From: Candidatus Jettenia sp. AMX2
GTDB taxonomy: Bacteria > Planctomycetota > Brocadiia > Brocadiales > Brocadiaceae
Reading direction: 5' to 3'
DNA length: 64,000 bases
NCBI GenBank assembly: GCA_030583665.1
Contig: CP129469.1
Coordinates: forward strand, 3,091,043 to 3,155,042
Under the pieces are notes generated by a model that saw nothing but the letters and a program-made list of their open reading frames with translations, searched no databases and was not told where the DNA came from. A program made the translations under genes and the position numbers. Shown here one piece after another: positions 1 through 64,000 of this stretch (its first letter is position 1; every line of letters starts with the position of its first letter).

Positions 1-4
1 AGAT

Positions 5-631
5 ATGACAGAGTGCGGTCCATTGCCTGAAAACACTGAACACAAAACCAGCATTCCGGACAATTATGCTTACAGGGACTGGTGTGAGAAAACCTTCACC
101 AATGGTGAACAGATCTACGAGGCTTATAAAGAAATAGCATTTGATATTGATTACCAGGCGGAACCACCGAGGACTGATTATTGGCAGACACCCCTGGAAA
201 CATTACAAAGCAAGCTGGGTGATTGTGAAGATTCTATTTTTGTATTCTTCTCCATGCTTTCCGATCTGGATGTTGACGGAGATATGGTATGGGGGTTGGT
301 TGTAGAGAAAGAAACATCAAATACCTTTGCTCATGTATGGTATCAACTCTTCGACAAGCAGGGCAAAGCGTATATTGTTGAAGGATTTTCGAAAGAATGG
401 AATGGGATTATTCCCGTAGAAATGCTCACAACAAGGGAAGAACGGGTGCCAACCTTGCTCTTAAAACATAATCAGGTTGTCCGTGTGGTAGATGAAATGG
501 TTCCGAAATTTCTTGAAGAATCGCAATTTCTCTGGCATATCCCCATGGAGAACAATATCCATATTAAGAATATCTTTGAGAAGCTCCAGGATATGTTTCG
601 CCGGTACAAGGAGCAAATGCAACAATCGTAG
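5..631 (+). CDS. Transglutaminase-like cysteine protease-type protein, possibly 5'-truncated
   Basis: A 208-residue protein with a transglutaminase/papain-like core is visible. A candidate catalytic Cys74 lies in a GDCED context and a His110 in AHVWY. After the histidine comes a strand ending in YIVEG, where the third residue would be Glu126 rather than the usual Asp. This Cys-His arrangement after a tryptophan-rich segment is typical of bacterial transglutaminase-like domains. There is no signal peptide in the visible part. The reading frame is open to the window edge upstream of the ATG, so the true start may lie outside the window. The substrate is unknown. The gene belongs to neither the restriction locus nor any visible operon, and the function rests only on the Cys/His pattern. 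Confidence 0.55.
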   Translation: MTECGPLPENTEHKTSIPDNYAYRDWCEKTFTNGEQIYEAYKEIAFDIDYQAEPPRTDYWQTPLETLQSKLGDCEDSIFVFFSMLSDLDVDGDMVWGLVVEKETSNTFAHVWYQLFDKQGKAYIVEGFSKEWNGIIPVEMLTTREERVPTLLLKHNQVVRVVDEMVPKFLEESQFLWHIPMENNIHIKNIFEKLQDMFRRYKEQMQQS

Positions 632-775
632 TAGTTCAGTTTCTTTCACCCGGTCTTTGCGTAATGTTTCTGTATAGTACTCAAAGTATCGAACCGAACA
701 TGTTATCAACTGACAGAGACTACCCATCAGCATTGTGAGGGCCTTTTCAGAAACAATCCCCTACCTGCAGCAACC

Positions 776-854
776 GTCATTGCGAAGGCGAAGCCTGAAG
801 CATCCTCTTTCCATGACCATGAGATTGCTTCGTCACTTCGTTCCTCGCAATGAC
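776..854. repeat. Dispersed imperfect palindrome (REP/MITE-like)
   Basis: The arms GTCATTGCGAAGGCGAAG and CTTCGTTCCTCGCAATGAC face each other around a centre rich in GAAGC/GCTTC. This gives a roughly 79-bp imperfect inverted repeat in non-coding DNA. Elements with GTCATTGCGA ends occur as multicopy intergenic repeats in many environmental bacterial genomes. Only one copy is in this window. Confidence 0.6.
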
Positions 855-985
855 ATTTATACAAATCAAAGAAACAAGTTTAACCATAATTCTGTTTGGT
901 CTCATCTGGTAGATACTATAGATCATCTTCATTTTCATATTGCTTATGACCCGGAAGTTTCTGGTTAGTTCTGATATCACAACCA

Positions 986-1206
986 CCTTTCTATAAATGA
1001 AATGAATGCCGGAACGTATGCCAGGTAGCTCGCTTTATCAGTCCTGCCATGATAACTACATCCCTCACGGCTTTTTGAACCAGTAACTCATCAATAATTT
1101 GGTGCAACGCAGCTCCTTTGTCCAGGGCTTGACATAGGAGATTACAACGGCACCTGGGATAGGCTTTTTCGAGCATAGCATAGATATATCCAAGAGATTT
1201 TCGCAA
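986..1206 (-). pseudogene. Tyrosine recombinase/integrase C-terminal remnant
   Basis: Read on the minus strand, the short frame contains the segment VQKAVRDVVIMAGLIKRATW followed by HTFRHSFHL. It strongly resembles the C-terminal catalytic box of integron/phage-type tyrosine recombinases, where an amphipathic helix precedes HTFRHSFATHLL with the active-site His and Arg. The usual continuation and the nucleophilic tyrosine are missing, and no start or N-terminal domain is found. It therefore looks like a decayed fragment. It marks this end of the region as a former integration site next to the restriction locus. Confidence 0.5.
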
Positions 1207-1334
1207 TTTCTTTTGATAACCAATGGTGACACGTCTATTCTGGATAGTGTAAAAGACAAGGTCAATGTCCTTATCCAGCGATGTTTATGGCTGCTGCAGT
1301 AAGTTTTTTTATTGGAGGGTAAATAGCAATTATT

Positions 1335-1364
1335 AACCCAAAACCCTATCTTGGGTTTTGGGTT
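1335..1364. repeat. Perfect 12-bp inverted repeat (hairpin) upstream of hsdM
   Basis: AACCCAAAACCC and GGGTTTTGGGTT are separated by six bases (TATCTT), giving a perfect stem. No U-run follows on either strand, so it is not a standard intrinsic terminator. It lies about 40 bp upstream of the probable hsdM -35 box. It could be an operator or simply a relic. Confidence 0.5.
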
Positions 1365-1405
1365 TAAATGAGATTTGTTCCACTTACTACAAGAATAAAA
1401 TAGTT

Positions 1406-1434
1406 TTGACAAAAGATATTGGATTATATATATA
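1406..1434 (+). promoter_or_regulatory. Probable sigma70-type promoter of the hsd locus
   Basis: TTGACA at 1406-1411 and TATATA at 1429-1434 are separated by 17 bp in an AT-rich stretch about 75 bp upstream of the hsdM ATG at 1510. Spacing and boxes fit the vegetative consensus. No other good candidate was seen in front of the restriction genes. Confidence 0.55.
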
Positions 1435-1509
1435 TTGACGACACTAAAATTTGTGATTTATATCGCATTCGGGCGGAATAATCTCTACTTACTGATAAAT
1501 TTTGGATAC

Positions 1510-3283
1510 ATGAATATGAACAATTTCCGGGAGAAAGCAAACTTAATCTGGTCTATTGCTGACCTGTTACGCGGCCATTATAAACAGGCTGATTATGGAA
1601 AGGTTACTGCCTTTTACCGTGCTGCGAAGGCTGGATATGGTGCTTGCACCAACAAAAAAACAGGTGCTGGAGGCTTATTCCAAACACAAGGGTAAAAAGC
1701 CGAAGGTGCTGGAACCAATTTTAAATGGAGTTGCAAAGGTCAAATTCCATAACCGCAGTAAGTTTGATTTTCATGAACTTGCCAAAGACCATAATAATGT
1801 AGCCGCTAATCTGCGCAATTACATTAATGGGTTTTCAATCAGTGCCAGGGAGATAATCGATTATTTCAGCTTTGACGACCAGATCAGAAAGCTGGACGAA
1901 TATGATTTGTTGTTTTTAATCATAAAGGAATTTGCCAAAAAAGAAGATACTTTTAAAGATGTTGATGCCATGGAAATGGGCTACATCTTTGAAGAACTGA
2001 TCCGCAAATTTGCAGAACTCAGTAATGAAACGGCCGGGGAACATTTTACTCCAAGAGAGGTTATCCGTCTTATGGTAAACCTGCTATTTGCCAATGATAA
2101 AGACATTTTACGTAAAGAGGGTATTGTTAAAACGTTGTACGACCCGGCCTGCGGAACCGGCGGGATGCTTTCCATTGCCGATGAATACCTGCACGACCTG
2201 AACCCGGGGGCAAGGCTTGAATTGTTCGGACAAGAAATCAATCCGGAATCGTATGCCATTTGTAAATCGGATATGCTCATCAAAGGGCAGAATCCGGCCA
2301 ATATAAAATTTGGAAATAGTTTTACTCAGGACGGACTGGGGGATGAAACTTTTGATTATATGCTCAGCAATCCGCCTTTTGGCGTGGATTGGAAAAAGGC
2401 GCAGAAGCATATCAAGGATGAATACGAAAAAAGAGGCTTTGCAGGCCGTTTCGGTGCGGGACTTCCTTCCATTAGCGATGGTTCATTACTTTTCCTGCAG
2501 CACATGATCAGTAAAATGAAACGCAGTACGGGCGGCAGCCGCATTGCAATTGTCTTTAACGGCTCCCCTTTGTTTAGCGGAGGCGCGGGCAGCGGTCCCA
2601 GTAATATCCGTAAATGGATTATTGAGAATGATATGCTGGAGGCTATCATCGCCATGCCCGACCAATTATTTTACAACACCGGCATCGCTACGTATATATG
2701 GATTGTTACCGACCGTAAAATACCCGAACGCAAGGGCAAGGTGCAGCTTATTAATGCTAGCGGCAGCGATTGGGAAGAAGGCGATAAGAACAACCCGTTC
2801 TATATAAAAATGCTGCGCAGTCTGGGCAACAAACGTAAAGAAATCGGTGACGGCAGAGATGGCAAGCCCGACCAGATTAAAACTATTACCAGGATATATG
2901 AGACCTTTGAGAATGGGCCTTATTGTAAAATATTTGACAATGAGGATTTTGGCTATCAGCGCATTACCGTGGAACGCCCCAGGCGCAACGAACGGGGAGA
3001 AATTGAGACTGACCGCAAAGAAAACCCGGTGCCTGATGCCGATTTACGAGATTATGAAAACGTGCCTTTAAAAGAAGATATTGAAGACTATTTTAAAAGA
3101 GAAGTGCAACCTCATGTTCCAGATGCGTGGATAGATCACAGCAAAACCAAGATTGGCTATGAAATTAACTTTACCAAATATTTTTACCAGTATAAGCCCC
3201 TGAGAAGTTTGGAAGAGATACGCAGGGACATTCTGGCCTTGGAAAAAGAAACCGAAGGAATGATAAAAACAATACTTGATTAA
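1510..3283 (+). CDS. hsdM: Type I restriction-modification DNA methyltransferase subunit HsdM, frame interrupted near codon 32
   Basis: HsdM transfers a methyl group from S-adenosylmethionine to adenine in the site chosen by HsdS. The catalytic part (open from about 1556) has the AdoMet motif DPACGTGGML and the adenine-methylase motif NPPFG, plus the C-terminal region expected of the family. The expected N-terminus, beginning MNMNNFREKANLIWSIADLL, lies in another frame from the ATG at 1510. It joins the main frame only if two bases are restored at about 1606, where GKV should run into LPFTVLRRLD. Without that repair the N-terminal helical domain, needed for contact with HsdS, is lost. A start at 1556 would give a 575-residue protein beginning with out-of-frame residues. 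The stop overlaps the ATG of the inserted RAYT (TAATG). hsdS and hsdR follow downstream. Confidence 0.85.
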
Positions 3284-3841
3284 TGGATAAATACAAACAC
3301 AAATACCGCATTTCCTCTGCAAGATTGAAATGTTGGGATTACGGTTCAAACGGGGCATATTTTGTAACCATTTGTACAAAAAACAAGGAATGTTATTTTG
3401 GTGAAATTGAAAATGTAGAGACGCAAAATCTTGCGTCTCTACAAGATTTTGCGTCTCTACGGGCAACGGAAATCGGAAAAATTGCAGGACAATATTGGCT
3501 GGCAATCCCAACACATTTTCCCTTTGTTGCATTGGATGAATATATGATAATGCCAAATCATGTTCATGGGATATTGTTTTTCAACAAATCTGAAAATTAA
3601 TAAATGGAAATACAACAAATTCGGACCGCAATCGAAGAATCTTGCATCGGTCATGCGTGGATACAAAGCATCCGTGAAAAAATATGCCACGATACGTTCA
3701 ATTGAATTTGCATGGCAACCAAGATATTACGATCATATTATCAGATCGGAAAAAGAGTTGAATAAAATCAGTCAATATATTATTCAAAACCCTGCGAACT
3801 GGATTCACGATAAAAATAATGTTGAGAATCTGATGATGTGA
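3283..3841 (+). pseudogene. REP-associated tyrosine transposase (RAYT), frameshifted, inserted between hsdM and hsdS
   Basis: RAYTs are domesticated Y1 HUH transposases linked to REP palindromes. The first frame (3283-3600) starts with the family's typical YRISSARL and YFVTICTKN segments and reaches the HUH-type metal motif MPNHVHGI. It then stops. A frame one base over (from about 3575 to 3841) continues with NKFGPQSKNLASVMRGYK, a downstream segment WQPRYYDHIIRSEKEL and the C-terminal YIIQNPANW typical of the family. The protein is therefore split by a frameshift between about 3575 and 3598. A copy of the associated palindrome (3415-3460) lies in frame inside the coding region. The ATG overlaps the hsdM stop. 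Nothing suggests an active enzyme unless the frame is restored. Confidence 0.8.
3415..3460. repeat. REP palindrome inside the RAYT coding sequence
   Basis: The arms GTAGAGACGCAA and TTGCGTCTCTAC are separated by four bases (3415-3442). They are followed at once by half of a second copy ending in GCGTCTCTAC (3443-3460). The insertion keeps the RAYT frame open, adding about 15 residues. An identical palindrome lies at 3935-3962. Confidence 0.85.
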
Positions 3842-3934
3842 ATTGTTATAAGAATATAATGGTAAATGACCGGATTGTAATGGACGAATTGCAATGGTCA
3901 GTGGATGGGCGAATCGTAATGAACGAATCATTTT

Positions 3935-3962
3935 GTAGAGACGCAAAATCTTGCGTCTCTAC
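3935..3962. repeat. REP palindrome downstream of the RAYT
   Basis: Identical to the 28-bp palindrome at 3415-3442 (GTAGAGACGCAA, four-base loop, TTGCGTCTCTAC). It sits between the end of the RAYT and the hsdS start at 3994. Confidence 0.85.
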
Positions 3963-3993
3963 AGGTGTAAATAAATAGAATAAAACCAGAATT

Positions 3994-5268
3994 ATGAAAC
4001 AATACGAGAAATATAAGGATTCAGGGATTGAATGGATTGGGGAGATTCCGGAGCATTGGGAAGTGAAAAAATTGAAATACGAAGCATTAATTCAACCAAG
4101 TAATGTTGATAAGAAAAGCAATAAAGATGAGAAAGAAGTTTTGCTTTGTAACTATATGGATGTTTATAAAAACGAATTCATTGACTTATCAATAAATTTC
4201 ATGGAAGCAACAGCTACAGAAGATGAAATAAGAAAGTTTAAAATTTTTAAGGGCGATGTTCTTGTAACAAAAGATTCTGAGACACCAGATGATATTGCTA
4301 ATCCCGCATTAGTAAAAGACAATATCAAAAATGTTATCTGTGCATATCATTTAACACAGATCAGACCTACGAGAAAAAAACTTCTTGGAGAATATCTATT
4401 CAGATTATTTCAAGAACACAAGTTCAATGGTCAGTTTCAAGTAAATGCAAATGGCGTTACGAGATTTGGATTGAGTATCTCAAGCTTTTTTAATGCGTAT
4501 ATACCATTACCAACCCTCCATGAACAAACCGCCATTGCCAAATACTTAGACGAAAAAACGGCCCAAATCGACAAGCTCATTTCTCATAAGCAAAAGCTAA
4601 TCGATCTGCTCAGAGAAGAACGCACCGCTATCATCAACCAGGCGGTTACAAAAGGCATTGACCCTAACATAAAACTCAAACCCAGCGGTATTGAGTGGCT
4701 GGGGGAGATTCCGGAGCATTGGGAGGTGAAGAAGTTGAAGTATATTATGAATTCCTTTGATCTCCAAAGAGTGCCAATCAGTGCAGACCGAAGAAACGGT
4801 GATAAAATCTATGACTATTATGGTGCTTCTGGAGTTATTGATAAAGTAGACGACTATCTGTTTGATGGAGAATACATCTTAATAGGAGAAGATGGAGCAA
4901 ATCTTTTGACAAGAAGCACGCCATTGGCATTCAAAGCAACCGGAAAATTTTGGGTAAATAATCATGCTCATATTTTAAAACCTAAAAGTGGTAATCTTGA
5001 CTTTTACACTCATCTTCTGGAAAGCTTGGATTACACTATTTGGGTAACGGGCTCAGCTCAGCCTAAGTTAACTGCTGAGAATATTTTGAATATTACAATT
5101 TGTGAACCACCAATAAATATACAAGATCAAATCACCGCATATATCTCAATCGAATCTCGAAAAATAGACAACACGATTGCCAAAATTGAAAAGGAAATAG
5201 CATTATTACAAGAATACCGTACGGCATTAATCAGCGAAGTTGTAACAGGAAAAATAAAGGTGGTATAA
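3994..5268 (+). CDS. hsdS: Type I restriction-modification specificity subunit HsdS
   Basis: HsdS chooses the bipartite DNA target for the methylase and the restriction complex. The 424 residues form two tandem halves. Each begins with the same motif (SGIEWIGEIPEHWEVKKLKY at about residues 10-30 and SGIEWLGEIPEHWEVKKLKY at about 231-251), followed by a target-recognition domain and a helical conserved region. The first half ends with HEQTAIAKYLDEKTAQIDKL and the second with the corresponding coiled segment ending LQEYRTALISEVVTGK. The frame is intact and the length is normal. The two target-recognition domains differ, so a split asymmetric site is expected. The C-terminal 63 bp recur at 6411-6473 next to the ATP-binding gene, which indicates rearrangement at this end. 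Confidence 0.93.
   Translation: MKQYEKYKDSGIEWIGEIPEHWEVKKLKYEALIQPSNVDKKSNKDEKEVLLCNYMDVYKNEFIDLSINFMEATATEDEIRKFKIFKGDVLVTKDSETPDDIANPALVKDNIKNVICAYHLTQIRPTRKKLLGEYLFRLFQEHKFNGQFQVNANGVTRFGLSISSFFNAYIPLPTLHEQTAIAKYLDEKTAQIDKLISHKQKLIDLLREERTAIINQAVTKGIDPNIKLKPSGIEWLGEIPEHWEVKKLKYIMNSFDLQRVPISADRRNGDKIYDYYGASGVIDKVDDYLFDGEYILIGEDGANLLTRSTPLAFKATGKFWVNNHAHILKPKSGNLDFYTHLLESLDYTIWVTGSAQPKLTAENILNITICEPPINIQDQITAYISIESRKIDNTIAKIEKEIALLQEYRTALISEVVTGKIKVV
4021..4743. repeat. 60-bp direct repeats at the start of both HsdS halves
   Basis: 4021-4080 and 4684-4743 are 60-bp direct repeats with 12 mismatches by eye (about 80% identity). They include a run of more than 20 identical bases covering GGAGATTCCGGAGCATTGGG. 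They encode the shared EIPEHWEVKKLKY motif. Such repeats allow half-gene exchange between hsdS genes. Confidence 0.8.
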
Positions 5269-5270
5269 CT

Positions 5271-5780
5271 AATCCCGAAGGGATGACATGATTATAGCCA
5301 ATGAACAACCAAGGACCAATAACCCCGAAGGGGTGACATGATTACAGGTTTTTCTATGCCACCCCTTCGGGGTTAAAAATCTTTTGTATATCATTTGCTA
5401 TAATCATTACATCCCTTCGGGATTACAAGACAATTCCTTCGGAATTGAGAAATAAAAAAATAAATCGATGCTTCAATCATTACATCTCTTTGGGATTAGG
5501 TTTAAAAAGCCATAATTATTGCATCTGCGGGATTGGGACGAAAAGAAATCATAATTATTGTATCCTTCGGCATTGGTAGACAAAATAAATCATGCTTTAA
5601 TTATGACATCCTTTTGTGGTTAAAATAGGATACACTAAAAAAATGTTCAGATTATAAATTTAGCCTGTGAAGATGAAAATTGCATAGACAAATAACTGAT
5701 AAAAAGCCCGAAGGGCTGACATGATTATAGTAACGAACAACCAAAGACCAACAACTCCGAAGGGGTGAAATGATAATAGG
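5271..5780. repeat. Array of CCCGAAGGG palindromic repeats upstream of the Y1 transposase
   Basis: About eleven degenerate copies of a 25-30 bp unit occur in both orientations. Clear forward units (ATCCCGAAGGGATGACATGA and relatives) begin near 5272, 5320, 5704 and 5753. Reverse units (for example ATCATTACATCCCTTCGGGA) lie near 5352, 5403, 5472 and beyond. The palindromic core is CCCGAAGGG or CCCTTCGGG. Spacing is irregular and orientation alternates, unlike CRISPR. No gene lies in this stretch. Confidence 0.8.
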
Positions 5781-5798
5781 GATGAATTAAAGAAAATC

Positions 5799-6260
5799 AT
5801 GGCCGGAACATTCACCCAAATATACATACAAGCAATATTTGCCGTAAACGGCAGGGCAAACCTGTTGCAAAAACCGTGGTGTGACGAGGTGTTCAAATAT
5901 ATGGCCGGCATTATCAAAAACAAGGGACAAAAACCTATAATCGTTAATGGCATTGCCAACCATGTACATATGTTCGTTGGGTTACAACCGGCTATGGCCT
6001 TGTCTGATCTGGTCAGAAATGTGAAAAACAATACAACGAATTTCATTAATGACCAGAAATGGATAAGAGGTAGATTTTCATGGCAGGAAGGATATGGCGC
6101 CTTCTCTTATGCCCATAGCCAGATAGAGACGGTTTATAACTATATTTTAAGACAGGAAGAACATCATACGAAGAAAACGTTTAAAGAAGAATATATTGAT
6201 TTTCTAAAAAAATTCCAGATATTGCATGAAGAACGATTCTTATTTGAATGGATTGATTAA
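5799..6260 (+). CDS. IS200-like Y1 (HUH) transposase associated with the CCCGAAGGG repeats
   Basis: This 153-residue protein matches single-domain Y1 transposases. The HUH metal motif appears in the segment ANHVHMFVG (around residue 50). The conserved WQEGYGAFSYAHSQ follows, and then a helix with YILRQEEHHTKKTFKEEY, which carries the candidate nucleophilic tyrosine. Y1 enzymes nick and rejoin single-stranded DNA at hairpins. The length is normal and the frame intact. CCCGAAGGG palindromes flank it on both sides (5271-5780 and 6263-6391), and another copy lies at 10298-10379. This suggests it is the enzyme that spreads or once spread these palindromes. No accessory TnpB gene is present. Whether it is a mobile IS200 or a domesticated RAYT cannot be settled from one locus. 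Confidence 0.88.
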   Translation: MAGTFTQIYIQAIFAVNGRANLLQKPWCDEVFKYMAGIIKNKGQKPIIVNGIANHVHMFVGLQPAMALSDLVRNVKNNTTNFINDQKWIRGRFSWQEGYGAFSYAHSQIETVYNYILRQEEHHTKKTFKEEYIDFLKKFQILHEERFLFEWID

Positions 6261-6262
6261 TT

Positions 6263-6391
6263 GATAATATTTCACCCCTTCGGGGTTTAAGATCCCTATT
6301 ATGGCTCTTGCTATAATCATGGCATCCCTACGGGATTGGGAAGCAAAAAAATAAATTGATGCTACAATCATTACATCTCTTTGGGATTAGG
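6263..6391. repeat. CCCGAAGGG palindromic repeats downstream of the Y1 transposase
   Basis: Three reverse-orientation units (near 6273, 6315 and 6368) share the CCCTTCGGGG or TCTTTGGGATTAG core. The segment around 6345-6391 is nearly the same as 5452-5500 upstream of the transposase. The gene is therefore bracketed by related repeats. Confidence 0.78.
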
Positions 6392-6410
6392 CTGAGAAGA
6401 AACCAAATTC

Positions 6411-6473
6411 TTGCAGGAATACCGTACTGCATTAATCAGCGAAGTGGTGACGGGGAAAATAAGGGTGATATAG
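6411..6473 (+). pseudogene. Duplicated 3' end of an hsdS gene
   Basis: These 63 bp align without gaps to the last 63 bp of hsdS (5206-5268) with about ten mismatches. They encode LQEYRTALISEVVTGKIRVI and a stop, against LQEYRTALISEVVTGKIKVV in the intact gene. Only three bases separate the stop from the ATG of the next gene. This suggests that the ancestral order was hsdS directly followed by the ATP-binding gene, and that the transposase block now lies between two hsdS ends. Confidence 0.82.
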
Positions 6474-6476
6474 AGC

Positions 6477-7930
6477 ATGACGGAAAAAGAACTTGAAACA
6501 CTTCTTAAAAATCTACAGGCATTACCCAAAGAATGTGAATGGGCAGAGTTTAAGGTAGACTACTGGAATCCGCAGGAAATAGGTGAATATCTGTCGGCAT
6601 TAGCTAACAGCGCATGTTATCATCATCAGAAATACGGTTATCTGGTTTTTGGCATTGAAGATGAAACCCACCTCCTGCTAGGCACAAAGTTTAAACCTTT
6701 GCACGAAAAGAAAGGCAATCAGGAACTTGAAAACTGGCTTGCCACACAACTTAATCCTCGCATTGATTTCAATATTTTTGAGTTTGATTATAATAACATG
6801 CACTTTGCCATTTTCAGGGTAGATGCTACCGCCAGCATGCCGGTGAGTTTTCGAGGCATACCTTATATTCGCATTGGGTCTTATAAAAAACCATTGGATG
6901 ACCATCCGGAACGAGAACGTAAAATATGGAACCGAACCAGCCAGGTTGTTTTTGAAAAAGAATTTGCTTTAGAAAAATTGAGCGAGGAAGATATTTTGAG
7001 ACTGATAGATTATCCTGGTTATTTTGATATGATGAAACTACTACTGCCTGATAATCGAAAAGGAATCATTGAACGCTTAATTCAGGACAGGATAATTGAA
7101 TTTGATGGTTATAACCTGAATATCACTAACCTTGGAGGGATTCTATTTGCTAAGAACATCGAGCAGTTTGAAAACATTAGCCGCAAAGCTGTAAGAGTAA
7201 TAGTTTATCAGGGCAATAACCGCATTAAAACCAAAAAGGAACAAACAGGGACAAGGGGCTATGCCATAGGATTTGAAGAAGTGAACAAATACATTACTGA
7301 CCAGTTGCCGACCAATGAAATAATAGAAAAAGCACTGAGAAAAGAAGTGTCTGTTTATTCTCCGCTTGCCATACGTGAATTGGTAGCTAATGCAATCATC
7401 CATCAGGATTTCAGTATTAAAGGGACTTCGCCAATGATAGAAATCTTTGATAACCGTATTGAGATAACTAATCCCGGTAAGCCCTTGATTGACCTTTGCG
7501 CTTTGTTGATCATAGTCCTGAAAGCCGAAATGAATTATTGGCTCGTTTTATGAGAAGATTGAATATTTGTGAAGAACGAGGTAGTGGTATTGATAAAGTG
7601 GTATTTGAATGTGAGTATTTCCAATTACCTGCGCCGGAATTTATTGTCGGCAATAATTTTACAAGAACTATTTTATATGCGCCAAAAACATTACGGCAAA
7701 TGGATAAGCAGGACAAGATAAGAGCGTGCTATTTGCACGCATGCCTTAAATATGTTTCAGGCGGATTAATGTCTAATCAGAGTTTAAGGGAAAGATTCGG
7801 GGTTAAAGAGCATAATTATTCAATAATTTCTAGGATAATTGCTGAAACAAAAGAGGCCGGATTAGTTAAAGATTATGATCCAAGTAATAAATCAAGAACT
7901 TATGCCAAATACCTTCCTTTTTGGGTGTAA
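6477..7930 (+). pseudogene. AlbA_2/Schlafen-domain ATP-binding protein of the RM locus, frameshifted
   Basis: The N-terminal part has the AlbA_2 (Schlafen-like) pattern: EWAEFKVDYWNPQEIGEYLSA near the start, then YGYLVFGIEDETH and PVSFRGIPYIRIGSYKKPL. A central divergent GHKL-type ATP-binding region follows with REL..NAIIHQDF and IEIFDNRIEITNPG. The frame ends early at 7553. A second frame from about 7496 carries the expected continuation (RNELLARFMRRLNICEERGSGIDKV) and a C-terminal winged-helix-like part. Restoring one C in the run at about 7493 would rejoin the two into roughly 484 residues. Genes of this family often sit between hsdS and hsdR; a regulatory or accessory defence role is assumed, not shown. 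As written, the ATP-binding fold is truncated. Confidence 0.8.
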
Positions 7931-8133
7931 AATCTTATGTGATGGTTATGTGATTGAGCGCCATGGTGAAATAGATAACATATTGATTTTCAATATCTTA
8001 TTATATAACGGTTATGTGATTGAAAAGATAGATAAAGGATTAGGAAGAACCAAAAAGTGTTCTAATAGGATAAGGAGCTTTATTAGAAAACCTATCAAAA
8101 ATATTTTTATAAGCCATGTAATAATAAATAGTT
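7931..8133. other. AT-rich spacer with a short direct repeat
   Basis: No gene is seen. GGTTATGTGATTGA occurs twice, at 7944-7957 and 8010-8023, 66 bp apart. Otherwise nothing recognisable lies between the ATP-binding gene and the hsdR fragment. Confidence 0.5.
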
Positions 8134-8400
8134 ATGAATTATAATAACATACATACAGAATCCGCATTTGAATCCGCAATTATCGAACACTTGACAACCA
8201 ACGGCTGGCATCTGGGCAAAGACTTGAATTTCTGTCGCGATCTGGCATTTGACAAAAAAACAGTCCTCTCTTTTATCCAGACGTCTCAGCCTAAAGAGTG
8301 GGCTAAACTTCGTTTGTATTACAACGATGATACCGAAAGCAAATTCATCCATCGATTGTTCAAGGAACCCATAGTGGTCTTTTGTTTAAAAGAGTTCTAA
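8134..8400 (+). pseudogene. Truncated 5' end of a divergent hsdR
   Basis: The first about 80 residues (MNYNNIHTESAFESAIIEHL, later DDTESKFIHRLFKE) align with the start of the intact HsdR at 10391 (MNKGIHTESIFETAIVEHLT, later EDTESKFIHRLFKE). Similarity ends abruptly near 8371, where the intact protein continues LDLRGMLDV. Beyond that the frame runs only to a stop at 8400. At the DNA level the two copies are clearly diverged (roughly two-thirds identical by eye). The fragment is therefore an older or foreign hsdR allele and not a fresh duplication. It lacks the nuclease and helicase motifs. Confidence 0.82.
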
Positions 8401-8532
8401 AAGAGTTTAAAGGATAAATAATACAAAATCAAACACTTACAGTTATTATAAAATTAAAGATTTTAAAAGAGTTTTGTTGAATTCATGTGGAATATTATTC
8501 GTAAGAATATACTATCAGAAAATAATGTTAAA
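8401..8532. other. Spacer between the hsdR fragment and the IS element
   Basis: AT-rich sequence with repeated AAAAGAGTT words (near 8389, 8399 and 8465) and no gene. It ends in TTAAA at 8528-8532, the left copy of the IS target duplication. Confidence 0.5.
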
Positions 8533-10250
8533 CCTAAATCCTGCAAACAAGGCTTGGCCTTGTTGCAGGATTAGGCCAGAAATGGTAGAATCTCCAAGGG
8601 GTTAAAGGATTTCAAACAACTAAAAGGAGGTTCACCATTTCTATGAAGACTATAGCACAAAACGAGGAAAGAAAACAACCGAAAATCAAGACGGAGATGA
8701 GTGGGAAGGGATTAAAGGTACATGCAGGGCTATTACCGGTACTCACCTTCATGGGGAAGTTGTTATTCAGGCAGCGAATACAAGAAGCAATACGTAAGGA
8801 GCGTGGGGCAAATGCCCAGTAGATGTCGTGCAAATAATAGTAATCGGGTTGATAGCCGGAGCAACCTCGATGGTGCAGATAGTGAATGTATGGGCGGACG
8901 AAGTGCTCCGGGAAATGGCTGGAAGGGATGAGATTCCCGTGGATACAACGCTTGGACGTATTATAAAGCTGGTAAGCCAGGGGGATATTGTGGAAATGAC
9001 GGGGATAATCCATAGATTCAGGGGACAGGTGTGGAAACGGGCGGTGCGTTCAGGGCATAAACTGAGAAGTGCGCTCAGCGATATGTGGATAGACGTTGAT
9101 TCAACGGTGGATGGGGTATATGGGAATCAGCAAGGAGCGGAAGTGGGATATAACCCCAAAAAGAGGGGACAGAAGTCGTATCATCCCGTGATAGCATTTG
9201 TGGCAGAGACGAAAGAGATATTGCATAGCTGGTTTCGTTGTGGAAGCGCATACACGAGCAATGGAGTAGTCGAATTCATGAAGGAGTGTGTGGCGTATAT
9301 GAAGAAACGGGTAAGGGTAATCTTTAGGGGCGACAGAGGTTTTTTCTCTGGAGAGTTGCTGGATTACCTGGAGTCAGTATCAGCGGGATACCTTATCAAG
9401 GTGAAGTTGAAGAATCTGATCGGGTTGCTCGAAGGCCAGAAATGGGAGACAGTGGAAGGGACTGCAGGATGGGAGCAAGCCGATTTTGTGTATCAATGCG
9501 CCACATGGAATCGTGCAAGACGATTTGTGGCAGTAAGGCAATTGATCAAAACAGAGAGGGGATTGTTTGATATCCCTGTGTATGAGTATTTCTGTTACGT
9601 TACGACAGAACGGTTAAGTCCGATAGAAGCGCATCGTTCGTATGGAAAGAGGGCTACCTGTGAGACGTGGATAGAAGAGTGTAAGAGTCAGATGAATGCG
9701 GGGCATTTACGTACGTCAGAGTTTTTAGCAAATGCGGCATTATTTCAATGTGCCGTGTTAGCTTATAATCTTCTGAAGTGGATGGCGCTTCTGACGGGAG
9801 GGGCTGTTCAACACTGGGAAGTGAAGACGATGAGGCTATGGCTAATACGGATTGCGGGAAAATTAACAAAAGGAAGCAGACAATTGACATTAAAATTACC
9901 CGAGAAATTTCTCCACCAGAAAGAATGGCAGGCGTGGGAAGGTATGTCGCTGGGTGTAGAGTTCGGGTAGAAAGTGATTGTTGTCCCCGCTTTACTACCT
10001 GAAGGGACAAGCTTTGATTCCAGATATTTTGGGTGCTGAGAATACAGCAAAGGGAGACGGTATGTCTATGTCCCGGTTTTTGTCGCTCAGAATGGTTTAG
10101 TCTGAGCTATTTTCCAGTTCTTTTTGACCAAAATGGCGCTGGCTAACTCAGAATACCGCTAAAAATTGAAGTTTATTATTGATTTTTGTCTAGCAAGGGC
10201 ATTATAGAAGGTCGATTTTCGCTACGCGAAAATCATTTGCAGAATTTAGG
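8533..10250 (+). mobile_element. IS1380-family insertion sequence, complete ends
   Basis: Terminal inverted repeats CCTAAATCCTGCAAA (8533-8547) and TTTGCAGAATTTAGG (10236-10250) match at 14 of 15 positions. The direct repeat TTAAA flanks both ends (8528-8532 and 10251-10255), as expected for an IS1380-type target duplication around TTAA. The left terminus lies in a larger palindrome (8533-8575, arms around AAGGCTTGGCCTT). The right end has a perfect hairpin at 10214-10234 (GATTTTCGC, TAC, GCGAAAATC). Both may block transcription entering the element. The single transposase gene is frameshifted, so the copy is probably immobile unless complemented. Confidence 0.88.
8643..9970 (+). pseudogene. 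IS1380-family DDE transposase, frameshifted near codon 60
   Basis: The main frame (GTG at 8828 to 9970, 380 residues) contains the family's signature: DSTVDGVYGNQQGAEVGYNP followed by KKRGQKSYHP, then RGDRGFF with the second acidic residue, and a C-terminal part with ATCETWIEECKSQ. The probable first 59 residues (ATG at 8643, MKTIAQNEERKQP to RGANAQ) lie in another frame ending in TAG at 8820-8822. One extra base at about 8820 (CAG GTA GAT instead of CAG TAG AT) would give one protein of about 442 residues, the usual length. A purine-rich GGAGG lies just upstream of 8643. A programmed frameshift is possible but there is no slippery run at the junction. Confidence 0.85.
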
Positions 10251-10297
10251 TTAAAAATTAAAACAAGGGTAAATTTCCGAGGAAATGAGATATAAAC

Positions 10298-10379
10298 ACA
10301 GGTTTTCTATGCCACCCCTTCGGGGTTCAAAATCCTTCTTATGATTTTTGCTATAATCATGACATCCCTTCGGGATTCA
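10298..10379. repeat. Distant copy of the CCCGAAGGG repeat pair, upstream of hsdR
   Basis: About 80 bp closely match 5344-5425 (CTATGCCACCCCTTCGGGG, then TTTGCTATAATCAT and ATCCCTTCGGGATT). The copy abuts the hsdR translation start. It shows that a two-unit block of the array has moved or been duplicated as one piece. Confidence 0.8.
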
Positions 10380-10390
10380 TGGAGAAACTC

Positions 10391-13387
10391 ATGAATAAAG
10401 GAATACATACAGAATCTATTTTTGAAACGGCCATTGTTGAGCATCTCACTGCGAATGGTTGGATCGAAGGCAATGCCTTTAATTTTAGCAAAGATCTGTC
10501 CCTCGATAAAAAAGCTGTATTGTCTTTCGTTCAGGAATCCCAGCCCGTAGAATGGGAAAAGCTGAAATCCTACTACAGAGAAGATACCGAAAGCAAATTT
10601 ATCCACCGGTTGTTCAAAGAACTGGATTTACGGGGCATGCTGGATGTTGTCCGTCACGGTATTACGGACAGCGGTGTCAAATTTAAACTCGCATATTTCA
10701 AACCTGACAGTAAGCTTAATCCCGATACGCTGAAACAATATAACTATAACAGGCTTTATGTCACCCGGCAGGTTTGTTTCTCAACAAAAAATAATAAAAG
10801 CATCGACCTTCTGCTTTCGCTCAACGGGTTGCCTATTGCAACTATTGAGTTAAAGAATCATTTTACCGGACAACGGGTCGATGAGGCTATGGAACAATAC
10901 CGTACCAGCCGTGATCCGAAGGAGTTGTTATTCCAGTTTAAAAAACGGGCATTAGTACATTTTACGGTTGATCCGGATGAGGTCTATTTTACCACGAAGC
11001 TTGAAAGCAGTGGCACACGCTTTTTCCCATTCAATAAGGGGTTCAATAACGGCGGAGGCAATCCGCCAGTGAAAGATTACACCACCTACCGTGCCGCCTA
11101 TTTCTGGGAGGATATTCTCGGGGTAGATAGCTGGCTTGAAATTATTGGACGTTTTATGCATCTGCAAAAGGATGAATACCTGGTTGACGGGAAAAGGTAT
11201 TACAAAGAGACTCTGCTTTTCCCCCGCTATCATCAGCTTGATGTGGTACGAAAATTAACAGAACATGCGAAGGTGCAGGGATCTGGGAAGAGATATCTCA
11301 TACAACATTCAGCAGGAAGCGGAAAAAGCAACTCCATTGCATGGCTGGCCTACCGGTTGTCTTCACTCTATAATGAAGCGGACAGGAAGGTTTTTGATTC
11401 AATTCTTGTAATAACCGACAGGAACGTGCTTGACCAGCAGTTGCAAAATACCATTTACCAGTTTGAGCATAAAACAGGCGTGGTACAGCGCATTGATGCA
11501 GATTCCAGGCAATTGGCAGATGCAATTCATTCGGGAGTCGGTATTATTATAACAACCTTGCAGAAATTCCCTTTTGCCCTGAAATATTTGGCAGAAATTT
11601 CTAAACGCAACTATGCTGTTATCATTGATGAAGCACACAGCAGTCAGGGTGGTGAAGCAAGCCGTAAAATGACAGAGGCATTGGTTGGTAAAAATGTTAG
11701 CCTGGAAGAATCTGAAAAAGTTGAAGGTGAGATTGAAAAAAACGTTGAGGATGCAGATGACTATATAAGGGAAACCATCCTGAAAAGAGGGCCACAGAAA
11801 AATATTAGTCTGTTTGCTTTTACCGCAACCCCAAAGGCAAAAACATTGGAAGTGTTTGGCGTCAAAGATACCGAAGGAAAGCCAAAACCATTTCACCTAT
11901 ACTCTATGCGTCAGGCCATTGAAGAAGGTTTTATTCTGGATGTGCTCAGGAATTATACAACCTATGAGACCTATTACCAATTCTGCAAAATCATAGAAGA
12001 AGACCCTGAATTGAATAAGAGAAAGGCTGCAAAAGCCATAGGTAGATTTGCTTCATTACATCCTACGAATCTTGCACAGAAAACAGAGGTCATGGTAGAG
12101 CATTTCAGACAGATAACAATGAAGAAGATTGGCGGGAAGGCAAAGGCTATGGTTGTAACAGCCTCCCGCAAGCATGCCTTGCGGTATTATCTGGAGTTTA
12201 AGGATTATATCAAGGAAAAAGGATATACCGGCATTCGGCCCCTGGTTGCTTTTTCAGGCACAGTCATCGACGATCTGTATCCTGAAGGTGTAACAGAAAC
12301 GCAGCTAAACAAGTTTGGTGAAAAGGAATTGCCCGAAAAGTTTTCAACCCCTGAATATCAGGTCTTGCTTGTTGCAGATAAATATCAATATGGTTTCGAC
12401 CAACCTCTTTTACACACTATGTACGTAGATAAAAAGTTATCCGGTGTGAGAGCAGTTCAGACTTTATCGAGGTTAAACAGAACGTGTCCCGGGAAAGAAG
12501 ACACCTTTGTTCTTGATTTCGCAAATGACCGGCAGACGATTATCGATTCGTTTCAACCCTATTATGAACTGACCACTATGGCAGAAACCACCGATCCGAA
12601 TCACTTATATGATTTAAAGGGAATTACCGATAAAGCACAGGTATATTATCAATCGGAAGTCAATGCATTTTCTAAGGTATTCTATAAACCCGGTAACGTC
12701 TCGGTAAAAGATCAGGCAAAGTTATATGCATATATTGACCCTGCAGTTGATCGCTTTAAAGAACTGGAAGAAGAGCCGCAGGAAGAATTTAAGAAGTCGA
12801 TGACCTCATTTGTACGTCTTTATTCCTTTTTATCTCAAATCATGCCGTTTCAGGATATAGAACTGGAAAAACTCTATTCGTATGGCCGTTTTTTATTAAC
12901 CAAATTACCGAAAATAGATTATACAGAAAGGCTAAAACTTGATAACGAAGTTGCCCTTGAATATTACAGGCTTCAAAAAATAGCCGAGGGCGATTTGGTA
13001 CTACAGGTTCAGGGTGAGCATAGTCTTGATCCAACCACGGAGGCAGGAATAAGCAAACCAAAAGATGAAAAAGACAGGCTTTCAAATATCATCAGGCTGT
13101 TGAATGATAAATTCGGCACTGACTTTACCGAAGCAGACCGATTGTATTTTGAGCAAATAGAACAGGCGCTTTATGAGAATGAAGAATTGAAGGTAAGGGC
13201 TAAAAACAACCCCATCGAAAATTTCAAATATGCGTTTGAAGAGGTTTTCATTCAAACCCTGATCGACAGAATGGATGCCAACCAGGATATCTTTGAAAAG
13301 ATCATGGAGAATTCAGAATTTAAGCAGGATGTGAAAGATTGGTTGGCGAAGAGGATTTATCAGCGATTTAAAGAGAGTGAAGAATAG
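10391..13387 (+). CDS. hsdR: Type I restriction endonuclease/translocase subunit HsdR
   Basis: HsdR translocates DNA and cuts it away from the recognition site in complex with HsdM and HsdS. The N-terminal nuclease domain is marked by PIATIELKNHFTGQ (the E-x-K of the PD-(D/E)xK fold). The helicase motor has the Walker A segment QHSAGSGKSNSIAWLA, the DEAH box IIDEAHSSQGG, FAFTATP and the later motif QTLSRLNRT. A long helical C-terminus completes about 999 residues, the normal size. The ATG at 10391 is preferred over 10379 because GGAG lies 6-9 bases upstream and because the aligned paralogous fragment starts there. The frame is intact. It is separated from hsdM and hsdS by the insertions. Confidence 0.93.
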   Translation: MNKGIHTESIFETAIVEHLTANGWIEGNAFNFSKDLSLDKKAVLSFVQESQPVEWEKLKSYYREDTESKFIHRLFKELDLRGMLDVVRHGITDSGVKFKLAYFKPDSKLNPDTLKQYNYNRLYVTRQVCFSTKNNKSIDLLLSLNGLPIATIELKNHFTGQRVDEAMEQYRTSRDPKELLFQFKKRALVHFTVDPDEVYFTTKLESSGTRFFPFNKGFNNGGGNPPVKDYTTYRAAYFWEDILGVDSWLEIIGRFMHLQKDEYLVDGKRYYKETLLFPRYHQLDVVRKLTEHAKVQGSGKRYLIQHSAGSGKSNSIAWLAYRLSSLYNEADRKVFDSILVITDRNVLDQQLQNTIYQFEHKTGVVQRIDADSRQLADAIHSGVGIIITTLQKFPFALKYLAEISKRNYAVIIDEAHSSQGGEASRKMTEALVGKNVSLEESEKVEGEIEKNVEDADDYIRETILKRGPQKNISLFAFTATPKAKTLEVFGVKDTEGKPKPFHLYSMRQAIEEGFILDVLRNYTTYETYYQFCKIIEEDPELNKRKAAKAIGRFASLHPTNLAQKTEVMVEHFRQITMKKIGGKAKAMVVTASRKHALRYYLEFKDYIKEKGYTGIRPLVAFSGTVIDDLYPEGVTETQLNKFGEKELPEKFSTPEYQVLLVADKYQYGFDQPLLHTMYVDKKLSGVRAVQTLSRLNRTCPGKEDTFVLDFANDRQTIIDSFQPYYELTTMAETTDPNHLYDLKGITDKAQVYYQSEVNAFSKVFYKPGNVSVKDQAKLYAYIDPAVDRFKELEEEPQEEFKKSMTSFVRLYSFLSQIMPFQDIELEKLYSYGRFLLTKLPKIDYTERLKLDNEVALEYYRLQKIAEGDLVLQVQGEHSLDPTTEAGISKPKDEKDRLSNIIRLLNDKFGTDFTEADRLYFEQIEQALYENEELKVRAKNNPIENFKYAFEEVFIQTLIDRMDANQDIFEKIMENSEFKQDVKDWLAKRIYQRFKESEE

Positions 13388-13530
13388 CCGGAATATGATG
13401 AAAACACAGGTACGATAAAAGCAGAAGGGCATGAGATTTCATCGCTTGGGCGACTTCTGTTAAGAAGTATTGATAAATATGGTATAATTTAAAAGCAAAT
13501 TTAGCAAAAATTTTTTTAATAAGAGAAGTA

Positions 13531-13597
13531 TTCACACAAAGCCGCAAAAATATGGAGACATACGGTAAATCTTTGTGTCTTAATGGCTTTGTGTGAA
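13531..13597. repeat. 13-bp inverted repeat downstream of hsdR
   Basis: TTCACACAAAGCC (13531-13543) and GGCTTTGTGTGAA (13585-13597) form a perfect stem around a 41-bp centre. It lies between hsdR and the convergent mnmE. There is a run of T upstream on the plus strand but no classical terminator geometry. It may be a small palindromic mobile repeat. Confidence 0.6.
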
Positions 13598-13637
13598 AAA
13601 ACAAAAAGACACTCTTTCCCGGTTCATTCGGGTTAAA

Positions 13638-15038
13638 TTACTTACCAATACAAAATTCAGAAAATATTTTACCTAAAATATCTTCTGTCGTAACTTCTCC
13701 GATGATTTCACCCAAAGCATCGATTGCCGTACGCAGGTTTAATGCGATAAACTCAAAACCCTCATTTCCCTGTACTGATTCAACAGTCAGTTCAACCGAT
13801 TGCAAGGAATGTTGCAATGCCTCTTTCTGACGAACGGTAATTGCTGAAGAATCACCAGCAAGATTTATCTTGCCTCCCAACACATATGACACCAGTGCTT
13901 CTTTGAGTTCCCCTAAACCTTCTCCTGTCAGGGCAGAGGTATAGAAAAAGGGGTAATCCCTGAACCGTTCAGGTAGCTCAATGCAAGAACGCTTTTCCCG
14001 GATATCACATTTATTGATAACAATAATTACCTTACCCGGAAATTCCTCCAACCCTTCCAATTGCACCGAAATATCGACGCTGCAGTCAAGAACCAGGAGA
14101 ATAATTTCTGCCCTCTTCAAAACAAACCGTGTATTTTTCATCGCCATGGAAACCATGATATCATTTGTATCGTCTACCCCCGCGGTATCCGTCAGATGAA
14201 AACAAAGTGTATCAATCTTCAGGGTGTCTGTAATAATATCTCTTGTTGTACCGGGCATGTCACAAATAATTGATCTTTTCCTCCCCAGAAGGGCATTAAT
14301 AAGACTTGATTTACCCACATTGGGTTTACCGTAGAGAACAGTCATAATACCTTCCGAAGGAATTTTTGCAGTTTCCGGTTGAGCTAAAAGTCCGGATAGT
14401 TTCATCCCTGCGGCCTTCAGTCCGTCCATTACCTCTGCCGTTGAAATCAGCTCAATGTCCTGATCTGAAAAGTCAATTGCCGCTTCGACAGATGCACAGA
14501 GGGATATCATGTCATCCAGTACAGATCTGATCTTTAGTGAAATATCCCCTGTCAGATGTGCAACCGCAATATTCAGTTCCCTGTCTGTCCTGGCACGAAT
14601 AATGCGCATCACAGCCTCTGCCTGTGCCAGGTCTATCCGGCCATTAAGAAATGCGCGTTTGGTGAATTCCCCTGGCTCCGAAAGCCGGAGGTTTCTCTTC
14701 GCCTGAATATTTTTTGATACCATAAAGCTCAGGAGCATTTCAACAAGTACAGGGGAGCCAATGGTATGAATCTCAACCACGTCCTCTTTTGTATAGGAAT
14801 GCGGTCTCCTCATGACATACAGGGAAACCGGAATTTGAACACCCTCATCCGTCAAATGGATATGACCTTTTACCGAGCTATAGGAAGGGACAAGTTCCAA
14901 ATCAATGTTTGATTGTGAGACAAAAAAATCTTTAATACAGTAAAGAGCCTCGGCGCCGCTGATTCTGATAATTGCACAAAGCGACTTCCCCGATGGCGTT
15001 GAAGCCGCAATAATCGTATCCTGAATTTCGGGGAACAT
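13638..15038 (-). CDS. mnmE: tRNA modification GTPase MnmE
   Basis: MnmE, with MnmG, installs the 5-carboxymethylaminomethyl group on wobble uridines. The 466 residues show the N-terminal folate-binding domain starting IIAASTPSGKSLCAIIRISG. The helical domain carries an inserted G domain with GKPNVGKSSLINALLGRKRS (around 230-250), the DMPGTTRD switch and the NKCD guanine-specificity motif. The C-terminus ends in the canonical FCIGK, whose cysteine is conserved. The gene lies 15 bp downstream of yidC on the same strand, an arrangement found in many bacteria. The partner mnmG is not in the window. Confidence 0.96.
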   Translation of the reverse strand: MFPEIQDTIIAASTPSGKSLCAIIRISGAEALYCIKDFFVSQSNIDLELVPSYSSVKGHIHLTDEGVQIPVSLYVMRRPHSYTKEDVVEIHTIGSPVLVEMLLSFMVSKNIQAKRNLRLSEPGEFTKRAFLNGRIDLAQAEAVMRIIRARTDRELNIAVAHLTGDISLKIRSVLDDMISLCASVEAAIDFSDQDIELISTAEVMDGLKAAGMKLSGLLAQPETAKIPSEGIMTVLYGKPNVGKSSLINALLGRKRSIICDMPGTTRDIITDTLKIDTLCFHLTDTAGVDDTNDIMVSMAMKNTRFVLKRAEIILLVLDCSVDISVQLEGLEEFPGKVIIVINKCDIREKRSCIELPERFRDYPFFYTSALTGEGLGELKEALVSYVLGGKINLAGDSSAITVRQKEALQHSLQSVELTVESVQGNEGFEFIALNLRTAIDALGEIIGEVTTEDILGKIFSEFCIGK

Positions 15039-15053
15039 GAGAAAAATAGGAGC

Positions 15054-16745
15054 TTATTGTAGCTTTATCTTTTTGATGGACTTCCTGATTACTACACTCT
15101 CCACAATACTTAGCACAGTGCTTGTTGTCCAGTAAAGCGTAAGACCCGAAGGCATATTATACAGAATAAAGGCGAACATAATAGGCATAAATGACATCAT
15201 TTTCTGCTGGGCCTGTGCCTGTGGGTCTGTGGCGGGGGCCTTGGGCGCTAATTTCATTTGAAAGAAGGAAGCGCCTGTCATAATTAAGGGTAATATGTTG
15301 AGAGTATTCCCCAGTAAAGGGATAGCAAACGGAAGCAGTAATAAAACATCAGGCCTTGAAAGATCGTCAATCCAAAGAAGAAAGGGAGCCTGCCTCATCT
15401 CAAAAGAAAGCTGCAACGTACGGAAGAGTGCAAAGAATACCGGAAGCTGCAAAAGCATCGGAAGGCAGCCACTCATCGGGTTAACCCCGTATTTCTTAAA
15501 CAACAACATCTGTTCCTTACCCATTCTCTGCTTATCGTGTTTGTACTTTTCCTTTAATTGCTTGATCATAGGCTGCAGTTGCTGCATTCTGAACATAGAG
15601 ATCTGGCTTTTTCTTGTTAACGGGAATAGCATGGATTTGATGATGATGGTTAATATGATAATAGAAATGCCGTAGTTAGGAAATACGCGATAAACCGCAT
15701 TTAAAAAGGAAAGGAGGACTTTGCTAATCGAACCTAACCAGCCGTAATTAAGGAGCGCATGAAGCGTTTCGTACTGTGCCAGGATTTCCTCTTTTTTTGG
15801 ACCCGTAAAGTAGATGTAACTGTGCTTCACCGTGCTTTGCGGCGAAACAGTCAGGGTATTCGTTTCCAGACTGACCACAAAATCATCCCGCTCACCTTCC
15901 AGAGAAGGAATGCCCCTCTTGTCAACCGGCTGCGCTTTGATGGATGCAACCCAATCGCTTGATGCCGGCTTTAGAACTGTTGCAAAGTACTTATTCATCG
16001 CCCCTCCCCAGGTGATACCTATTGATTCATTTCTGGCGGGTAAGTCTTTTGGCAGTGTGTATGCAAGTTTAATCTTGCCGGATCCTATATCTATACCAAC
16101 AACAGATGCTATATCGGAAGAAGGATCCCCTTCCCGCGCAAGCGAAGAAGATGCAATAATAGTGTATGACAATGACACAGGTGCACCGGTAGTGTTTTCC
16201 AGAAAGATATCCACATTTACATGATATTTGCCGGGTGGCAAACTGACGTTTTTAACAATATTTACTCCTTCTTCCAAACTGGTTGTAAATACCACCCTGT
16301 CACTGCTATGCTCTCTGATCGTATATCGTTGCCTCTGAAAATCCTCTTTTTGAAGGATTGAAGCAATCGCAAGGGGCAAATATTTTATCTTGTCACTCCT
16401 TATCAGATCAAGGATGTCCTTTCTTTCCTCATCTTTAAACTGCTTAAGTTTTATGGACTTGAGTGATGCCCCTTCATTTGACCATACCATCCTCACCAGT
16501 TCATTTTCAAGAACAACATCTTTTAGACGGATTTCTTCCTGAGGCTGAGCTGGCTGCACAGGCTGTGGTTTTAAGGGTTCAGGACTGACCGCCACCTCTT
16601 TCTCCTGTGTTTTTTTTAAAACCGCCTCTTCCTGAACACCTTGTGTATCAGGCCTTTTTGGTGTGAATAAGGGTAATATGAAGGGATAATATAATAACAT
16701 AATTATCCCGCAGACAACGATAGCAATAAGAGTTTTTCTATCCAT
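15054..16745 (-). CDS. yidC: Membrane protein insertase YidC
   Basis: YidC inserts and folds inner-membrane proteins alone or with SecYEG. The 563-residue protein has an N-terminal membrane segment (about 6-24), a proline/glutamine-rich linker and a large periplasmic beta domain (to about 345). The conserved five-helix core begins near YGWLGSISKVLLSFLNAVYR and contains the cytoplasmic hairpin KSQISMFRMQQLQPMIKQLK and NPMSGCLPMLLQLPVFFALF. This is the Gram-negative form. Its ATG overlaps the stop of the upstream Trm112-like gene by one base, so the two are probably translationally coupled. The usual upstream rpmH and rnpA are absent. Confidence 0.96.
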   Translation of the reverse strand: MDRKTLIAIVVCGIIMLLYYPFILPLFTPKRPDTQGVQEEAVLKKTQEKEVAVSPEPLKPQPVQPAQPQEEIRLKDVVLENELVRMVWSNEGASLKSIKLKQFKDEERKDILDLIRSDKIKYLPLAIASILQKEDFQRQRYTIREHSSDRVVFTTSLEEGVNIVKNVSLPPGKYHVNVDIFLENTTGAPVSLSYTIIASSSLAREGDPSSDIASVVGIDIGSGKIKLAYTLPKDLPARNESIGITWGGAMNKYFATVLKPASSDWVASIKAQPVDKRGIPSLEGERDDFVVSLETNTLTVSPQSTVKHSYIYFTGPKKEEILAQYETLHALLNYGWLGSISKVLLSFLNAVYRVFPNYGISIIILTIIIKSMLFPLTRKSQISMFRMQQLQPMIKQLKEKYKHDKQRMGKEQMLLFKKYGVNPMSGCLPMLLQLPVFFALFRTLQLSFEMRQAPFLLWIDDLSRPDVLLLLPFAIPLLGNTLNILPLIMTGASFFQMKLAPKAPATDPQAQAQQKMMSFMPIMFAFILYNMPSGLTLYWTTSTVLSIVESVVIRKSIKKIKLQ

Positions 16746-16921
16746 TAGTTTCCTTTTTGTTCCTCTGGCAACTCTGCTTCATCAATGAGCATGACAGGAA
16801 TTTCATCTTTTACTGGATATTTACGCCCGCATTTTGTGCATACAATCTTATTTTCTTCCAGCCGGACGTCCGTCTTGCAAAGCGGACAGGCAAGTATATC
16901 CAGTAAATCTTTATTGATCAT
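16745..16921 (-). CDS. Trm112/YcaR-like small zinc-ribbon protein
   Basis: A 58-residue protein starting MINKDLLDILACPLCKTDVR. It has two CxxC pairs (CPLC and CTKC) and the closing motif KYPVKDEIPVMLIDEAE of the Trm112/UPF0434 family. Eukaryotic and archaeal Trm112 activates methyltransferases; the bacterial role is less clear. The start at 16921 is chosen because AAGGA lies just upstream and the family begins there. A longer frame to 16966 adds unconserved residues. The stop overlaps the yidC start by one base, and anmK lies about 70 bp upstream, so it is probably part of one operon. Confidence 0.88.
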   Translation of the reverse strand: MINKDLLDILACPLCKTDVRLEENKIVCTKCGRKYPVKDEIPVMLIDEAELPEEQKGN

Positions 16922-16992
16922 AATGACTATTCCTTGGGAATTACAATAAAGTTTAAATGTTAACAAAGATACGTAATAATTTCAAATCAAAA

Positions 16993-18264
16993 TTAGAAAG
17001 CATTTTTACCCGAAACGATTTTTCCCATGATAACAGGTTTTTTTGCTCCTGTGGCATTGGGGATGTTGTTGGAGTTTCCTGAAACCGTCTCATTTGCCAG
17101 GATGGCAAAGGCGAGGGCCTCTTTGGCATCGGGTGCAATGCGAAAGGTACCGGTAGTATGTATCTTAACTGACGGTTCAAGATATTGAGTCAGAAATTTT
17201 ATAAGGGTAGTATTATGAGTTCCGCCACCTGAAAGGATCACTTCAGACAGATTATACTGAGACAAAATCCATCGTCTGTAGCTCATAGCAATAGTATGCG
17301 CTGTAAAGGCTGTTACGGTTGCAATGAGATCAACATGCTCAATGCCAAGGCCCATGGCGTCATAATACAGTTTATCTGCAAAACACTTTCCAAATTCCTC
17401 CCGTCCTGTAGTCTTTGGCGGCTGCTTTGACAAATAGGGATGTGAGAGAAGCACAGCCAGAAGAGTATCGTTAATCTTTCCCTTTGCTGCAAACTTACCG
17501 CCTTCATCAAAATGAGAAGCATTATTGGTAATGCGTTCAATAAGGCAATCTATCAGCATGTTGCCAGGGCCTGTATCAAAGGCAATGACTTCTTCAGGGG
17601 AGCAGCCCGGAGGCAGAAAAGTAACATTGGCAATTCCTCCGATATTCTGCAGGGCACGGCCCGTTTCCTTATCTCTGAAAAGGATAAAATCTACATAAGA
17701 TATAAGAGGAGCGCCTTGCCCTCCCGCAGCCATATCCGCAGGACGGAAGTCAGCCACCGTTGTAACGCCCGTTTCCTGCGCAATAACAGAAGGCTCTCCG
17801 ATCTGAAGCGTTGAGGGAATATATTGCATTTCACAGAATAAGGGTCGTACGGGCTTTGCCGTGGATTTTTCTGAATTTCGTTTTACAATTAGGCCAGGCA
17901 GGTGACAAACAGTCTGTCCATGAGATCCGATGAGGTCAATTTCCGCTATGGGAATCTGTGCCTTCTTTGCGATGGATCCGGCCGCATCTGCAAATAACTT
18001 CCCCAGATAGAAATTTAGCTGGCAAATTCTGTCAACCGAACTGGTTTCGGGATTACAACTTTCGACAATAATTTTACGTACTGATTCATGATAAGGATAA
18101 GTACCGAAGGCCAGGATTTTTGCTTTTGTGTATATGCCACTTCCTGAAATTTCGGCAAGACATGCATCGATACCATCTACCGACGTACCGGACATGAGTC
18201 CAATAACCTTTTTGGGGTCTTTCTGTTTTAGCCGCAGAAGTTCATGTACCATCTTACGGGTCAA
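16993..18264 (-). CDS. anmK: Anhydro-N-acetylmuramic acid kinase AnmK
   Basis: AnmK opens and phosphorylates 1,6-anhydro-MurNAc to MurNAc-6-phosphate, a step of peptidoglycan recycling in the cytoplasm. The 423-residue sequence begins with the ATP-binding signature KKVIGLMSGTSVDGIDACLA. It continues with GSHGQTVCHLPG, the catalytic-base segment TTVADFRPADMAAGGQGAPL, and IGGIANVTFLPP and FDTGPGNMLID, all diagnostic of the family. It is slightly longer than the common 370-390 residues, partly through an insert after the SHGQT motif. It lies upstream of the Trm112-like gene, yidC and mnmE. It indicates a peptidoglycan-containing wall. MurQ is not in the window. Confidence 0.95.
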   Translation of the reverse strand: MTRKMVHELLRLKQKDPKKVIGLMSGTSVDGIDACLAEISGSGIYTKAKILAFGTYPYHESVRKIIVESCNPETSSVDRICQLNFYLGKLFADAAGSIAKKAQIPIAEIDLIGSHGQTVCHLPGLIVKRNSEKSTAKPVRPLFCEMQYIPSTLQIGEPSVIAQETGVTTVADFRPADMAAGGQGAPLISYVDFILFRDKETGRALQNIGGIANVTFLPPGCSPEEVIAFDTGPGNMLIDCLIERITNNASHFDEGGKFAAKGKINDTLLAVLLSHPYLSKQPPKTTGREEFGKCFADKLYYDAMGLGIEHVDLIATVTAFTAHTIAMSYRRWILSQYNLSEVILSGGGTHNTTLIKFLTQYLEPSVKIHTTGTFRIAPDAKEALAFAILANETVSGNSNNIPNATGAKKPVIMGKIVSGKNAF

Positions 18265-18317
18265 TCCTGACTAACAAAATTTATCCTTATTTTGTTCTGA
18301 ATTACCCCAACGGTGTT

Positions 18318-19250
18318 TTAGTGGTGCGGACTGGACTGGCTTCTGTAAAGTTCTGCATGACGGTCAGCATCGCCGAACATACCTTTTAAACGGTATACCT
18401 CCTCTAAAACCTTGTGAACTTCCACATAATTGGGATTTACCTCCAGTGTCTTTTTGAGGGATGCTTCCGCTTTGTCAAGGTTACCTTTTTCTTTATAGAC
18501 AAGTGCAATATTATAATGGAAATTTGCCATATCGGGGCGTACCTTCAATGCCTGCTGCCACACAGAAATCGCCTCGTCCATCTTCCCGGTTTTTACATAA
18601 GCAATACCGAGGTTATAATAAATCTCCATTTTCTGGGGATTGATCTCTATTGCCCTTTTCCACTCTGCAACAGCATCGGCAAATTGCGCATTTTTTGTAT
18701 AAAGGATCCCCAGGTTATACCTGGAATTTACCAAACCGGGATTTATACCAATGGCTTTATTGAAGGCATTGACCGCATCATCGTCCTGCTTCTTGTGGAT
18801 ATAAACAAGGCCAAGCCCCTCATATGCTTCTGCATAATGAGAATTAACTTCTATGGCCTTCTTAAAAACCAAAATAGCCTCATCCGGCTTCCCTTGTTTA
18901 TTCAGCACATTACCCTGGCCTACCAGCGCTTCAACCATGGAAGGGTTGAGTTCGACAGCTCTTTTATAGGCAGCAAGAGACTTATCGAGCATGGCTTTTT
19001 CTCCTTTTTCTTCATATAATAAGCCCAGATGATAATGGACTCTTGCATCATTCGGGTCGGCCTCCAGAAGCTTCTTGTTTCGTTCAATTTCCTCCTCTAT
19101 CATTGTTTTCTTCTGAATCTCTTCTTCGGATTTAACCGATGCAGTATGCTGTTGTATAGCAGATTCATTTTTACTACAGCCGTTATGAATACCGGAAAGA
19201 AACAGGATTGTGAGAAAAGTTATGCCAATAGGTATTTTAAAATGTTTCAT
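18318..19250 (-). CDS. TPR-repeat protein, exported or lipoprotein
   Basis: The 310-residue protein begins with a basic start, a hydrophobic helix (about 8-20) and a cysteine at about residue 25 (IHNGC). This may be a lipoprotein site, although the His at -3 is unusual. From about residue 65 there are roughly seven tandem 34-residue tetratricopeptide repeats, each with the pattern YHLGLLYEEKG...A...Y.RAVELNP. TPR arrays hold protein partners. No catalytic domain is visible and the partner is unknown. It lies 53 bp upstream of anmK on the same strand, but a functional link is not evident. The next gene upstream is divergent. Confidence 0.85.
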   Translation of the reverse strand: MKHFKIPIGITFLTILFLSGIHNGCSKNESAIQQHTASVKSEEEIQKKTMIEEEIERNKKLLEADPNDARVHYHLGLLYEEKGEKAMLDKSLAAYKRAVELNPSMVEALVGQGNVLNKQGKPDEAILVFKKAIEVNSHYAEAYEGLGLVYIHKKQDDDAVNAFNKAIGINPGLVNSRYNLGILYTKNAQFADAVAEWKRAIEINPQKMEIYYNLGIAYVKTGKMDEAISVWQQALKVRPDMANFHYNIALVYKEKGNLDKAEASLKKTLEVNPNYVEVHKVLEEVYRLKGMFGDADRHAELYRSQSSPHH

Positions 19251-19348
19251 AAAAATCCTTTTTATTTATCGTGATAATTATTATATAAGTTAGGTAATGT
19301 ATAAACAATTTATTATATAGTTAAATACCTGTTCGTCAATCTGAAACT

Positions 19349-20632
19349 ATGAATTATCAGCCAAATAAATCATCAATGGAAGACTCTGGCTTAACGAGGT
19401 CAATGAGTTTTTTTGACGTGACCTGCCTGGGTATTAATTGTGTGGTGGGTGCCGGGATTTTTTTGCTACCCGGCCAGCTTTGCGGTTTGGTGGGAAGTGG
19501 TGCTCTATGGGTTTTCCCCCTTTGCGGCATCCTCTCTTTTACTATTGCCCTTTGCTTCGCGGAAATGGGTGGGATCTATAACACAACAGGCGGCGCATAT
19601 CTTTACACCAAAGATACGTTAGGCCCATTCCCGGGATTTCTGGTAGGGTGGATGATGTGGGCTTCTTCTATTATTGGATGGGCATCGGTCGCCAGCGGTT
19701 TCGGACTGTATCTAACATATTTTCTGCCGCCGGAAAATGCGTGGTTAAGCAAGATAATTATTGCAATGCTTGTTGCGGGATTAAGTATTATTAATTACTT
19801 TGGGGTAAAACCAGGGGCGAAAACAATTAATTTTTTTGCCATAGGAAAGCTTTTATCGCTGTGTATTTTTATTGGTGCCGGACTATTTTTTGTCAGAAAA
19901 GAAAATTTGGTTCCATTCCATAACGGAGCGGGATTCCATACAGCGGTCATTATGGCCTTGTATGCCTATACCGGATTTGAATTTATCGTTGTACCTGCAG
20001 GAGAAATGCGGCATCCACAAAAACATACTCCCCGTGTGTTATTTTTTGTATTGATGATGGTGACTCTTCTTTATATTGTTATTCAAACCGTAGCTACCGG
20101 AACATTCCCGGGACTTGCCACTTCAGATAAACCCCTGGCGGATGCAGCAAGGTATTTTATGGGAGCTGCTGGTGGCATGCTCATTGGAACAGGAGCCTTA
20201 CTTTCTATCGGCGGAATCAATGCTGCTATTGCACTCACGGGTCCGCGCAGTCTCTATGTACTTTCAATTGACGGATTTCTTCCCAAAATATTTTCCAGAA
20301 TACACCCTAAATACCACACTCCATACCTGGCTATTCTTGTTAACGCAGTCCTGACAATCTTTTTAAGTTTAACGGGCAGCTTCAAATATCTTATCACTGC
20401 AAGTGTCATGGTAAGCATTCTCCAGTATATTCCAACATGTCTGGCTGTTATTTTATTAAGAAAATACAAGCCAGGACTGAAAAGAAACTACAGGATACCG
20501 GGTGGATATAGCATTCCGGTTTTTGCGCTGGTGGTTTGTGGCTGGATACTCTTTTATATTGAACTCAAGGTATTAGCTGCTACTGCTGTGGCAATCATTA
20601 TATCATTGCCATTTTATTTCAGGAAGCGATAG
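19349..20632 (+). CDS. APC-superfamily amino acid permease
   Basis: This 427-residue hydrophobic protein has about twelve membrane segments. The first contains the APC signature around GINCVVGAGIFLLPGQLCGL, with the unwound GAGIF motif that binds the substrate amine. It is followed by ALCFAEMGGIYNTTGGAYLY and a later YAYTGFEFIVVPAGEMRHPQ, matching helix VI and the connecting loop of the family. The substrate cannot be named from sequence. It is the only plus-strand gene in this stretch, divergent from the TPR gene and convergent with the response regulator at 20652. Only 19 bp separate the two convergent stops. Confidence 0.9.
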   Translation: MNYQPNKSSMEDSGLTRSMSFFDVTCLGINCVVGAGIFLLPGQLCGLVGSGALWVFPLCGILSFTIALCFAEMGGIYNTTGGAYLYTKDTLGPFPGFLVGWMMWASSIIGWASVASGFGLYLTYFLPPENAWLSKIIIAMLVAGLSIINYFGVKPGAKTINFFAIGKLLSLCIFIGAGLFFVRKENLVPFHNGAGFHTAVIMALYAYTGFEFIVVPAGEMRHPQKHTPRVLFFVLMMVTLLYIVIQTVATGTFPGLATSDKPLADAARYFMGAAGGMLIGTGALLSIGGINAAIALTGPRSLYVLSIDGFLPKIFSRIHPKYHTPYLAILVNAVLTIFLSLTGSFKYLITASVMVSILQYIPTCLAVILLRKYKPGLKRNYRIPGGYSIPVFALVVCGWILFYIELKVLAATAVAIIISLPFYFRKR

Positions 20633-20651
20633 TTGGAAACTGGCAGTAGGG

Positions 20652-21368
20652 TTATTTTTCCTTCCTTAAGATTACTGTGACACCCGACAAGTTCCCCGCT
20701 TCATCAAATATCTTTGTCATTCTGGCTTTTAGCGAAAAATGATCCTGATTGCTGACAGGCTGGATTTGAAAATCCGTAGTTTTTTCCCTTGTATTGATAA
20801 TGGTATCCACAGGGATAGATAATTTCGTGTCCGACAGGAAGGACAGAAAATTGCCCGTGTCTTTTTTCAAAAATTCCTGCGCTGTCCTGTTGATATTCCT
20901 TATATTCCATTGTCTGTCGGTAACAATTACACCTTCTGCCAAATCAGATAAGACCGATTCCAATACCACTGACTCATCCTTTTTTGCATTTGTCCGCCTC
21001 ATCCGCAACAGCGATCTTACCCGTGCAAGCAATTCTGCTTTATTGAAGGGTTTACTGATAAAATCATCGGCACCGACCTCGATTCCCTGGATCCGGTCAT
21101 CCATCTCGTGCAATGCGGTAATCATGATAATTGGTATATTTTTTGTTGTTTCATCTGTGCGCAGCTTATGGCATACTTCATATCCGGTAAGTTTCGGCAT
21201 CATAATATCCAATAATATTAAATCGGGATTCTCCGTCTTTACTTTTTCCAGAGCCTCTTCACCATCATATGCCTCGACAACATCATAGCCAGATGTGGTC
21301 AGAATCACTCTCAATAATTTCACATTTTGTTTAATATCATCTACCACCAATATTTTCGCTGTGCTCAT
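20652..21368 (-). CDS. Response regulator with REC and PAS-like domains
   Basis: The N-terminal receiver (1-120) begins TAKILVVDDIKQNVKLLRVI. It has the phospho-acceptor aspartate in LILLDIMMPKLTGYE (about residue 55), the ALHEMDD switch region and the conserved lysine in FISKPFNKAEL. From about 130 a PAS-like domain follows (VLSDLAEGVIVTDRQWNIRN, NRTAQEFL). There is no DNA-binding or output-enzyme domain, so it probably relays signals by protein contact. It is the last of four same-strand genes after the hybrid kinase and a single-domain regulator, which makes it a plausible target of that kinase. Confidence 0.88.
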   Translation of the reverse strand: MSTAKILVVDDIKQNVKLLRVILTTSGYDVVEAYDGEEALEKVKTENPDLILLDIMMPKLTGYEVCHKLRTDETTKNIPIIMITALHEMDDRIQGIEVGADDFISKPFNKAELLARVRSLLRMRRTNAKKDESVVLESVLSDLAEGVIVTDRQWNIRNINRTAQEFLKKDTGNFLSFLSDTKLSIPVDTIINTREKTTDFQIQPVSNQDHFSLKARMTKIFDEAGNLSGVTVILRKEK

Positions 21369-21524
21369 GTCTTGTTTTATTTCAAATACCGGATACCTGT
21401 AAAAGAACTCAAACCGCTATAAATAATAAAGGTGTATTGTATGAAATAACTGTCCTGCGCACAAGTCAATCTTTTCTGTACTTTTTTCTTGATACTGGCT
21501 CCTTGCCCTCTCGTAACGGAAGGC

Positions 21525-21905
21525 TTATGTTTTTTTCATATATCTTTCAACAACGAGAGGCAGTTCCTGGGTGTTAATAGGTTTGCTGATATAAGCGTCA
21601 CAGCCTGCTTCCAGCACCTTTTGTTCATCTCCCTTCATTGCATAGGCAGTAACGGCAACAATCGGAATATCTTTTGTAAGGGCATTCGCCTTGATTTGTC
21701 TTGAAAGGGTAAGACCGTCAATGCCCGGAAGCTGTATATCCATGAGGATAATATCCGGCTTTTGATCCTTTAATATACCGAGCGCCTCTTCGCCGGTAGT
21801 CGCTTCGATAACATGAAATCCTTTTGCCTTCAGAATCACCCGCATAAGCTTTCTGTTTTTTTCGTTATCTTCAATAACCAGTACGTTTCTGTTCGTCATA
21901 TACAT
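21525..21905 (-). CDS. Single-domain response regulator (CheY/DivK-like)
   Basis: The 126-residue protein is only a receiver domain: VLVIEDNEKNRKLMRVILKA, acidic pocket ED, phospho-acceptor Asp in IILMDIQLPGIDGLTL (about 56), VTAYAMKGDE and the conserved Lys in YISKPINTQEL. It resembles the receivers that serve as phosphotransfer partners of hybrid kinases. It starts 24 bp after the hybrid kinase stop on the same strand and is probably co-transcribed with it. The 156-bp gap to the next regulator leaves room for a separate promoter. Confidence 0.9.
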   Translation of the reverse strand: MYMTNRNVLVIEDNEKNRKLMRVILKAKGFHVIEATTGEEALGILKDQKPDIILMDIQLPGIDGLTLSRQIKANALTKDIPIVAVTAYAMKGDEQKVLEAGCDAYISKPINTQELPLVVERYMKKT

Positions 21906-21929
21906 TTCTCATTATAAAATAGAACTTGC

Positions 21930-24341
21930 TTACCGTTTTTCTTTGCTGCGCAACTTTTCTACCCTCTTTACCGCAGCAAGAAGGTCTTCCTGTGTATAAT
22001 TTTTCTTTTGCATGATAGCCAAAACATTGCCATTTAATTCATCTCTTTCTTCAGAGGTAATATCCTTTGCAGAACAAATAATGATAGGAATTCCTTTTGT
22101 CCCGGGATGAACCCGCAGTTTCTCAACTACTTCAAAACCGTTCACCTCCGGCATTATCAAATCCAGAATGATCAGATCCGGATTGCTATTGATTGCAAGA
22201 TTGATCCCCACCTTACCGTCATATGCTTTAAATACTTCAAATCCTGCATCCTCCAGGACTGTGCTCATGTATTTAACCGTTTTTTCATCGTCGTCAACAA
22301 CTAAAATTCTAAAAGGCGTCTCTTTTTTCTGCCCGGAAGAAAGACAGGAATTCACCGTATTTACGAGCTTTTCCCTCTCGACAGGTTTAATCAGATATTC
22401 AGCAGCACCCAGACTGTAACCGAGATCCTTATTATCCACGATTGAAATAATAACAACTGGAATATCTTCCGTATCTTTTGAATTCTTCAATTCAGAAAGG
22501 ACATTCCATCCATCTATCTTCGGCAGCATTATATCAAGGGTTATGAGAAAAGGATGCAATTCTTTTGCCTTCCTGATCGCCTCTTCACCGTCAGCCGCAA
22601 CGGCTACTTCATAACCTGCATTTTTCAGGTATACCGTAAGGAGGCTGGCTGCCATACGGTCATCTTCCACAACCAGTATAGTCCGTTTTCCTTTCTCTGC
22701 AGACGAAGGCACCGTTTCAGGTTCTTTGGATACAGGCGATTCATAAGAAGGATTCAGGGGCAGTGAAAAATAAAATGTACTTCCCTTCCCGTATTCACTC
22801 TCAAACCAGATTTCCCCCCTATGCATTTCAACAATCTTTTTACTTAATGTCAATCCTAAACCTGTTCCTTCGTACTTCCTGGCAAAAGAGCTGTCCGCCT
22901 GCCAGAATTCTCTGAATACCTTTTCCTGATCTTCAGGTTTCATCCCGATTCCTGTATCTGCAACCGAAACCTGGAGTTTATTATCCCTGATCATAGCCTC
23001 TATGGAAATATTCCCGGTCTGGGGGGTAAATTTTATAGCATTTGATATAAGATTATACAGGATTTGTTTAAATTTCACCCGGTCTGCCTCAATCATCCCT
23101 ACATCCGGTGGTATACTCATCTTTACTTGCAGAGCCTTTTTATTCACAAGCCCTTTTAATATCGTATAAACATCTTCGATTACTTCAGGCACTGAGAAAA
23201 CCTCATACTGAAGCGTCATTCTGCCCGCCTCAATCTTGGATAAATCCAGGATATCGTTAATCATTTGCAGGAGATGCTGTCCGCTGCTGTGGATATCTTT
23301 GACAAACTCAATCTGTTCTTCGTTCAGATCGCCGGAAATCTTATCGCGCAGTACTTCCGCAAAGCCGATTATTGCATTCAGGGGCGTGCGCAGTTCGTGG
23401 GACATGTTGGCCAGAAATTCCGATTTCATTTTATTGGCCCGTTCCAGTTCTATATTGGCATTCTGCAGATGAGCTGTCTTTTCAGCTATTCGCTGCTCTA
23501 ATGTTGCATAAGTAACATGGCAGGTATCAGCCAGTTTGTTAAATGCTTTCCCGAGCAGGCCTACCTCATCACGGGAGGAAATATCTACTTTTTCCGAAAA
23601 GTTACCGGTTTTTATGATGTTCGTAACCGTATCGGTTAACTTTTCAATCGGCCTCATAAATTTTGCTGTTGTTATGAAAATAATAGCCACTATCAATACA
23701 ATGCTGATGGAACCCAAGATCATAAAGAAAGTAACGTTGGCTATAAACCGCTGCTCAGCCAGTTCTCTTGGGACAACAATACTGAGTGCTCCCCGCAGCT
23801 CCCCGATTTTATAATCATACCCAATATCATAGTTTTCCTGTACATATTTCGGAGCTTTTTCTTTCGGGCCGTGGCAGAGAAGACAATCTTTTGTTATATA
23901 AAGGGCGTAAAGATATCGTTTTACCCTTTTCCCGTTGATGACATCCGCAGCCCAATACTCGGAAAGCTCCGGATCCTCTTCCATCTTTCGAAGTATCTTC
24001 TCTTCAAAGGCATCAGGTTTATTTTCCTCCCTTCGGAATTCCAAACTCGTTTGTTTAATAATGTAGCCGGTTCTTCTGGCAAATTCCTCACCAATAGCAT
24101 GACCGGAAACAGCAGGGATAAAATACCTTGTTTGCTCGTTAATTTCGATTCCAGATTTTTCAAGGGCTGAAGCAAGATAATTCCTGACAGTCTCCAACTC
24201 CAGAGCAAGCAACTTTGCCTTTTCCCTATATTCTGTTACATATTCCTGACGTGTGCGTTTATAAATAAAATAACCAATCGTACCATTCAGGGTTACCAGT
24301 AATGCGCCTGAGAGAATGACGAGTTTATGTCTGATCTTCAT
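21930..24341 (-). CDS. Hybrid histidine kinase with c-type-heme (Tll0287-like) sensor and two receivers
   Basis: Order of parts in 803 residues: membrane helix (8-28); extracytoplasmic Tll0287-like/DUF3365 sensor with the covalent-heme motif CLLCHG (153-158); second membrane helix (about 203-225); HAMP; a coiled coil; and HisKA with phospho-acceptor His315 in MSHELRTPLNAIIGFAE. Then come HATPase_c (NLISNAIKFTP, DTGIGM, GTGLGLTLSKKIVEMH) and two receivers, each with DD and a central Asp (ITLDIMLPKIDGW, IILDLIMPEVNGF). The heme suggests sensing of redox state or a gas such as NO, CO or O2, with phosphorelay through the two receivers to the regulators downstream. The start overlaps the end of the glucoamylase-ferredoxin gene by 17 bp, so the two are probably coupled. 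Confidence 0.9.
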   Translation of the reverse strand: MKIRHKLVILSGALLVTLNGTIGYFIYKRTRQEYVTEYREKAKLLALELETVRNYLASALEKSGIEINEQTRYFIPAVSGHAIGEEFARRTGYIIKQTSLEFRREENKPDAFEEKILRKMEEDPELSEYWAADVINGKRVKRYLYALYITKDCLLCHGPKEKAPKYVQENYDIGYDYKIGELRGALSIVVPRELAEQRFIANVTFFMILGSISIVLIVAIIFITTAKFMRPIEKLTDTVTNIIKTGNFSEKVDISSRDEVGLLGKAFNKLADTCHVTYATLEQRIAEKTAHLQNANIELERANKMKSEFLANMSHELRTPLNAIIGFAEVLRDKISGDLNEEQIEFVKDIHSSGQHLLQMINDILDLSKIEAGRMTLQYEVFSVPEVIEDVYTILKGLVNKKALQVKMSIPPDVGMIEADRVKFKQILYNLISNAIKFTPQTGNISIEAMIRDNKLQVSVADTGIGMKPEDQEKVFREFWQADSSFARKYEGTGLGLTLSKKIVEMHRGEIWFESEYGKGSTFYFSLPLNPSYESPVSKEPETVPSSAEKGKRTILVVEDDRMAASLLTVYLKNAGYEVAVAADGEEAIRKAKELHPFLITLDIMLPKIDGWNVLSELKNSKDTEDIPVVIISIVDNKDLGYSLGAAEYLIKPVEREKLVNTVNSCLSSGQKKETPFRILVVDDDEKTVKYMSTVLEDAGFEVFKAYDGKVGINLAINSNPDLIILDLIMPEVNGFEVVEKLRVHPGTKGIPIIICSAKDITSEERDELNGNVLAIMQKKNYTQEDLLAAVKRVEKLRSKEKR

Positions 24342-26667
24342 GTTTTTTTTCTATAGAAATTGCCCCCAAAGGACAGCATTTCTCAAATTCCTGCTGAATA
24401 TCCCAGGTGGCTGCCCTTTCAGCAATAATTTTTGCTTTATCATTAATGACATCGATAACTCCTTTTGAACGTACGGCACAGATTCCACACCCCACGCACT
24501 CATTCTGATCTATACGCACAGAAATATCCCCGGCATCTCTTTTGAAATTTATCTGATCAAGATAGTGGACGTGCTCCTGACCGGGAATTACGCATGCTTG
24601 TGACCGGAAATAGCTTCTCACTTGCTGACGTCCCTCCCGGTCATAGCGGAATATCGAACGGCCACACCGGTCGCAGGTGTGTAGTTCCTGTAATTTTTCA
24701 AGATACTCCATTACCGTTTGAACTACCACGGCATGGCTCCATGTCAGGGGTGACACAGAAACAGGTTCTCCGGTAAACGGGTTTATTTGTTCTGCCAATA
24801 CGCCGGAGGGTAAGGCATGAGACACAGCCCACTGTAAATAGGTAATTACCCCCTCAAGCTCCTTTACAGATTTCGCGGCAGCAATTAAATACTGTGCCAT
24901 CCACATGGTGCAGATTATCCAAGGATTTCCCGGAACATTGCTATCATCCCCAACGCGCTGGTATGAATCATACTCATACCTGGCAATCCCTCCTATTTTT
25001 GTTTTAACCCACAAGAATTCTTCAATTGCTTTCATGGTATTTTTTACTTTACTGTCATCGGGATCATAAACACCGAAGGCAAACATTCCATACAAACTGG
25101 CATCTACCGTTGCATCAATTTCATATCCTCCTTCTTTTTTAGGAATGATCATTTTCAGAAAGCGGTTATGTTCCTCGCTATAAAGATACCGGTCAATTGC
25201 TATTTTAATCTGCCCTGCTGTCTGTCTGTATATTCTGGCTTTTTCAATTTGATAAAATATATCGGAAAAGTTGGCGGCAGCCATCAGGCCTGCATACACG
25301 GTAGCAACGGTAAATGATAATATACCTCGTTGCTCCTCCCATAAATCATAGGAGGGCAGTGGCAGTCCAGTCTGCTCATCACGGTAATTCACAAGGAAAT
25401 CTGCCGCCTTTTCGATAAATGAATGATACAGGGGACGTATTACATCAATCCTTCTGTACATATCATAATACTGCCATATTACCCAGAGGATTAATGCTGT
25501 TTCATCCTCCTGTATGGGAACATGAATCTCATCACCTTTTACCCATGGATGCCAGGAACTGCCAAAGGAACCGTCAGGGTTATACTTATGCAGGAGAAAT
25601 CCGTTTTCAACCATAACACTTGCGCAGAAATTGTAAGGAGCGACGGTATTGGCACAGAAATCAAAAAATTTCCGGCATTTTGTTGTATATCCTGCCTTCA
25701 GAAGGGCATAGCTCACCAATGCACCGTCCCTGGGCCACATATAGCTGTATGTATCCTTTGCATACTGCCTGATGTCAGAATCATTTGCGGCAATAATAGC
25801 TCCTCCGTTATCAATCTGCGTCATAAGGATAAGCAAACTCCTTTTGAAGAGTTTTACCACATCCTGTGGCAGATTCCCAAAATTAAATTCCTCTTTATTT
25901 ACCCAGTGCTGCCAGTAGCTTGTTGTTCTGTCAAGTATTTTTTGTGGTTTTTCACTTAGCAAAATGTCATTCAGCGTATTCACTTCCCTGTAATTATTAC
26001 CCACGGCGATCCAATAGTATACGGTAGATTCCCTGAGTGGGGGCATTTCCATTGGGATGCCGATTGTCGAGTCAACAGAACCCTGTGAAATAGGATTTCC
26101 ACTGAGAACGCCATCCTCAGCGTCCCTCCATGTCCCCTCTGCGCCTCGATGCCTCTTAACCCCAACGGCATATTCCCGCACTCCCCAGACACCTTCGGAA
26201 GCGCAGCTTATCAGAAAATAACGCGGTCCTTTATAATGGACAAGGCAGTTTAACTTTGCATCATAGAATGCTGTATCGCCAACCTCGCTGTCCATGATAC
26301 ACAAATCCTGATGAAAAAAAAGACGGACTTCCCTTCTGTCGTTTCTCAGATTTTTTACTGTTACCTTCCGGAGATAAATATTCTTCTCAAAATCCACCAC
26401 ATCATTGCAGGTTAGCTGAAGACCAAACTTTTCATGAAAAGCCTGCACAGAAGTCACGAGGGTTTCATCCAAATATCCTAACGAAAGTTTCCAGTCCCTT
26501 GCATTTACCCATGAAAATCCTTCCTGCGTCCATACGCCAAACCGGCTTGGATAACCCATTGCGTGATTCTCTTTTCCCACATGGGGATAATAGATGTCAC
26601 GAATAGTATAATCAGCATCAAAGGCAAATAATAATGATCCGTTACCAACAGGAATATCTCTGGGCAC
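24325..26667 (-). CDS. GH15 glucoamylase-like protein fused to a C-terminal [4Fe-4S] ferredoxin domain
   Basis: Residues 1-660 look like a prokaryotic GH15 glucoamylase or related alpha-glucan/trehalose hydrolase. An N-terminal beta-sandwich (DADYTIRDIYYPHVGKENH) is followed by an (alpha/alpha)6 barrel with YMWPRDGALVSYALLKAGY, the general-acid segment PIQEDETALILWVIWQYYD and the second-carboxylate region LAEQINPFTGEPVSVSPLTW. A cysteine-rich linker (CDRC, about 665) follows. The last 60 residues are a single-cluster ferredoxin with CVGCGIC and a distant CCPLGAI. Glycosidases do not normally carry ferredoxins. There is no signal peptide, so it should act in the cytoplasm. The end overlaps the hybrid kinase start by 17 bp. 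The substrate is not determinable. Confidence 0.85.
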   Translation of the reverse strand: MPRDIPVGNGSLLFAFDADYTIRDIYYPHVGKENHAMGYPSRFGVWTQEGFSWVNARDWKLSLGYLDETLVTSVQAFHEKFGLQLTCNDVVDFEKNIYLRKVTVKNLRNDRREVRLFFHQDLCIMDSEVGDTAFYDAKLNCLVHYKGPRYFLISCASEGVWGVREYAVGVKRHRGAEGTWRDAEDGVLSGNPISQGSVDSTIGIPMEMPPLRESTVYYWIAVGNNYREVNTLNDILLSEKPQKILDRTTSYWQHWVNKEEFNFGNLPQDVVKLFKRSLLILMTQIDNGGAIIAANDSDIRQYAKDTYSYMWPRDGALVSYALLKAGYTTKCRKFFDFCANTVAPYNFCASVMVENGFLLHKYNPDGSFGSSWHPWVKGDEIHVPIQEDETALILWVIWQYYDMYRRIDVIRPLYHSFIEKAADFLVNYRDEQTGLPLPSYDLWEEQRGILSFTVATVYAGLMAAANFSDIFYQIEKARIYRQTAGQIKIAIDRYLYSEEHNRFLKMIIPKKEGGYEIDATVDASLYGMFAFGVYDPDDSKVKNTMKAIEEFLWVKTKIGGIARYEYDSYQRVGDDSNVPGNPWIICTMWMAQYLIAAAKSVKELEGVITYLQWAVSHALPSGVLAEQINPFTGEPVSVSPLTWSHAVVVQTVMEYLEKLQELHTCDRCGRSIFRYDREGRQQVRSYFRSQACVIPGQEHVHYLDQINFKRDAGDISVRIDQNECVGCGICAVRSKGVIDVINDKAKIIAERAATWDIQQEFEKCCPLGAISIEKKHEDQT

Positions 26668-26731
26668 TGCCTTTCCCTTTATAAAAGATTATTTACTCCA
26701 ATTATTTCCAATAACATCAAATATCCGTATT

Positions 26732-28186
26732 TTATCCCTTAACCACGCATAATGGTTTTAGTTGGGCAACTTTTTTACTAATGCCGGCATTCTCTACAAC
26801 ATCTACCACTTCGGTTACGTCCTTATATGCCTCCGGTATTTCTTCAGTTATTGTGGCACGGCTGTCAGCGCGGATAAGTATTCCCATTTCCTTAAGTTCC
26901 TGGACAATATTCCTGCCTTTTGCAACCTTTGTAGCCTGTCCTCTGCTCAAAACCCTGCCGGCCCCATGACACGTACTCCCGAAGGTATCAGAAAATGCCC
27001 TCTCTGTCCCTACCAGCACATAGGAACATCGTCCCATATCTCCCGGTATCAAAACGGGCTGGCCTATTGATTTATACCTATCAGGAATATTCGGATGGTT
27101 GGAAGGAAACGCCCGCGTAGCTCCTTTCCGGTGTACACACAATCGCTTCTTTTGGCCGTCAACCATATGCTCTTCAATTTTGGCAATATTATGACATACA
27201 TCATAAATAAGGGATATCGGAAACTTCCCTGTGCCTGCACCTAGCGTGGCTGCAAAGGATTCTCTCACCCAATGGGTAATCATTTGCCGGTTGGCAAAGG
27301 CGTAGTTAGCCGCACAGGCCATTGCCGCAAGGTACTCCTGACCTTCTGCTGAACGGACAGGGGCGCAACAGAGCTGACGGTCCGGTAGTTCTATGTTATA
27401 TTTCCGCGCTGCATTGATCATCACACTGATAAAATCATCGCAAACCTGGTAACCTAGCCCCCTTGAACCGGTATGGATCACGACAGTAACCTTATCCTTT
27501 TCCAGCCCCAGTATCCGGGCAATATCGCTATTGTGAACCTCCGAAACATAGCCCACTTCAATAAAGTGATTTCCTGAACCGAGTGTACCCAGTTGTACCC
27601 TGCCGCGCTCTAAGGCACGATCTGAAACCAATTCAGGCTCTGCCCCCGGAATACATCCATTTTCTTCAATATGTTGTAAATCTTCTTTCGTTCCGTATCC
27701 CTGTGAAATTGCCCACCGGGCACCATTCCTGAGTACATCCTTCCTCTCCTGCTGTGAAAGTTTCAGATCCTTGCGGTGTGACCCGACACCTGATGGAATA
27801 TTGGCAAACAGGCAATCAACAAGTGATTCCAGTTTATCGGCAATTTCGGTACGGAATAACCCTGTCCTGAGCAATCGTACACCACAGTTAATATCATAAC
27901 CTACCCCGCCGGGAGAAACAACACCTCCCTCATCTATGTCAAATGCAGCCACACCTCCGATAGGGAATCCATATCCCCAGTGGATGTCGGGCATACCCAA
28001 TGAGTATCGTACTATCCCAGGAAGACAGGCTACGTTAATAACCTGCTGTAAACTCTCATCTTTCTGAATCTCTTTCATCATATGCTCATCTGCATAGACA
28101 ACTCCATCAACCCGCATTTTCCCTTCTCTCGGAATACGCCAGCGGCAGGCGTCTATTTTTTGAATTTTGCATGAAATATTTTCCAT
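26732..28186 (-). CDS. rtcB: RNA-splicing ligase RtcB
   Basis: RtcB joins RNA 2',3'-cyclic phosphate or 3'-phosphate ends to 5'-OH ends using GTP and Mn2+. Visible signatures are MPDIHWGYGFPIGGVAAFD, VSPGGVGYDINCGVRLLRT (metal-binding Asp and Cys), GTLGSGNHFIEVGYV, VIHTGSRGLGYQVC and HRKGATRAFPSNHP around the guanylated histidine. The family normally begins close to the residues at 28186. The ATG there is preceded by GGGAAGAA, while the longer frame to 28345 would add unconserved residues and overlap archease. The length of 484 residues is normal. Its cofactor protein archease is encoded immediately upstream. Confidence 0.95.
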   Translation of the reverse strand: MENISCKIQKIDACRWRIPREGKMRVDGVVYADEHMMKEIQKDESLQQVINVACLPGIVRYSLGMPDIHWGYGFPIGGVAAFDIDEGGVVSPGGVGYDINCGVRLLRTGLFRTEIADKLESLVDCLFANIPSGVGSHRKDLKLSQQERKDVLRNGARWAISQGYGTKEDLQHIEENGCIPGAEPELVSDRALERGRVQLGTLGSGNHFIEVGYVSEVHNSDIARILGLEKDKVTVVIHTGSRGLGYQVCDDFISVMINAARKYNIELPDRQLCCAPVRSAEGQEYLAAMACAANYAFANRQMITHWVRESFAATLGAGTGKFPISLIYDVCHNIAKIEEHMVDGQKKRLCVHRKGATRAFPSNHPNIPDRYKSIGQPVLIPGDMGRCSYVLVGTERAFSDTFGSTCHGAGRVLSRGQATKVAKGRNIVQELKEMGILIRADSRATITEEIPEAYKDVTEVVDVVENAGISKKVAQLKPLCVVKG

Positions 28187-28208
28187 GAGATTTCTTCCCT
28201 CTTTAAGA

Positions 28209-28631
28209 TTACAGATCAATGATAATCCGTGCTTTCCACTGATGATCTTCCTGAGTAATCGATAAATTATGGTAAGTAACGGCCTTAACCCCTGTAAGTA
28301 TAAAATGTTTGCCCTCAGTAAATACTTCACCGCGCACGATTGCATTCAAATGGTTATCCCCCATGCCGGTAATGTAAAAACCTTTGAATAACAGGTTTTC
28401 TGTATCATGCAGGTATAATAACTCGTTCAGCCATTTGACCAGTAACTGCTCTCTGTCTATGCCCGTAATTTCCAGTCTGTATTCGGTCTTTTCCTCGACT
28501 TTGGATAAATCCGTAATAATAGTAAACAGCGCCAATGCAGCATTGAGAAATAATTCCGGCAGGGTATCACCGAACGCATAGAATCCGATATCCGCAGTAT
28601 GGTCTGTAATGATATATTTAGGCATTTGCAT
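28209..28631 (-). CDS. Archease, RtcB cofactor
   Basis: Archease promotes guanylylation and turnover of RtcB. The protein (about 140 residues) starts MQMPKYIITDHTADIGFYAFG, with the family's conserved acidic metal-binding DHTADIG. It ends with VKAVTYHNLSI and a final acidic WKARIIIDL, where archeases normally end in a conserved aspartate. It lies 22 bp upstream of rtcB on the same strand. The start is uncertain: ATGs at 28631 and 28625 fit the family, whereas a longer frame reaches 28673. No strong ribosome site was seen before any of them. Confidence 0.9.
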   Translation of the reverse strand: MQMPKYIITDHTADIGFYAFGDTLPELFLNAALALFTIITDLSKVEEKTEYRLEITGIDREQLLVKWLNELLYLHDTENLLFKGFYITGMGDNHLNAIVRGEVFTEGKHFILTGVKAVTYHNLSITQEDHQWKARIIIDL

Positions 28632-28700
28632 TTCAAAACAAAATAAAGTATCTGTTCTTATCTCAGAAATCACAAACCTGAATCATAGAGCTATACCATG

Positions 28701-29162
28701 TTACGGCACACTGAAATCGTGTTCGGTACGTCTGACGGTAAGTACCGGACAAGGCGCCTTGCGAACAACTTTTTCTGCAACGCTACCGATAATAGCATGG
28801 GATATGCCTGTTCTGCCATGCGTACCCATTACAATCAGATCAATAGCATGCTCGGTTGCTGCTTTAATGATTTCAACAAACGGAACCCCCTGTACAACAA
28901 TAGTCTCCACCGGTATCCTGCTCCGGACGTCTTCTTTAACACACCTGAGCAGTCTATCCCTCAGGCCATTCATGGTATCTTCGTTTATGGTATAGAAATT
29001 GAAAAGCTCCAGTTCGTTCATATCATAAATGCGCATATCAAGCACATGTAGCACATAGAGTTTTGCCCCGTATTTCTCTGCAATTTCTATTGCATAATTT
29101 AAGGCCTTTTCAGAATATGTTGAATAATCTATCGGACAGAGAATGTTCCTTATACTGATCAT
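28701..29162 (-). CDS. Universal stress protein (UspA family)
   Basis: The 153-residue single Usp domain starts ISIRNILCPIDYSTYSEKAL. It carries the ATP-binding signature GTHGRTGISHAIIGSVAEKV, followed by VVRKAPCPVLTVR, so it is probably of the nucleotide-binding subtype. It sits between lon and archease on the same strand. Spacings are 21 bp to lon and about 70 bp to archease, and together with ftsH they suggest a stress-related gene group. The precise role is unknown. Confidence 0.92.
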   Translation of the reverse strand: MISIRNILCPIDYSTYSEKALNYAIEIAEKYGAKLYVLHVLDMRIYDMNELELFNFYTINEDTMNGLRDRLLRCVKEDVRSRIPVETIVVQGVPFVEIIKAATEHAIDLIVMGTHGRTGISHAIIGSVAEKVVRKAPCPVLTVRRTEHDFSVP

Positions 29163-29183
29163 GTACCTGTCTCCTGATGCTTT

Positions 29184-31544
29184 TTATTGTTTTGGAATGA
29201 GTACAGTATTTATGGCTTCATCAGCCTTATTAACATACACACATGCAACCTTATCACGGATATCTCCGGAAATTTCTTCAAAATTTTCCTTGTTTTTTAA
29301 TGGCAGGACGAGCGTCTTTACACCGGCTCTTATAGCCGCAAGAACTTTTTCTTTTATTCCACCAACGGGCAGTACATTTCCTGTGAGTGTAATCTCACCG
29401 GTAAGTGCCACTTCCCTTCTTGCTCTTCTACCAGTGAGAAGAGAAATAAGGGCCATGCACATCGCAAGACCTGCAGAAGGACCGTCTTTCGGTATAGCAC
29501 CGGAAGGTACGTGAATATGGATCTCGGAGTTATCATAAAAATTTTCATCCATGCCAAATTGTTTTGCATTGCTGCGGACATAGCTTAATGCAGCAATTGC
29601 GGATTCCTGCATGACGTCACCTAACTGTCCTGTAAGCGTCAATTCCTTTTCTCCCTTCATCCGGGAAGCTTCTATAAAGATGATATCCCCTCCTGTTTCC
29701 GTCCAGGCCAGTCCGGTAACAACGCCAATACGGTCTTCTTCCTCGGTCACCTGGTAAAAGAACTTCTTTGGCCCGAGAAATTTTCCAATGATTTCCGGTA
29801 TTACAATCTTTGTCATCTGTTCACCGGCAGCAATCTCTTTTGCAATTTTCCTGCAGACAGATGCAATTTCCCGCTCAAGATTTCTTACCCCTGCCTCCCG
29901 CGTATATTCCCTGATAATCTTGTAAATAGCCTCATCCTGAAACACTACGGGATGTTTTTCCAATCCATTTGCCACAACCTGTTTCGGAATCAGGAACTGC
30001 TGTGCTATCTTCAGCTTCTCATCATCACTGTATCCGGGAAGATAGATAACCTCCATCCTGTCCCTTAATGCCGGGTGAACAGGATCAAGAATATTTGCCG
30101 TAGTAATAAATAATATATTTGAAAGATCAAAAGGGATGTCAAGGTAGTGATCAACAAACTCGAAGTTCTGCTCGGGGTCCAATACTTCCAGTAAGGCGGA
30201 GGCAGGATCCCCTCTGAAATCTTCACCGATTTTATCAATCTCGTCGAGCATGAATACCGGGTTACTGGATCCCGCACGGCAGATTTCCTGTACGATGCGC
30301 CCTGGCAATGCACCAACATATGTCCGTCTGTGACCCCTGATTTCAGCCTCATCACGAATGCCTCCAAGCGATATACGGATAAATTTTCTCCCGAGGGTAC
30401 GTGCAATAGACTTGCCCAATGATGTCTTGCCGGTTCCTGGTGGACCGCAGAAACAGAGGATCGGACCTCTTGTCTTTTCTTTTATCTTACGCACAGCCAG
30501 AAATTCAAGAATACGTTCTTTCACTTTTTCCAGGCCGTAGTGATCCTCATCAAGAACTTTTGCTGCCTGTAGAATATCTAAATTATCATCCGTTTTTTTA
30601 TCCCAGGGAATACGAATAAGGTAGTCCAAATATGTCCGGGAAACCGGATATTCGGCCGATACAGGATTAATATCGCTTAGCCTTTCCAATTCCTTAAAAG
30701 CTACTTCTTCAATTTCCTTCGGCATGTTTGCCTCTTTAATTCTTTCTTCCAGTTTATGAATTTCTTCTGTATGCGGGTCTTCTTTTCCAAGTTCCTTCTG
30801 TATTGCCTTCAGTTGTTCCTGTAAAAAATATTCCCGTTGCACCCTGGCCATTTCCTTTGCAACTTCTTCATCTATTTTCCCCCTGACTTCCCTCAGTTGA
30901 ACTTCTTTATTTAAATAATGAAACACTATCCGTAAGCGCTTTGGGGGATCGATCATTTCCAGCAATTTCTGTTTTTCATCTAAAGACAATTCCAGATATA
31001 CCGCCACCAAATCAGCCAACATCGAGGGATTATTAATATTGTCAATCATGGGGAAGACGTCTTTTGGTAAGGCTTTCCCCAGCATTACACTCAGTTTAAA
31101 AAGCGTTTTAACACTCTGCATAAGAACATCGACTATCTCGGACCTTTCCGTAAACTCGCGAAGTTCTTCAACCCGTGCCTGATAGTAAGGTTCTGTTTGC
31201 AAAAACTCCAATATCTTGATCCGCATCTTACCTTCTACAAGGATTTCCATCTTGTCAACGGAGTATTCGAGAACTTCCAGGATTTTTGATGCCGTACCAA
31301 TATCGTAAAAATCGGCCTGGTTTGGCGATTCAATGTCGTATTTCAAAGTAAGGATACCCACCATCTCATTTCTGGAAACGGCATCATTTATCGCCCGAAC
31401 CGTTCCACCAGCAGTCAGGGACAAAGGATGAATTACTTGTGGGAAAACCACTTCGTTTTTTAAGGGAATGATCGTAATAACTTCCGGGAGGATCAGATTG
31501 GTATCTTTATGGAAAGAAAATCTCGTCTTTTCTGCCACTCTCAC
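29184..31544 (-). CDS. lon: ATP-dependent protease Lon
   Basis: Lon degrades damaged and regulatory proteins. The 786-residue protein has the N-terminal substrate-binding domain (ITIIPLKNEVVFPQVIHPLS) and a coiled-coil helical region. The AAA+ module has Walker A GPPGTGKTSLGKSIA (around 366) and Walker B VFMLDEIDKIG. The C-terminal protease domain has the catalytic serine in PKDGPSAGLAM (around 688) and the partner lysine in GGIKEKVLAA. All catalytic residues are present and the length is normal. ftsH lies upstream and the stress-protein gene downstream on the same strand. Confidence 0.96.
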   Translation of the reverse strand: MRVAEKTRFSFHKDTNLILPEVITIIPLKNEVVFPQVIHPLSLTAGGTVRAINDAVSRNEMVGILTLKYDIESPNQADFYDIGTASKILEVLEYSVDKMEILVEGKMRIKILEFLQTEPYYQARVEELREFTERSEIVDVLMQSVKTLFKLSVMLGKALPKDVFPMIDNINNPSMLADLVAVYLELSLDEKQKLLEMIDPPKRLRIVFHYLNKEVQLREVRGKIDEEVAKEMARVQREYFLQEQLKAIQKELGKEDPHTEEIHKLEERIKEANMPKEIEEVAFKELERLSDINPVSAEYPVSRTYLDYLIRIPWDKKTDDNLDILQAAKVLDEDHYGLEKVKERILEFLAVRKIKEKTRGPILCFCGPPGTGKTSLGKSIARTLGRKFIRISLGGIRDEAEIRGHRRTYVGALPGRIVQEICRAGSSNPVFMLDEIDKIGEDFRGDPASALLEVLDPEQNFEFVDHYLDIPFDLSNILFITTANILDPVHPALRDRMEVIYLPGYSDDEKLKIAQQFLIPKQVVANGLEKHPVVFQDEAIYKIIREYTREAGVRNLEREIASVCRKIAKEIAAGEQMTKIVIPEIIGKFLGPKKFFYQVTEEEDRIGVVTGLAWTETGGDIIFIEASRMKGEKELTLTGQLGDVMQESAIAALSYVRSNAKQFGMDENFYDNSEIHIHVPSGAIPKDGPSAGLAMCMALISLLTGRRARREVALTGEITLTGNVLPVGGIKEKVLAAIRAGVKTLVLPLKNKENFEEISGDIRDKVACVYVNKADEAINTVLIPKQ

Positions 31545-31661
31545 GTATCCCCGATCAATTTAACACTGCTTTTACTTTCCTGTCAGCAGAGAATGCCTTA
31601 CAGACAACACAATCAATTTGCTACAAAAGTTCCATAAAATGAGATATCCAATAATACAGCC

Positions 31662-33542
31662 TTATGTCTGTTGAAAAACGTCTTTGATATTTTTATCTAA
31701 ACTGTTGATTTTCTGTAATTCCTCCAGAAGTTTTTTCAATTCTTCTCCCTCAATGACCTCTTCTTCCATGAGCTTCTGTGCCATACCCTGCAATATTTCT
31801 TTTTTCCCTGTTAAGAGAGCCTTCACGCGGTGAAACGACTCATCGATAATCTTCTTTACCTCCAAATCTATCTCACGCGCTGTTTCCTCGCTATATTCTT
31901 TATTCGCAGTAAAACCCCCCTGTAAGAAAAGCGGTCTGTTACGCTGCTCAAATGTTATCAGGCCCATTTTTTCACTCATTCCGTACTCCTTGACCATCAG
32001 TCTGGCAATTTCCGTAGCCTTTTCCAGATCATTCTGAGCGCCGGTTGATATTTCATGAAAAACAATTTCTTCTGCAACCCTTCCTCCGAGCAGGATTGCT
32101 ATCCGATCGAGAAGCTCAGCCCTTGTCATCAGATACCGGTCCTCGGTGGGCTTTTGCAATGTATATCCCAATGCCCCGATTCCGCGGGGAATCATTGAGA
32201 TTTTCCGGATAGGATCTGAATGGGGTACAGAACATGCCACGAGTGCGTGACCGGATTCGTGGTAGGCGACAATTTCCTTTTCCTTCTTATTCATCAATCT
32301 TTTCTTTTTTTCAAGCCCTGCCATAATACGGTCAATTGCCTCTTCGAATTCCGGCATTCCTACGGCTTTCTTGTTTCTTCTTGCCGCCAGCAGTGCTGCT
32401 TCGTTGACAAGATTGGCAAGGTCTGCACCTACAAATCCCGGTGTCATCGCTGCAACGGAATGCCAATCAACATCCTTTTCCAGCTTCACCTCCTTTGCAT
32501 GTACTTTTAATATAGCTTCACGGCCATGTAAATCAGGTCTGTCAACAACCACCTGGCGGTCAAATCTGCCCGGTCTCAGGAGTGCAGTATCCAGCATTTC
32601 AGGGCGGTTCGTAGATCCCATAATAATAACTCCTTTGTTTGAATCAAATCCATCCATTTCCACCAGTAACTGGTTTAACGTCTGTTCCCGTTCATCATGT
32701 CCCCCCATCGGGCTTACACCCCTGGCCTTACCAAGGGCATCCAGCTCGTCAATAAAAATAATACATGGGGCTTTTTGGTCTGCCTGACTAAACAAATCTC
32801 TTACCCTTGCGGCGCCAACCCCGACAAACATTTCAACAAATTCCGAACCACTCATATTAAAAAACGGCACGCCGGCTTCACCGGCCACAGCTTTTGCCAG
32901 AAGGGTTTTCCCTGTACCGGGAGCCCCCACCAGCAATACCCCTTTGGGAATCTTTCCGCCAAGTTCCCGAAATTTCTCAGGCGTTTTCAAAAACTCGATA
33001 ATTTCCTGCAGTTCCTCTTTCGCTTCATCAATTCCCGCGACGTCGTTGAAAGTAACATTGAGATCTTCCTGCACATAGAGACGCCCCCTACTCTTTCCAA
33101 AGGTCATAATACTGCCGGCAGGACCATATTTTTTAAAGATAAAACGCCAGATAGCAAATAATATGAACAAGGGGATTACCCAGGAGAAAAAAAACGTTTT
33201 AAACCATGGGCTTTCATAGTGTCCGGCATATTGTACACCCATTAATTCCAGGTCTTTTACCAGATCTGGGTCTTCCACACGCGCCGTCATAAAGGAAACA
33301 TTTTTTGTTGTGCCCTGTTCTACCTCCCGCAGTTTGCCCCTGATCATGGTATTGGTAACCTGACATTCCAGAACTTTCCCTTCTCTCAGATACTTTTTAA
33401 AGTTACTATAGGAAATGTCCATAACCTTTGGATTTACCATATACATCTGCAATACAATGAAAAACCCAAAGGCAATTATAATATGCCAGATTGAAAGCTT
33501 TTTGGGCATTTTAAAATTTATCTTTTTGAAATCTTTAAACAT
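31662..33542 (-). CDS. ftsH: Membrane ATP-dependent zinc metalloprotease FtsH
   Basis: FtsH degrades membrane and short-lived cytoplasmic proteins. It has an N-terminal membrane helix (about 18-34), a periplasmic domain and a second helix (about 112-134). The AAA domain has Walker [20 protein letters not shown] (around 207), Walker [12 protein letters not shown] and the second region of homology ([20 protein letters not shown]). The zinc-binding HESGH lies near residue 427, with a downstream Asp ligand region ([15 protein letters not shown]). The 626 residues are a normal length. Organisms of this phylum often have several FtsH copies; only this one is in the window. Confidence 0.96.
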
Positions 33543-33574
33543 AATATATCTATACTCCTTAGATTGATATGCAT

Positions 33575-34645
33575 CTATTTCGGCAACTTCAGTTTCTCAT
33601 AAATAGTTTTAAAATCAATCTCGCGTTCCACCACTTCGGCTGCACGCTGTATCTTTGATTTAAAATGCAGGCTAAGATACCCGGAAAGGTTTTCACAGGT
33701 TTCTATAGTTTCTACGGTATCCGATTTTACTACGATAACCGGGACACCCACATCTTGTGCACGCCCTAATATTGAAGTATCCGGATAAAGGTCTCCTGTG
33801 AGAATTAAGCACTTTGTCGGTGTCTCAAGCGCAGCCAATTGAATATCACTCCTGTCTCCTCCGGTTATAACGGCCTTGTTTGAAACCTTGCGGAAATACC
33901 GCAAGGCGCTCTCGACATTCATTGCCCCGATAACAAAATGCTCAATCAATTCATCCAGCTTATCCTCGCAGCAAAGGATTTCCCCATTAAGGGCTTTCAC
34001 AATTTCTCTGATTGGCACTGCACCAAGTATTGGGTCTTTGGGAATAATCCCAAGGGTGGCGACATTATTGGCTTGCAAAAACGGAACAAGGGTCTCCTGC
34101 ACGTAGTTCAATTTGGCGAGGGGGATAAGATTAAAAACCACCCCCAGTAATCTATCCTTAAGTATGTCAGATGCATAGAGGAATCCATCAAGCATATCAA
34201 TAGGAGATTCAAATTTGTCTACAAAAATTACCCTGGCATTAGATTCCACAATGAAATCCAATTCTGAAAAGCGCAGGCTTGTTCCACCTGAGAGCCTTCC
34301 CAATCCCCTGGCAATGATAATATCTTTTCCAACAGAGGCTTCCCGAAATGATGTCATAGTCTTCTGGCGAATGTCTAAGTCCTCACCCTTCATTAACCTG
34401 TCTATGAGGTCGTCTGTCACGACTATTGGGCAAATTGAATGAAGAGGTTCATCCACATTTAACGCTTTTGAGAGAAAGAGGGCATCCTCATCGGTAAGCA
34501 CGTCCTCAACATGAATAGGTGACAGTCCAACAGGCTTAAAATATCCAACATTATATCCGTCTTTCTTGAATTTTAGTCCCAAACCAAGACAAATAAGGTT
34601 CTTTCCTGAAAAAGCTGAAAGAGAAGCGATAAATAAAGGTACCAT
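33575..34645 (-). CDS. Pta N-terminal-like (BioD-type P-loop) protein with DRTGG domain
   Basis: The 356-residue sequence has an N-terminal BioD-like domain ([20 protein letters not shown] and VGYFKPVG, residues 10-45, then DGYNVG-type strand order and [10 protein letters not shown]). A DRTGG domain in the second half carries [20 protein letters not shown]. This matches the regulatory N-terminal region of long phosphotransacetylases but lacks the acetyltransferase domain. It probably acts as a nucleotide-binding regulator of acetate or acyl-phosphate metabolism. Support comes from its neighbour, an ADP-forming acyl-CoA synthetase encoded upstream on the same strand with a gap of about 95 bp. 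Confidence 0.8.
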
Positions 34646-34740
34646 ATTAACTCCCTTAGTATAGAATTACTTTAAAGTATAGTGGGCATATCTTAACAAT
34701 CGTGATTCCACCTTTTCTGGGAAAGGTGAAAATGTGAATC

Positions 34741-36834
34741 TTACAACGATATCGCTATACGTGCATCGATCGCGATTGCTCCCTCACCCTGAGGGAGAAC
34801 CATTAAAGGATTTATATCCATTTCGATAATTTCAGGAAAATCCGTTACCAGCTGTGATAGTCTCAGGATATTATCCACAATAGCATCCAAATCAGAAGAT
34901 TTTTCACCGCGCACACCTTTTAAAAGCGGAAATGACTGAATTTCACGAATCATTTCTTCAGCGTCCCGAAATCCGACAGGAGCAATCCGAAAGGTAACAT
35001 CTTTGAGTATTTCTATATAAATTCCTCCAAGACCAAACATGAGTAAAGGCCCAAATTGCGGGTCCCTTGATACTCCAAGAATGACCTCCTTGCCTTTGGT
35101 AACCATCTGCTGTATCAGAACACCACGAATATCGGCGTCAGGCATGAGACGACGCGCCTTTTCAATAATCTCGTGGAAACACCTTCTTACTTCAGTAATG
35201 TTTTTTAGTCCTATAACTACCCCGCCAATATCTGTTTTATGAAGAATATCGGGAGAGGATATTTTCATAACAACAGGAAAGCCGATTTTTTCGGCAGCTC
35301 TTACTGCATCTTCTTCAGATGCAGCAAGAATACTCTTTGGAATCAGGAACCCATAGGTAGCAAGAACCACTTTCGCTTCTTCTTCGTTCAGATGCTGACT
35401 CCCTGTTTGTCTGAGCCTTTGAACGATAGTCAGTATTTTATCTTTTTGTACAGGGATTTTTTTCATATTTGATACAGGTTTCTTTTGCCACAATGCATAA
35501 CGGTAAAAGGCATCAATTGCCAATACTGCGCTTTCGGGGAATATGTAGTTCGGCACTTTACCTCTTGAGAGGATAGCAAAGGCATTCGCAATTCTTTTGC
35601 CACCCATAAAAGAAGCTACCATCGTCTTATCGTTGCGGTTTGTAAGCTCGCCTATTACCTCTGCAGTTTTTTCAATTTCTGTCATAGCCTGGGGGGTTAA
35701 TATAGTAAGAATTATATCAACATGGGGATCATCTGCTATTGTCTCGATAACGAATTTATAGCGGTCTGCTCTGGCATCCCCCAGGACGTCAATGGGATTA
35801 TACACATTTGCCATAGGTGGGAGAGAAGAGCGTAATTTATCTATCGTACTCTTTGAAAAAGCAGCCATTCTTAATTGTGAACGCTCTACGGCATCCGCAG
35901 CAATAATACCCGGCCCGCCTGCATTTGTAATTATTGCAACATTCGGCCCTTTGGGAGGGTCCTGATAGCTAAATATCCTGGCATAATCAAAAAGCTCATT
36001 AATTGTTCTTGCCCGTAATATCCCCGATTGCTTAAATGCAGCATCAAACGTGTTTTCCGAACCCGCCAAGGTACCAGTATGTGATGAAGCAGCTTTCGCG
36101 CCTGCCGCAGTACCTCCTGATTTTACAATAATCATTGGTTTTTTCTTTGTTACTTTTTGTGCAGCAGCAATAAATGCCGTCCCGTCTTTTACCCCCTCTA
36201 AATAGCTAAGAATAACCCTGGTATCAGGATCATCCCCCAAGGCTATTATCAGATCTACTTCATCGATATCGGTTTTATTCCCTATGCTGATAAACTTGGA
36301 AAACCCCATATGTTGTACAACAGCCCAATCCAAAATTGATGTGCAAAGCGCTCCGGATTGTGAAAAAAATCCGATATTGCCTTCGGCGGGCATGTCTGCA
36401 GCAAAGGAAGCGTTCAGTGCTGACTGCGTGTTAATAAGGCCAAGACTGTTTGGTCCGAGCATACGGAGAGAATGTTTTTTTATTTTCTGAAATAATTCGT
36501 ACTCCCTCGCTGCCCCTTCAGCACCACTTTCCTTGAATCCGGCACTAATAACAATAACTGAGTCAATCTCTTTTTCAATGCACTCGTCAACAACTTTTCC
36601 CACGGATTGTGCAGGTACAACAATTACTGCCAATTCAATCCTCCCGGGAATGTCCCTAAGACAAGGGTATGCCCTGACTCCCATAATCGTGTCCGCCTTA
36701 GGATTTACCGGATAAACAACACCTTTATATCCATGACTTACAAGGTTTTTGAATAAATCATGCCCTACCTTACCCTCTTCGCGGGCAGCGCCAACAACGG
36801 CAATTGTTTTTGGTGAAAAAAAATGTTCCAGCAT
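34741..36834 (-). CDS. Acetate/acyl-CoA synthetase (ADP-forming), fused alpha and beta subunits
   Basis: This enzyme interconverts acyl-CoA + ADP + phosphate with acid + ATP + CoA. From the ATG at 36834, about 697 residues are arranged as a CoA-binding Rossmann domain (FFSPKTIAVVGAAREEGKVG), a succinyl-CoA-ligase-like region (MLGPNSLGLINTQ, SQSGALCTSILDWA), and a segment AASSHTGTLAGSE with a likely phosphohistidine near residue 250. A C-terminal ATP-grasp domain follows (GFPVVMKISSPDILHKTDIG, then MDINPLMVLPQGEG). The frame is open to 36972, but that start would overlap the upstream gene and adds unconserved residues. The Pta-N-like protein downstream supports a role in acetyl-CoA/acetate energy metabolism. 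Confidence 0.9.
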   Translation of the reverse strand: MLEHFFSPKTIAVVGAAREEGKVGHDLFKNLVSHGYKGVVYPVNPKADTIMGVRAYPCLRDIPGRIELAVIVVPAQSVGKVVDECIEKEIDSVIVISAGFKESGAEGAAREYELFQKIKKHSLRMLGPNSLGLINTQSALNASFAADMPAEGNIGFFSQSGALCTSILDWAVVQHMGFSKFISIGNKTDIDEVDLIIALGDDPDTRVILSYLEGVKDGTAFIAAAQKVTKKKPMIIVKSGGTAAGAKAASSHTGTLAGSENTFDAAFKQSGILRARTINELFDYARIFSYQDPPKGPNVAIITNAGGPGIIAADAVERSQLRMAAFSKSTIDKLRSSLPPMANVYNPIDVLGDARADRYKFVIETIADDPHVDIILTILTPQAMTEIEKTAEVIGELTNRNDKTMVASFMGGKRIANAFAILSRGKVPNYIFPESAVLAIDAFYRYALWQKKPVSNMKKIPVQKDKILTIVQRLRQTGSQHLNEEEAKVVLATYGFLIPKSILAASEEDAVRAAEKIGFPVVMKISSPDILHKTDIGGVVIGLKNITEVRRCFHEIIEKARRLMPDADIRGVLIQQMVTKGKEVILGVSRDPQFGPLLMFGLGGIYIEILKDVTFRIAPVGFRDAEEMIREIQSFPLLKGVRGEKSSDLDAIVDNILRLSQLVTDFPEIIEMDINPLMVLPQGEGAIAIDARIAISL

Positions 36835-36847
36835 AATTCCAGGGTTT

Positions 36848-39160
36848 TTATTTGTTGTCTGTAGTATTAGAAATTTCCAATTCTTCTTCTGGTAGCACAT
36901 CAAATATACTTCTAATCGTTCTGGTAATAGGCCTAAAGGGTACTGAACGGATTTGCGGGTTTGAAAATTCACCTTTGATCTCCACCATGCTCAGTTGTTT
37001 TTGTACGCCACCAACCACAAAATCTATCAATCTTCCGATAATGGGTATTTGTACCAGAATGCCCTTGTCGAATCCCGCAACGACAGTTAAGTCTAGCTCT
37101 CCGGTAAGGCTAATCTTTCCTTGTCCGGTAAGCTCAATGGAGTCACTGAAAACCCCCCCTTTATGTAAATAAACAATCCCATCCTTTATATCAAATTGCG
37201 CTTTTGCACTATGAAAACGATCTCTGGCAGGCATACCAAGATTAAAAAATTTGAAAATATGGAGAAGGATAGGTACGTCGGAAAGATATCCATCACTCAC
37301 TTCCAGTTGCCCTGCAGCAGAAAAATTACTGAGATCTGTACCAACGCCCTCGTACTTAATCTTACCAGAAAGGTAACCAAACAACGGCTTCTTTGTATCA
37401 ATAAAGGCAGCCGCCAGTTCTTTAATATTAGCCCTTGTAATACTTAATCCCCCTTCATACCGGTATGTATCCGCATCCCTGGTAATAGACAAATCCCCTT
37501 CCAGATATCCTTCATAGCATCTGGCATGAATATGCCTGGTTACGAGACCCTGTTTATCAAGCTCAACCCTACCTTCTATTCCCCAGACAGGAATTCTTTT
37601 TTCCCCAATGGAAATCTTACCGTCTTTAAGGTTGATCTCTATAAGATAATCGTCGTTCTCACCTTCTTTAAAGCCCTGGTAATGCGCGATCAGCTCTACC
37701 CTGCCCCTTGGATTAAGATTCTGCCATATTTCCGTACCAATACCTTTTTCTGACAAGCCGTTTAAAAAAGCCTCTGTAATAAACACATTCGGTGCATGGA
37801 GGTTAAATATCTTCCGGCCGCTTTCTATATCATAAACGCCATGCAGTTTGGCGACAATGGACTGATCCCCACATTTGATAAGACCACTGATATTGTTAAT
37901 TAAAATAATATTATTTGCCATCTTAAACTGACCATTAATATAGGATAGCGGAAAGGGTAATCCCTGAGGCTTAACTTCCAAACCCTTACAATCAACCACG
38001 AGAAAATAAGAACCGTTTTCCTCCACTCCCTCGTTATACTGGAAAGTTACGTCTACAAAACCCTCCGGCTGTGCCTGTAACCAAACCTGCTCACCAATTC
38101 CGGATATATTTTTCAGAATATCCTGATTTACAAATAAATTAGGAACCATCACATAAAAGGTTTTTTTTGAACTATGGAGGTCAAACTCGCCTTTTAGTTT
38201 AACCGGAGAGGTATTCCCTCCGTTCATGATATAGCCCACAAGATCTTTGAGGTATAATTTATCAGGGTCTATTAGTACAGTACCACTCAAATCGGAAATC
38301 AAAAATGGCCATTCTGCATACGTACCCTTAATCCCGTTAAGACCGACGTTGATACTGTAATCCATTTTCTTCTGATTATCTTTATTATCAAAATTTGCTA
38401 CGCAGGAAAGAGCAACTTTCCCGACCGGTTTATAATCCGCCCAAAGCATGTTGCCAAGATAAGGAAATTTGGTAAAAAATACCTCATTCAGCATAAGGTT
38501 CGTAGCATGTATTGCAATGTCAAGGCGAGGAACTCCGGGATAGAGTCTCATCGAAAAAAAGTAGTTTCCTAAAAATTCATCATCTATGTTTCCCTCGGCG
38601 ATTATATTTTCAAACGTCCCTGCAAAGGGCTGAAAAAAGATGTTAATGCCTGACAGCCGAATTTCCGGACTGTTTGTTTGTTTATTCCCTTTGATGTGTA
38701 CTTTTAAATCCCTGATGGTAACGCCATCCTGCATTATATCCACATATGGAGGCATTTCCATCTTATCAAAATGTTCCTTTATCGTATTTAAGAGGGACCA
38801 TATTTCTGAAGGTTCTTCGATCGTTAGTTCCGGTGAAATAATGACAGCACTCTTCATGGTAAGCTTACCTTTGAAAAGGCTTTGAAGGCTATGTTTCAAT
38901 ACAATCTTGGGAATTTTAACAGATTTGCCCTGTACTTCTTCTGATGTGCCGGTAAAAGAGAAATTGCGAATTATAAGCCCTTCCAGCAGACTCACTTTAG
39001 CATAGTCAATTTCTGCCTCTCCAAAATCTTTTGTCATGCTTAAAAGCCGGCTTTTAACTGCATCTCCAGATATTGTTCTTCTGAGAATGATGTATCCTGA
39101 TAGAAATATACATAAAATAACAGCAGCTATGATTGCAACGATAAGTACTTTTTTTTTCAT
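36848..39160 (-). CDS. AsmA-like/DUF748-type envelope protein
   Basis: The protein of about 770 residues starts MKKKVLIVAIIAAVILCIFL, a single N-terminal membrane anchor. A long, mostly beta-strand periplasmic region follows, with repeated motifs of the kind LKGEFDLHSSKKTF, LYLKDLVGYIMNGG and ITLTGQGKI-like strands. It ends in an AsmA_2-like C-terminal segment (GQGKISLTGELDLTVVAGFD, IPIIGRLIDFVVGGVQKQLS). Members of this superfamily (AsmA, TamB, YhdP) form grooves for lipid transport between membranes. The lipid-transport role here is inferred from fold-type similarity only. Its stop lies 13 bp before the acyl-CoA synthetase start. The upstream side is a 430-bp intergenic region. Confidence 0.75.
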   Translation of the reverse strand: MKKKVLIVAIIAAVILCIFLSGYIILRRTISGDAVKSRLLSMTKDFGEAEIDYAKVSLLEGLIIRNFSFTGTSEEVQGKSVKIPKIVLKHSLQSLFKGKLTMKSAVIISPELTIEEPSEIWSLLNTIKEHFDKMEMPPYVDIMQDGVTIRDLKVHIKGNKQTNSPEIRLSGINIFFQPFAGTFENIIAEGNIDDEFLGNYFFSMRLYPGVPRLDIAIHATNLMLNEVFFTKFPYLGNMLWADYKPVGKVALSCVANFDNKDNQKKMDYSINVGLNGIKGTYAEWPFLISDLSGTVLIDPDKLYLKDLVGYIMNGGNTSPVKLKGEFDLHSSKKTFYVMVPNLFVNQDILKNISGIGEQVWLQAQPEGFVDVTFQYNEGVEENGSYFLVVDCKGLEVKPQGLPFPLSYINGQFKMANNIILINNISGLIKCGDQSIVAKLHGVYDIESGRKIFNLHAPNVFITEAFLNGLSEKGIGTEIWQNLNPRGRVELIAHYQGFKEGENDDYLIEINLKDGKISIGEKRIPVWGIEGRVELDKQGLVTRHIHARCYEGYLEGDLSITRDADTYRYEGGLSITRANIKELAAAFIDTKKPLFGYLSGKIKYEGVGTDLSNFSAAGQLEVSDGYLSDVPILLHIFKFFNLGMPARDRFHSAKAQFDIKDGIVYLHKGGVFSDSIELTGQGKISLTGELDLTVVAGFDKGILVQIPIIGRLIDFVVGGVQKQLSMVEIKGEFSNPQIRSVPFRPITRTIRSIFDVLPEEELEISNTTDNK

Positions 39161-39178
39161 TAATTCTGCTTCCCACAA

Positions 39179-39612
39179 TCCTTATTTACATAAGTATGAT
39201 TATTAAGGTTACTGTTATTCCAGATTCATTTCAAGTTTAAATTTTTAAAAGAGTTAATTAAACCTTGTTTCCTTAAAAAGGTAGTTAAAGATTCCTGTGT
39301 ATTAAGGAAGATTGCTTCTCGTAAAAAAAGAGATACTCATCGGTAAGACCGGAAAAAACCTTTGTGACAAATTATATAAAATCCCCTTGCCCTCCATAAG
39401 AAACTGTCATATAATGAACAAAAACTCAACAGGTAACTCCTGTCAGGAATGAAAAGATTTTGAGCAACTTACCAGCTGATCTGTAAATGTATGAAAAGAA
39501 GGGTGTGATCAGGAAAAAATACAGTTTCTCGATTTTCATTATGAAAAAGACATGGCTGCCGGAATACTAAAAACAGCAAATTTAATTAAAAAAGAAAACT
39601 ATTTTATTCGGC
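39179..39612. other. Intergenic region between divergent AsmA-like and HAD genes
   Basis: A stretch of about 430 bp that is AT-rich and has no convincing reading frame, tRNA or repeat. It must hold promoters for genes leaving in both directions, but no strong pair of -35/-10 boxes stood out. Confidence 0.5.
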
Positions 39613-39654
39613 ATGATAGTTAAATCTTTATTACCAGATACTGGCTGGTACCAT

Positions 39655-40386
39655 ATGACTGAAAACATTCCCGAAACCTTCCGTGCCATAATCTTCGATC
39701 TTGACGGAACACTGCTTGATACGTTAGATGACCTGGCCAATGCAGTAAATCAAGTCCTCAAAAAATGCGGTTTCCCTGTTCATCCAACGGACGCTTACCG
39801 TTACTTTGCAGGTGACGGAATAACCATGCTCATTCATCGTGCACTACCAGAAAATAGGCGAAAAGAAGATATTATCCACACTTGCGTCCAATTGTTCCGC
39901 AAAGAGTATCATGAGAACTGGGATAGAAAGACGAAACCATACAATGGCATTGCAGATATGCTCAATATGCTTACGGCTTATAAGGTAAAAATGGCAATTT
40001 TATCCAATAAGCCCGACGATTTTACAAAGCGATGCGTCGCCAGGTTTTTACCGGATTGGACATTTGATATGATTTCTGGTCAGAACACCATGTTTCCGCT
40101 AAAACCTCATCCCGCCGGGGCATTGGAAATAGCAAGAGGTCTGAATATACCACCATCATATTTCATTTACGTCGGCGATACTGCAACCGATATGAAAACA
40201 GCCCTGGCTGCCGGAATGTTTCCCGTTGGAGTGCTATGGGGCTTCCGTACAAAAAAAGAACTATTGGAAAACGGGGCACGGGCAATCATTAAAAAGCCAC
40301 AGGATATTTTAAATATCCTAAAGCATCAAAAGGAATACCCTGTTGATGAGACAATTATCAACACCGGGATTATTAAAAAAACTTAA
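39655..40386 (+). CDS. HAD-family hydrolase, phosphoglycolate phosphatase-like
   Basis: The HAD fold of about 243 residues shows motif I FDLDGTLLDTLDDLANAVNQ, the cap domain, motif II SNKPDDFT, a motif III lysine in LKPHPAGALEIA and motif IV VGDTATDMKTALAAGM. This combination is typical of Gph/PGP-type phosphatases that remove phosphate from 2-phosphoglycolate or small phospho-substrates; the exact substrate is not determined by sequence. The start at 39655 (MTENIPETFRAIIFDLDG) fits the family better than the upstream ATG at 39613, which would add 14 residues. It is convergent with sdhB, 19 bp away. Confidence 0.88.
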   Translation: MTENIPETFRAIIFDLDGTLLDTLDDLANAVNQVLKKCGFPVHPTDAYRYFAGDGITMLIHRALPENRRKEDIIHTCVQLFRKEYHENWDRKTKPYNGIADMLNMLTAYKVKMAILSNKPDDFTKRCVARFLPDWTFDMISGQNTMFPLKPHPAGALEIARGLNIPPSYFIYVGDTATDMKTALAAGMFPVGVLWGFRTKKELLENGARAIIKKPQDILNILKHQKEYPVDETIINTGIIKKT

Positions 40387-40405
40387 ACACCCCAAGTTAT
40401 TGAGA

Positions 40406-41113
40406 TCAGGAATTTTCATTTGATTTCTGTATCTCTCTTTTGACCATATTAATGTATTTTGTAACCGGAATATCTTTGGGGCATGAACGCGTACATTCAT
40501 AGTAATTGACGCATGCCCAGACACCATCGGGATAATCGACTTGTTTTAGCCGTTCCACGTATTGATTATCGCGTGTATCGAAGATATACCTGAATGCCCA
40601 TACAAGAGGTGCCGGGCCTAAAAACTGCCCGTTTTGATTCACTACCGGACAGGCGCCCATACAACAGGCACACAAGATGCATCTGATGGCAATATCGATT
40701 TTTTTACTATCATCCGGTGATTGCTGGTACTCTTTTTCCGGATGAACCGATGAAGGAATTAAATAGGGCTGCAAAAGTCTTACTTTCTCAAAAAACGGTT
40801 CCAGATCTACAATGAGATCCTTAAGCACCCTGTATGAGGGAAGTGGCTCAAGAACAACTTCTGCCCCCTGATAATCTTTTACCAGCTTTTGGCATGCAAG
40901 GGCACAACGACCGTTGATTTTCATGGCATCGGAACCACATACCCCATGGCCGCACGACATTCGATAACCAAGTGTCCCATCCTGTTCCCATTTTATCCGG
41001 TTGAGGCAATCTAATATGCGATCGGTAGGATTTGCAGTAATAGTATAGTTCTGGTATCGGGGGTTTTTATCATTCCCGGAATCAAAGCGGTATATTCTGA
41101 ATTTCATTTCCAT
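40406..41113 (-). CDS. sdhB: Succinate dehydrogenase/fumarate reductase iron-sulfur subunit
   Basis: The 235-residue subunit carries electrons from the flavoprotein to quinone. The plant-type [2Fe-2S] site is CGHGVCGSDAMKINGRCALA, with Asp in the third ligand position as in some SdhB proteins. The bacterial-type clusters are CILCACCMGACPV and the later CVNYYECTRSCPKDIP. The gene starts two bases after the sdhA stop on the same strand, so the pair is co-translated. No cytochrome b or membrane-anchor gene (sdhC/sdhD) lies next to it, which is unusual for a complete complex II. Confidence 0.93.
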   Translation of the reverse strand: MEMKFRIYRFDSGNDKNPRYQNYTITANPTDRILDCLNRIKWEQDGTLGYRMSCGHGVCGSDAMKINGRCALACQKLVKDYQGAEVVLEPLPSYRVLKDLIVDLEPFFEKVRLLQPYLIPSSVHPEKEYQQSPDDSKKIDIAIRCILCACCMGACPVVNQNGQFLGPAPLVWAFRYIFDTRDNQYVERLKQVDYPDGVWACVNYYECTRSCPKDIPVTKYINMVKREIQKSNENS

Positions 41114-41115
41114 GC

Positions 41116-42837
41116 TTAATAAACCCTTGGCTTTGGTTCAATTTGCGTAATTTTTACTGGTTTATAAAAGAGCCGGTGGCCGTCTCCCTTCTTCTGTAAT
41201 AAAGTATGTTTTAACCAACTCCGGTCATCCCTTTCCGGATAGTCTTCCCGGAAGTGAGCACCCCTGCTTTCTTCTCTTGCAATTGCTGAAATCAAAATTA
41301 CATATGACAGGTTAAGCAAGGATTCTAATTCAATAGCCTCCATAAGATCAGTATTAAAACTTGGCCTTTGGTCATCTATGATAACCTTTCCGTAGCGCTC
41401 AATTAAGGATTGAATAATGGAGAGGGCCTTTTCCAGATTCTTCTTCTGGCGAAATACCGAGCAATAGGCTGTCATGGTTTCCTGCATTTCATTCCTTAAT
41501 ACCCATGATTTTTCCCCATCCTGCCTTTTCTTTAAATGCTTAAACTTTTCAAACGTATTTTTATCTGATTGATCAGGTAATGGGATCCAGTCGATATCTT
41601 TTAACTCCTGAACTATTCTTCTGCCTGCCCTCCGTCCGAATACTACCAGATCAAGAAGGGAATTACAACCTAGCCGGTTAGAGCCGTGCACAGATACACA
41701 GGCACATTCACCTGCAGCATAAAGTCCTTGAATCACCCGGTGATTCCCGTCGAGTACCTGCCCATGGAGATTTGTAGGGATTCCTCCCATCATATAATGG
41801 CAAGTAGGTTGTACAGGAATAAGATCTTTAAGCGGATCAATCCCCAGATAAATACGAACGAACGAAGAAATCTCCGGTAGTTTCTCTGCCAAGTGTTCTT
41901 TCCCTAAATGAGTCAGGTCAAGATGAATAAAATCACGGCCTTCGATCCCTCTGCCTTCCCGAACCTCATAAGCAATCGCACGACTGACCATATCTCTTGG
42001 AGCAAGGTCCTTCAGGTTTGGAGCATATCTTTCCATGAATCGCTCCCCCTGTCCGTTCCTGAGGGTACCTCCCTCACCTCTTGCGGCTTCACTAATAAGT
42101 ACCCCCAGACTATAAATCCCTGTCGGATGGAATTGAATAAACTCCATATCCTGAAGGGGTATTCCAGCCCTGTAAGCAAGGAACACTCCATCGCCTGTAT
42201 TTGCAAAACAATTGGAAGTAGTCTTGAATACCTTACCAAAACCACCGGTTGCCAGGAGGACAAAACGTGAATGAAAGACATGGACTTCTCCGGTAGCTAA
42301 TTCATATGCTACAAGACCAGCAATCTTGTTCTCTCTGATAAGCAAATCCAAAAGATAAAATTCATTATATACCTTAATTCCTTTCCGGAGAGATTCAAAG
42401 TACAATGTATCCATAATTACCCTTCCGGTCCTGTCGGCTGCATGACAAGCCCTCTTAACCGGAGCCTTCCCAAAATTACGGGTGTGGCCGCCGAATGCCC
42501 GCTGGGCAATTTTACCGGTAACAGTCCTGTTAAAGGGAACACCCATATGCTCCAATTCATAAATTACTTGAGAGGCTTCCTTCGCCAGGATTTCTGCAGC
42601 AGCCTGATCTACCAGAAAATCTCCCCCTTTAACCGTATCATACATATGCCATTCCCATGAGTCAGGTTCTTCATTCCCCAGGGCTCCGGCAATGCCTCCC
42701 TGGGCCGCACCAGAATGTGAACGCGTTGGATAAACCTTGCTAATCAAGGCAACATCAACACTTTCAGCGATTTCCGCAGCTGCCCTCAGGCCGGCAATTC
42801 CAGCACCTACTATTACAACATCGTGTTTAAATTCCAT
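41116..42837 (-). CDS. sdhA: Succinate dehydrogenase/fumarate reductase flavoprotein subunit
   Basis: This 573-residue flavoprotein oxidises succinate or reduces fumarate. It has the FAD-binding GxGxxG segment VVIVGAGIAGLRAAAEIAES and the flavin-attachment histidine in RSHSGAAQGGIAGAL (about residue 45). The active-site segment is FIQFHPTGIY, followed by SEAARGEGGTLRNGQGERFM, the capping-domain region TCHYMMGGIPTN and the C-terminal helical domain with HFREDYPERDD. Direction cannot be told from sequence. It is followed at once by sdhB. A dispersed repeat of about 100 bp lies 120 bp upstream (42957-43057). Confidence 0.94.
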   Translation of the reverse strand: MEFKHDVVIVGAGIAGLRAAAEIAESVDVALISKVYPTRSHSGAAQGGIAGALGNEEPDSWEWHMYDTVKGGDFLVDQAAAEILAKEASQVIYELEHMGVPFNRTVTGKIAQRAFGGHTRNFGKAPVKRACHAADRTGRVIMDTLYFESLRKGIKVYNEFYLLDLLIRENKIAGLVAYELATGEVHVFHSRFVLLATGGFGKVFKTTSNCFANTGDGVFLAYRAGIPLQDMEFIQFHPTGIYSLGVLISEAARGEGGTLRNGQGERFMERYAPNLKDLAPRDMVSRAIAYEVREGRGIEGRDFIHLDLTHLGKEHLAEKLPEISSFVRIYLGIDPLKDLIPVQPTCHYMMGGIPTNLHGQVLDGNHRVIQGLYAAGECACVSVHGSNRLGCNSLLDLVVFGRRAGRRIVQELKDIDWIPLPDQSDKNTFEKFKHLKKRQDGEKSWVLRNEMQETMTAYCSVFRQKKNLEKALSIIQSLIERYGKVIIDDQRPSFNTDLMEAIELESLLNLSYVILISAIAREESRGAHFREDYPERDDRSWLKHTLLQKKGDGHRLFYKPVKITQIEPKPRVY

Positions 42838-42956
42838 TATTTATCTTCAGATTAACAACTGATGAATAAACACTAATACAATATACTCTAATCTATTGGT
42901 TTCATTTTCCGGCAGAAATTTTCCATAGTATAATCCCGTTTACACTATAGCCAAAC

Positions 42957-43057
42957 AAGTCAGGCTTTCGGTGCTTAATGCAATAAACACCGGAGATTTT
43001 TAGCCAGTATTTTTTGAAAAGCAGAAACTTTTAGCTATATCTATAGATGAAATTTAA
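42957..43057. repeat. Dispersed ~100-bp repeat, copy 1 (upstream of sdhA)
   Basis: It aligns with 49876-49976 with small gaps; roughly two-thirds of positions agree by eye. The best conserved stretches are GTATTTTT, GCAGAAACTTTT and ATAAAC. Both copies have the same orientation, and each lies upstream of a minus-strand transcription unit (sdhBA here, the rRNA operon at the other copy). Confidence 0.65.
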
Positions 43058-43059
43058 AC

Positions 43060-44016
43060 TTAATCTGTTGTAAACAGTTGCTTTTGTTTGGATGCCCTTT
43101 CAAAATGTTTACCCCAATTAGTACCGCATAACGGCTCTTCTGTAATATCGGGATTTTTACAGCCGCATACATATGCATCTATTCCAAAAGCCTTCGCATA
43201 TTCTGAAATTTGCTCATATGCCCGCTTTCTGTACTGCACATTGAGAGCAACTACATGAGACCGCTCCGCCAGTAAATTAAGAGGATGGGCTTTCTTATAA
43301 TGTTTGAGTATATTAGCCAGAAATGTACTATTTTCAAGTCCTTTATACAAATTCTTCTTTATTTGCGGTCTTAAAAACAAATAATTTATGCTTGCGGAAC
43401 TTATGCCAAATCCCTGCAGTGTCTTAAATAAACCTGTTAAATTTATCCGGGTATCAGTTACCCCGGGAATTAAAGGGTCTAACTTCACTTCCGGCAGGAT
43501 ATTTACAGCGCAGAGCCGTTCAATATTTTTTATTCTTTCGCTTGGTGTTGCAGCATAAGGCTCAATTTTCTTCTGTATGTCCTCCTTTAAAGTGGTAATA
43601 CCGATCTGTACATGGGTTAATTTCTTATATTTTTGAAATAATTCCAAAAACTGTGGAGGAATACTACCCTTTGTAAGGATATTTACACCAATACCACATT
43701 CAAATAATATACGCATTAACTCATATACCAGATTGCGTACTTTGGGTATTGGTTGCAGAATATCACAGGTTGGGCTAAAAAATACATAGGAAGGCAATTT
43801 CCGGCGTGAGGAGAGTTCTTTTTTGAGTTTTTCCACCATATTGCCATAAACCAGTATTTTCCCATCTCCGGGATACATCACATACCCTCTTGCATAACAA
43901 TAGATACATTGGTGAACACATCCAAGGGTCGGGTTGATAGATGCGACCTGGCTAAGACATTTAAGGGTGGATCTGGTAAGAACATACCCTTTACGGTCTA
44001 TTAATCCTATTTGCAT
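43060..44016 (-). CDS. SPL-family radical SAM protein
   Basis: The 318-residue protein has the radical SAM cluster CVHQCIYCYA (Cys33, Cys37, Cys40) preceded by NPTLG. The family pattern resembles spore-photoproduct-lyase-like and Rv2578c-like proteins: VFFSPTCDILQPIPK, VNILTKGSIPPQFLELF, VQIGITTLKEDIQKKIEPYA and PSERIKNIERL. The cluster binds SAM and makes a 5'-deoxyadenosyl radical. The conserved cysteine of true photoproduct lyases cannot be assigned with certainty. C-terminal cysteines (VCGCKN, LCGTNWG) could hold another cofactor. The substrate is unknown. It lies alone between sdhA and the rRNA operon. Confidence 0.85.
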   Translation of the reverse strand: MQIGLIDRKGYVLTRSTLKCLSQVASINPTLGCVHQCIYCYARGYVMYPGDGKILVYGNMVEKLKKELSSRRKLPSYVFFSPTCDILQPIPKVRNLVYELMRILFECGIGVNILTKGSIPPQFLELFQKYKKLTHVQIGITTLKEDIQKKIEPYAATPSERIKNIERLCAVNILPEVKLDPLIPGVTDTRINLTGLFKTLQGFGISSASINYLFLRPQIKKNLYKGLENSTFLANILKHYKKAHPLNLLAERSHVVALNVQYRKRAYEQISEYAKAFGIDAYVCGCKNPDITEEPLCGTNWGKHFERASKQKQLFTTD

Positions 44017-44287
44017 CTGGCCGTCTCTCTTCGTGATCTTATGCTCACATCAGAGGTTATAAAAGAAGGAACTGCATTTTTCCGGAAAACTAAAAGATAA
44101 GATAATATCTTAGCCTGTAAAAAACAATACTTTTTTATGGATTTTCCCGACTCGGAATAACAATCGTGTCACTAGGAAACAGAGCAAAATGTATCAGTTA
44201 TAACTGTAATTACATGGAGCTTGTTGTAAAAGACACTAAGTAATATGGAAGGTTAACTACCGATGCCCGAAGTGGGGGATAGGAAAG
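44017..44287. other. Intergenic region before the rRNA operon terminator
   Basis: No coding frame, tRNA or repeat was recognised in about 270 bp between the radical SAM gene start and the rRNA terminator. It should contain the radical SAM gene promoter (minus strand). Confidence 0.4.
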
Positions 44288-44325
44288 AAAAAAGCCCGAC
44301 CCTGAGTAAGAGGGAGGGGCTTTTT
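44288..44325 (-). terminator. Rho-independent terminator of the rRNA operon
   Basis: Read on the minus strand, AAAAAGCCCCTCCCT, a short loop, then AGGGTCGGGCTTTTTT form a GC-rich stem followed by a T-run, about 10 bp past the 5S 3' end. The A-run on the other side could make it bidirectional. Confidence 0.85.
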
Positions 44326-44334
44326 AGAGAAAAG

Positions 44335-44446
44335 GCCCGGCAGTGACCTACTCTCCCGGCTTTTGGCCAGTACCATCGGCGCAGGAGTCTTAACTACCGT
44401 GTTCGGAATGGGAACGGGTGTTTCCCTCCTGCTATGCCCACCGGAA
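44335..44446 (-). rRNA. rrf: 5S ribosomal RNA
   Basis: The minus strand reads CCGGTGGGCATAGCAGGAGG, then CCCGTTCCCATTCCGAACAC and GGGAGAGTAGGTCACTGCCG, the standard 5S landmarks with complementary CCGG ends. Ends are estimated to within a few bases. It is the last gene of the operon, followed by the terminator. Confidence 0.92.
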
Positions 44447-44563
44447 CTATCATTTGTAATACCAAACTGCTTCTCTTTTTAGTAGAGAAGGGGCTATGAC
44501 TGATTACTGAACGGGTGAGAGCAACAGAACCCCATTGTAATGAGATACGAGTAAGAAAAAAGT

Positions 44564-47558
<2,995 letters not shown>

Positions 47559-47616
47559 AACTTACTCGTATCTTATACAAAGAGGATCAAATTGCTACCC
47601 ATTCAGTATTCAGTTT

Positions 47617-47626
47617 TCAAAGAACA
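47617..47626 (-). promoter_or_regulatory. boxA-like antitermination element before 23S
   Basis: The minus strand reads TGTTCTTTGA followed by AAACTG, as in the boxA regions that load the Nus antitermination complex in spacer regions of rRNA operons. It lies about 60 nt before the 23S 5' end. Confidence 0.6.
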
Positions 47627-47651
47627 TTTCACTACTTTTCAATATCCAAAG

Positions 47652-47727
47652 TGGTGGAGATGAGCGGGGTCGAACCGCCAACCTCTGCCTTGCAAGGGCA
47701 GCGCTCTCCCAATTGAGCTACATCCCC
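47652..47727 (-). tRNA. tRNA-Ala (TGC anticodon)
   Basis: A 76-nt cloverleaf on the minus strand: acceptor GGGGATG pairs with CATCTCC before ACCA (encoded CCA). The D-arm is AGCTCAATTGGGAGAGC, the anticodon loop CTTGCAA, and the T-arm GGCGGTTCGACCCCGCT. It lies between tRNA-Ile and 23S, the classical spacer position. Confidence 0.97.
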
Positions 47728-47756
47728 TGCTTTCCGCAAATATTAAGGAATGGAAG

Positions 47757-47834
47757 TGGTGGGCCTAAGTGGATTCGAACCACTGACCTTTCCCTTATCA
47801 GGGGAATGCTCTGAACCAACTGAGCTATAGGCCC
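47757..47834 (-). tRNA. tRNA-Ile (GAT anticodon)
   Basis: A 78-nt cloverleaf on the minus strand: acceptor GGGCCTA pairs with TAGGCCC before ACCA (encoded CCA). The D-arm is AGCTCAGTTGGTTCAGAGC, the anticodon loop CTGATAA, and the T-arm GTGGTTCGAATCCAC. It is the first tRNA after 16S. Confidence 0.97.
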
Positions 47835-47946
47835 AAAAACTCAATAAATTTCAATATTGGTATCCTTTGGGCCTTCACACCTTCCTTTTTAATAATCCCG
47901 ATAAAGCAAGGCAGCATCCCATACCGGAATGCCGAATATCAATTAA

Positions 47947-49712
<1,766 letters not shown>

Positions 49713-49720
49713 CTAATCTT

Positions 49721-49733
49721 CCAAAGAACAAAT
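49721..49733 (-). promoter_or_regulatory. boxA-like element in the rRNA leader
   Basis: The minus strand reads ATTTGTTCTTTGG, close to the boxA consensus and to the second copy before 23S at 47617-47626. It lies only a few bases after the predicted transcription start. Confidence 0.5.
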
Positions 49734-49745
49734 CTAACTGATCCA

Positions 49746-49773
49746 ATTATACTCTGTTTTTTCTTATTTGCAA
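49746..49773 (-). promoter_or_regulatory. rRNA operon promoter
   Basis: On the minus strand TTGCAA (49768-49773) and a perfect TATAAT (49746-49751) are spaced by 16 bp. Transcription would begin near 49739, about 140 nt before the 16S 5' end. It is the best promoter-like pair upstream of 16S. Confidence 0.7.
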
Positions 49774-49875
49774 GGTCTAATAATAAATTCCGAAAAATTT
49801 CATTTTATCTTAATTAAAAATAAAGTCAAGTAAATAATTTTACTTTGTGATCAATATACAATAAGAAAGACAAAA

Positions 49876-49976
49876 AAGTCAAGTTCTCAGTGTTTAAACT
49901 TATAAACGCAGGAGGTCTAACCGGTATTTTTCGAAATGCAGAAACTTTTGACTATAGTTTATTATAGAAAATTTAA
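49876..49976. repeat. Dispersed ~100-bp repeat, copy 2 (upstream of rRNA promoter)
   Basis: Related to 42957-43057, with GTATTTTTCGAAATGCAGAA and ACTTTT best conserved. It lies about 100 bp upstream of the rRNA -35 box, where activating elements of rRNA promoters often lie. Whether it is regulatory or just a repeat is open. Confidence 0.6.
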
Positions 49977-50380
49977 AGCAACTATAAACAACGAAAATAT
50001 CTTTAATCTTGAATGATATTTATCCTAAAATTATTCTGGAAACTTTTTATTATATATTTAAATTTATAAAAGTCAAGGAAAAGAAAAAGTATTTGACTTT
50101 CTTCTGCCGGTAAACAAGGAGGGTTAAGAATTGTTTTACAACATGAGAAAAATTGCATTGTTGTAGTAAATTTTATAAATTACATTAAAACAAGAATGCA
50201 CTCTTTTCGATAGCAAATTTTCTTGCAAAAGAACTGGTTTTAAGATAACCTGACCAATAAACCTTTTGTCACTTTTTTAGAAGTTTTGTTTTATTCGTTT
50301 GTAATTAGTGCCTAAATAATACAATTAGAAACACATCCAAACGCTGTTAGTTGCTATACTTTTCATTGTTGATATTTACC
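49977..50380. other. AT-rich intergenic region between the rRNA operon and corA
   Basis: About 400 bp, strongly AT-rich, with no coding frame, repeat or RNA gene recognised. It separates two divergent units. Confidence 0.5.
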
Positions 50381-51454
50381 ATGTCAAAATTTATTAAGAA
50401 AATATCAAAAAAGAGCGGCCTTCCCCCTGGAACACTTATTCATATCGGGGAAAAAAAGACTGAAAAGATAAAGATTGCCCTTATAGATTATAATGAAACG
50501 TATTTTCAGGAAAGGGTAGTCCATACAATAGAAGAATGCTTTCAGTTTAAGGATAAAAACAGAAATACCGTTACCTGGATAAATATAGATGGTATTCATC
50601 AGATTGATCCATTGAAAAAGCTTGGCGAGCACTTCGAACTACACCCCCTTATTCTGGAAGACATCCTGAACACAGACCAGCGCCCTAAAATTGAGGACCT
50701 TGGCGAATATATTTATATCGTTTTAAAAACGCTCTACTACAACAGCAAAACTGAAGAAGTAATCATAGAACAGATAAGTTTGATTCTGGGGTCAAATTTT
50801 GTTATCTCTTTCAAGGAGAAAGAGGGCGATATTTTTATTCCTGTTATAGAACGGATCAGAATGAATAAGGGTCGTCGCATAAGAAAATCAGGCGCTGATT
50901 ATCTTGCTTATTGCCTGTTGGATGCAATCGTTGATAATTATTTTATTATCCTGGAAATATTGGGAGAAAAGATAGAATCGTTAGAAGAAAGGTTAATTAA
51001 TCATCCGGCGCCCGAAATTCTACACATAATTTATAACCTGAGAAGAACTATGATATTATTACGGAGGTCGGTTTGGCCGTTAAGAGGCGTTATCAGTGAA
51101 TTGGAAAGAGAAGATTCAGCGCTTATTACAGAATCTGTTAATTTGTATATTAAAGATATCTATGATCATACACTCCATGTCGCTGACACCCTGGAAACAT
51201 TCCGAGAAGTACTCTCAGAAATGGTAGAAATTTATCTCTCCGGTACCAGTAACAAGCTTAATGCCGTAATGAAGATACTTACCATGATCGCAACAGTGTT
51301 TATGCCGCTTACCTTTATTGCCGGTATCTATGGAATGAATTTTGAATTCATGCCAGAACTTCGGTGGAAATGGGGCTATCCCACAGTCTTACTTTTAATG
51401 ACTGCCGTAAGCATCTCAATGATAATCTATTTTAAGAAAAAAAAGTGGCTGTGA
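50381..51454 (+). CDS. corA: Magnesium/cobalt transporter CorA
   Basis: CorA is a pentameric Mg2+/Co2+ channel of the inner membrane. The protein of about 357 residues has a soluble N-terminal domain (VTWINIDGIHQIDPLKKLGE, HPLILEDILNTDQRPKIED) and a long stalk helix. Two C-terminal membrane helices carry the signature YGMNFEFMPEL (GMN near residue 317) in the loop and a short basic tail KKKKW. The start at 50381 (MSKFIKKISKKSG) is preferred; the frame extends ten residues upstream to 50351. No clear ribosome site is seen for either. The gene converges with the SPFH gene; the stops are only a few bases apart. Confidence 0.93.
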   Translation: MSKFIKKISKKSGLPPGTLIHIGEKKTEKIKIALIDYNETYFQERVVHTIEECFQFKDKNRNTVTWINIDGIHQIDPLKKLGEHFELHPLILEDILNTDQRPKIEDLGEYIYIVLKTLYYNSKTEEVIIEQISLILGSNFVISFKEKEGDIFIPVIERIRMNKGRRIRKSGADYLAYCLLDAIVDNYFIILEILGEKIESLEERLINHPAPEILHIIYNLRRTMILLRRSVWPLRGVISELEREDSALITESVNLYIKDIYDHTLHVADTLETFREVLSEMVEIYLSGTSNKLNAVMKILTMIATVFMPLTFIAGIYGMNFEFMPELRWKWGYPTVLLLMTAVSISMIIYFKKKKWL

Positions 51455-51458
51455 TATT

Positions 51459-52361
51459 CTATTTTCCTTCCTCCTTTGAAAATTGTTTCTCTTTAAGAAG
51501 CTCGCTGATTCCTGCAATACTTCCAAGAATCCCGGTAGCTTCGTAAGGTAAAAACACCTTCGAAGCCTTGCCATCAGCTATCTTTTCCAAGGACTCAAGA
51601 TATTTTATGGCAATTAAATCATTGGTAGGCCTTCCGTCGTGTATGGCGTTAAAAACTGTTTGAATTGCCTCGGCTTCACCCTTAGCCACCGTTAACTTTT
51701 GATATTTATCGGCATCGGCAACTTTTTTTATAGCCTCTGCCTGTCCCTCGGCTTTCAGGATAGCAGACTGCTTGTCTCCTTCTGCCTCAAGGATCGTGGC
51801 ACGCCTTACCCGTTCCGCTTTCATTTGGCGGTGCATTGCCTCGGTAACATCTTTGGGAGGCTCTATTCTTTGCAATTCAACCCTTGTGACCTTTGTACCC
51901 CATTTGTCAGTAGCCGTGTCAAGGATTTCACGTAATTTGGTATTTATTATCTCCCTCGAAGTAAGGGATTCGTCCAGAGCCAAATCACCTATCAGATTTC
52001 GCAAATTCGTTTGTGCCAGTTTGGTAATCGCCGCATAATAATTAGCAACGTTATAGGTAACACGTACCGGATCAGTAACCATGTAATAGATTACGGCATC
52101 TACATCAACAACAACATTATCCTTCGTGATTACTGCCTGTGGCGGCACATCAACCACTTGTTCCCGCATATCCACCTTGATCATTTTTTCAACGAATGGA
52201 ATGATAACAGTAAGCCCACTATCTGCTGTACGCTGATATTTTCCCATTCTTTCGATTAATCCTTTTTGCCACGGTCTGATTATTTTTATCCCTGTCGCAG
52301 CAATGATAAATACCACTATCGTTAAAACAACCAGTACAATCATTTCACCCGGAATTGCCAT
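51459..52361 (-). CDS. SPFH/band 7 (stomatin/paraslipin-like) membrane protein
   Basis: The 300-residue protein has one N-terminal membrane segment (about 5-26) followed by an SPFH domain ([40 protein letters not shown]). A helical region is rich in Ala and Glu ([20 protein letters not shown]). Such proteins form large ring assemblies in membrane microdomains and protect or control membrane proteases such as FtsH. The NfeD gene lies immediately upstream and overlaps by 17 bp, the typical operon partner. The C-terminus ends [13 protein letters not shown]. Confidence 0.92.
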
Positions 52362-52809
52362 CCTCCACCCCTCCCTTTAAAATTCTCACGATAAGGTGCG
52401 TTCCGATAACCTTTACAACCTCAATTTTTTCTCCCACAGCAAGTATTTCACCTGTATCGCTATCTGCCATCCATACCCCATTACTCACTTTCACAAGACC
52501 TGTATGCTTTATATTATCAATTTCTTCCACTACGATTCCTTTCTCGCCAACAAAACGGTCGGCTCCGATTCCCGGAGGTTGCTTTTTGGTAAACCGTTCT
52601 GCAAATCTCCTGGAAATAAGAAAAAGGCCGCCTGAAATACTGATAAAAACTATCCATTGCCAGTCTGCGCTCAATCCCAAAACGGAAAGAATCCCAGCAA
52701 CGACTGCCCCTATACCAAACCAGAGAAGAAAAAAACCCATTGTAAATATCTCGCCGATAATAAAAATGGCAGCCAGAACAATCCACAGCCACCATAAGTT
52801 ACTGATCAT
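52345..52809 (-). CDS. NfeD-family membrane protein
   Basis: This 154-residue short-type NfeD has three to four N-terminal membrane segments ([51 protein letters not shown]). The C-terminal part is a soluble OB-fold ([40 protein letters not shown]). NfeD partners SPFH proteins; here the last residues overlap the start of the SPFH gene. It lacks the ClpP-like protease part of long NfeD proteins. The role is membrane organisation by inference from the pair. Confidence 0.9.
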
Positions 52810-53073
52810 TCATACCTCTCCCCTGCAGTAATGTTTTTCGCAACAATCTGGCTTTAAAAATTGAAATTACTACGATAACGAAGCATCTTTTTTATTCTTT
52901 GATTTTGAAAATCAGTTATTTGTATAATACGTAAGAATAATGCAGCAGCATTTTACTTTATTCCTGATATAAGTTTACTTGCGGCTGTAATTGCAAATTA
53001 ACTTATTCAACATATCCCTATATCCCTTAAAATTTAATGGTGTTATTATATCACCGTTTACATTTCTATCATA

Positions 53074-54864
53074 ATGAATTTAACAACTTCTGTTAAGGGA
53101 ATACCATTAGCACTCGTTTTCATCATACTTTTTACAGGATTTCTCTTTTTATTTAATATAGGCAAAAGGGATTTATGGGCACCTGACGAGCCACGATATG
53201 CACAAGTATCGAAAGAAATGAGGGATACCGGCAGGTACATTGTTCCCCACCTGAATAGCGCACCGTACCCAGACAAACCTCCGCTCCTCTTCTGGCTTAT
53301 CAATATATCTTCCCTGCCGTTTGGAAAGATTACAGCTCTTTCAGCCCGTCTCCCGTCAGCTTTCGCTGGTATTGGCTGCTGTATTGCTGTGTTTTATCTG
53401 GCTAAGGGCCTATATCATAATACAAGGATAGCCTTACTATCTTCTCTTATCCTCGCCACCAGCTCAAAGTTTTTATGGATGACCCACCGTGTAGCCTTTG
53501 ATGTCCTCCTTACCTTTTTTGTGACAATGGCAATATTTTGGTTTTACAAAGGATATACGATACAGTATAATGCGAACCTTCCCCACGGAGGGGATTTTGA
53601 TAAAAAAGGGATAAAAAAATATACAGGATTCTATTACACCTTTTTTTATATTTTTATGGCTTTGGGAGTTCTTACAAAAGGACCTATAGGTTTTATTCTT
53701 CCATTCCATACTGTATTAATCTTCCTTATATTAATGGGCAACCCCGGCATGTTAAAGGATACCAAGCCATGGATCGGAGGCATATTATTTATCATTATCG
53801 TATCTGCATGGGTTTTCTTAGCAAGTGTGTATGGCGGGAAAGAATATACAAACCAAATCCTCTTCAACCAAAACCTCGGTCGATTTGCTAACTCGTTTGC
53901 ACACAAGAAACCATTTTATTATTACTTTATCAATTTCCCTCTCCATTTCCTTCCGTGGAGTATTTTTATTCCAGGTTTTATAATATATTTGTTTTCTAGG
54001 AAAGGAAGAGAAAAAATATCCGGCATTCCCTCACTAAGAAATTTCAAAGCCGTTATCCTTCGCCGTTTCACATCTCCGGCCAATGGTGCATATCGTATCA
54101 AAAGCTTTTGTTGCTTAGAACAAGATAGAAAATTCCCTCTGTTGCCAGTCATCTGGTTTGCTGTTATCTTCATCTTTTTTTCCATTGCGTCAGGGAAAAG
54201 GGACATCTATATTCTCCCACTTTATCCTGCTGCTTCAATGCTTATAGGATGGTTCCTCAATGAATTTATTGACCAATCCCGGGAGAAATATTTCAGAAAA
54301 ACGGGTTATTATCCCTGCTACTTTCTTTCAGTAATATCATTGGCATTGTGTGTGCTTCTGCCAATAATTGCTTATAAAACATTCCCTCAATATATTGGCA
54401 CAACAATTCCATTTATAATAATCCTTTTTATTGCTGGTATTATCATGTTGTGGTCATTACGGCGTACGTATATAACCTTTTTTCTTTTTACTGTCATTTT
54501 TGTTATATTCATCACTTTTACTACCGGCACCTTAAGAGCGATTCCAATACTCAATCAGTATAAATCTGCTAAAGATATTTGCTATAAGGCAAAAACGGTA
54601 ATGAAGCCCAGGGAAAAACTGGCTATCTTTAATTTCTTCAGAGACCCTTATCTATTTTATACTGACCGAAATTATATTGAGGTAATATACGGATTAGATA
54701 ACCTGGAAACATTTCTGAAGTCTCCGGAAAGGGTATTTCTTTTTATCAGCGAAAATGATTTTAAAAAGGCTTCGGAGATTCCTGATATACCTATGTTTGT
54801 GTTGGAAAAGGATTCTGTAGGACACCGTGATATGCTTTTTGTCTCAAACAGGGATATTGAGTAA
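53074..54864 (+). CDS. ArnT-like glycosyltransferase family 39 membrane protein
   Basis: The 596-residue integral membrane protein has about twelve predicted segments. The first loop carries the GT39/ArnT signature DLWAPDEPRYAQVSKEMRDT, with acidic catalytic residues, followed by YPDKPPLLFWLI. These enzymes transfer a sugar from a polyprenyl-phosphate carrier to lipid A, proteins or other glycans on the periplasmic side. The acceptor cannot be told; aminoarabinose biosynthesis genes are not in the window. A TATAAT at 52923-52928 lies 145 bp upstream without a clear -35 box. A repeat-rich protein gene follows after 74 bp. Confidence 0.85.
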   Translation: MNLTTSVKGIPLALVFIILFTGFLFLFNIGKRDLWAPDEPRYAQVSKEMRDTGRYIVPHLNSAPYPDKPPLLFWLINISSLPFGKITALSARLPSAFAGIGCCIAVFYLAKGLYHNTRIALLSSLILATSSKFLWMTHRVAFDVLLTFFVTMAIFWFYKGYTIQYNANLPHGGDFDKKGIKKYTGFYYTFFYIFMALGVLTKGPIGFILPFHTVLIFLILMGNPGMLKDTKPWIGGILFIIIVSAWVFLASVYGGKEYTNQILFNQNLGRFANSFAHKKPFYYYFINFPLHFLPWSIFIPGFIIYLFSRKGREKISGIPSLRNFKAVILRRFTSPANGAYRIKSFCCLEQDRKFPLLPVIWFAVIFIFFSIASGKRDIYILPLYPAASMLIGWFLNEFIDQSREKYFRKTGYYPCYFLSVISLALCVLLPIIAYKTFPQYIGTTIPFIIILFIAGIIMLWSLRRTYITFFLFTVIFVIFITFTTGTLRAIPILNQYKSAKDICYKAKTVMKPREKLAIFNFFRDPYLFYTDRNYIEVIYGLDNLETFLKSPERVFLFISENDFKKASEIPDIPMFVLEKDSVGHRDMLFVSNRDIE

Positions 54865-54938
54865 ATGATAATACATTAGCGTGATAAAACTATTGCCATC
54901 AGAAAGGTGGCTCCAGTAATAAATTCTGCATTCTGATA

Positions 54939-56996
54939 ATGAATATACGGTTCCCGATAGTACTATTTTTATACTTCCTCGGCCTGTCATTATTTCCTCC
55001 TCTTCAAATGTTCGCTCAATCTGCAGAAGGTTTTCCAAATACAGTGTTAAATACCAGCAATTCTTATCATGCTGCCCGTACCGGTTTTACAGAAGTATTT
55101 GATCAATTTGGTGATAATGCGGAGCGTCTCTACCGGGAATACGATATTTTTGCTCTTAAGTTTTTAGAAGAGTTCGGGATAGAAGGTCTTACCCTCCTCG
55201 AAAAATATGGCAAAAAAATGACAACCCTCTACCCCTTCCTGGATTATCGTGATATTTTTCTTCTCTATAATAATCCGGGAAATAACCTTAACAAGCTTGA
55301 GATATTCTCACCAAAAGCCCTTGCTGATTTTTACAAAACCTTTGGAAAAGAAGGAGTACAACACCTTGCCGGTAACCCTGAAAATTTCTTTTTTATCACA
55401 GAAAATACAAACCGGGGCATCAAACTGCTTAACCTTGCCAGAGAAAAAGGAGAAATCATATTCCCCATAGCACGAAAACACGGCATTGAGTTTGCCGAAC
55501 TTTATGATAATGATGTATTAAACATCATTATCAAATTTCAGGATGAAGGCCTTTTGGCCATAAAAGAATATGGTGAAAAGGCAAAGACCTTGTTTCGCCT
55601 GTTTATAAACGACGATACTTTTTACCAGGTAATGAAAACATATGGACACAAACAAACCATCCCGATTATTTATTTATTTTATGATAATAAAGATTTTAAT
55701 AGTCAGATCTACCACTATCTGACAACAACAAATACGTATAAATGGTTTTCAGGCTGGTGGTACGGTGTCGATACAAATAGAGAAAATACTCAGGATGATA
55801 TCACGGTAAGGCAAGAAAATGCCCGACGGGCTATTAACCTTATCCTTGAACTGGGAAATGATTTTATCGATAGGTTTGAGATACTTGACATCCAAAACGT
55901 CAGGGAAGAGGCCATAACAATAATCACCAATAAGTTAAGGAATTTTTTTGTGTCTGAAATTATAAGGATTAACCGGAAAAGGATTCAGCAGGAAGATATT
56001 ACTTTCCAGGATAAGTTGTTTGCCGGATTAGACATTCTTGGACTCATACCTCTGGGAAGCGGCATCTCAAAAATGACAAAGCCGGCAACGAAAGTAATGA
56101 GAAACACCTTACCTGCAAAAGGCTTAAAAGGATTAATCTGTCAGACAGACAATCTTTTTAAAATGCATGGGGATGATGTTGTCCGATTCGTAGCAAAGCA
56201 TGGGGATGAAGGTATGAAAATTCTAAAGGAAACCGATGGTAAGATCCTTACGATCGTGCAACACTACGGAGATGATGCTGTTCGGTACGTTACAAAATAT
56301 GGCACAAACACCATACCAGTAATAGAAAAATATGGTACGGAGGTCATAACTCTGGCACGCCGCTATGGTGATGAGGTAATTAAATATACCATGCTTTACG
56401 GTGATGATGGCCTGAGGGTTATTCAGAAACACGGAAAGGATATTGTATTATTAAGCACCGTCTACGGAGACGATGTTATGAAACTCTCGATCCTTTACGG
56501 CAAAGAAATCTTACCTTACGTATCCCGGTATGGAGCAAACGGCGTCAAGGTTATGGGAAAATACGGAAACGATGTTATTCCTCTTGCGAGAAAATACGGA
56601 GATGACGTTATTAAGTATGTTGGCATGTACGGCACAGATGGACTGGCACTTGCCAGAAAAGGCAAAGCAGGTCTGTTGGTAATGCGATTTATGCCGCCAA
56701 AGGTATTTGTGAAATGCATAAAATTTATCAAGTATGGCATGCTGGTATTCATATTCTTCTCCTTTATCACCCATCCTCTTGCATTTCTTTCCGGACTGAT
56801 AAAGGCCCTTTCATGGCTGTTTGGTATTCATCCAGTAATTATCGCAACTATTTTAGGTTTTATCATTACATTTCTTCTTTTTAAATTTTTGAGAAAATTC
56901 AGTAATATTTTCAAGCCGCTTCTTCTCTTTCTTTGTATCACAAAGGGATTTATTACCGGCCAGCAGAAATGCCATGACACGAAAACGAATAAATAA
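54939..56996 (+). CDS. Predicted exported protein built from 11-residue helical repeats, C-terminal membrane helices
   Basis: I do not recognise the family. The 685 residues start with a probable signal or anchor (FPIVLFLYFLGLSLFPPLQM). They contain many copies of an 11-residue unit with the pattern [YH]G-D/T-D/E-V-I-x-Y/L-A/V-x-K. Fifteen consecutive units without gaps occupy residues 410-574 (56166-56660), for example YGDDVIKYVGM, YGNDVIPLARK, YGTEVITLARR and HGDDVVRFVAK. Weaker units occur at about 40-85 (FGDNAERLYRE, FGIEGLTLLEK) and at about 170-210. Two strongly hydrophobic stretches follow near 600-655. An 11-residue period fits continuous or stacked alpha helices (three turns per unit). 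It lies after the glycosyltransferase gene and may share its transcript. No enzyme motif is seen. Confidence 0.8.
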   Translation: MNIRFPIVLFLYFLGLSLFPPLQMFAQSAEGFPNTVLNTSNSYHAARTGFTEVFDQFGDNAERLYREYDIFALKFLEEFGIEGLTLLEKYGKKMTTLYPFLDYRDIFLLYNNPGNNLNKLEIFSPKALADFYKTFGKEGVQHLAGNPENFFFITENTNRGIKLLNLAREKGEIIFPIARKHGIEFAELYDNDVLNIIIKFQDEGLLAIKEYGEKAKTLFRLFINDDTFYQVMKTYGHKQTIPIIYLFYDNKDFNSQIYHYLTTTNTYKWFSGWWYGVDTNRENTQDDITVRQENARRAINLILELGNDFIDRFEILDIQNVREEAITIITNKLRNFFVSEIIRINRKRIQQEDITFQDKLFAGLDILGLIPLGSGISKMTKPATKVMRNTLPAKGLKGLICQTDNLFKMHGDDVVRFVAKHGDEGMKILKETDGKILTIVQHYGDDAVRYVTKYGTNTIPVIEKYGTEVITLARRYGDEVIKYTMLYGDDGLRVIQKHGKDIVLLSTVYGDDVMKLSILYGKEILPYVSRYGANGVKVMGKYGNDVIPLARKYGDDVIKYVGMYGTDGLALARKGKAGLLVMRFMPPKVFVKCIKFIKYGMLVFIFFSFITHPLAFLSGLIKALSWLFGIHPVIIATILGFIITFLLFKFLRKFSNIFKPLLLFLCITKGFITGQQKCHDTKTNK

Positions 56997-57472
56997 GAGC
57001 AGATTCCCGATCCACTTTTTTACCACTCCGGATCTTTCACTTAATGTGTCTGACAGTATAGCACATTACCTCCTTCAGAAACCTCCCAAATGCTTCGTTT
57101 TTATTATAAAAAATTGTACAGGCGTTTTAAAAAAACAAACTGTTTCTTTTTCCATAAATATTTGCAAAAATATATTGTATTTACTGTGGTTTTGTGTTAT
57201 TAAATCTTTTCATTGTTTGAAGATTATCATTGAATTATTCAACGCTTCTTCGCGGGCGTTTATGACCAACCTTCAGCCGGTATTTTCCCATGCTCCTATA
57301 CAATGAATTATACAAAACACCGCCTTATAATAAGGAATAAGGGCTCGTACTTATGCCAGATAAAGGCGGAGCTATTTGTCTGCCGAAAGTATATGCTTCG
57401 CGATACGACATGCTTTCATTATGGTAATAATCACAAACCTCATCAATAACTTATTTTCCACCCTTAACATAC
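56997..57472. other. Non-coding gap between the repeat protein and the decarboxylase
   Basis: About 475 bp. A frame at 56974-57306 lacks any recognisable domain and was rejected. No repeat, RNA gene or clear promoter was seen. Near 57060-57200 the DNA is AT-rich. Confidence 0.4.
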
Positions 57473-58867
57473 ATGGCCAAAAATAAAATAAAAAATAAAA
57501 AACAGAACATACGGCAAAAATGGAAGCTTGGTATCGAAGAGTTTGCCACAAAACATTTCGATGTTTCCTCTGATAAGGAGCTTATCATCCGGGAAGGGAA
57601 CTATCAGTATAACATATATGATCTTGTACAACGCTTCGGCACTCCACTTGAGGTAGTATTTCCCTTTGTTATTGAGGAACGTTTAAACGAACTTATCGCT
57701 ATCTTTAAATATTATATCCGGCTCAACAAATATCGCGGCAAATTTTACTTTCACTACCCGATGAAGGTAAACCAAAACAAGGAATTTGTTTTGCCTATCA
57801 TCTCTGAGGGCGCGCATATTGAGGTTGGTTCGGTAAATGAGCTATGGCTGGTTAAGCGAATGTGGGAACAAGAACAGTTTTCACGCCATATAAAAGTTAT
57901 TTGCAACGGTCCAAAAACCAACAAATACCTTGGCCTCATTAATGAATTAAAACAAAAAGGACTTGATATCGTTCCTATTATTGAAGACCAGTATGAGCTT
58001 GATTCTTTAAAAACATATAAAGGAGAACTTGGCATCAGGATAGACCCGGAGGTCAAGGTACAATCTCACTGGGATAAACGCATCGACCGCTTCGGATTTA
58101 CCGGCAAACAGCTTTTAGAATTTGGACGCATCCGTAATCTGAAAATCCTGCATTACCATATTGGTTCACAGATCATTAAACTAGAAGATATGGTTTCTCC
58201 GTTAAAAAAGGTAATGGATATCTACATTAAGCTGAAAACAATAAACCCATCACTGGATACTATTAATCTTGGAGGTGGTTTTGCTGTTCCCTACATAAAA
58301 CGGAAAATATATTCAGCTGACAGTATTGTTAAACGTATTCTGAAGACCTTAAAGGAAATAGCCGATAAACATGGGATTCCCCATCCGAATATCATTGTCG
58401 AATGGGGAAGGTATCTCGTAGCACCGGCACAGATAACTATCTACCGGGTCATCTCGCAAAAACCCATATTAAAATCTGCTGCATCCTGGTGGTATGTCAT
58501 TGACGGCAGTTTTATCAATGATCTTCTTGATACCTGGGCAATCCATCAAAAATGGCACGTCGTACCCGTAAATAACCTTGGCGCTGAACGTTTATCCAGG
58601 GTATGGCTTGCAGGGTCCTCATGCGACTCGGACGATAAATATACAGGAAGTGGCAACTATATCTCATTACCAAGGCTGGAAGATCTGGAAGAGAATGGCA
58701 AGTCACTCTACATTAGCTTCTTTGATACCGGTGCTTATCAGGATGCATTAGCCTCACATCACTGCCTGCTCTCATCACCAGCTAAGATCATAGCCCAGAA
58801 TGGTGTCATTACCGTTGCCAGGAAGCGGGAAACAGCCGAAGAGATCGGGAAACGGTTTGGCTGGTAA
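57473..58867 (+). CDS. PLP-dependent arginine-decarboxylase-like enzyme (SpeA-like, short form)
   Basis: A fold-III PLP decarboxylase (alanine-racemase barrel). The cofactor lysine is Lys98 in FYFHYPMKVNQN, matching the YPIKVNQ of biosynthetic arginine decarboxylases. Further family signatures are HIEVGSVNELWLV, VICNGPKTNKYL, ILHYHIGSQI, TINLGGGFAVPY, EWGRYLVAPAQIT and the C-x-D-type active-site segment GSSCDSDDKY near 383. Its 464 residues are much fewer than the about 630 of classical SpeA, lacking the inserted helical and C-terminal domains. It could make agmatine for polyamine synthesis or act on another basic amino acid. No other polyamine genes are nearby. The etf genes follow after 60 bp on the same strand. 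Confidence 0.82.
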   Translation: MAKNKIKNKKQNIRQKWKLGIEEFATKHFDVSSDKELIIREGNYQYNIYDLVQRFGTPLEVVFPFVIEERLNELIAIFKYYIRLNKYRGKFYFHYPMKVNQNKEFVLPIISEGAHIEVGSVNELWLVKRMWEQEQFSRHIKVICNGPKTNKYLGLINELKQKGLDIVPIIEDQYELDSLKTYKGELGIRIDPEVKVQSHWDKRIDRFGFTGKQLLEFGRIRNLKILHYHIGSQIIKLEDMVSPLKKVMDIYIKLKTINPSLDTINLGGGFAVPYIKRKIYSADSIVKRILKTLKEIADKHGIPHPNIIVEWGRYLVAPAQITIYRVISQKPILKSAASWWYVIDGSFINDLLDTWAIHQKWHVVPVNNLGAERLSRVWLAGSSCDSDDKYTGSGNYISLPRLEDLEENGKSLYISFFDTGAYQDALASHHCLLSSPAKIIAQNGVITVARKRETAEEIGKRFGW

Positions 58868-58927
58868 ACACAGTGAAACAACAAGCAAAACCTCTCTGAA
58901 ATAACGAAAGGATTCAATTTTTGTTTT

Positions 58928-61018
58928 ATGAGCAACTATATAGTTCTCGTCAAACAGGTACCAGATGTAACTCAAATTACCGGCAATGCATTCGACCCGG
59001 AAACCGGCACTCTCAAACGCGGCGCTTTACCGAGTGTTATCAATAAACTTGACACAGATGCATTAGCATTCGCTCATAAGATGAGGCAAGCATCACCCGG
59101 ATGTATTGTCAGTCTTACCATGGGTCCCCCAACGGCCAAAGACGTCCTGATTTATTCGCTGAGCAGATGTGCCGACTCTGCGATACTTCTTACCGACAGA
59201 TCACTGGGGGGGGCTGACACCCCTGCAACTGCCAATCCATTGGCCTTTGCCATAAGACGAATCGTTAAGGACATATTCAACGGCAATACAGATTACGTGG
59301 TGGTTGCCGGTATGCAATCGGTTGATGGAGATACCGCTCAGGTTCCCCCACAAATAGCCGAGGAATTGCAAATACCTTGTATTGCGTATGCTACAGATGT
59401 TGAATTTGCTGATAATATCTTCCGGATTAAGAAAATCGTTGCTGGTGGTAATCAGTGGGTTAGTTCCAATACCCTTCCTTGCGTAATAACAGTTGCTAAT
59501 TATGAATATCCATCGTTTGCATCGTTTCAGAGATCACGATGGGCCAGAGAATATACGGTTATTCATTGGTCTGCCGAAGATATAAAACCGACATTGTTTG
59601 GTTCCGAGGGTTCCAGGACGCGGGTAATAAAGGTCTTCCCCCCACCCAAAAGCTCCAGGAAAAATAAACAGGTTGCCCATATAAATGAATTCGTTTCAGA
59701 ATTACTCATAAATTATAAAAAAGGTGAGGTTCGCAACATTTTCGAAACGAAGGAGGCAGATTACCTTATTCCCTCAAAAAGGGATGGCGGGATATTTAAC
59801 CGCAATTATGAAGTGACCGATAAGGAAGTCAGGCTATTTAACAAGATTGCACAATCTCTTGCCAAATTGGGAATAACCGAAGTAAATCAGCTTAGCGAAT
59901 CCATTGCAGATAAGATTCAGGAACTTCTCGATGAGAAAGTACCGAAACGGATGATTTTGGAGATTTTTGAAGGATACAAGATAACGCAACCGAGTTACAG
60001 CGGGGATGTCTGGGTGGTTGCCGAACATGACGGTAAAAAAGTTACTGATGTCACTGCAGAACTTCTTGGGAAGGCCAGCGATCTTGCAAAAGTACTGGAG
60101 GTAAGAACGGGGGCAGTAATCGCCGGCCATGAATGCAAACATATGTCAGATGAGCTTGCTGCTGCAGGCGCTGATGATATTTATCTCATCGAAGATACAT
60201 TATTGAAGGATTTCAGACCGTGGCCATACCGGAAAGTCATCGTTGAGGTAATCAAAGCATACGAACCACAGATTGTCTTGTTTGGCGCCACACCCCAGGG
60301 GAGGGTTCTGGCACCCATGGTAGCATACCGGCTTGACTGTGGTTTAACAGCCGATTGTACCAGCCTGAATATCAGGGACAACACCCGGCGGGGAGTTATC
60401 GCATTGCTCGCTCAGACCCGTCCGGCACTCGGGGGCAATATCATGGCAACCATTTGTACCATAAATTCAAGGATACAGATGGCAACTGCCAGACCGGGTG
60501 TTATGAAAAAAATCAGGCCCGATGCTTCCAGGAAGGGAAACATTATAAAGCATAGCACCGTTCTTTCTGAAGAGGATATAGATATTACTATTATCAACAC
60601 AGAGCTGGGAGGTGGGATATCAAAGCTGGTAACTGCAGAGGTAATTGTAGCGGGGGGCAAGGGGCTGAGAAACAGGGATAATTTTAATAAGCTAGCCAGC
60701 GATCTGTCCACTGCGCTGCAAGAAAAGCTCAATTGCACCGTCGAGATTGGAGCATCCAGGGCAGCCGTGGAACAAGGATTCATCGACCGCGTCTATCAGG
60801 TTGGTCAAACAGGAACATCCGTTAGTCCCAGGATGTATATCGCCCTTGGTATTTCAGGCGCCATACAGCATCTTATAGGCATTGAAAATGCCGGAATCAT
60901 TGTAGCAGTTAACTCCGATCCGCAGGCCCCCATATTCAAGCATTCGGATTACTACATCGTTGGAACAGCGGAGGAGATTATACCACAAATTATTGAAGCC
61001 CTGAAAACAGCAAAGTAA
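58928..61018 (+). CDS. Electron transfer flavoprotein, EtfB and EtfA fused in one chain
   Basis: The 696-residue fusion first shows the beta subunit (MSNYIVLVKQVPDVTQITGN, DTDALAFAHKMRQ, VVVAGMQSVDGDTAQVPPQI; residues 1-250). A linker of about 100 residues with helical content follows. The alpha subunit begins near residue 355 (YSGDVWVVAEHDGKKVTDVT) and contains VLFGATPQGRVLAPMVAYRL, TARPGVMKKIRPD, VIVAGGKGLRN and the FAD segment YIALGISGAIQHLIGIENAG with VAVNSDPQAPIFKHSDYYIV. ETF passes electrons from dehydrogenases to the membrane via ETF:quinone oxidoreductase, which is encoded next. Normally the subunits are separate genes; a single chain enforces 1:1 stoichiometry. An intact frame spans the whole. 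Confidence 0.93.
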   Translation: MSNYIVLVKQVPDVTQITGNAFDPETGTLKRGALPSVINKLDTDALAFAHKMRQASPGCIVSLTMGPPTAKDVLIYSLSRCADSAILLTDRSLGGADTPATANPLAFAIRRIVKDIFNGNTDYVVVAGMQSVDGDTAQVPPQIAEELQIPCIAYATDVEFADNIFRIKKIVAGGNQWVSSNTLPCVITVANYEYPSFASFQRSRWAREYTVIHWSAEDIKPTLFGSEGSRTRVIKVFPPPKSSRKNKQVAHINEFVSELLINYKKGEVRNIFETKEADYLIPSKRDGGIFNRNYEVTDKEVRLFNKIAQSLAKLGITEVNQLSESIADKIQELLDEKVPKRMILEIFEGYKITQPSYSGDVWVVAEHDGKKVTDVTAELLGKASDLAKVLEVRTGAVIAGHECKHMSDELAAAGADDIYLIEDTLLKDFRPWPYRKVIVEVIKAYEPQIVLFGATPQGRVLAPMVAYRLDCGLTADCTSLNIRDNTRRGVIALLAQTRPALGGNIMATICTINSRIQMATARPGVMKKIRPDASRKGNIIKHSTVLSEEDIDITIINTELGGGISKLVTAEVIVAGGKGLRNRDNFNKLASDLSTALQEKLNCTVEIGASRAAVEQGFIDRVYQVGQTGTSVSPRMYIALGISGAIQHLIGIENAGIIVAVNSDPQAPIFKHSDYYIVGTAEEIIPQIIEALKTAK

Positions 61019-61211
61019 CACCTGACGGCCTGTGATCATCAACCTGCAGATATAAAATCTCAAGTTAATCGCAGATACACACGGAAAAGCACTGATAAAA
61101 GAACGGAAAAAAGATAAAGTATGAATAAACGCTGATAAAATATGATCAGAGGAAGGGACTCTGAAAACCTTTATGTAATAGATAAAATGAAATTCACTGG
61201 CTAATCAGGTT

Positions 61212-62906
61212 ATGCGAACAAAAGAAAAAGAATATAATCACGTTCAGGTCTTAATTGTTGGTGCGGGTCCAGGAGGACTTGCTGCTGCAATTGCCGCTAA
61301 AAATGCGGATAAGGATGCCGATATCGTGGTACTGGAAAAGGGGGAGGCCATCGGTAATCATACTATATCCGGAGCAGTTATTGAAATTACATCATTGAAA
61401 CGCATGCTTGATGAAGCTATGCCAGACTGGCTTACTCTGGAAGGAGCAGAACACATCCTGGAAAGGGAAGTAATAAATGATGATGTGTGTTTCCTCCTCG
61501 GTAAAAAATATTCCTTCGGTGTCTCACCAATAATCAAGCTTTGTAAGAAACTGAGATTGCCACCCGGCGACATGGATAACCATGGCAATTATATTGTTCC
61601 CATAAGCAAGTTAACAAAATTTCTGGGTAACGTAGCAGTTTCACTGGGAGTAAGTATCTATCCGGGTTTTGGCGTAAAGGAGATTGTATACGATACGGAC
61701 AAAAAAAAGGTTTACGGGATCAGGCTTGTTGATCAGGGACTTGATAAGGAAGGACATCCGCAACCAAATTACCTTAAGGGAGAAACAATTACTGCTGATG
61801 TTATCATCCTTGCCGAAGGGTCAGACGGTCTTGTTACTGAGGATTTGGTTGCAAAGGTTGGACTGAAGCGTGAGATTCATCAGGTATTCTCAGTTGGTGT
61901 AAAAGAAGTCCTTCGGGTCAGCAAGGAGCAGTACGGATTATTCGGCAATAACCGTGTAATTCATACTTTGGGTTATCCTCTGTGGTTTCCGGTATTTGGC
62001 CCTGATATCTTTGGAGGAGGATTTGCTTACAGCTATGGTGATAATCAAATTGCTGTTGGCATTCTTACCGGGGCAGACTGGAAATATTACAACTTTAATC
62101 CACAAAAAGCCCTTATGGACCTGAAATGCCATCCTTTTCTCTCACAGTTTATTGAAGGTGGTGAAGTAATCGAGACGGGTGCAAAAACGATTTCAGAAGG
62201 AGGGTATTATGCAATACCCCGGTATAAACAGTCTGATAGTAATGGTAAAACAACACACAGTGTCGGTTACGAAAATGTAATAATAATTGGTGATAGTGCT
62301 GGTTTCGTAAATTTGCATAAGATCAAGGGAATCCATAATGCCATTGAATCCGGATCGCTTGCGGGTAAGGCGTCAATCCAATGCCTGAAAGAACCCGGGA
62401 AGGCTGCCGAAGTCTATACCAGCATGCTAGAACAGAATTCAGTACTGGATGAGATGTGGCCGGCAAAAAATTTCCGCGCACTAATTGCGAAATTTGGTAC
62501 GGCAGCAGGGCTTCTTCTTGCAATCATTGGCAGGTATTTGCCAAAAATTACTCTTAAAAAAGATTTTGAGGCCATGACTACCGATAAGTTTAAATATGAT
62601 ACTCCGGGAAAATCTGATAAAGCAACCTTTGCAGCATTGGCAGGAACAAGGCACAGGGAAGATCAGCCATCACACCTCCGTATTTCAGATCAGCACTATT
62701 GCATCAATGAGTGCGATCCTCTTTTTGGCCGGGCTTGTATAACCTTTTGCCCGGCGGGTGTCTATGAGCAGGTTGGAGATAATACCCTTCCGGCAAACCC
62801 TTCAAATTGTATTCACTGCAAAACCTGTCAAAGAAAATGCCCGTTTGATAACATTCGATGGACGGTACCGGAAGGTGGCGGAGGCCCCAGATATAAACTT
62901 GTTTAA
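61212..62906 (+). CDS. Electron transfer flavoprotein:quinone oxidoreductase (FixC plus FixX in one chain)
   Basis: It takes electrons from ETF to the quinone pool. The 564 residues start with an FAD-binding fold (VQVLIVGAGPGGLAAAIAAK) and contain the family blocks GAVIEITSLKRML, AEGSDGLVTEDLVAKVGLKR and VIIIGDSAGFVNLHKIKGIH. The C-terminal FixX-type [4Fe-4S] domain has SNCIHCKTCQRKCPFDNIRW and PEGGGGPRYKLV. The middle hydrophobic patch (AGLLLAIIGRYLPKI) would contact the membrane. It begins 193 bp after the fused ETF gene on the same strand. The size matches single-chain ETF-QO rather than separate FixC and FixX. The gene converges with the formate-dehydrogenase-type gene. Confidence 0.93.
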   Translation: MRTKEKEYNHVQVLIVGAGPGGLAAAIAAKNADKDADIVVLEKGEAIGNHTISGAVIEITSLKRMLDEAMPDWLTLEGAEHILEREVINDDVCFLLGKKYSFGVSPIIKLCKKLRLPPGDMDNHGNYIVPISKLTKFLGNVAVSLGVSIYPGFGVKEIVYDTDKKKVYGIRLVDQGLDKEGHPQPNYLKGETITADVIILAEGSDGLVTEDLVAKVGLKREIHQVFSVGVKEVLRVSKEQYGLFGNNRVIHTLGYPLWFPVFGPDIFGGGFAYSYGDNQIAVGILTGADWKYYNFNPQKALMDLKCHPFLSQFIEGGEVIETGAKTISEGGYYAIPRYKQSDSNGKTTHSVGYENVIIIGDSAGFVNLHKIKGIHNAIESGSLAGKASIQCLKEPGKAAEVYTSMLEQNSVLDEMWPAKNFRALIAKFGTAAGLLLAIIGRYLPKITLKKDFEAMTTDKFKYDTPGKSDKATFAALAGTRHREDQPSHLRISDQHYCINECDPLFGRACITFCPAGVYEQVGDNTLPANPSNCIHCKTCQRKCPFDNIRWTVPEGGGGPRYKLV

Positions 62907-63024
62907 TTCCTCTTTGGGTGAGGAAGCATCACACCACGGCATCATCTCCTGGAATCGCACCCATATGCCACTAAACATGCAATCAATCAAACTGATGCCT
63001 TATGAAAAATCATGCCAGGTCATT

Positions 63025-64000
63025 TTAGACTTTATTAACCTTAACAGCGGTAACTTTGTAATTATAAGTGCCGGTAATATCATCAGCCGGAGCCCCGGTT
63101 AGAACATTAGCAAGAGTCTCATGGAAATGTATTGACATAAATACTGTACCCCTCTGTTGGCTGCGTGTAACCCTTACTTTTACCCTGACTGAACCGCGAC
63201 GAGAGCTAACGTTTGCATAATCCCCGTTTTCCAAGCCTGATGGACGTGCGTCCTCCGGATGCATTTCCAAAAGTTCCTCCGGCCTGGCTTCCACAAGCGT
63301 TGTACACCGCCGTGTTTGAGCACCGTTATTGAAATGTTCTAAGTGACGTCCGGTAATTAAAATAAATGGGTATTCCTGATCCGGCCACTCATCAGGCTGT
63401 AGATAATCATTTCCCATGAACTTAGCAAGCCCATTTGGATGGGAGAATTTTTCTTCAAACATCCGGATTGTGCCGGGATAATCTTCGTTGTAGCAGGGCC
63501 ATTGAAGTCCATTTGAACCTTTTAGGCGACGGTGGTTAATCCCGGCAAAAATCGGCGCTACCTGCGCAATTTCATCAAAAATTTCCGCACTTGAATTGTA
63601 GTTCATATGATAACCCATGGCTCTCGCCAGTTCGGAAATTATCTCCCAGTCTGCCTTGCTTTCGCCGATAGGTACCAGGGCTTTCTGGACAAGTTGCATC
63701 CTACGTTCAGCATTTGAGAAACAACCGGTTTTTTCCATAAAGCTGGCAGCCGGCAATATCACATCGGCATATTTTCCCGTCTCGGTGAGGAAGAGGTCCT
63801 GGGCAACCAGAAAATCGGTTTTTTCGAATGCTTTGCGTACAAGATTAGCGTTAGCATGGATTTGCACAGGGTCATCTCCGATAAGGTACAAGGCCTTAAC
63901 AGTACCTTCCAACACTCCTTTGATCATGTCAGGGGAACGCAGGCCCGTTTTAGAAGATAAAGACACACCCCAGGCTTTTTCGAATTTCAAACGGACTTCC
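63025..64000 (-). CDS. Molybdopterin oxidoreductase, formate dehydrogenase alpha-type, 3' part only
   Basis: Open to the window edge and continuing beyond it; the codon at 63990 is TTG inside the gene, not a start. Visible are the family's KFEKAWGVSL and KTGL, IKGVLEGTVKALYLIGDDPV, VAQDLFLTETGKYADVILPA and the tail domain of the molybdopterin-binding region ITGRHLEHFNNGAQTRRC. Then come LLEMHPEDARPSGLENGDYA and VFMSIHFHETLANVLTGAPA. This pattern fits formate dehydrogenases of the FdhA/FdhF type or related NuoG-like oxidoreductases. The catalytic Cys or Sec and the iron-sulfur domain are outside the window. The gene converges with ETF-QO across 118 bp. Confidence 0.85.
   Translation of the reverse strand, partial: EVRLKFEKAWGVSLSSKTGLRSPDMIKGVLEGTVKALYLIGDDPVQIHANANLVRKAFEKTDFLVAQDLFLTETGKYADVILPAASFMEKTGCFSNAERRMQLVQKALVPIGESKADWEIISELARAMGYHMNYNSSAEIFDEIAQVAPIFAGINHRRLKGSNGLQWPCYNEDYPGTIRMFEEKFSHPNGLAKFMGNDYLQPDEWPDQEYPFILITGRHLEHFNNGAQTRRCTTLVEARPEELLEMHPEDARPSGLENGDYANVSSRRGSVRVKVRVTRSQQRGTVFMSIHFHETLANVLTGAPADDITGTYNYKVTAVKVNKV

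What the first reader, a model, noticed from the sequence alone, without database searches (positions are those of the whole stretch)
54939..56996. Protein made of perfect 11-residue repeats with a signal peptide and C-terminal membrane helices
Fifteen gapless hendecads in residues 410-574 and further weaker ones near the N-terminus show strict periodicity with a Tyr/His-Gly start. Eleven-residue periods suit helices that pack with a slight right-handed twist. Glycine at a fixed position might instead break each unit into a short helix and turn. I know of no characterised family with this unit. It may be a surface or internal-membrane scaffold.
Basis: partly seen in the sequence, partly recalled or inferred. 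Interest (0 to 1): 0.65.

Follow-up and report, generated by a model that had tools for sequence, protein, structure and literature searches.

The report
Planctomycete 11-residue-repeat membrane-anchored scaffold protein
This is a real, conserved anammox-bacterial protein built from fifteen back-to-back 11-residue helical repeats. It looks exported and membrane-anchored, and it is the enlarged relative of an undescribed planctomycete protein family that usually comes with a fixed membrane partner gene and is often carried on mobile DNA.

Summary
ORF 54939-56996 encodes 685 aa; residues 410-574 are fifteen gapless 11-mers (14 of 15 with Gly at position 2), with 11/22/33-residue periods far above shuffles and weaker 11-mers in residues 45-240. 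Full-length orthologues (59-66% identity) occur only in the anammox family (23 of 59 relatives), with the same 15 units in register. Pfam, NCBIfam, PADLOC and PDB sequences have no match. AlphaFold2 gives a confident all-helical array (pLDDT 89, pTM 0.75) with no close solved fold, of short helices broken near the Gly, some fused. New here: the unit recurs in an undescribed family of other Planctomycetota (70 of 298 genomes of one class): signal peptide, GDD 11-mers, C-terminal membrane helix. That gene is preceded by the same partner membrane gene in 27 of 27 testable loci, and in 14 of 23 extended loci lies beside a TraG/VirD4-type coupling-protein gene, usually with ParB. The anammox genomes tested lack the partner and the coupling protein. 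Best reading: an exported, membrane-anchored helical-repeat scaffold, the expanded stand-alone form of a planctomycete envelope protein. Function is inferred. Not a known family, but a known kind of architecture.

The parts
54939..56996 (+). CDS of the 685-aa repeat protein (ATG to TAA), single copy in the genome
54939..55022 (+). predicted signal peptide, residues 1-28 (hydrophobic 7-25, AQS|AE)
   Evidence: hydropathy; conserved hydrophobic N-terminus in alignment; not tested with a signal-peptide predictor
55071..55604 (+). N-terminal helical array with degenerate 11-residue units, residues 45-222
   Evidence: lag-11 z 4.4 over 45-265; profile match to the main array; pLDDT about 75-94
55728..56144 (+). 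middle region, residues 264-402: no detected relatives outside the family, mostly low AlphaFold confidence, includes conserved FAGLDILGLxPxGSGISK segment
56166..56660 (+). fifteen gapless 11-residue units, residues 410-574, consensus YGDDVIKxVxK
   Evidence: helical model pLDDT 89, pTM 0.75
56697..56771 (+). predicted membrane helix 1, residues 587-611, preceded by a K/R-rich amphipathic stretch
56832..56897 (+). predicted membrane helix 2, residues 632-653; between the helices THPLAFLSGLIK, resembling FLADPEPFIDG of the planctomycete family
53074..54864 (+). neighbour, PMT/ArnT-type membrane glycosyltransferase, 74 bases upstream; related genes also lie upstream in about 11 other anammox loci, not in most Brocadia; probably not an obligate part

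Best explanation
The protein is an exported, C-terminally membrane-anchored scaffold. A signal peptide takes it across a membrane, two arrays of 11-residue helical units (residues 45-222 and 410-574) stack into a rigid superhelical surface, and a C-terminal pair of hydrophobic helices holds it in the membrane, so that a fixed-length surface is presented to a partner. It is the enlarged, stand-alone anammox form of a planctomycete family whose ordinary member (about 280 aa) is made together with one membrane partner protein. Shown by computation: the repeats, their fixed number, the helical model, the family relationship through the repeat unit, and the partner gene and mobile-element linkage in the other planctomycetes. 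Inferred: export, topology, membrane anchoring, scaffold role. Not known: the binding partner and which anammox membrane.
For: Array and period. Copy number frozen at 15 and units conserved by position (74% identity between species at the same unit, 34% between units of one protein), as expected of a shaped surface rather than a length-variable array. All-helical confident model of the array alone, pLDDT 89, pTM 0.75; full model. Hydrophobic N-terminus and C-terminal helices across the family. Relationship to the planctomycete family: profile-profile E 7e-13, against 0.1 for the reversed and 0.16 for the best of 20 column-shuffled profiles; the reverse search finds this gene and no other in each anammox genome that has it (E 4e-14 to 7e-6). 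Same architecture and same 11-residue period (lag-11 z 4.4) in that family. Partner gene directly upstream in 27 of 30 loci, the other 3 cut by contig ends.
Against: No experiment, and no localisation or expression data were found. Most of the profile signal is the repeat unit itself: shuffling 22-column blocks of the profile still gives E 1.8e-11 to 3e-6, and the C-terminal motif alone reaches only E 0.017, so convergent repeats are not fully excluded. The partner is not found in anammox genomes, so the family's best functional clue does not carry over. Lys/Arg flanks both sides of the C-terminal hairpin, which fits cytoplasmic ends as well as an exported array. The gene is missing from about a third of the anammox-family genomes, including all three of genus g10, tentatively Kuenenia, so it is not essential to the anammox cell plan.
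Confidence: 0.55

Rival explanations
1. Domesticated part of a DNA-transfer envelope complex. In other planctomycetes the repeat protein and its partner serve a coupling-protein-based DNA-transfer element (channel, mating-pair or exclusion component), and the anammox gene is a descendant kept after the element was lost.
For: ParB, TraG/VirD4-type coupling protein, partner and repeat genes form a block in many loci: a coupling protein within the window in 14 of 23 loci, ParB in 13, integrase in at least 5. They lie together on the 32-kb Singulisphaera plasmid pSINAC03 with a MobF relaxase. By density, about 30 strong coupling-protein matches in about 130 Mb, 18-kb windows should hold about 0.004 each; 8 of 20 did. 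The 12 host genomes searched have no VirB4 ATPase by two models, so a standard mating channel was not detected.
Against: About 9 of 23 loci have only the pair, and many coupling-protein loci lack the pair. The five anammox genomes tested have no coupling protein, and anammox genomes have no partner. Nothing shows transfer.
Confidence: 0.15
2. Continuous right-handed hendecad coiled-coil rod: the 11-residue period reflects an uninterrupted 11/3 helix that oligomerises.
For: Hydrophobic moment peaks at 98.2 degrees, the 11/3 helix angle. DSSP shows helices of 31 and 42 residues over several units.
Against: Any helical 11-mer repeat gives that peak. Nearly invariant Gly after Tyr every 11 residues, with Asp-Asp next, looks like helix caps. 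The model breaks the array into about ten helices, several of them 8-10 residues long.
Confidence: 0.1
3. Membrane-active protein: the amphipathic short helices insert into or permeabilise membranes, as in aureocin-like leaderless bacteriocins.
For: 13 of 20 planctomycete members give weak Pfam matches to aureocin-like PF11758, best E 7e-5; where located they lie at a YGDD or YGDxAMDFIWRNKG unit.
Against: The scores shown are below the Pfam cutoff (20.1 and 14.5 bits against 25); the anammox protein itself has none. Array helices are charged at positions 3, 4, 7 and 11.
Confidence: 0.07
4. Cell-surface or S-layer-type structural protein whose repeats are a convergent, low-information helical array unrelated to the other planctomycete proteins.
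For: Exported architecture; most of the profile score rests on the repeat unit.
Against: Single copy with C-terminal membrane helices and fixed repeat number; similarity far above reversed and shuffled controls, within one phylum, with matching architecture.
Confidence: 0.1

Closest known systems
Uncharacterised Planctomycetia proteins such as WP_044148304.1 of Singulisphaera acidiphila plasmid pSINAC03 (annotated hypothetical protein)
   Same: Signal peptide, 11-residue GDD units, C-terminal hydrophobic helix; mutual profile matches
   Different: About 280 aa, a handful of degenerate units, paired with the partner gene wherever testable, often on mobile elements; the anammox form has two arrays, 15 regular units, an extra middle region and no partner
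TAL-effector and mTERF alpha-solenoids (best structural neighbours)
   Same: Helical superhelix; the 33-residue higher order here is close to the TAL repeat length
   Different: Z only 4.8-5.2 at 10-17 A rmsd, about 10% identity, no sequence-family match; this protein looks exported and membrane-anchored
Hendecad coiled coils (right-handed)
   Same: 11-residue period with a helical hydrophobic moment
   Different: Nearly invariant Gly and helix-capping Asp in each unit; predicted broken helices
Aureocin-like leaderless bacteriocins, PF11758
   Same: YG..A...W..KG-like stretch in the planctomycete members
   Different: Below the Pfam cutoff where shown; large anchored protein; no match in the anammox member

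Membership tests
Planctomycetia GDD-hendecad protein family (defined here, alignment A4) | 11-residue GDD helical units | tested here: met
   profile-profile E 7e-13 against 0.1-0.16 in controls; reciprocal genome search
Planctomycetia GDD-hendecad protein family (defined here, alignment A4) | C-terminal FIWxNKG...FLxxPEPFIDG membrane segment | tested here: inconclusive
   22-residue in-order match only, E 0.017
Planctomycetia GDD-hendecad protein family (defined here, alignment A4) | partner membrane gene directly upstream | tested here: not met
   no partner match in 39 relatives; upstream gene is a glycosyltransferase. So the anammox protein is filed as a divergent relative, not a standard member
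TAL effector / mTERF alpha-solenoids | same fold | tested here: inconclusive
   Foldseek E 0.014 at best for the whole model and 1.7 for the array; Z 5.2 and 4.8
TAL effector / mTERF alpha-solenoids | sequence-family match | tested here: not met
   no Pfam family at E <= 1
Right-handed hendecad coiled coil | continuous helix across units | tested here: inconclusive
   AlphaFold breaks many units but fuses two to four in places
Aureocin-like bacteriocin PF11758 | Pfam gathering score | tested here: not met
   no match for the window protein; weak matches in relatives, 20.1 and 14.5 bits shown against a cutoff of 25
Type IV secretion / conjugation component | linkage to coupling protein and ParB | tested here: not met
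   met for many Planctomycetia relatives but not for the anammox gene: none in window or anammox loci, no PF02534 in five anammox genomes
Type IV secretion / conjugation component | role in DNA transfer | not testable with these tools
   needs mating experiments
Known anti-phage defence systems (PADLOC) | profile match | tested here: not met
   no match for the window protein, relatives or partner

The most novel reading that the evidence does not exclude
The repeat protein and its partner form an unrecognised, VirB4-independent envelope apparatus through which planctomycete plasmids and integrative elements move DNA using a TraG/VirD4-type coupling protein, and anammox bacteria have kept and enlarged the repeat protein as a fixed membrane scaffold.
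Probability: 0.1. Interest if true: 0.85.

Novelty: new variant of a known kind. Interest (0 to 1): 0.5.

Why it matters
It adds an undescribed, apparently phylum-restricted helical repeat family with a very short unit (11 residues) and a confident predicted structure without a close solved match. It ties an anammox orphan to a two-gene membrane module of other planctomycetes. That module's linkage to coupling protein, ParB, relaxase and integrase, in genomes without a detectable VirB4, raises a testable question about how planctomycetes exchange DNA across their unusual envelope.

Tried and rejected
Pfam, NCBIfam, PHROGs, PADLOC and PDB sequence searches gave nothing convincing; the ankyrin-design matches (E 0.11) are chance. 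Phage records: none. Lactiplantibacillus plasmid hits (GH70 family genes, E about 1e-3) are taken as repeat-driven chance. The match in L061 is a GDD-rich ORF that looks like a calcium-binding beta-roll and was dropped. The idea that the middle region is a fused copy of the partner was tested and not supported (profile probability 0.4%). Operon function from anammox neighbours failed: the glycosyltransferase recurs in some lineages, otherwise neighbours vary. Foldseek against PDB and viral models gave no E below 0.001; a missing match is not proof of a new fold. Paper searches found nothing on this repeat or on the planctomycete module. Presence outside Planctomycetota was not tested beyond plasmid, phage and viral collections.

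Full report
Observation. The ORF is exactly where stated: 54939-56996, + strand, 685 aa, one copy in a complete 3.46-Mb genome. Residues 410-574 are fifteen 11-residue units without a gap; Gly at position 2 in 14 of 15, Tyr or His before it in 14 of 15; unit 432-442 is the exception. In the family consensus the block has lag-11, lag-22 and lag-33 z-scores of 13.3, 12.5 and 17.3; the N-terminal part (45-265) has lag-11 z = 4.4, and its profile matches the main array (E 1.7e-8).

Where it occurs. Among 59 relatives, 23 have it, all in the same family, with 59-66% identity over full length. Named records in the indexed genomes are Ca. Brocadia, Ca. Jettenia, Ca. Loosdrechtia and unnamed planctomycetes; the window's genus is, by matching contig and coordinates, that of Ca. 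Loosdrechtia aerotolerans. Several genomes of the family lack it, including three of genus g10, which by size I take to be Kuenenia (inference). All 20 aligned proteins keep the 15 units, with one single-residue gap in one species; units are conserved by position (74% between species, 34% between units; lag-3 and lag-7 units most alike). So this is a frozen array, not an expanding or contracting one.

Structure. AlphaFold2 on 17 sequences gives an all-helical protein: both arrays confident, middle region 264-402 mostly below 50. The array alone (398-600) reaches pLDDT 89, pTM 0.75. DSSP lists about ten helices, several of 8-10 residues (one unit each), others running through two to four units. 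Hydrophobic moment peaks at 98.2 degrees, as any helical 11-mer would. Foldseek finds no PDB or viral model with E below 0.001; the best neighbours are TAL effectors and designed helical repeats (Z 4.8-5.2, rmsd 10-17 A), which the tool's own notes call uninformative.

A wider family. A profile of the anammox proteins found two short proteins in other planctomycete families (a third hit was spurious). Searching with one of them found relatives in 70 of 298 genomes of its class, many 38-56% identical over nearly full length. They share a signal peptide, degenerate GDD 11-mers (lag-11 z 4.4) and a C-terminal hydrophobic segment with a basic tail. The link to the anammox protein is E 7e-13 profile to profile; reversed and column-shuffled controls give 0.1 and 0.16. 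The reverse profile search finds this gene and nothing else in each anammox genome that has it. The caveat is that block shuffles keep most of the score, so it rests on the repeat unit; the C-terminal motif adds only E 0.017.

Partner and mobile context. In 27 of 30 short-family loci the gene is directly preceded, often with overlapping stop and start, by one partner gene encoding an N-terminal membrane anchor, a helical domain and a Gly-rich hydrophobic segment; the other three loci are cut by contig ends. In 23 extended loci (two of them from one genome, one the Singulisphaera plasmid, one a contig from the viral collection) both genes are present in all. A TraG/VirD4-type coupling protein lies in 14 windows, ParB in 13, an integrase in at least 5. 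Eight of 20 windows contain one of about 30 strong PF02534 matches present in about 130 Mb of these genomes, where about 0.08 would be expected (my arithmetic). pSINAC03 carries ParB, partner, repeat protein, a small ORF, coupling protein, integrase and a MobF relaxase in 32 kb. VirB4 was not found in 12 of these genomes with two Pfam models that do ring in control genomes. PLSDB nevertheless types pSINAC03 as MPF_T. Conversely, many coupling-protein loci lack the pair.

Back to the anammox gene. It has no partner and the five anammox genomes tested have no PF02534 coupling protein; its middle region does not resemble the partner. Its only recurrent neighbour is a PMT/ArnT-type glycosyltransferase in some lineages. 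I therefore read it as a stand-alone, enlarged relative acting as a membrane-attached extracytoplasmic scaffold. Export and anchoring rest on hydropathy; the Lys/Arg-rich stretch before the first C-terminal helix is an awkward fit to the positive-inside rule and leaves topology open.

Verdict. Real and conserved, an undescribed repeat family, a known kind of architecture (helical repeat scaffold) with an unusually short unit. The most interesting lead is not the anammox protein itself but the paired, mobile-element-linked form in other planctomycetes.

Noticed in passing
L130, L131, L135, L136, L138-L142, L146-L149, L129 (Planctomycetia loci): Recurrent block of ParB, TraG/VirD4-type coupling protein, partner membrane gene and repeat gene, sometimes with a tyrosine integrase; no VirB4 found in 12 of the host genomes.
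   Followed up: partly
L150 (NC_019895.1) 5824-11074: Singulisphaera acidiphila plasmid pSINAC03 carries ParB, partner, repeat protein, a small ORF and coupling protein, plus a MobF relaxase; it would be a ready experimental system.
   Followed up: partly
L107 871-2055: Variant with the family's C-terminal FLWKHKKG...PGDFLASIG segment but without GDD 11-mers in front, suggesting that the C-terminal part is the constant piece and the array varies.
   Followed up: no
planctomycete short-family proteins, e.g. L060 1168-2019: 13 of 20 give weak Pfam matches to aureocin-like bacteriocins (PF11758), below cutoff where scores were shown.
   Followed up: partly
many f101 genomes (e.g. G432:C1:183941-184315): A second, much weaker group of matches (about 24-31% identity, mostly to the C-terminal half) in frames of about 350 aa; possibly a further subfamily.
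   Followed up: no
window 58928-61018: One ORF holds two electron-transfer-flavoprotein domains (beta-alpha fusion), followed by an ETF-quinone oxidoreductase at 61212-62906.
   Followed up: no
window 57473-58867: PLP decarboxylase scoring between arginine decarboxylase and diaminopimelate decarboxylase models, well below both cutoffs; substrate uncertain.
   Followed up: no
window 5511-5593: The only tandem DNA repeat of the window: 39-base unit, 2.1 copies.
   Followed up: no
L043 8398-10514: In one water-column metagenome genome the anammox orthologue is split into two overlapping frames (537 + 168 aa), a sequencing error or a decaying copy.
   Followed up: no
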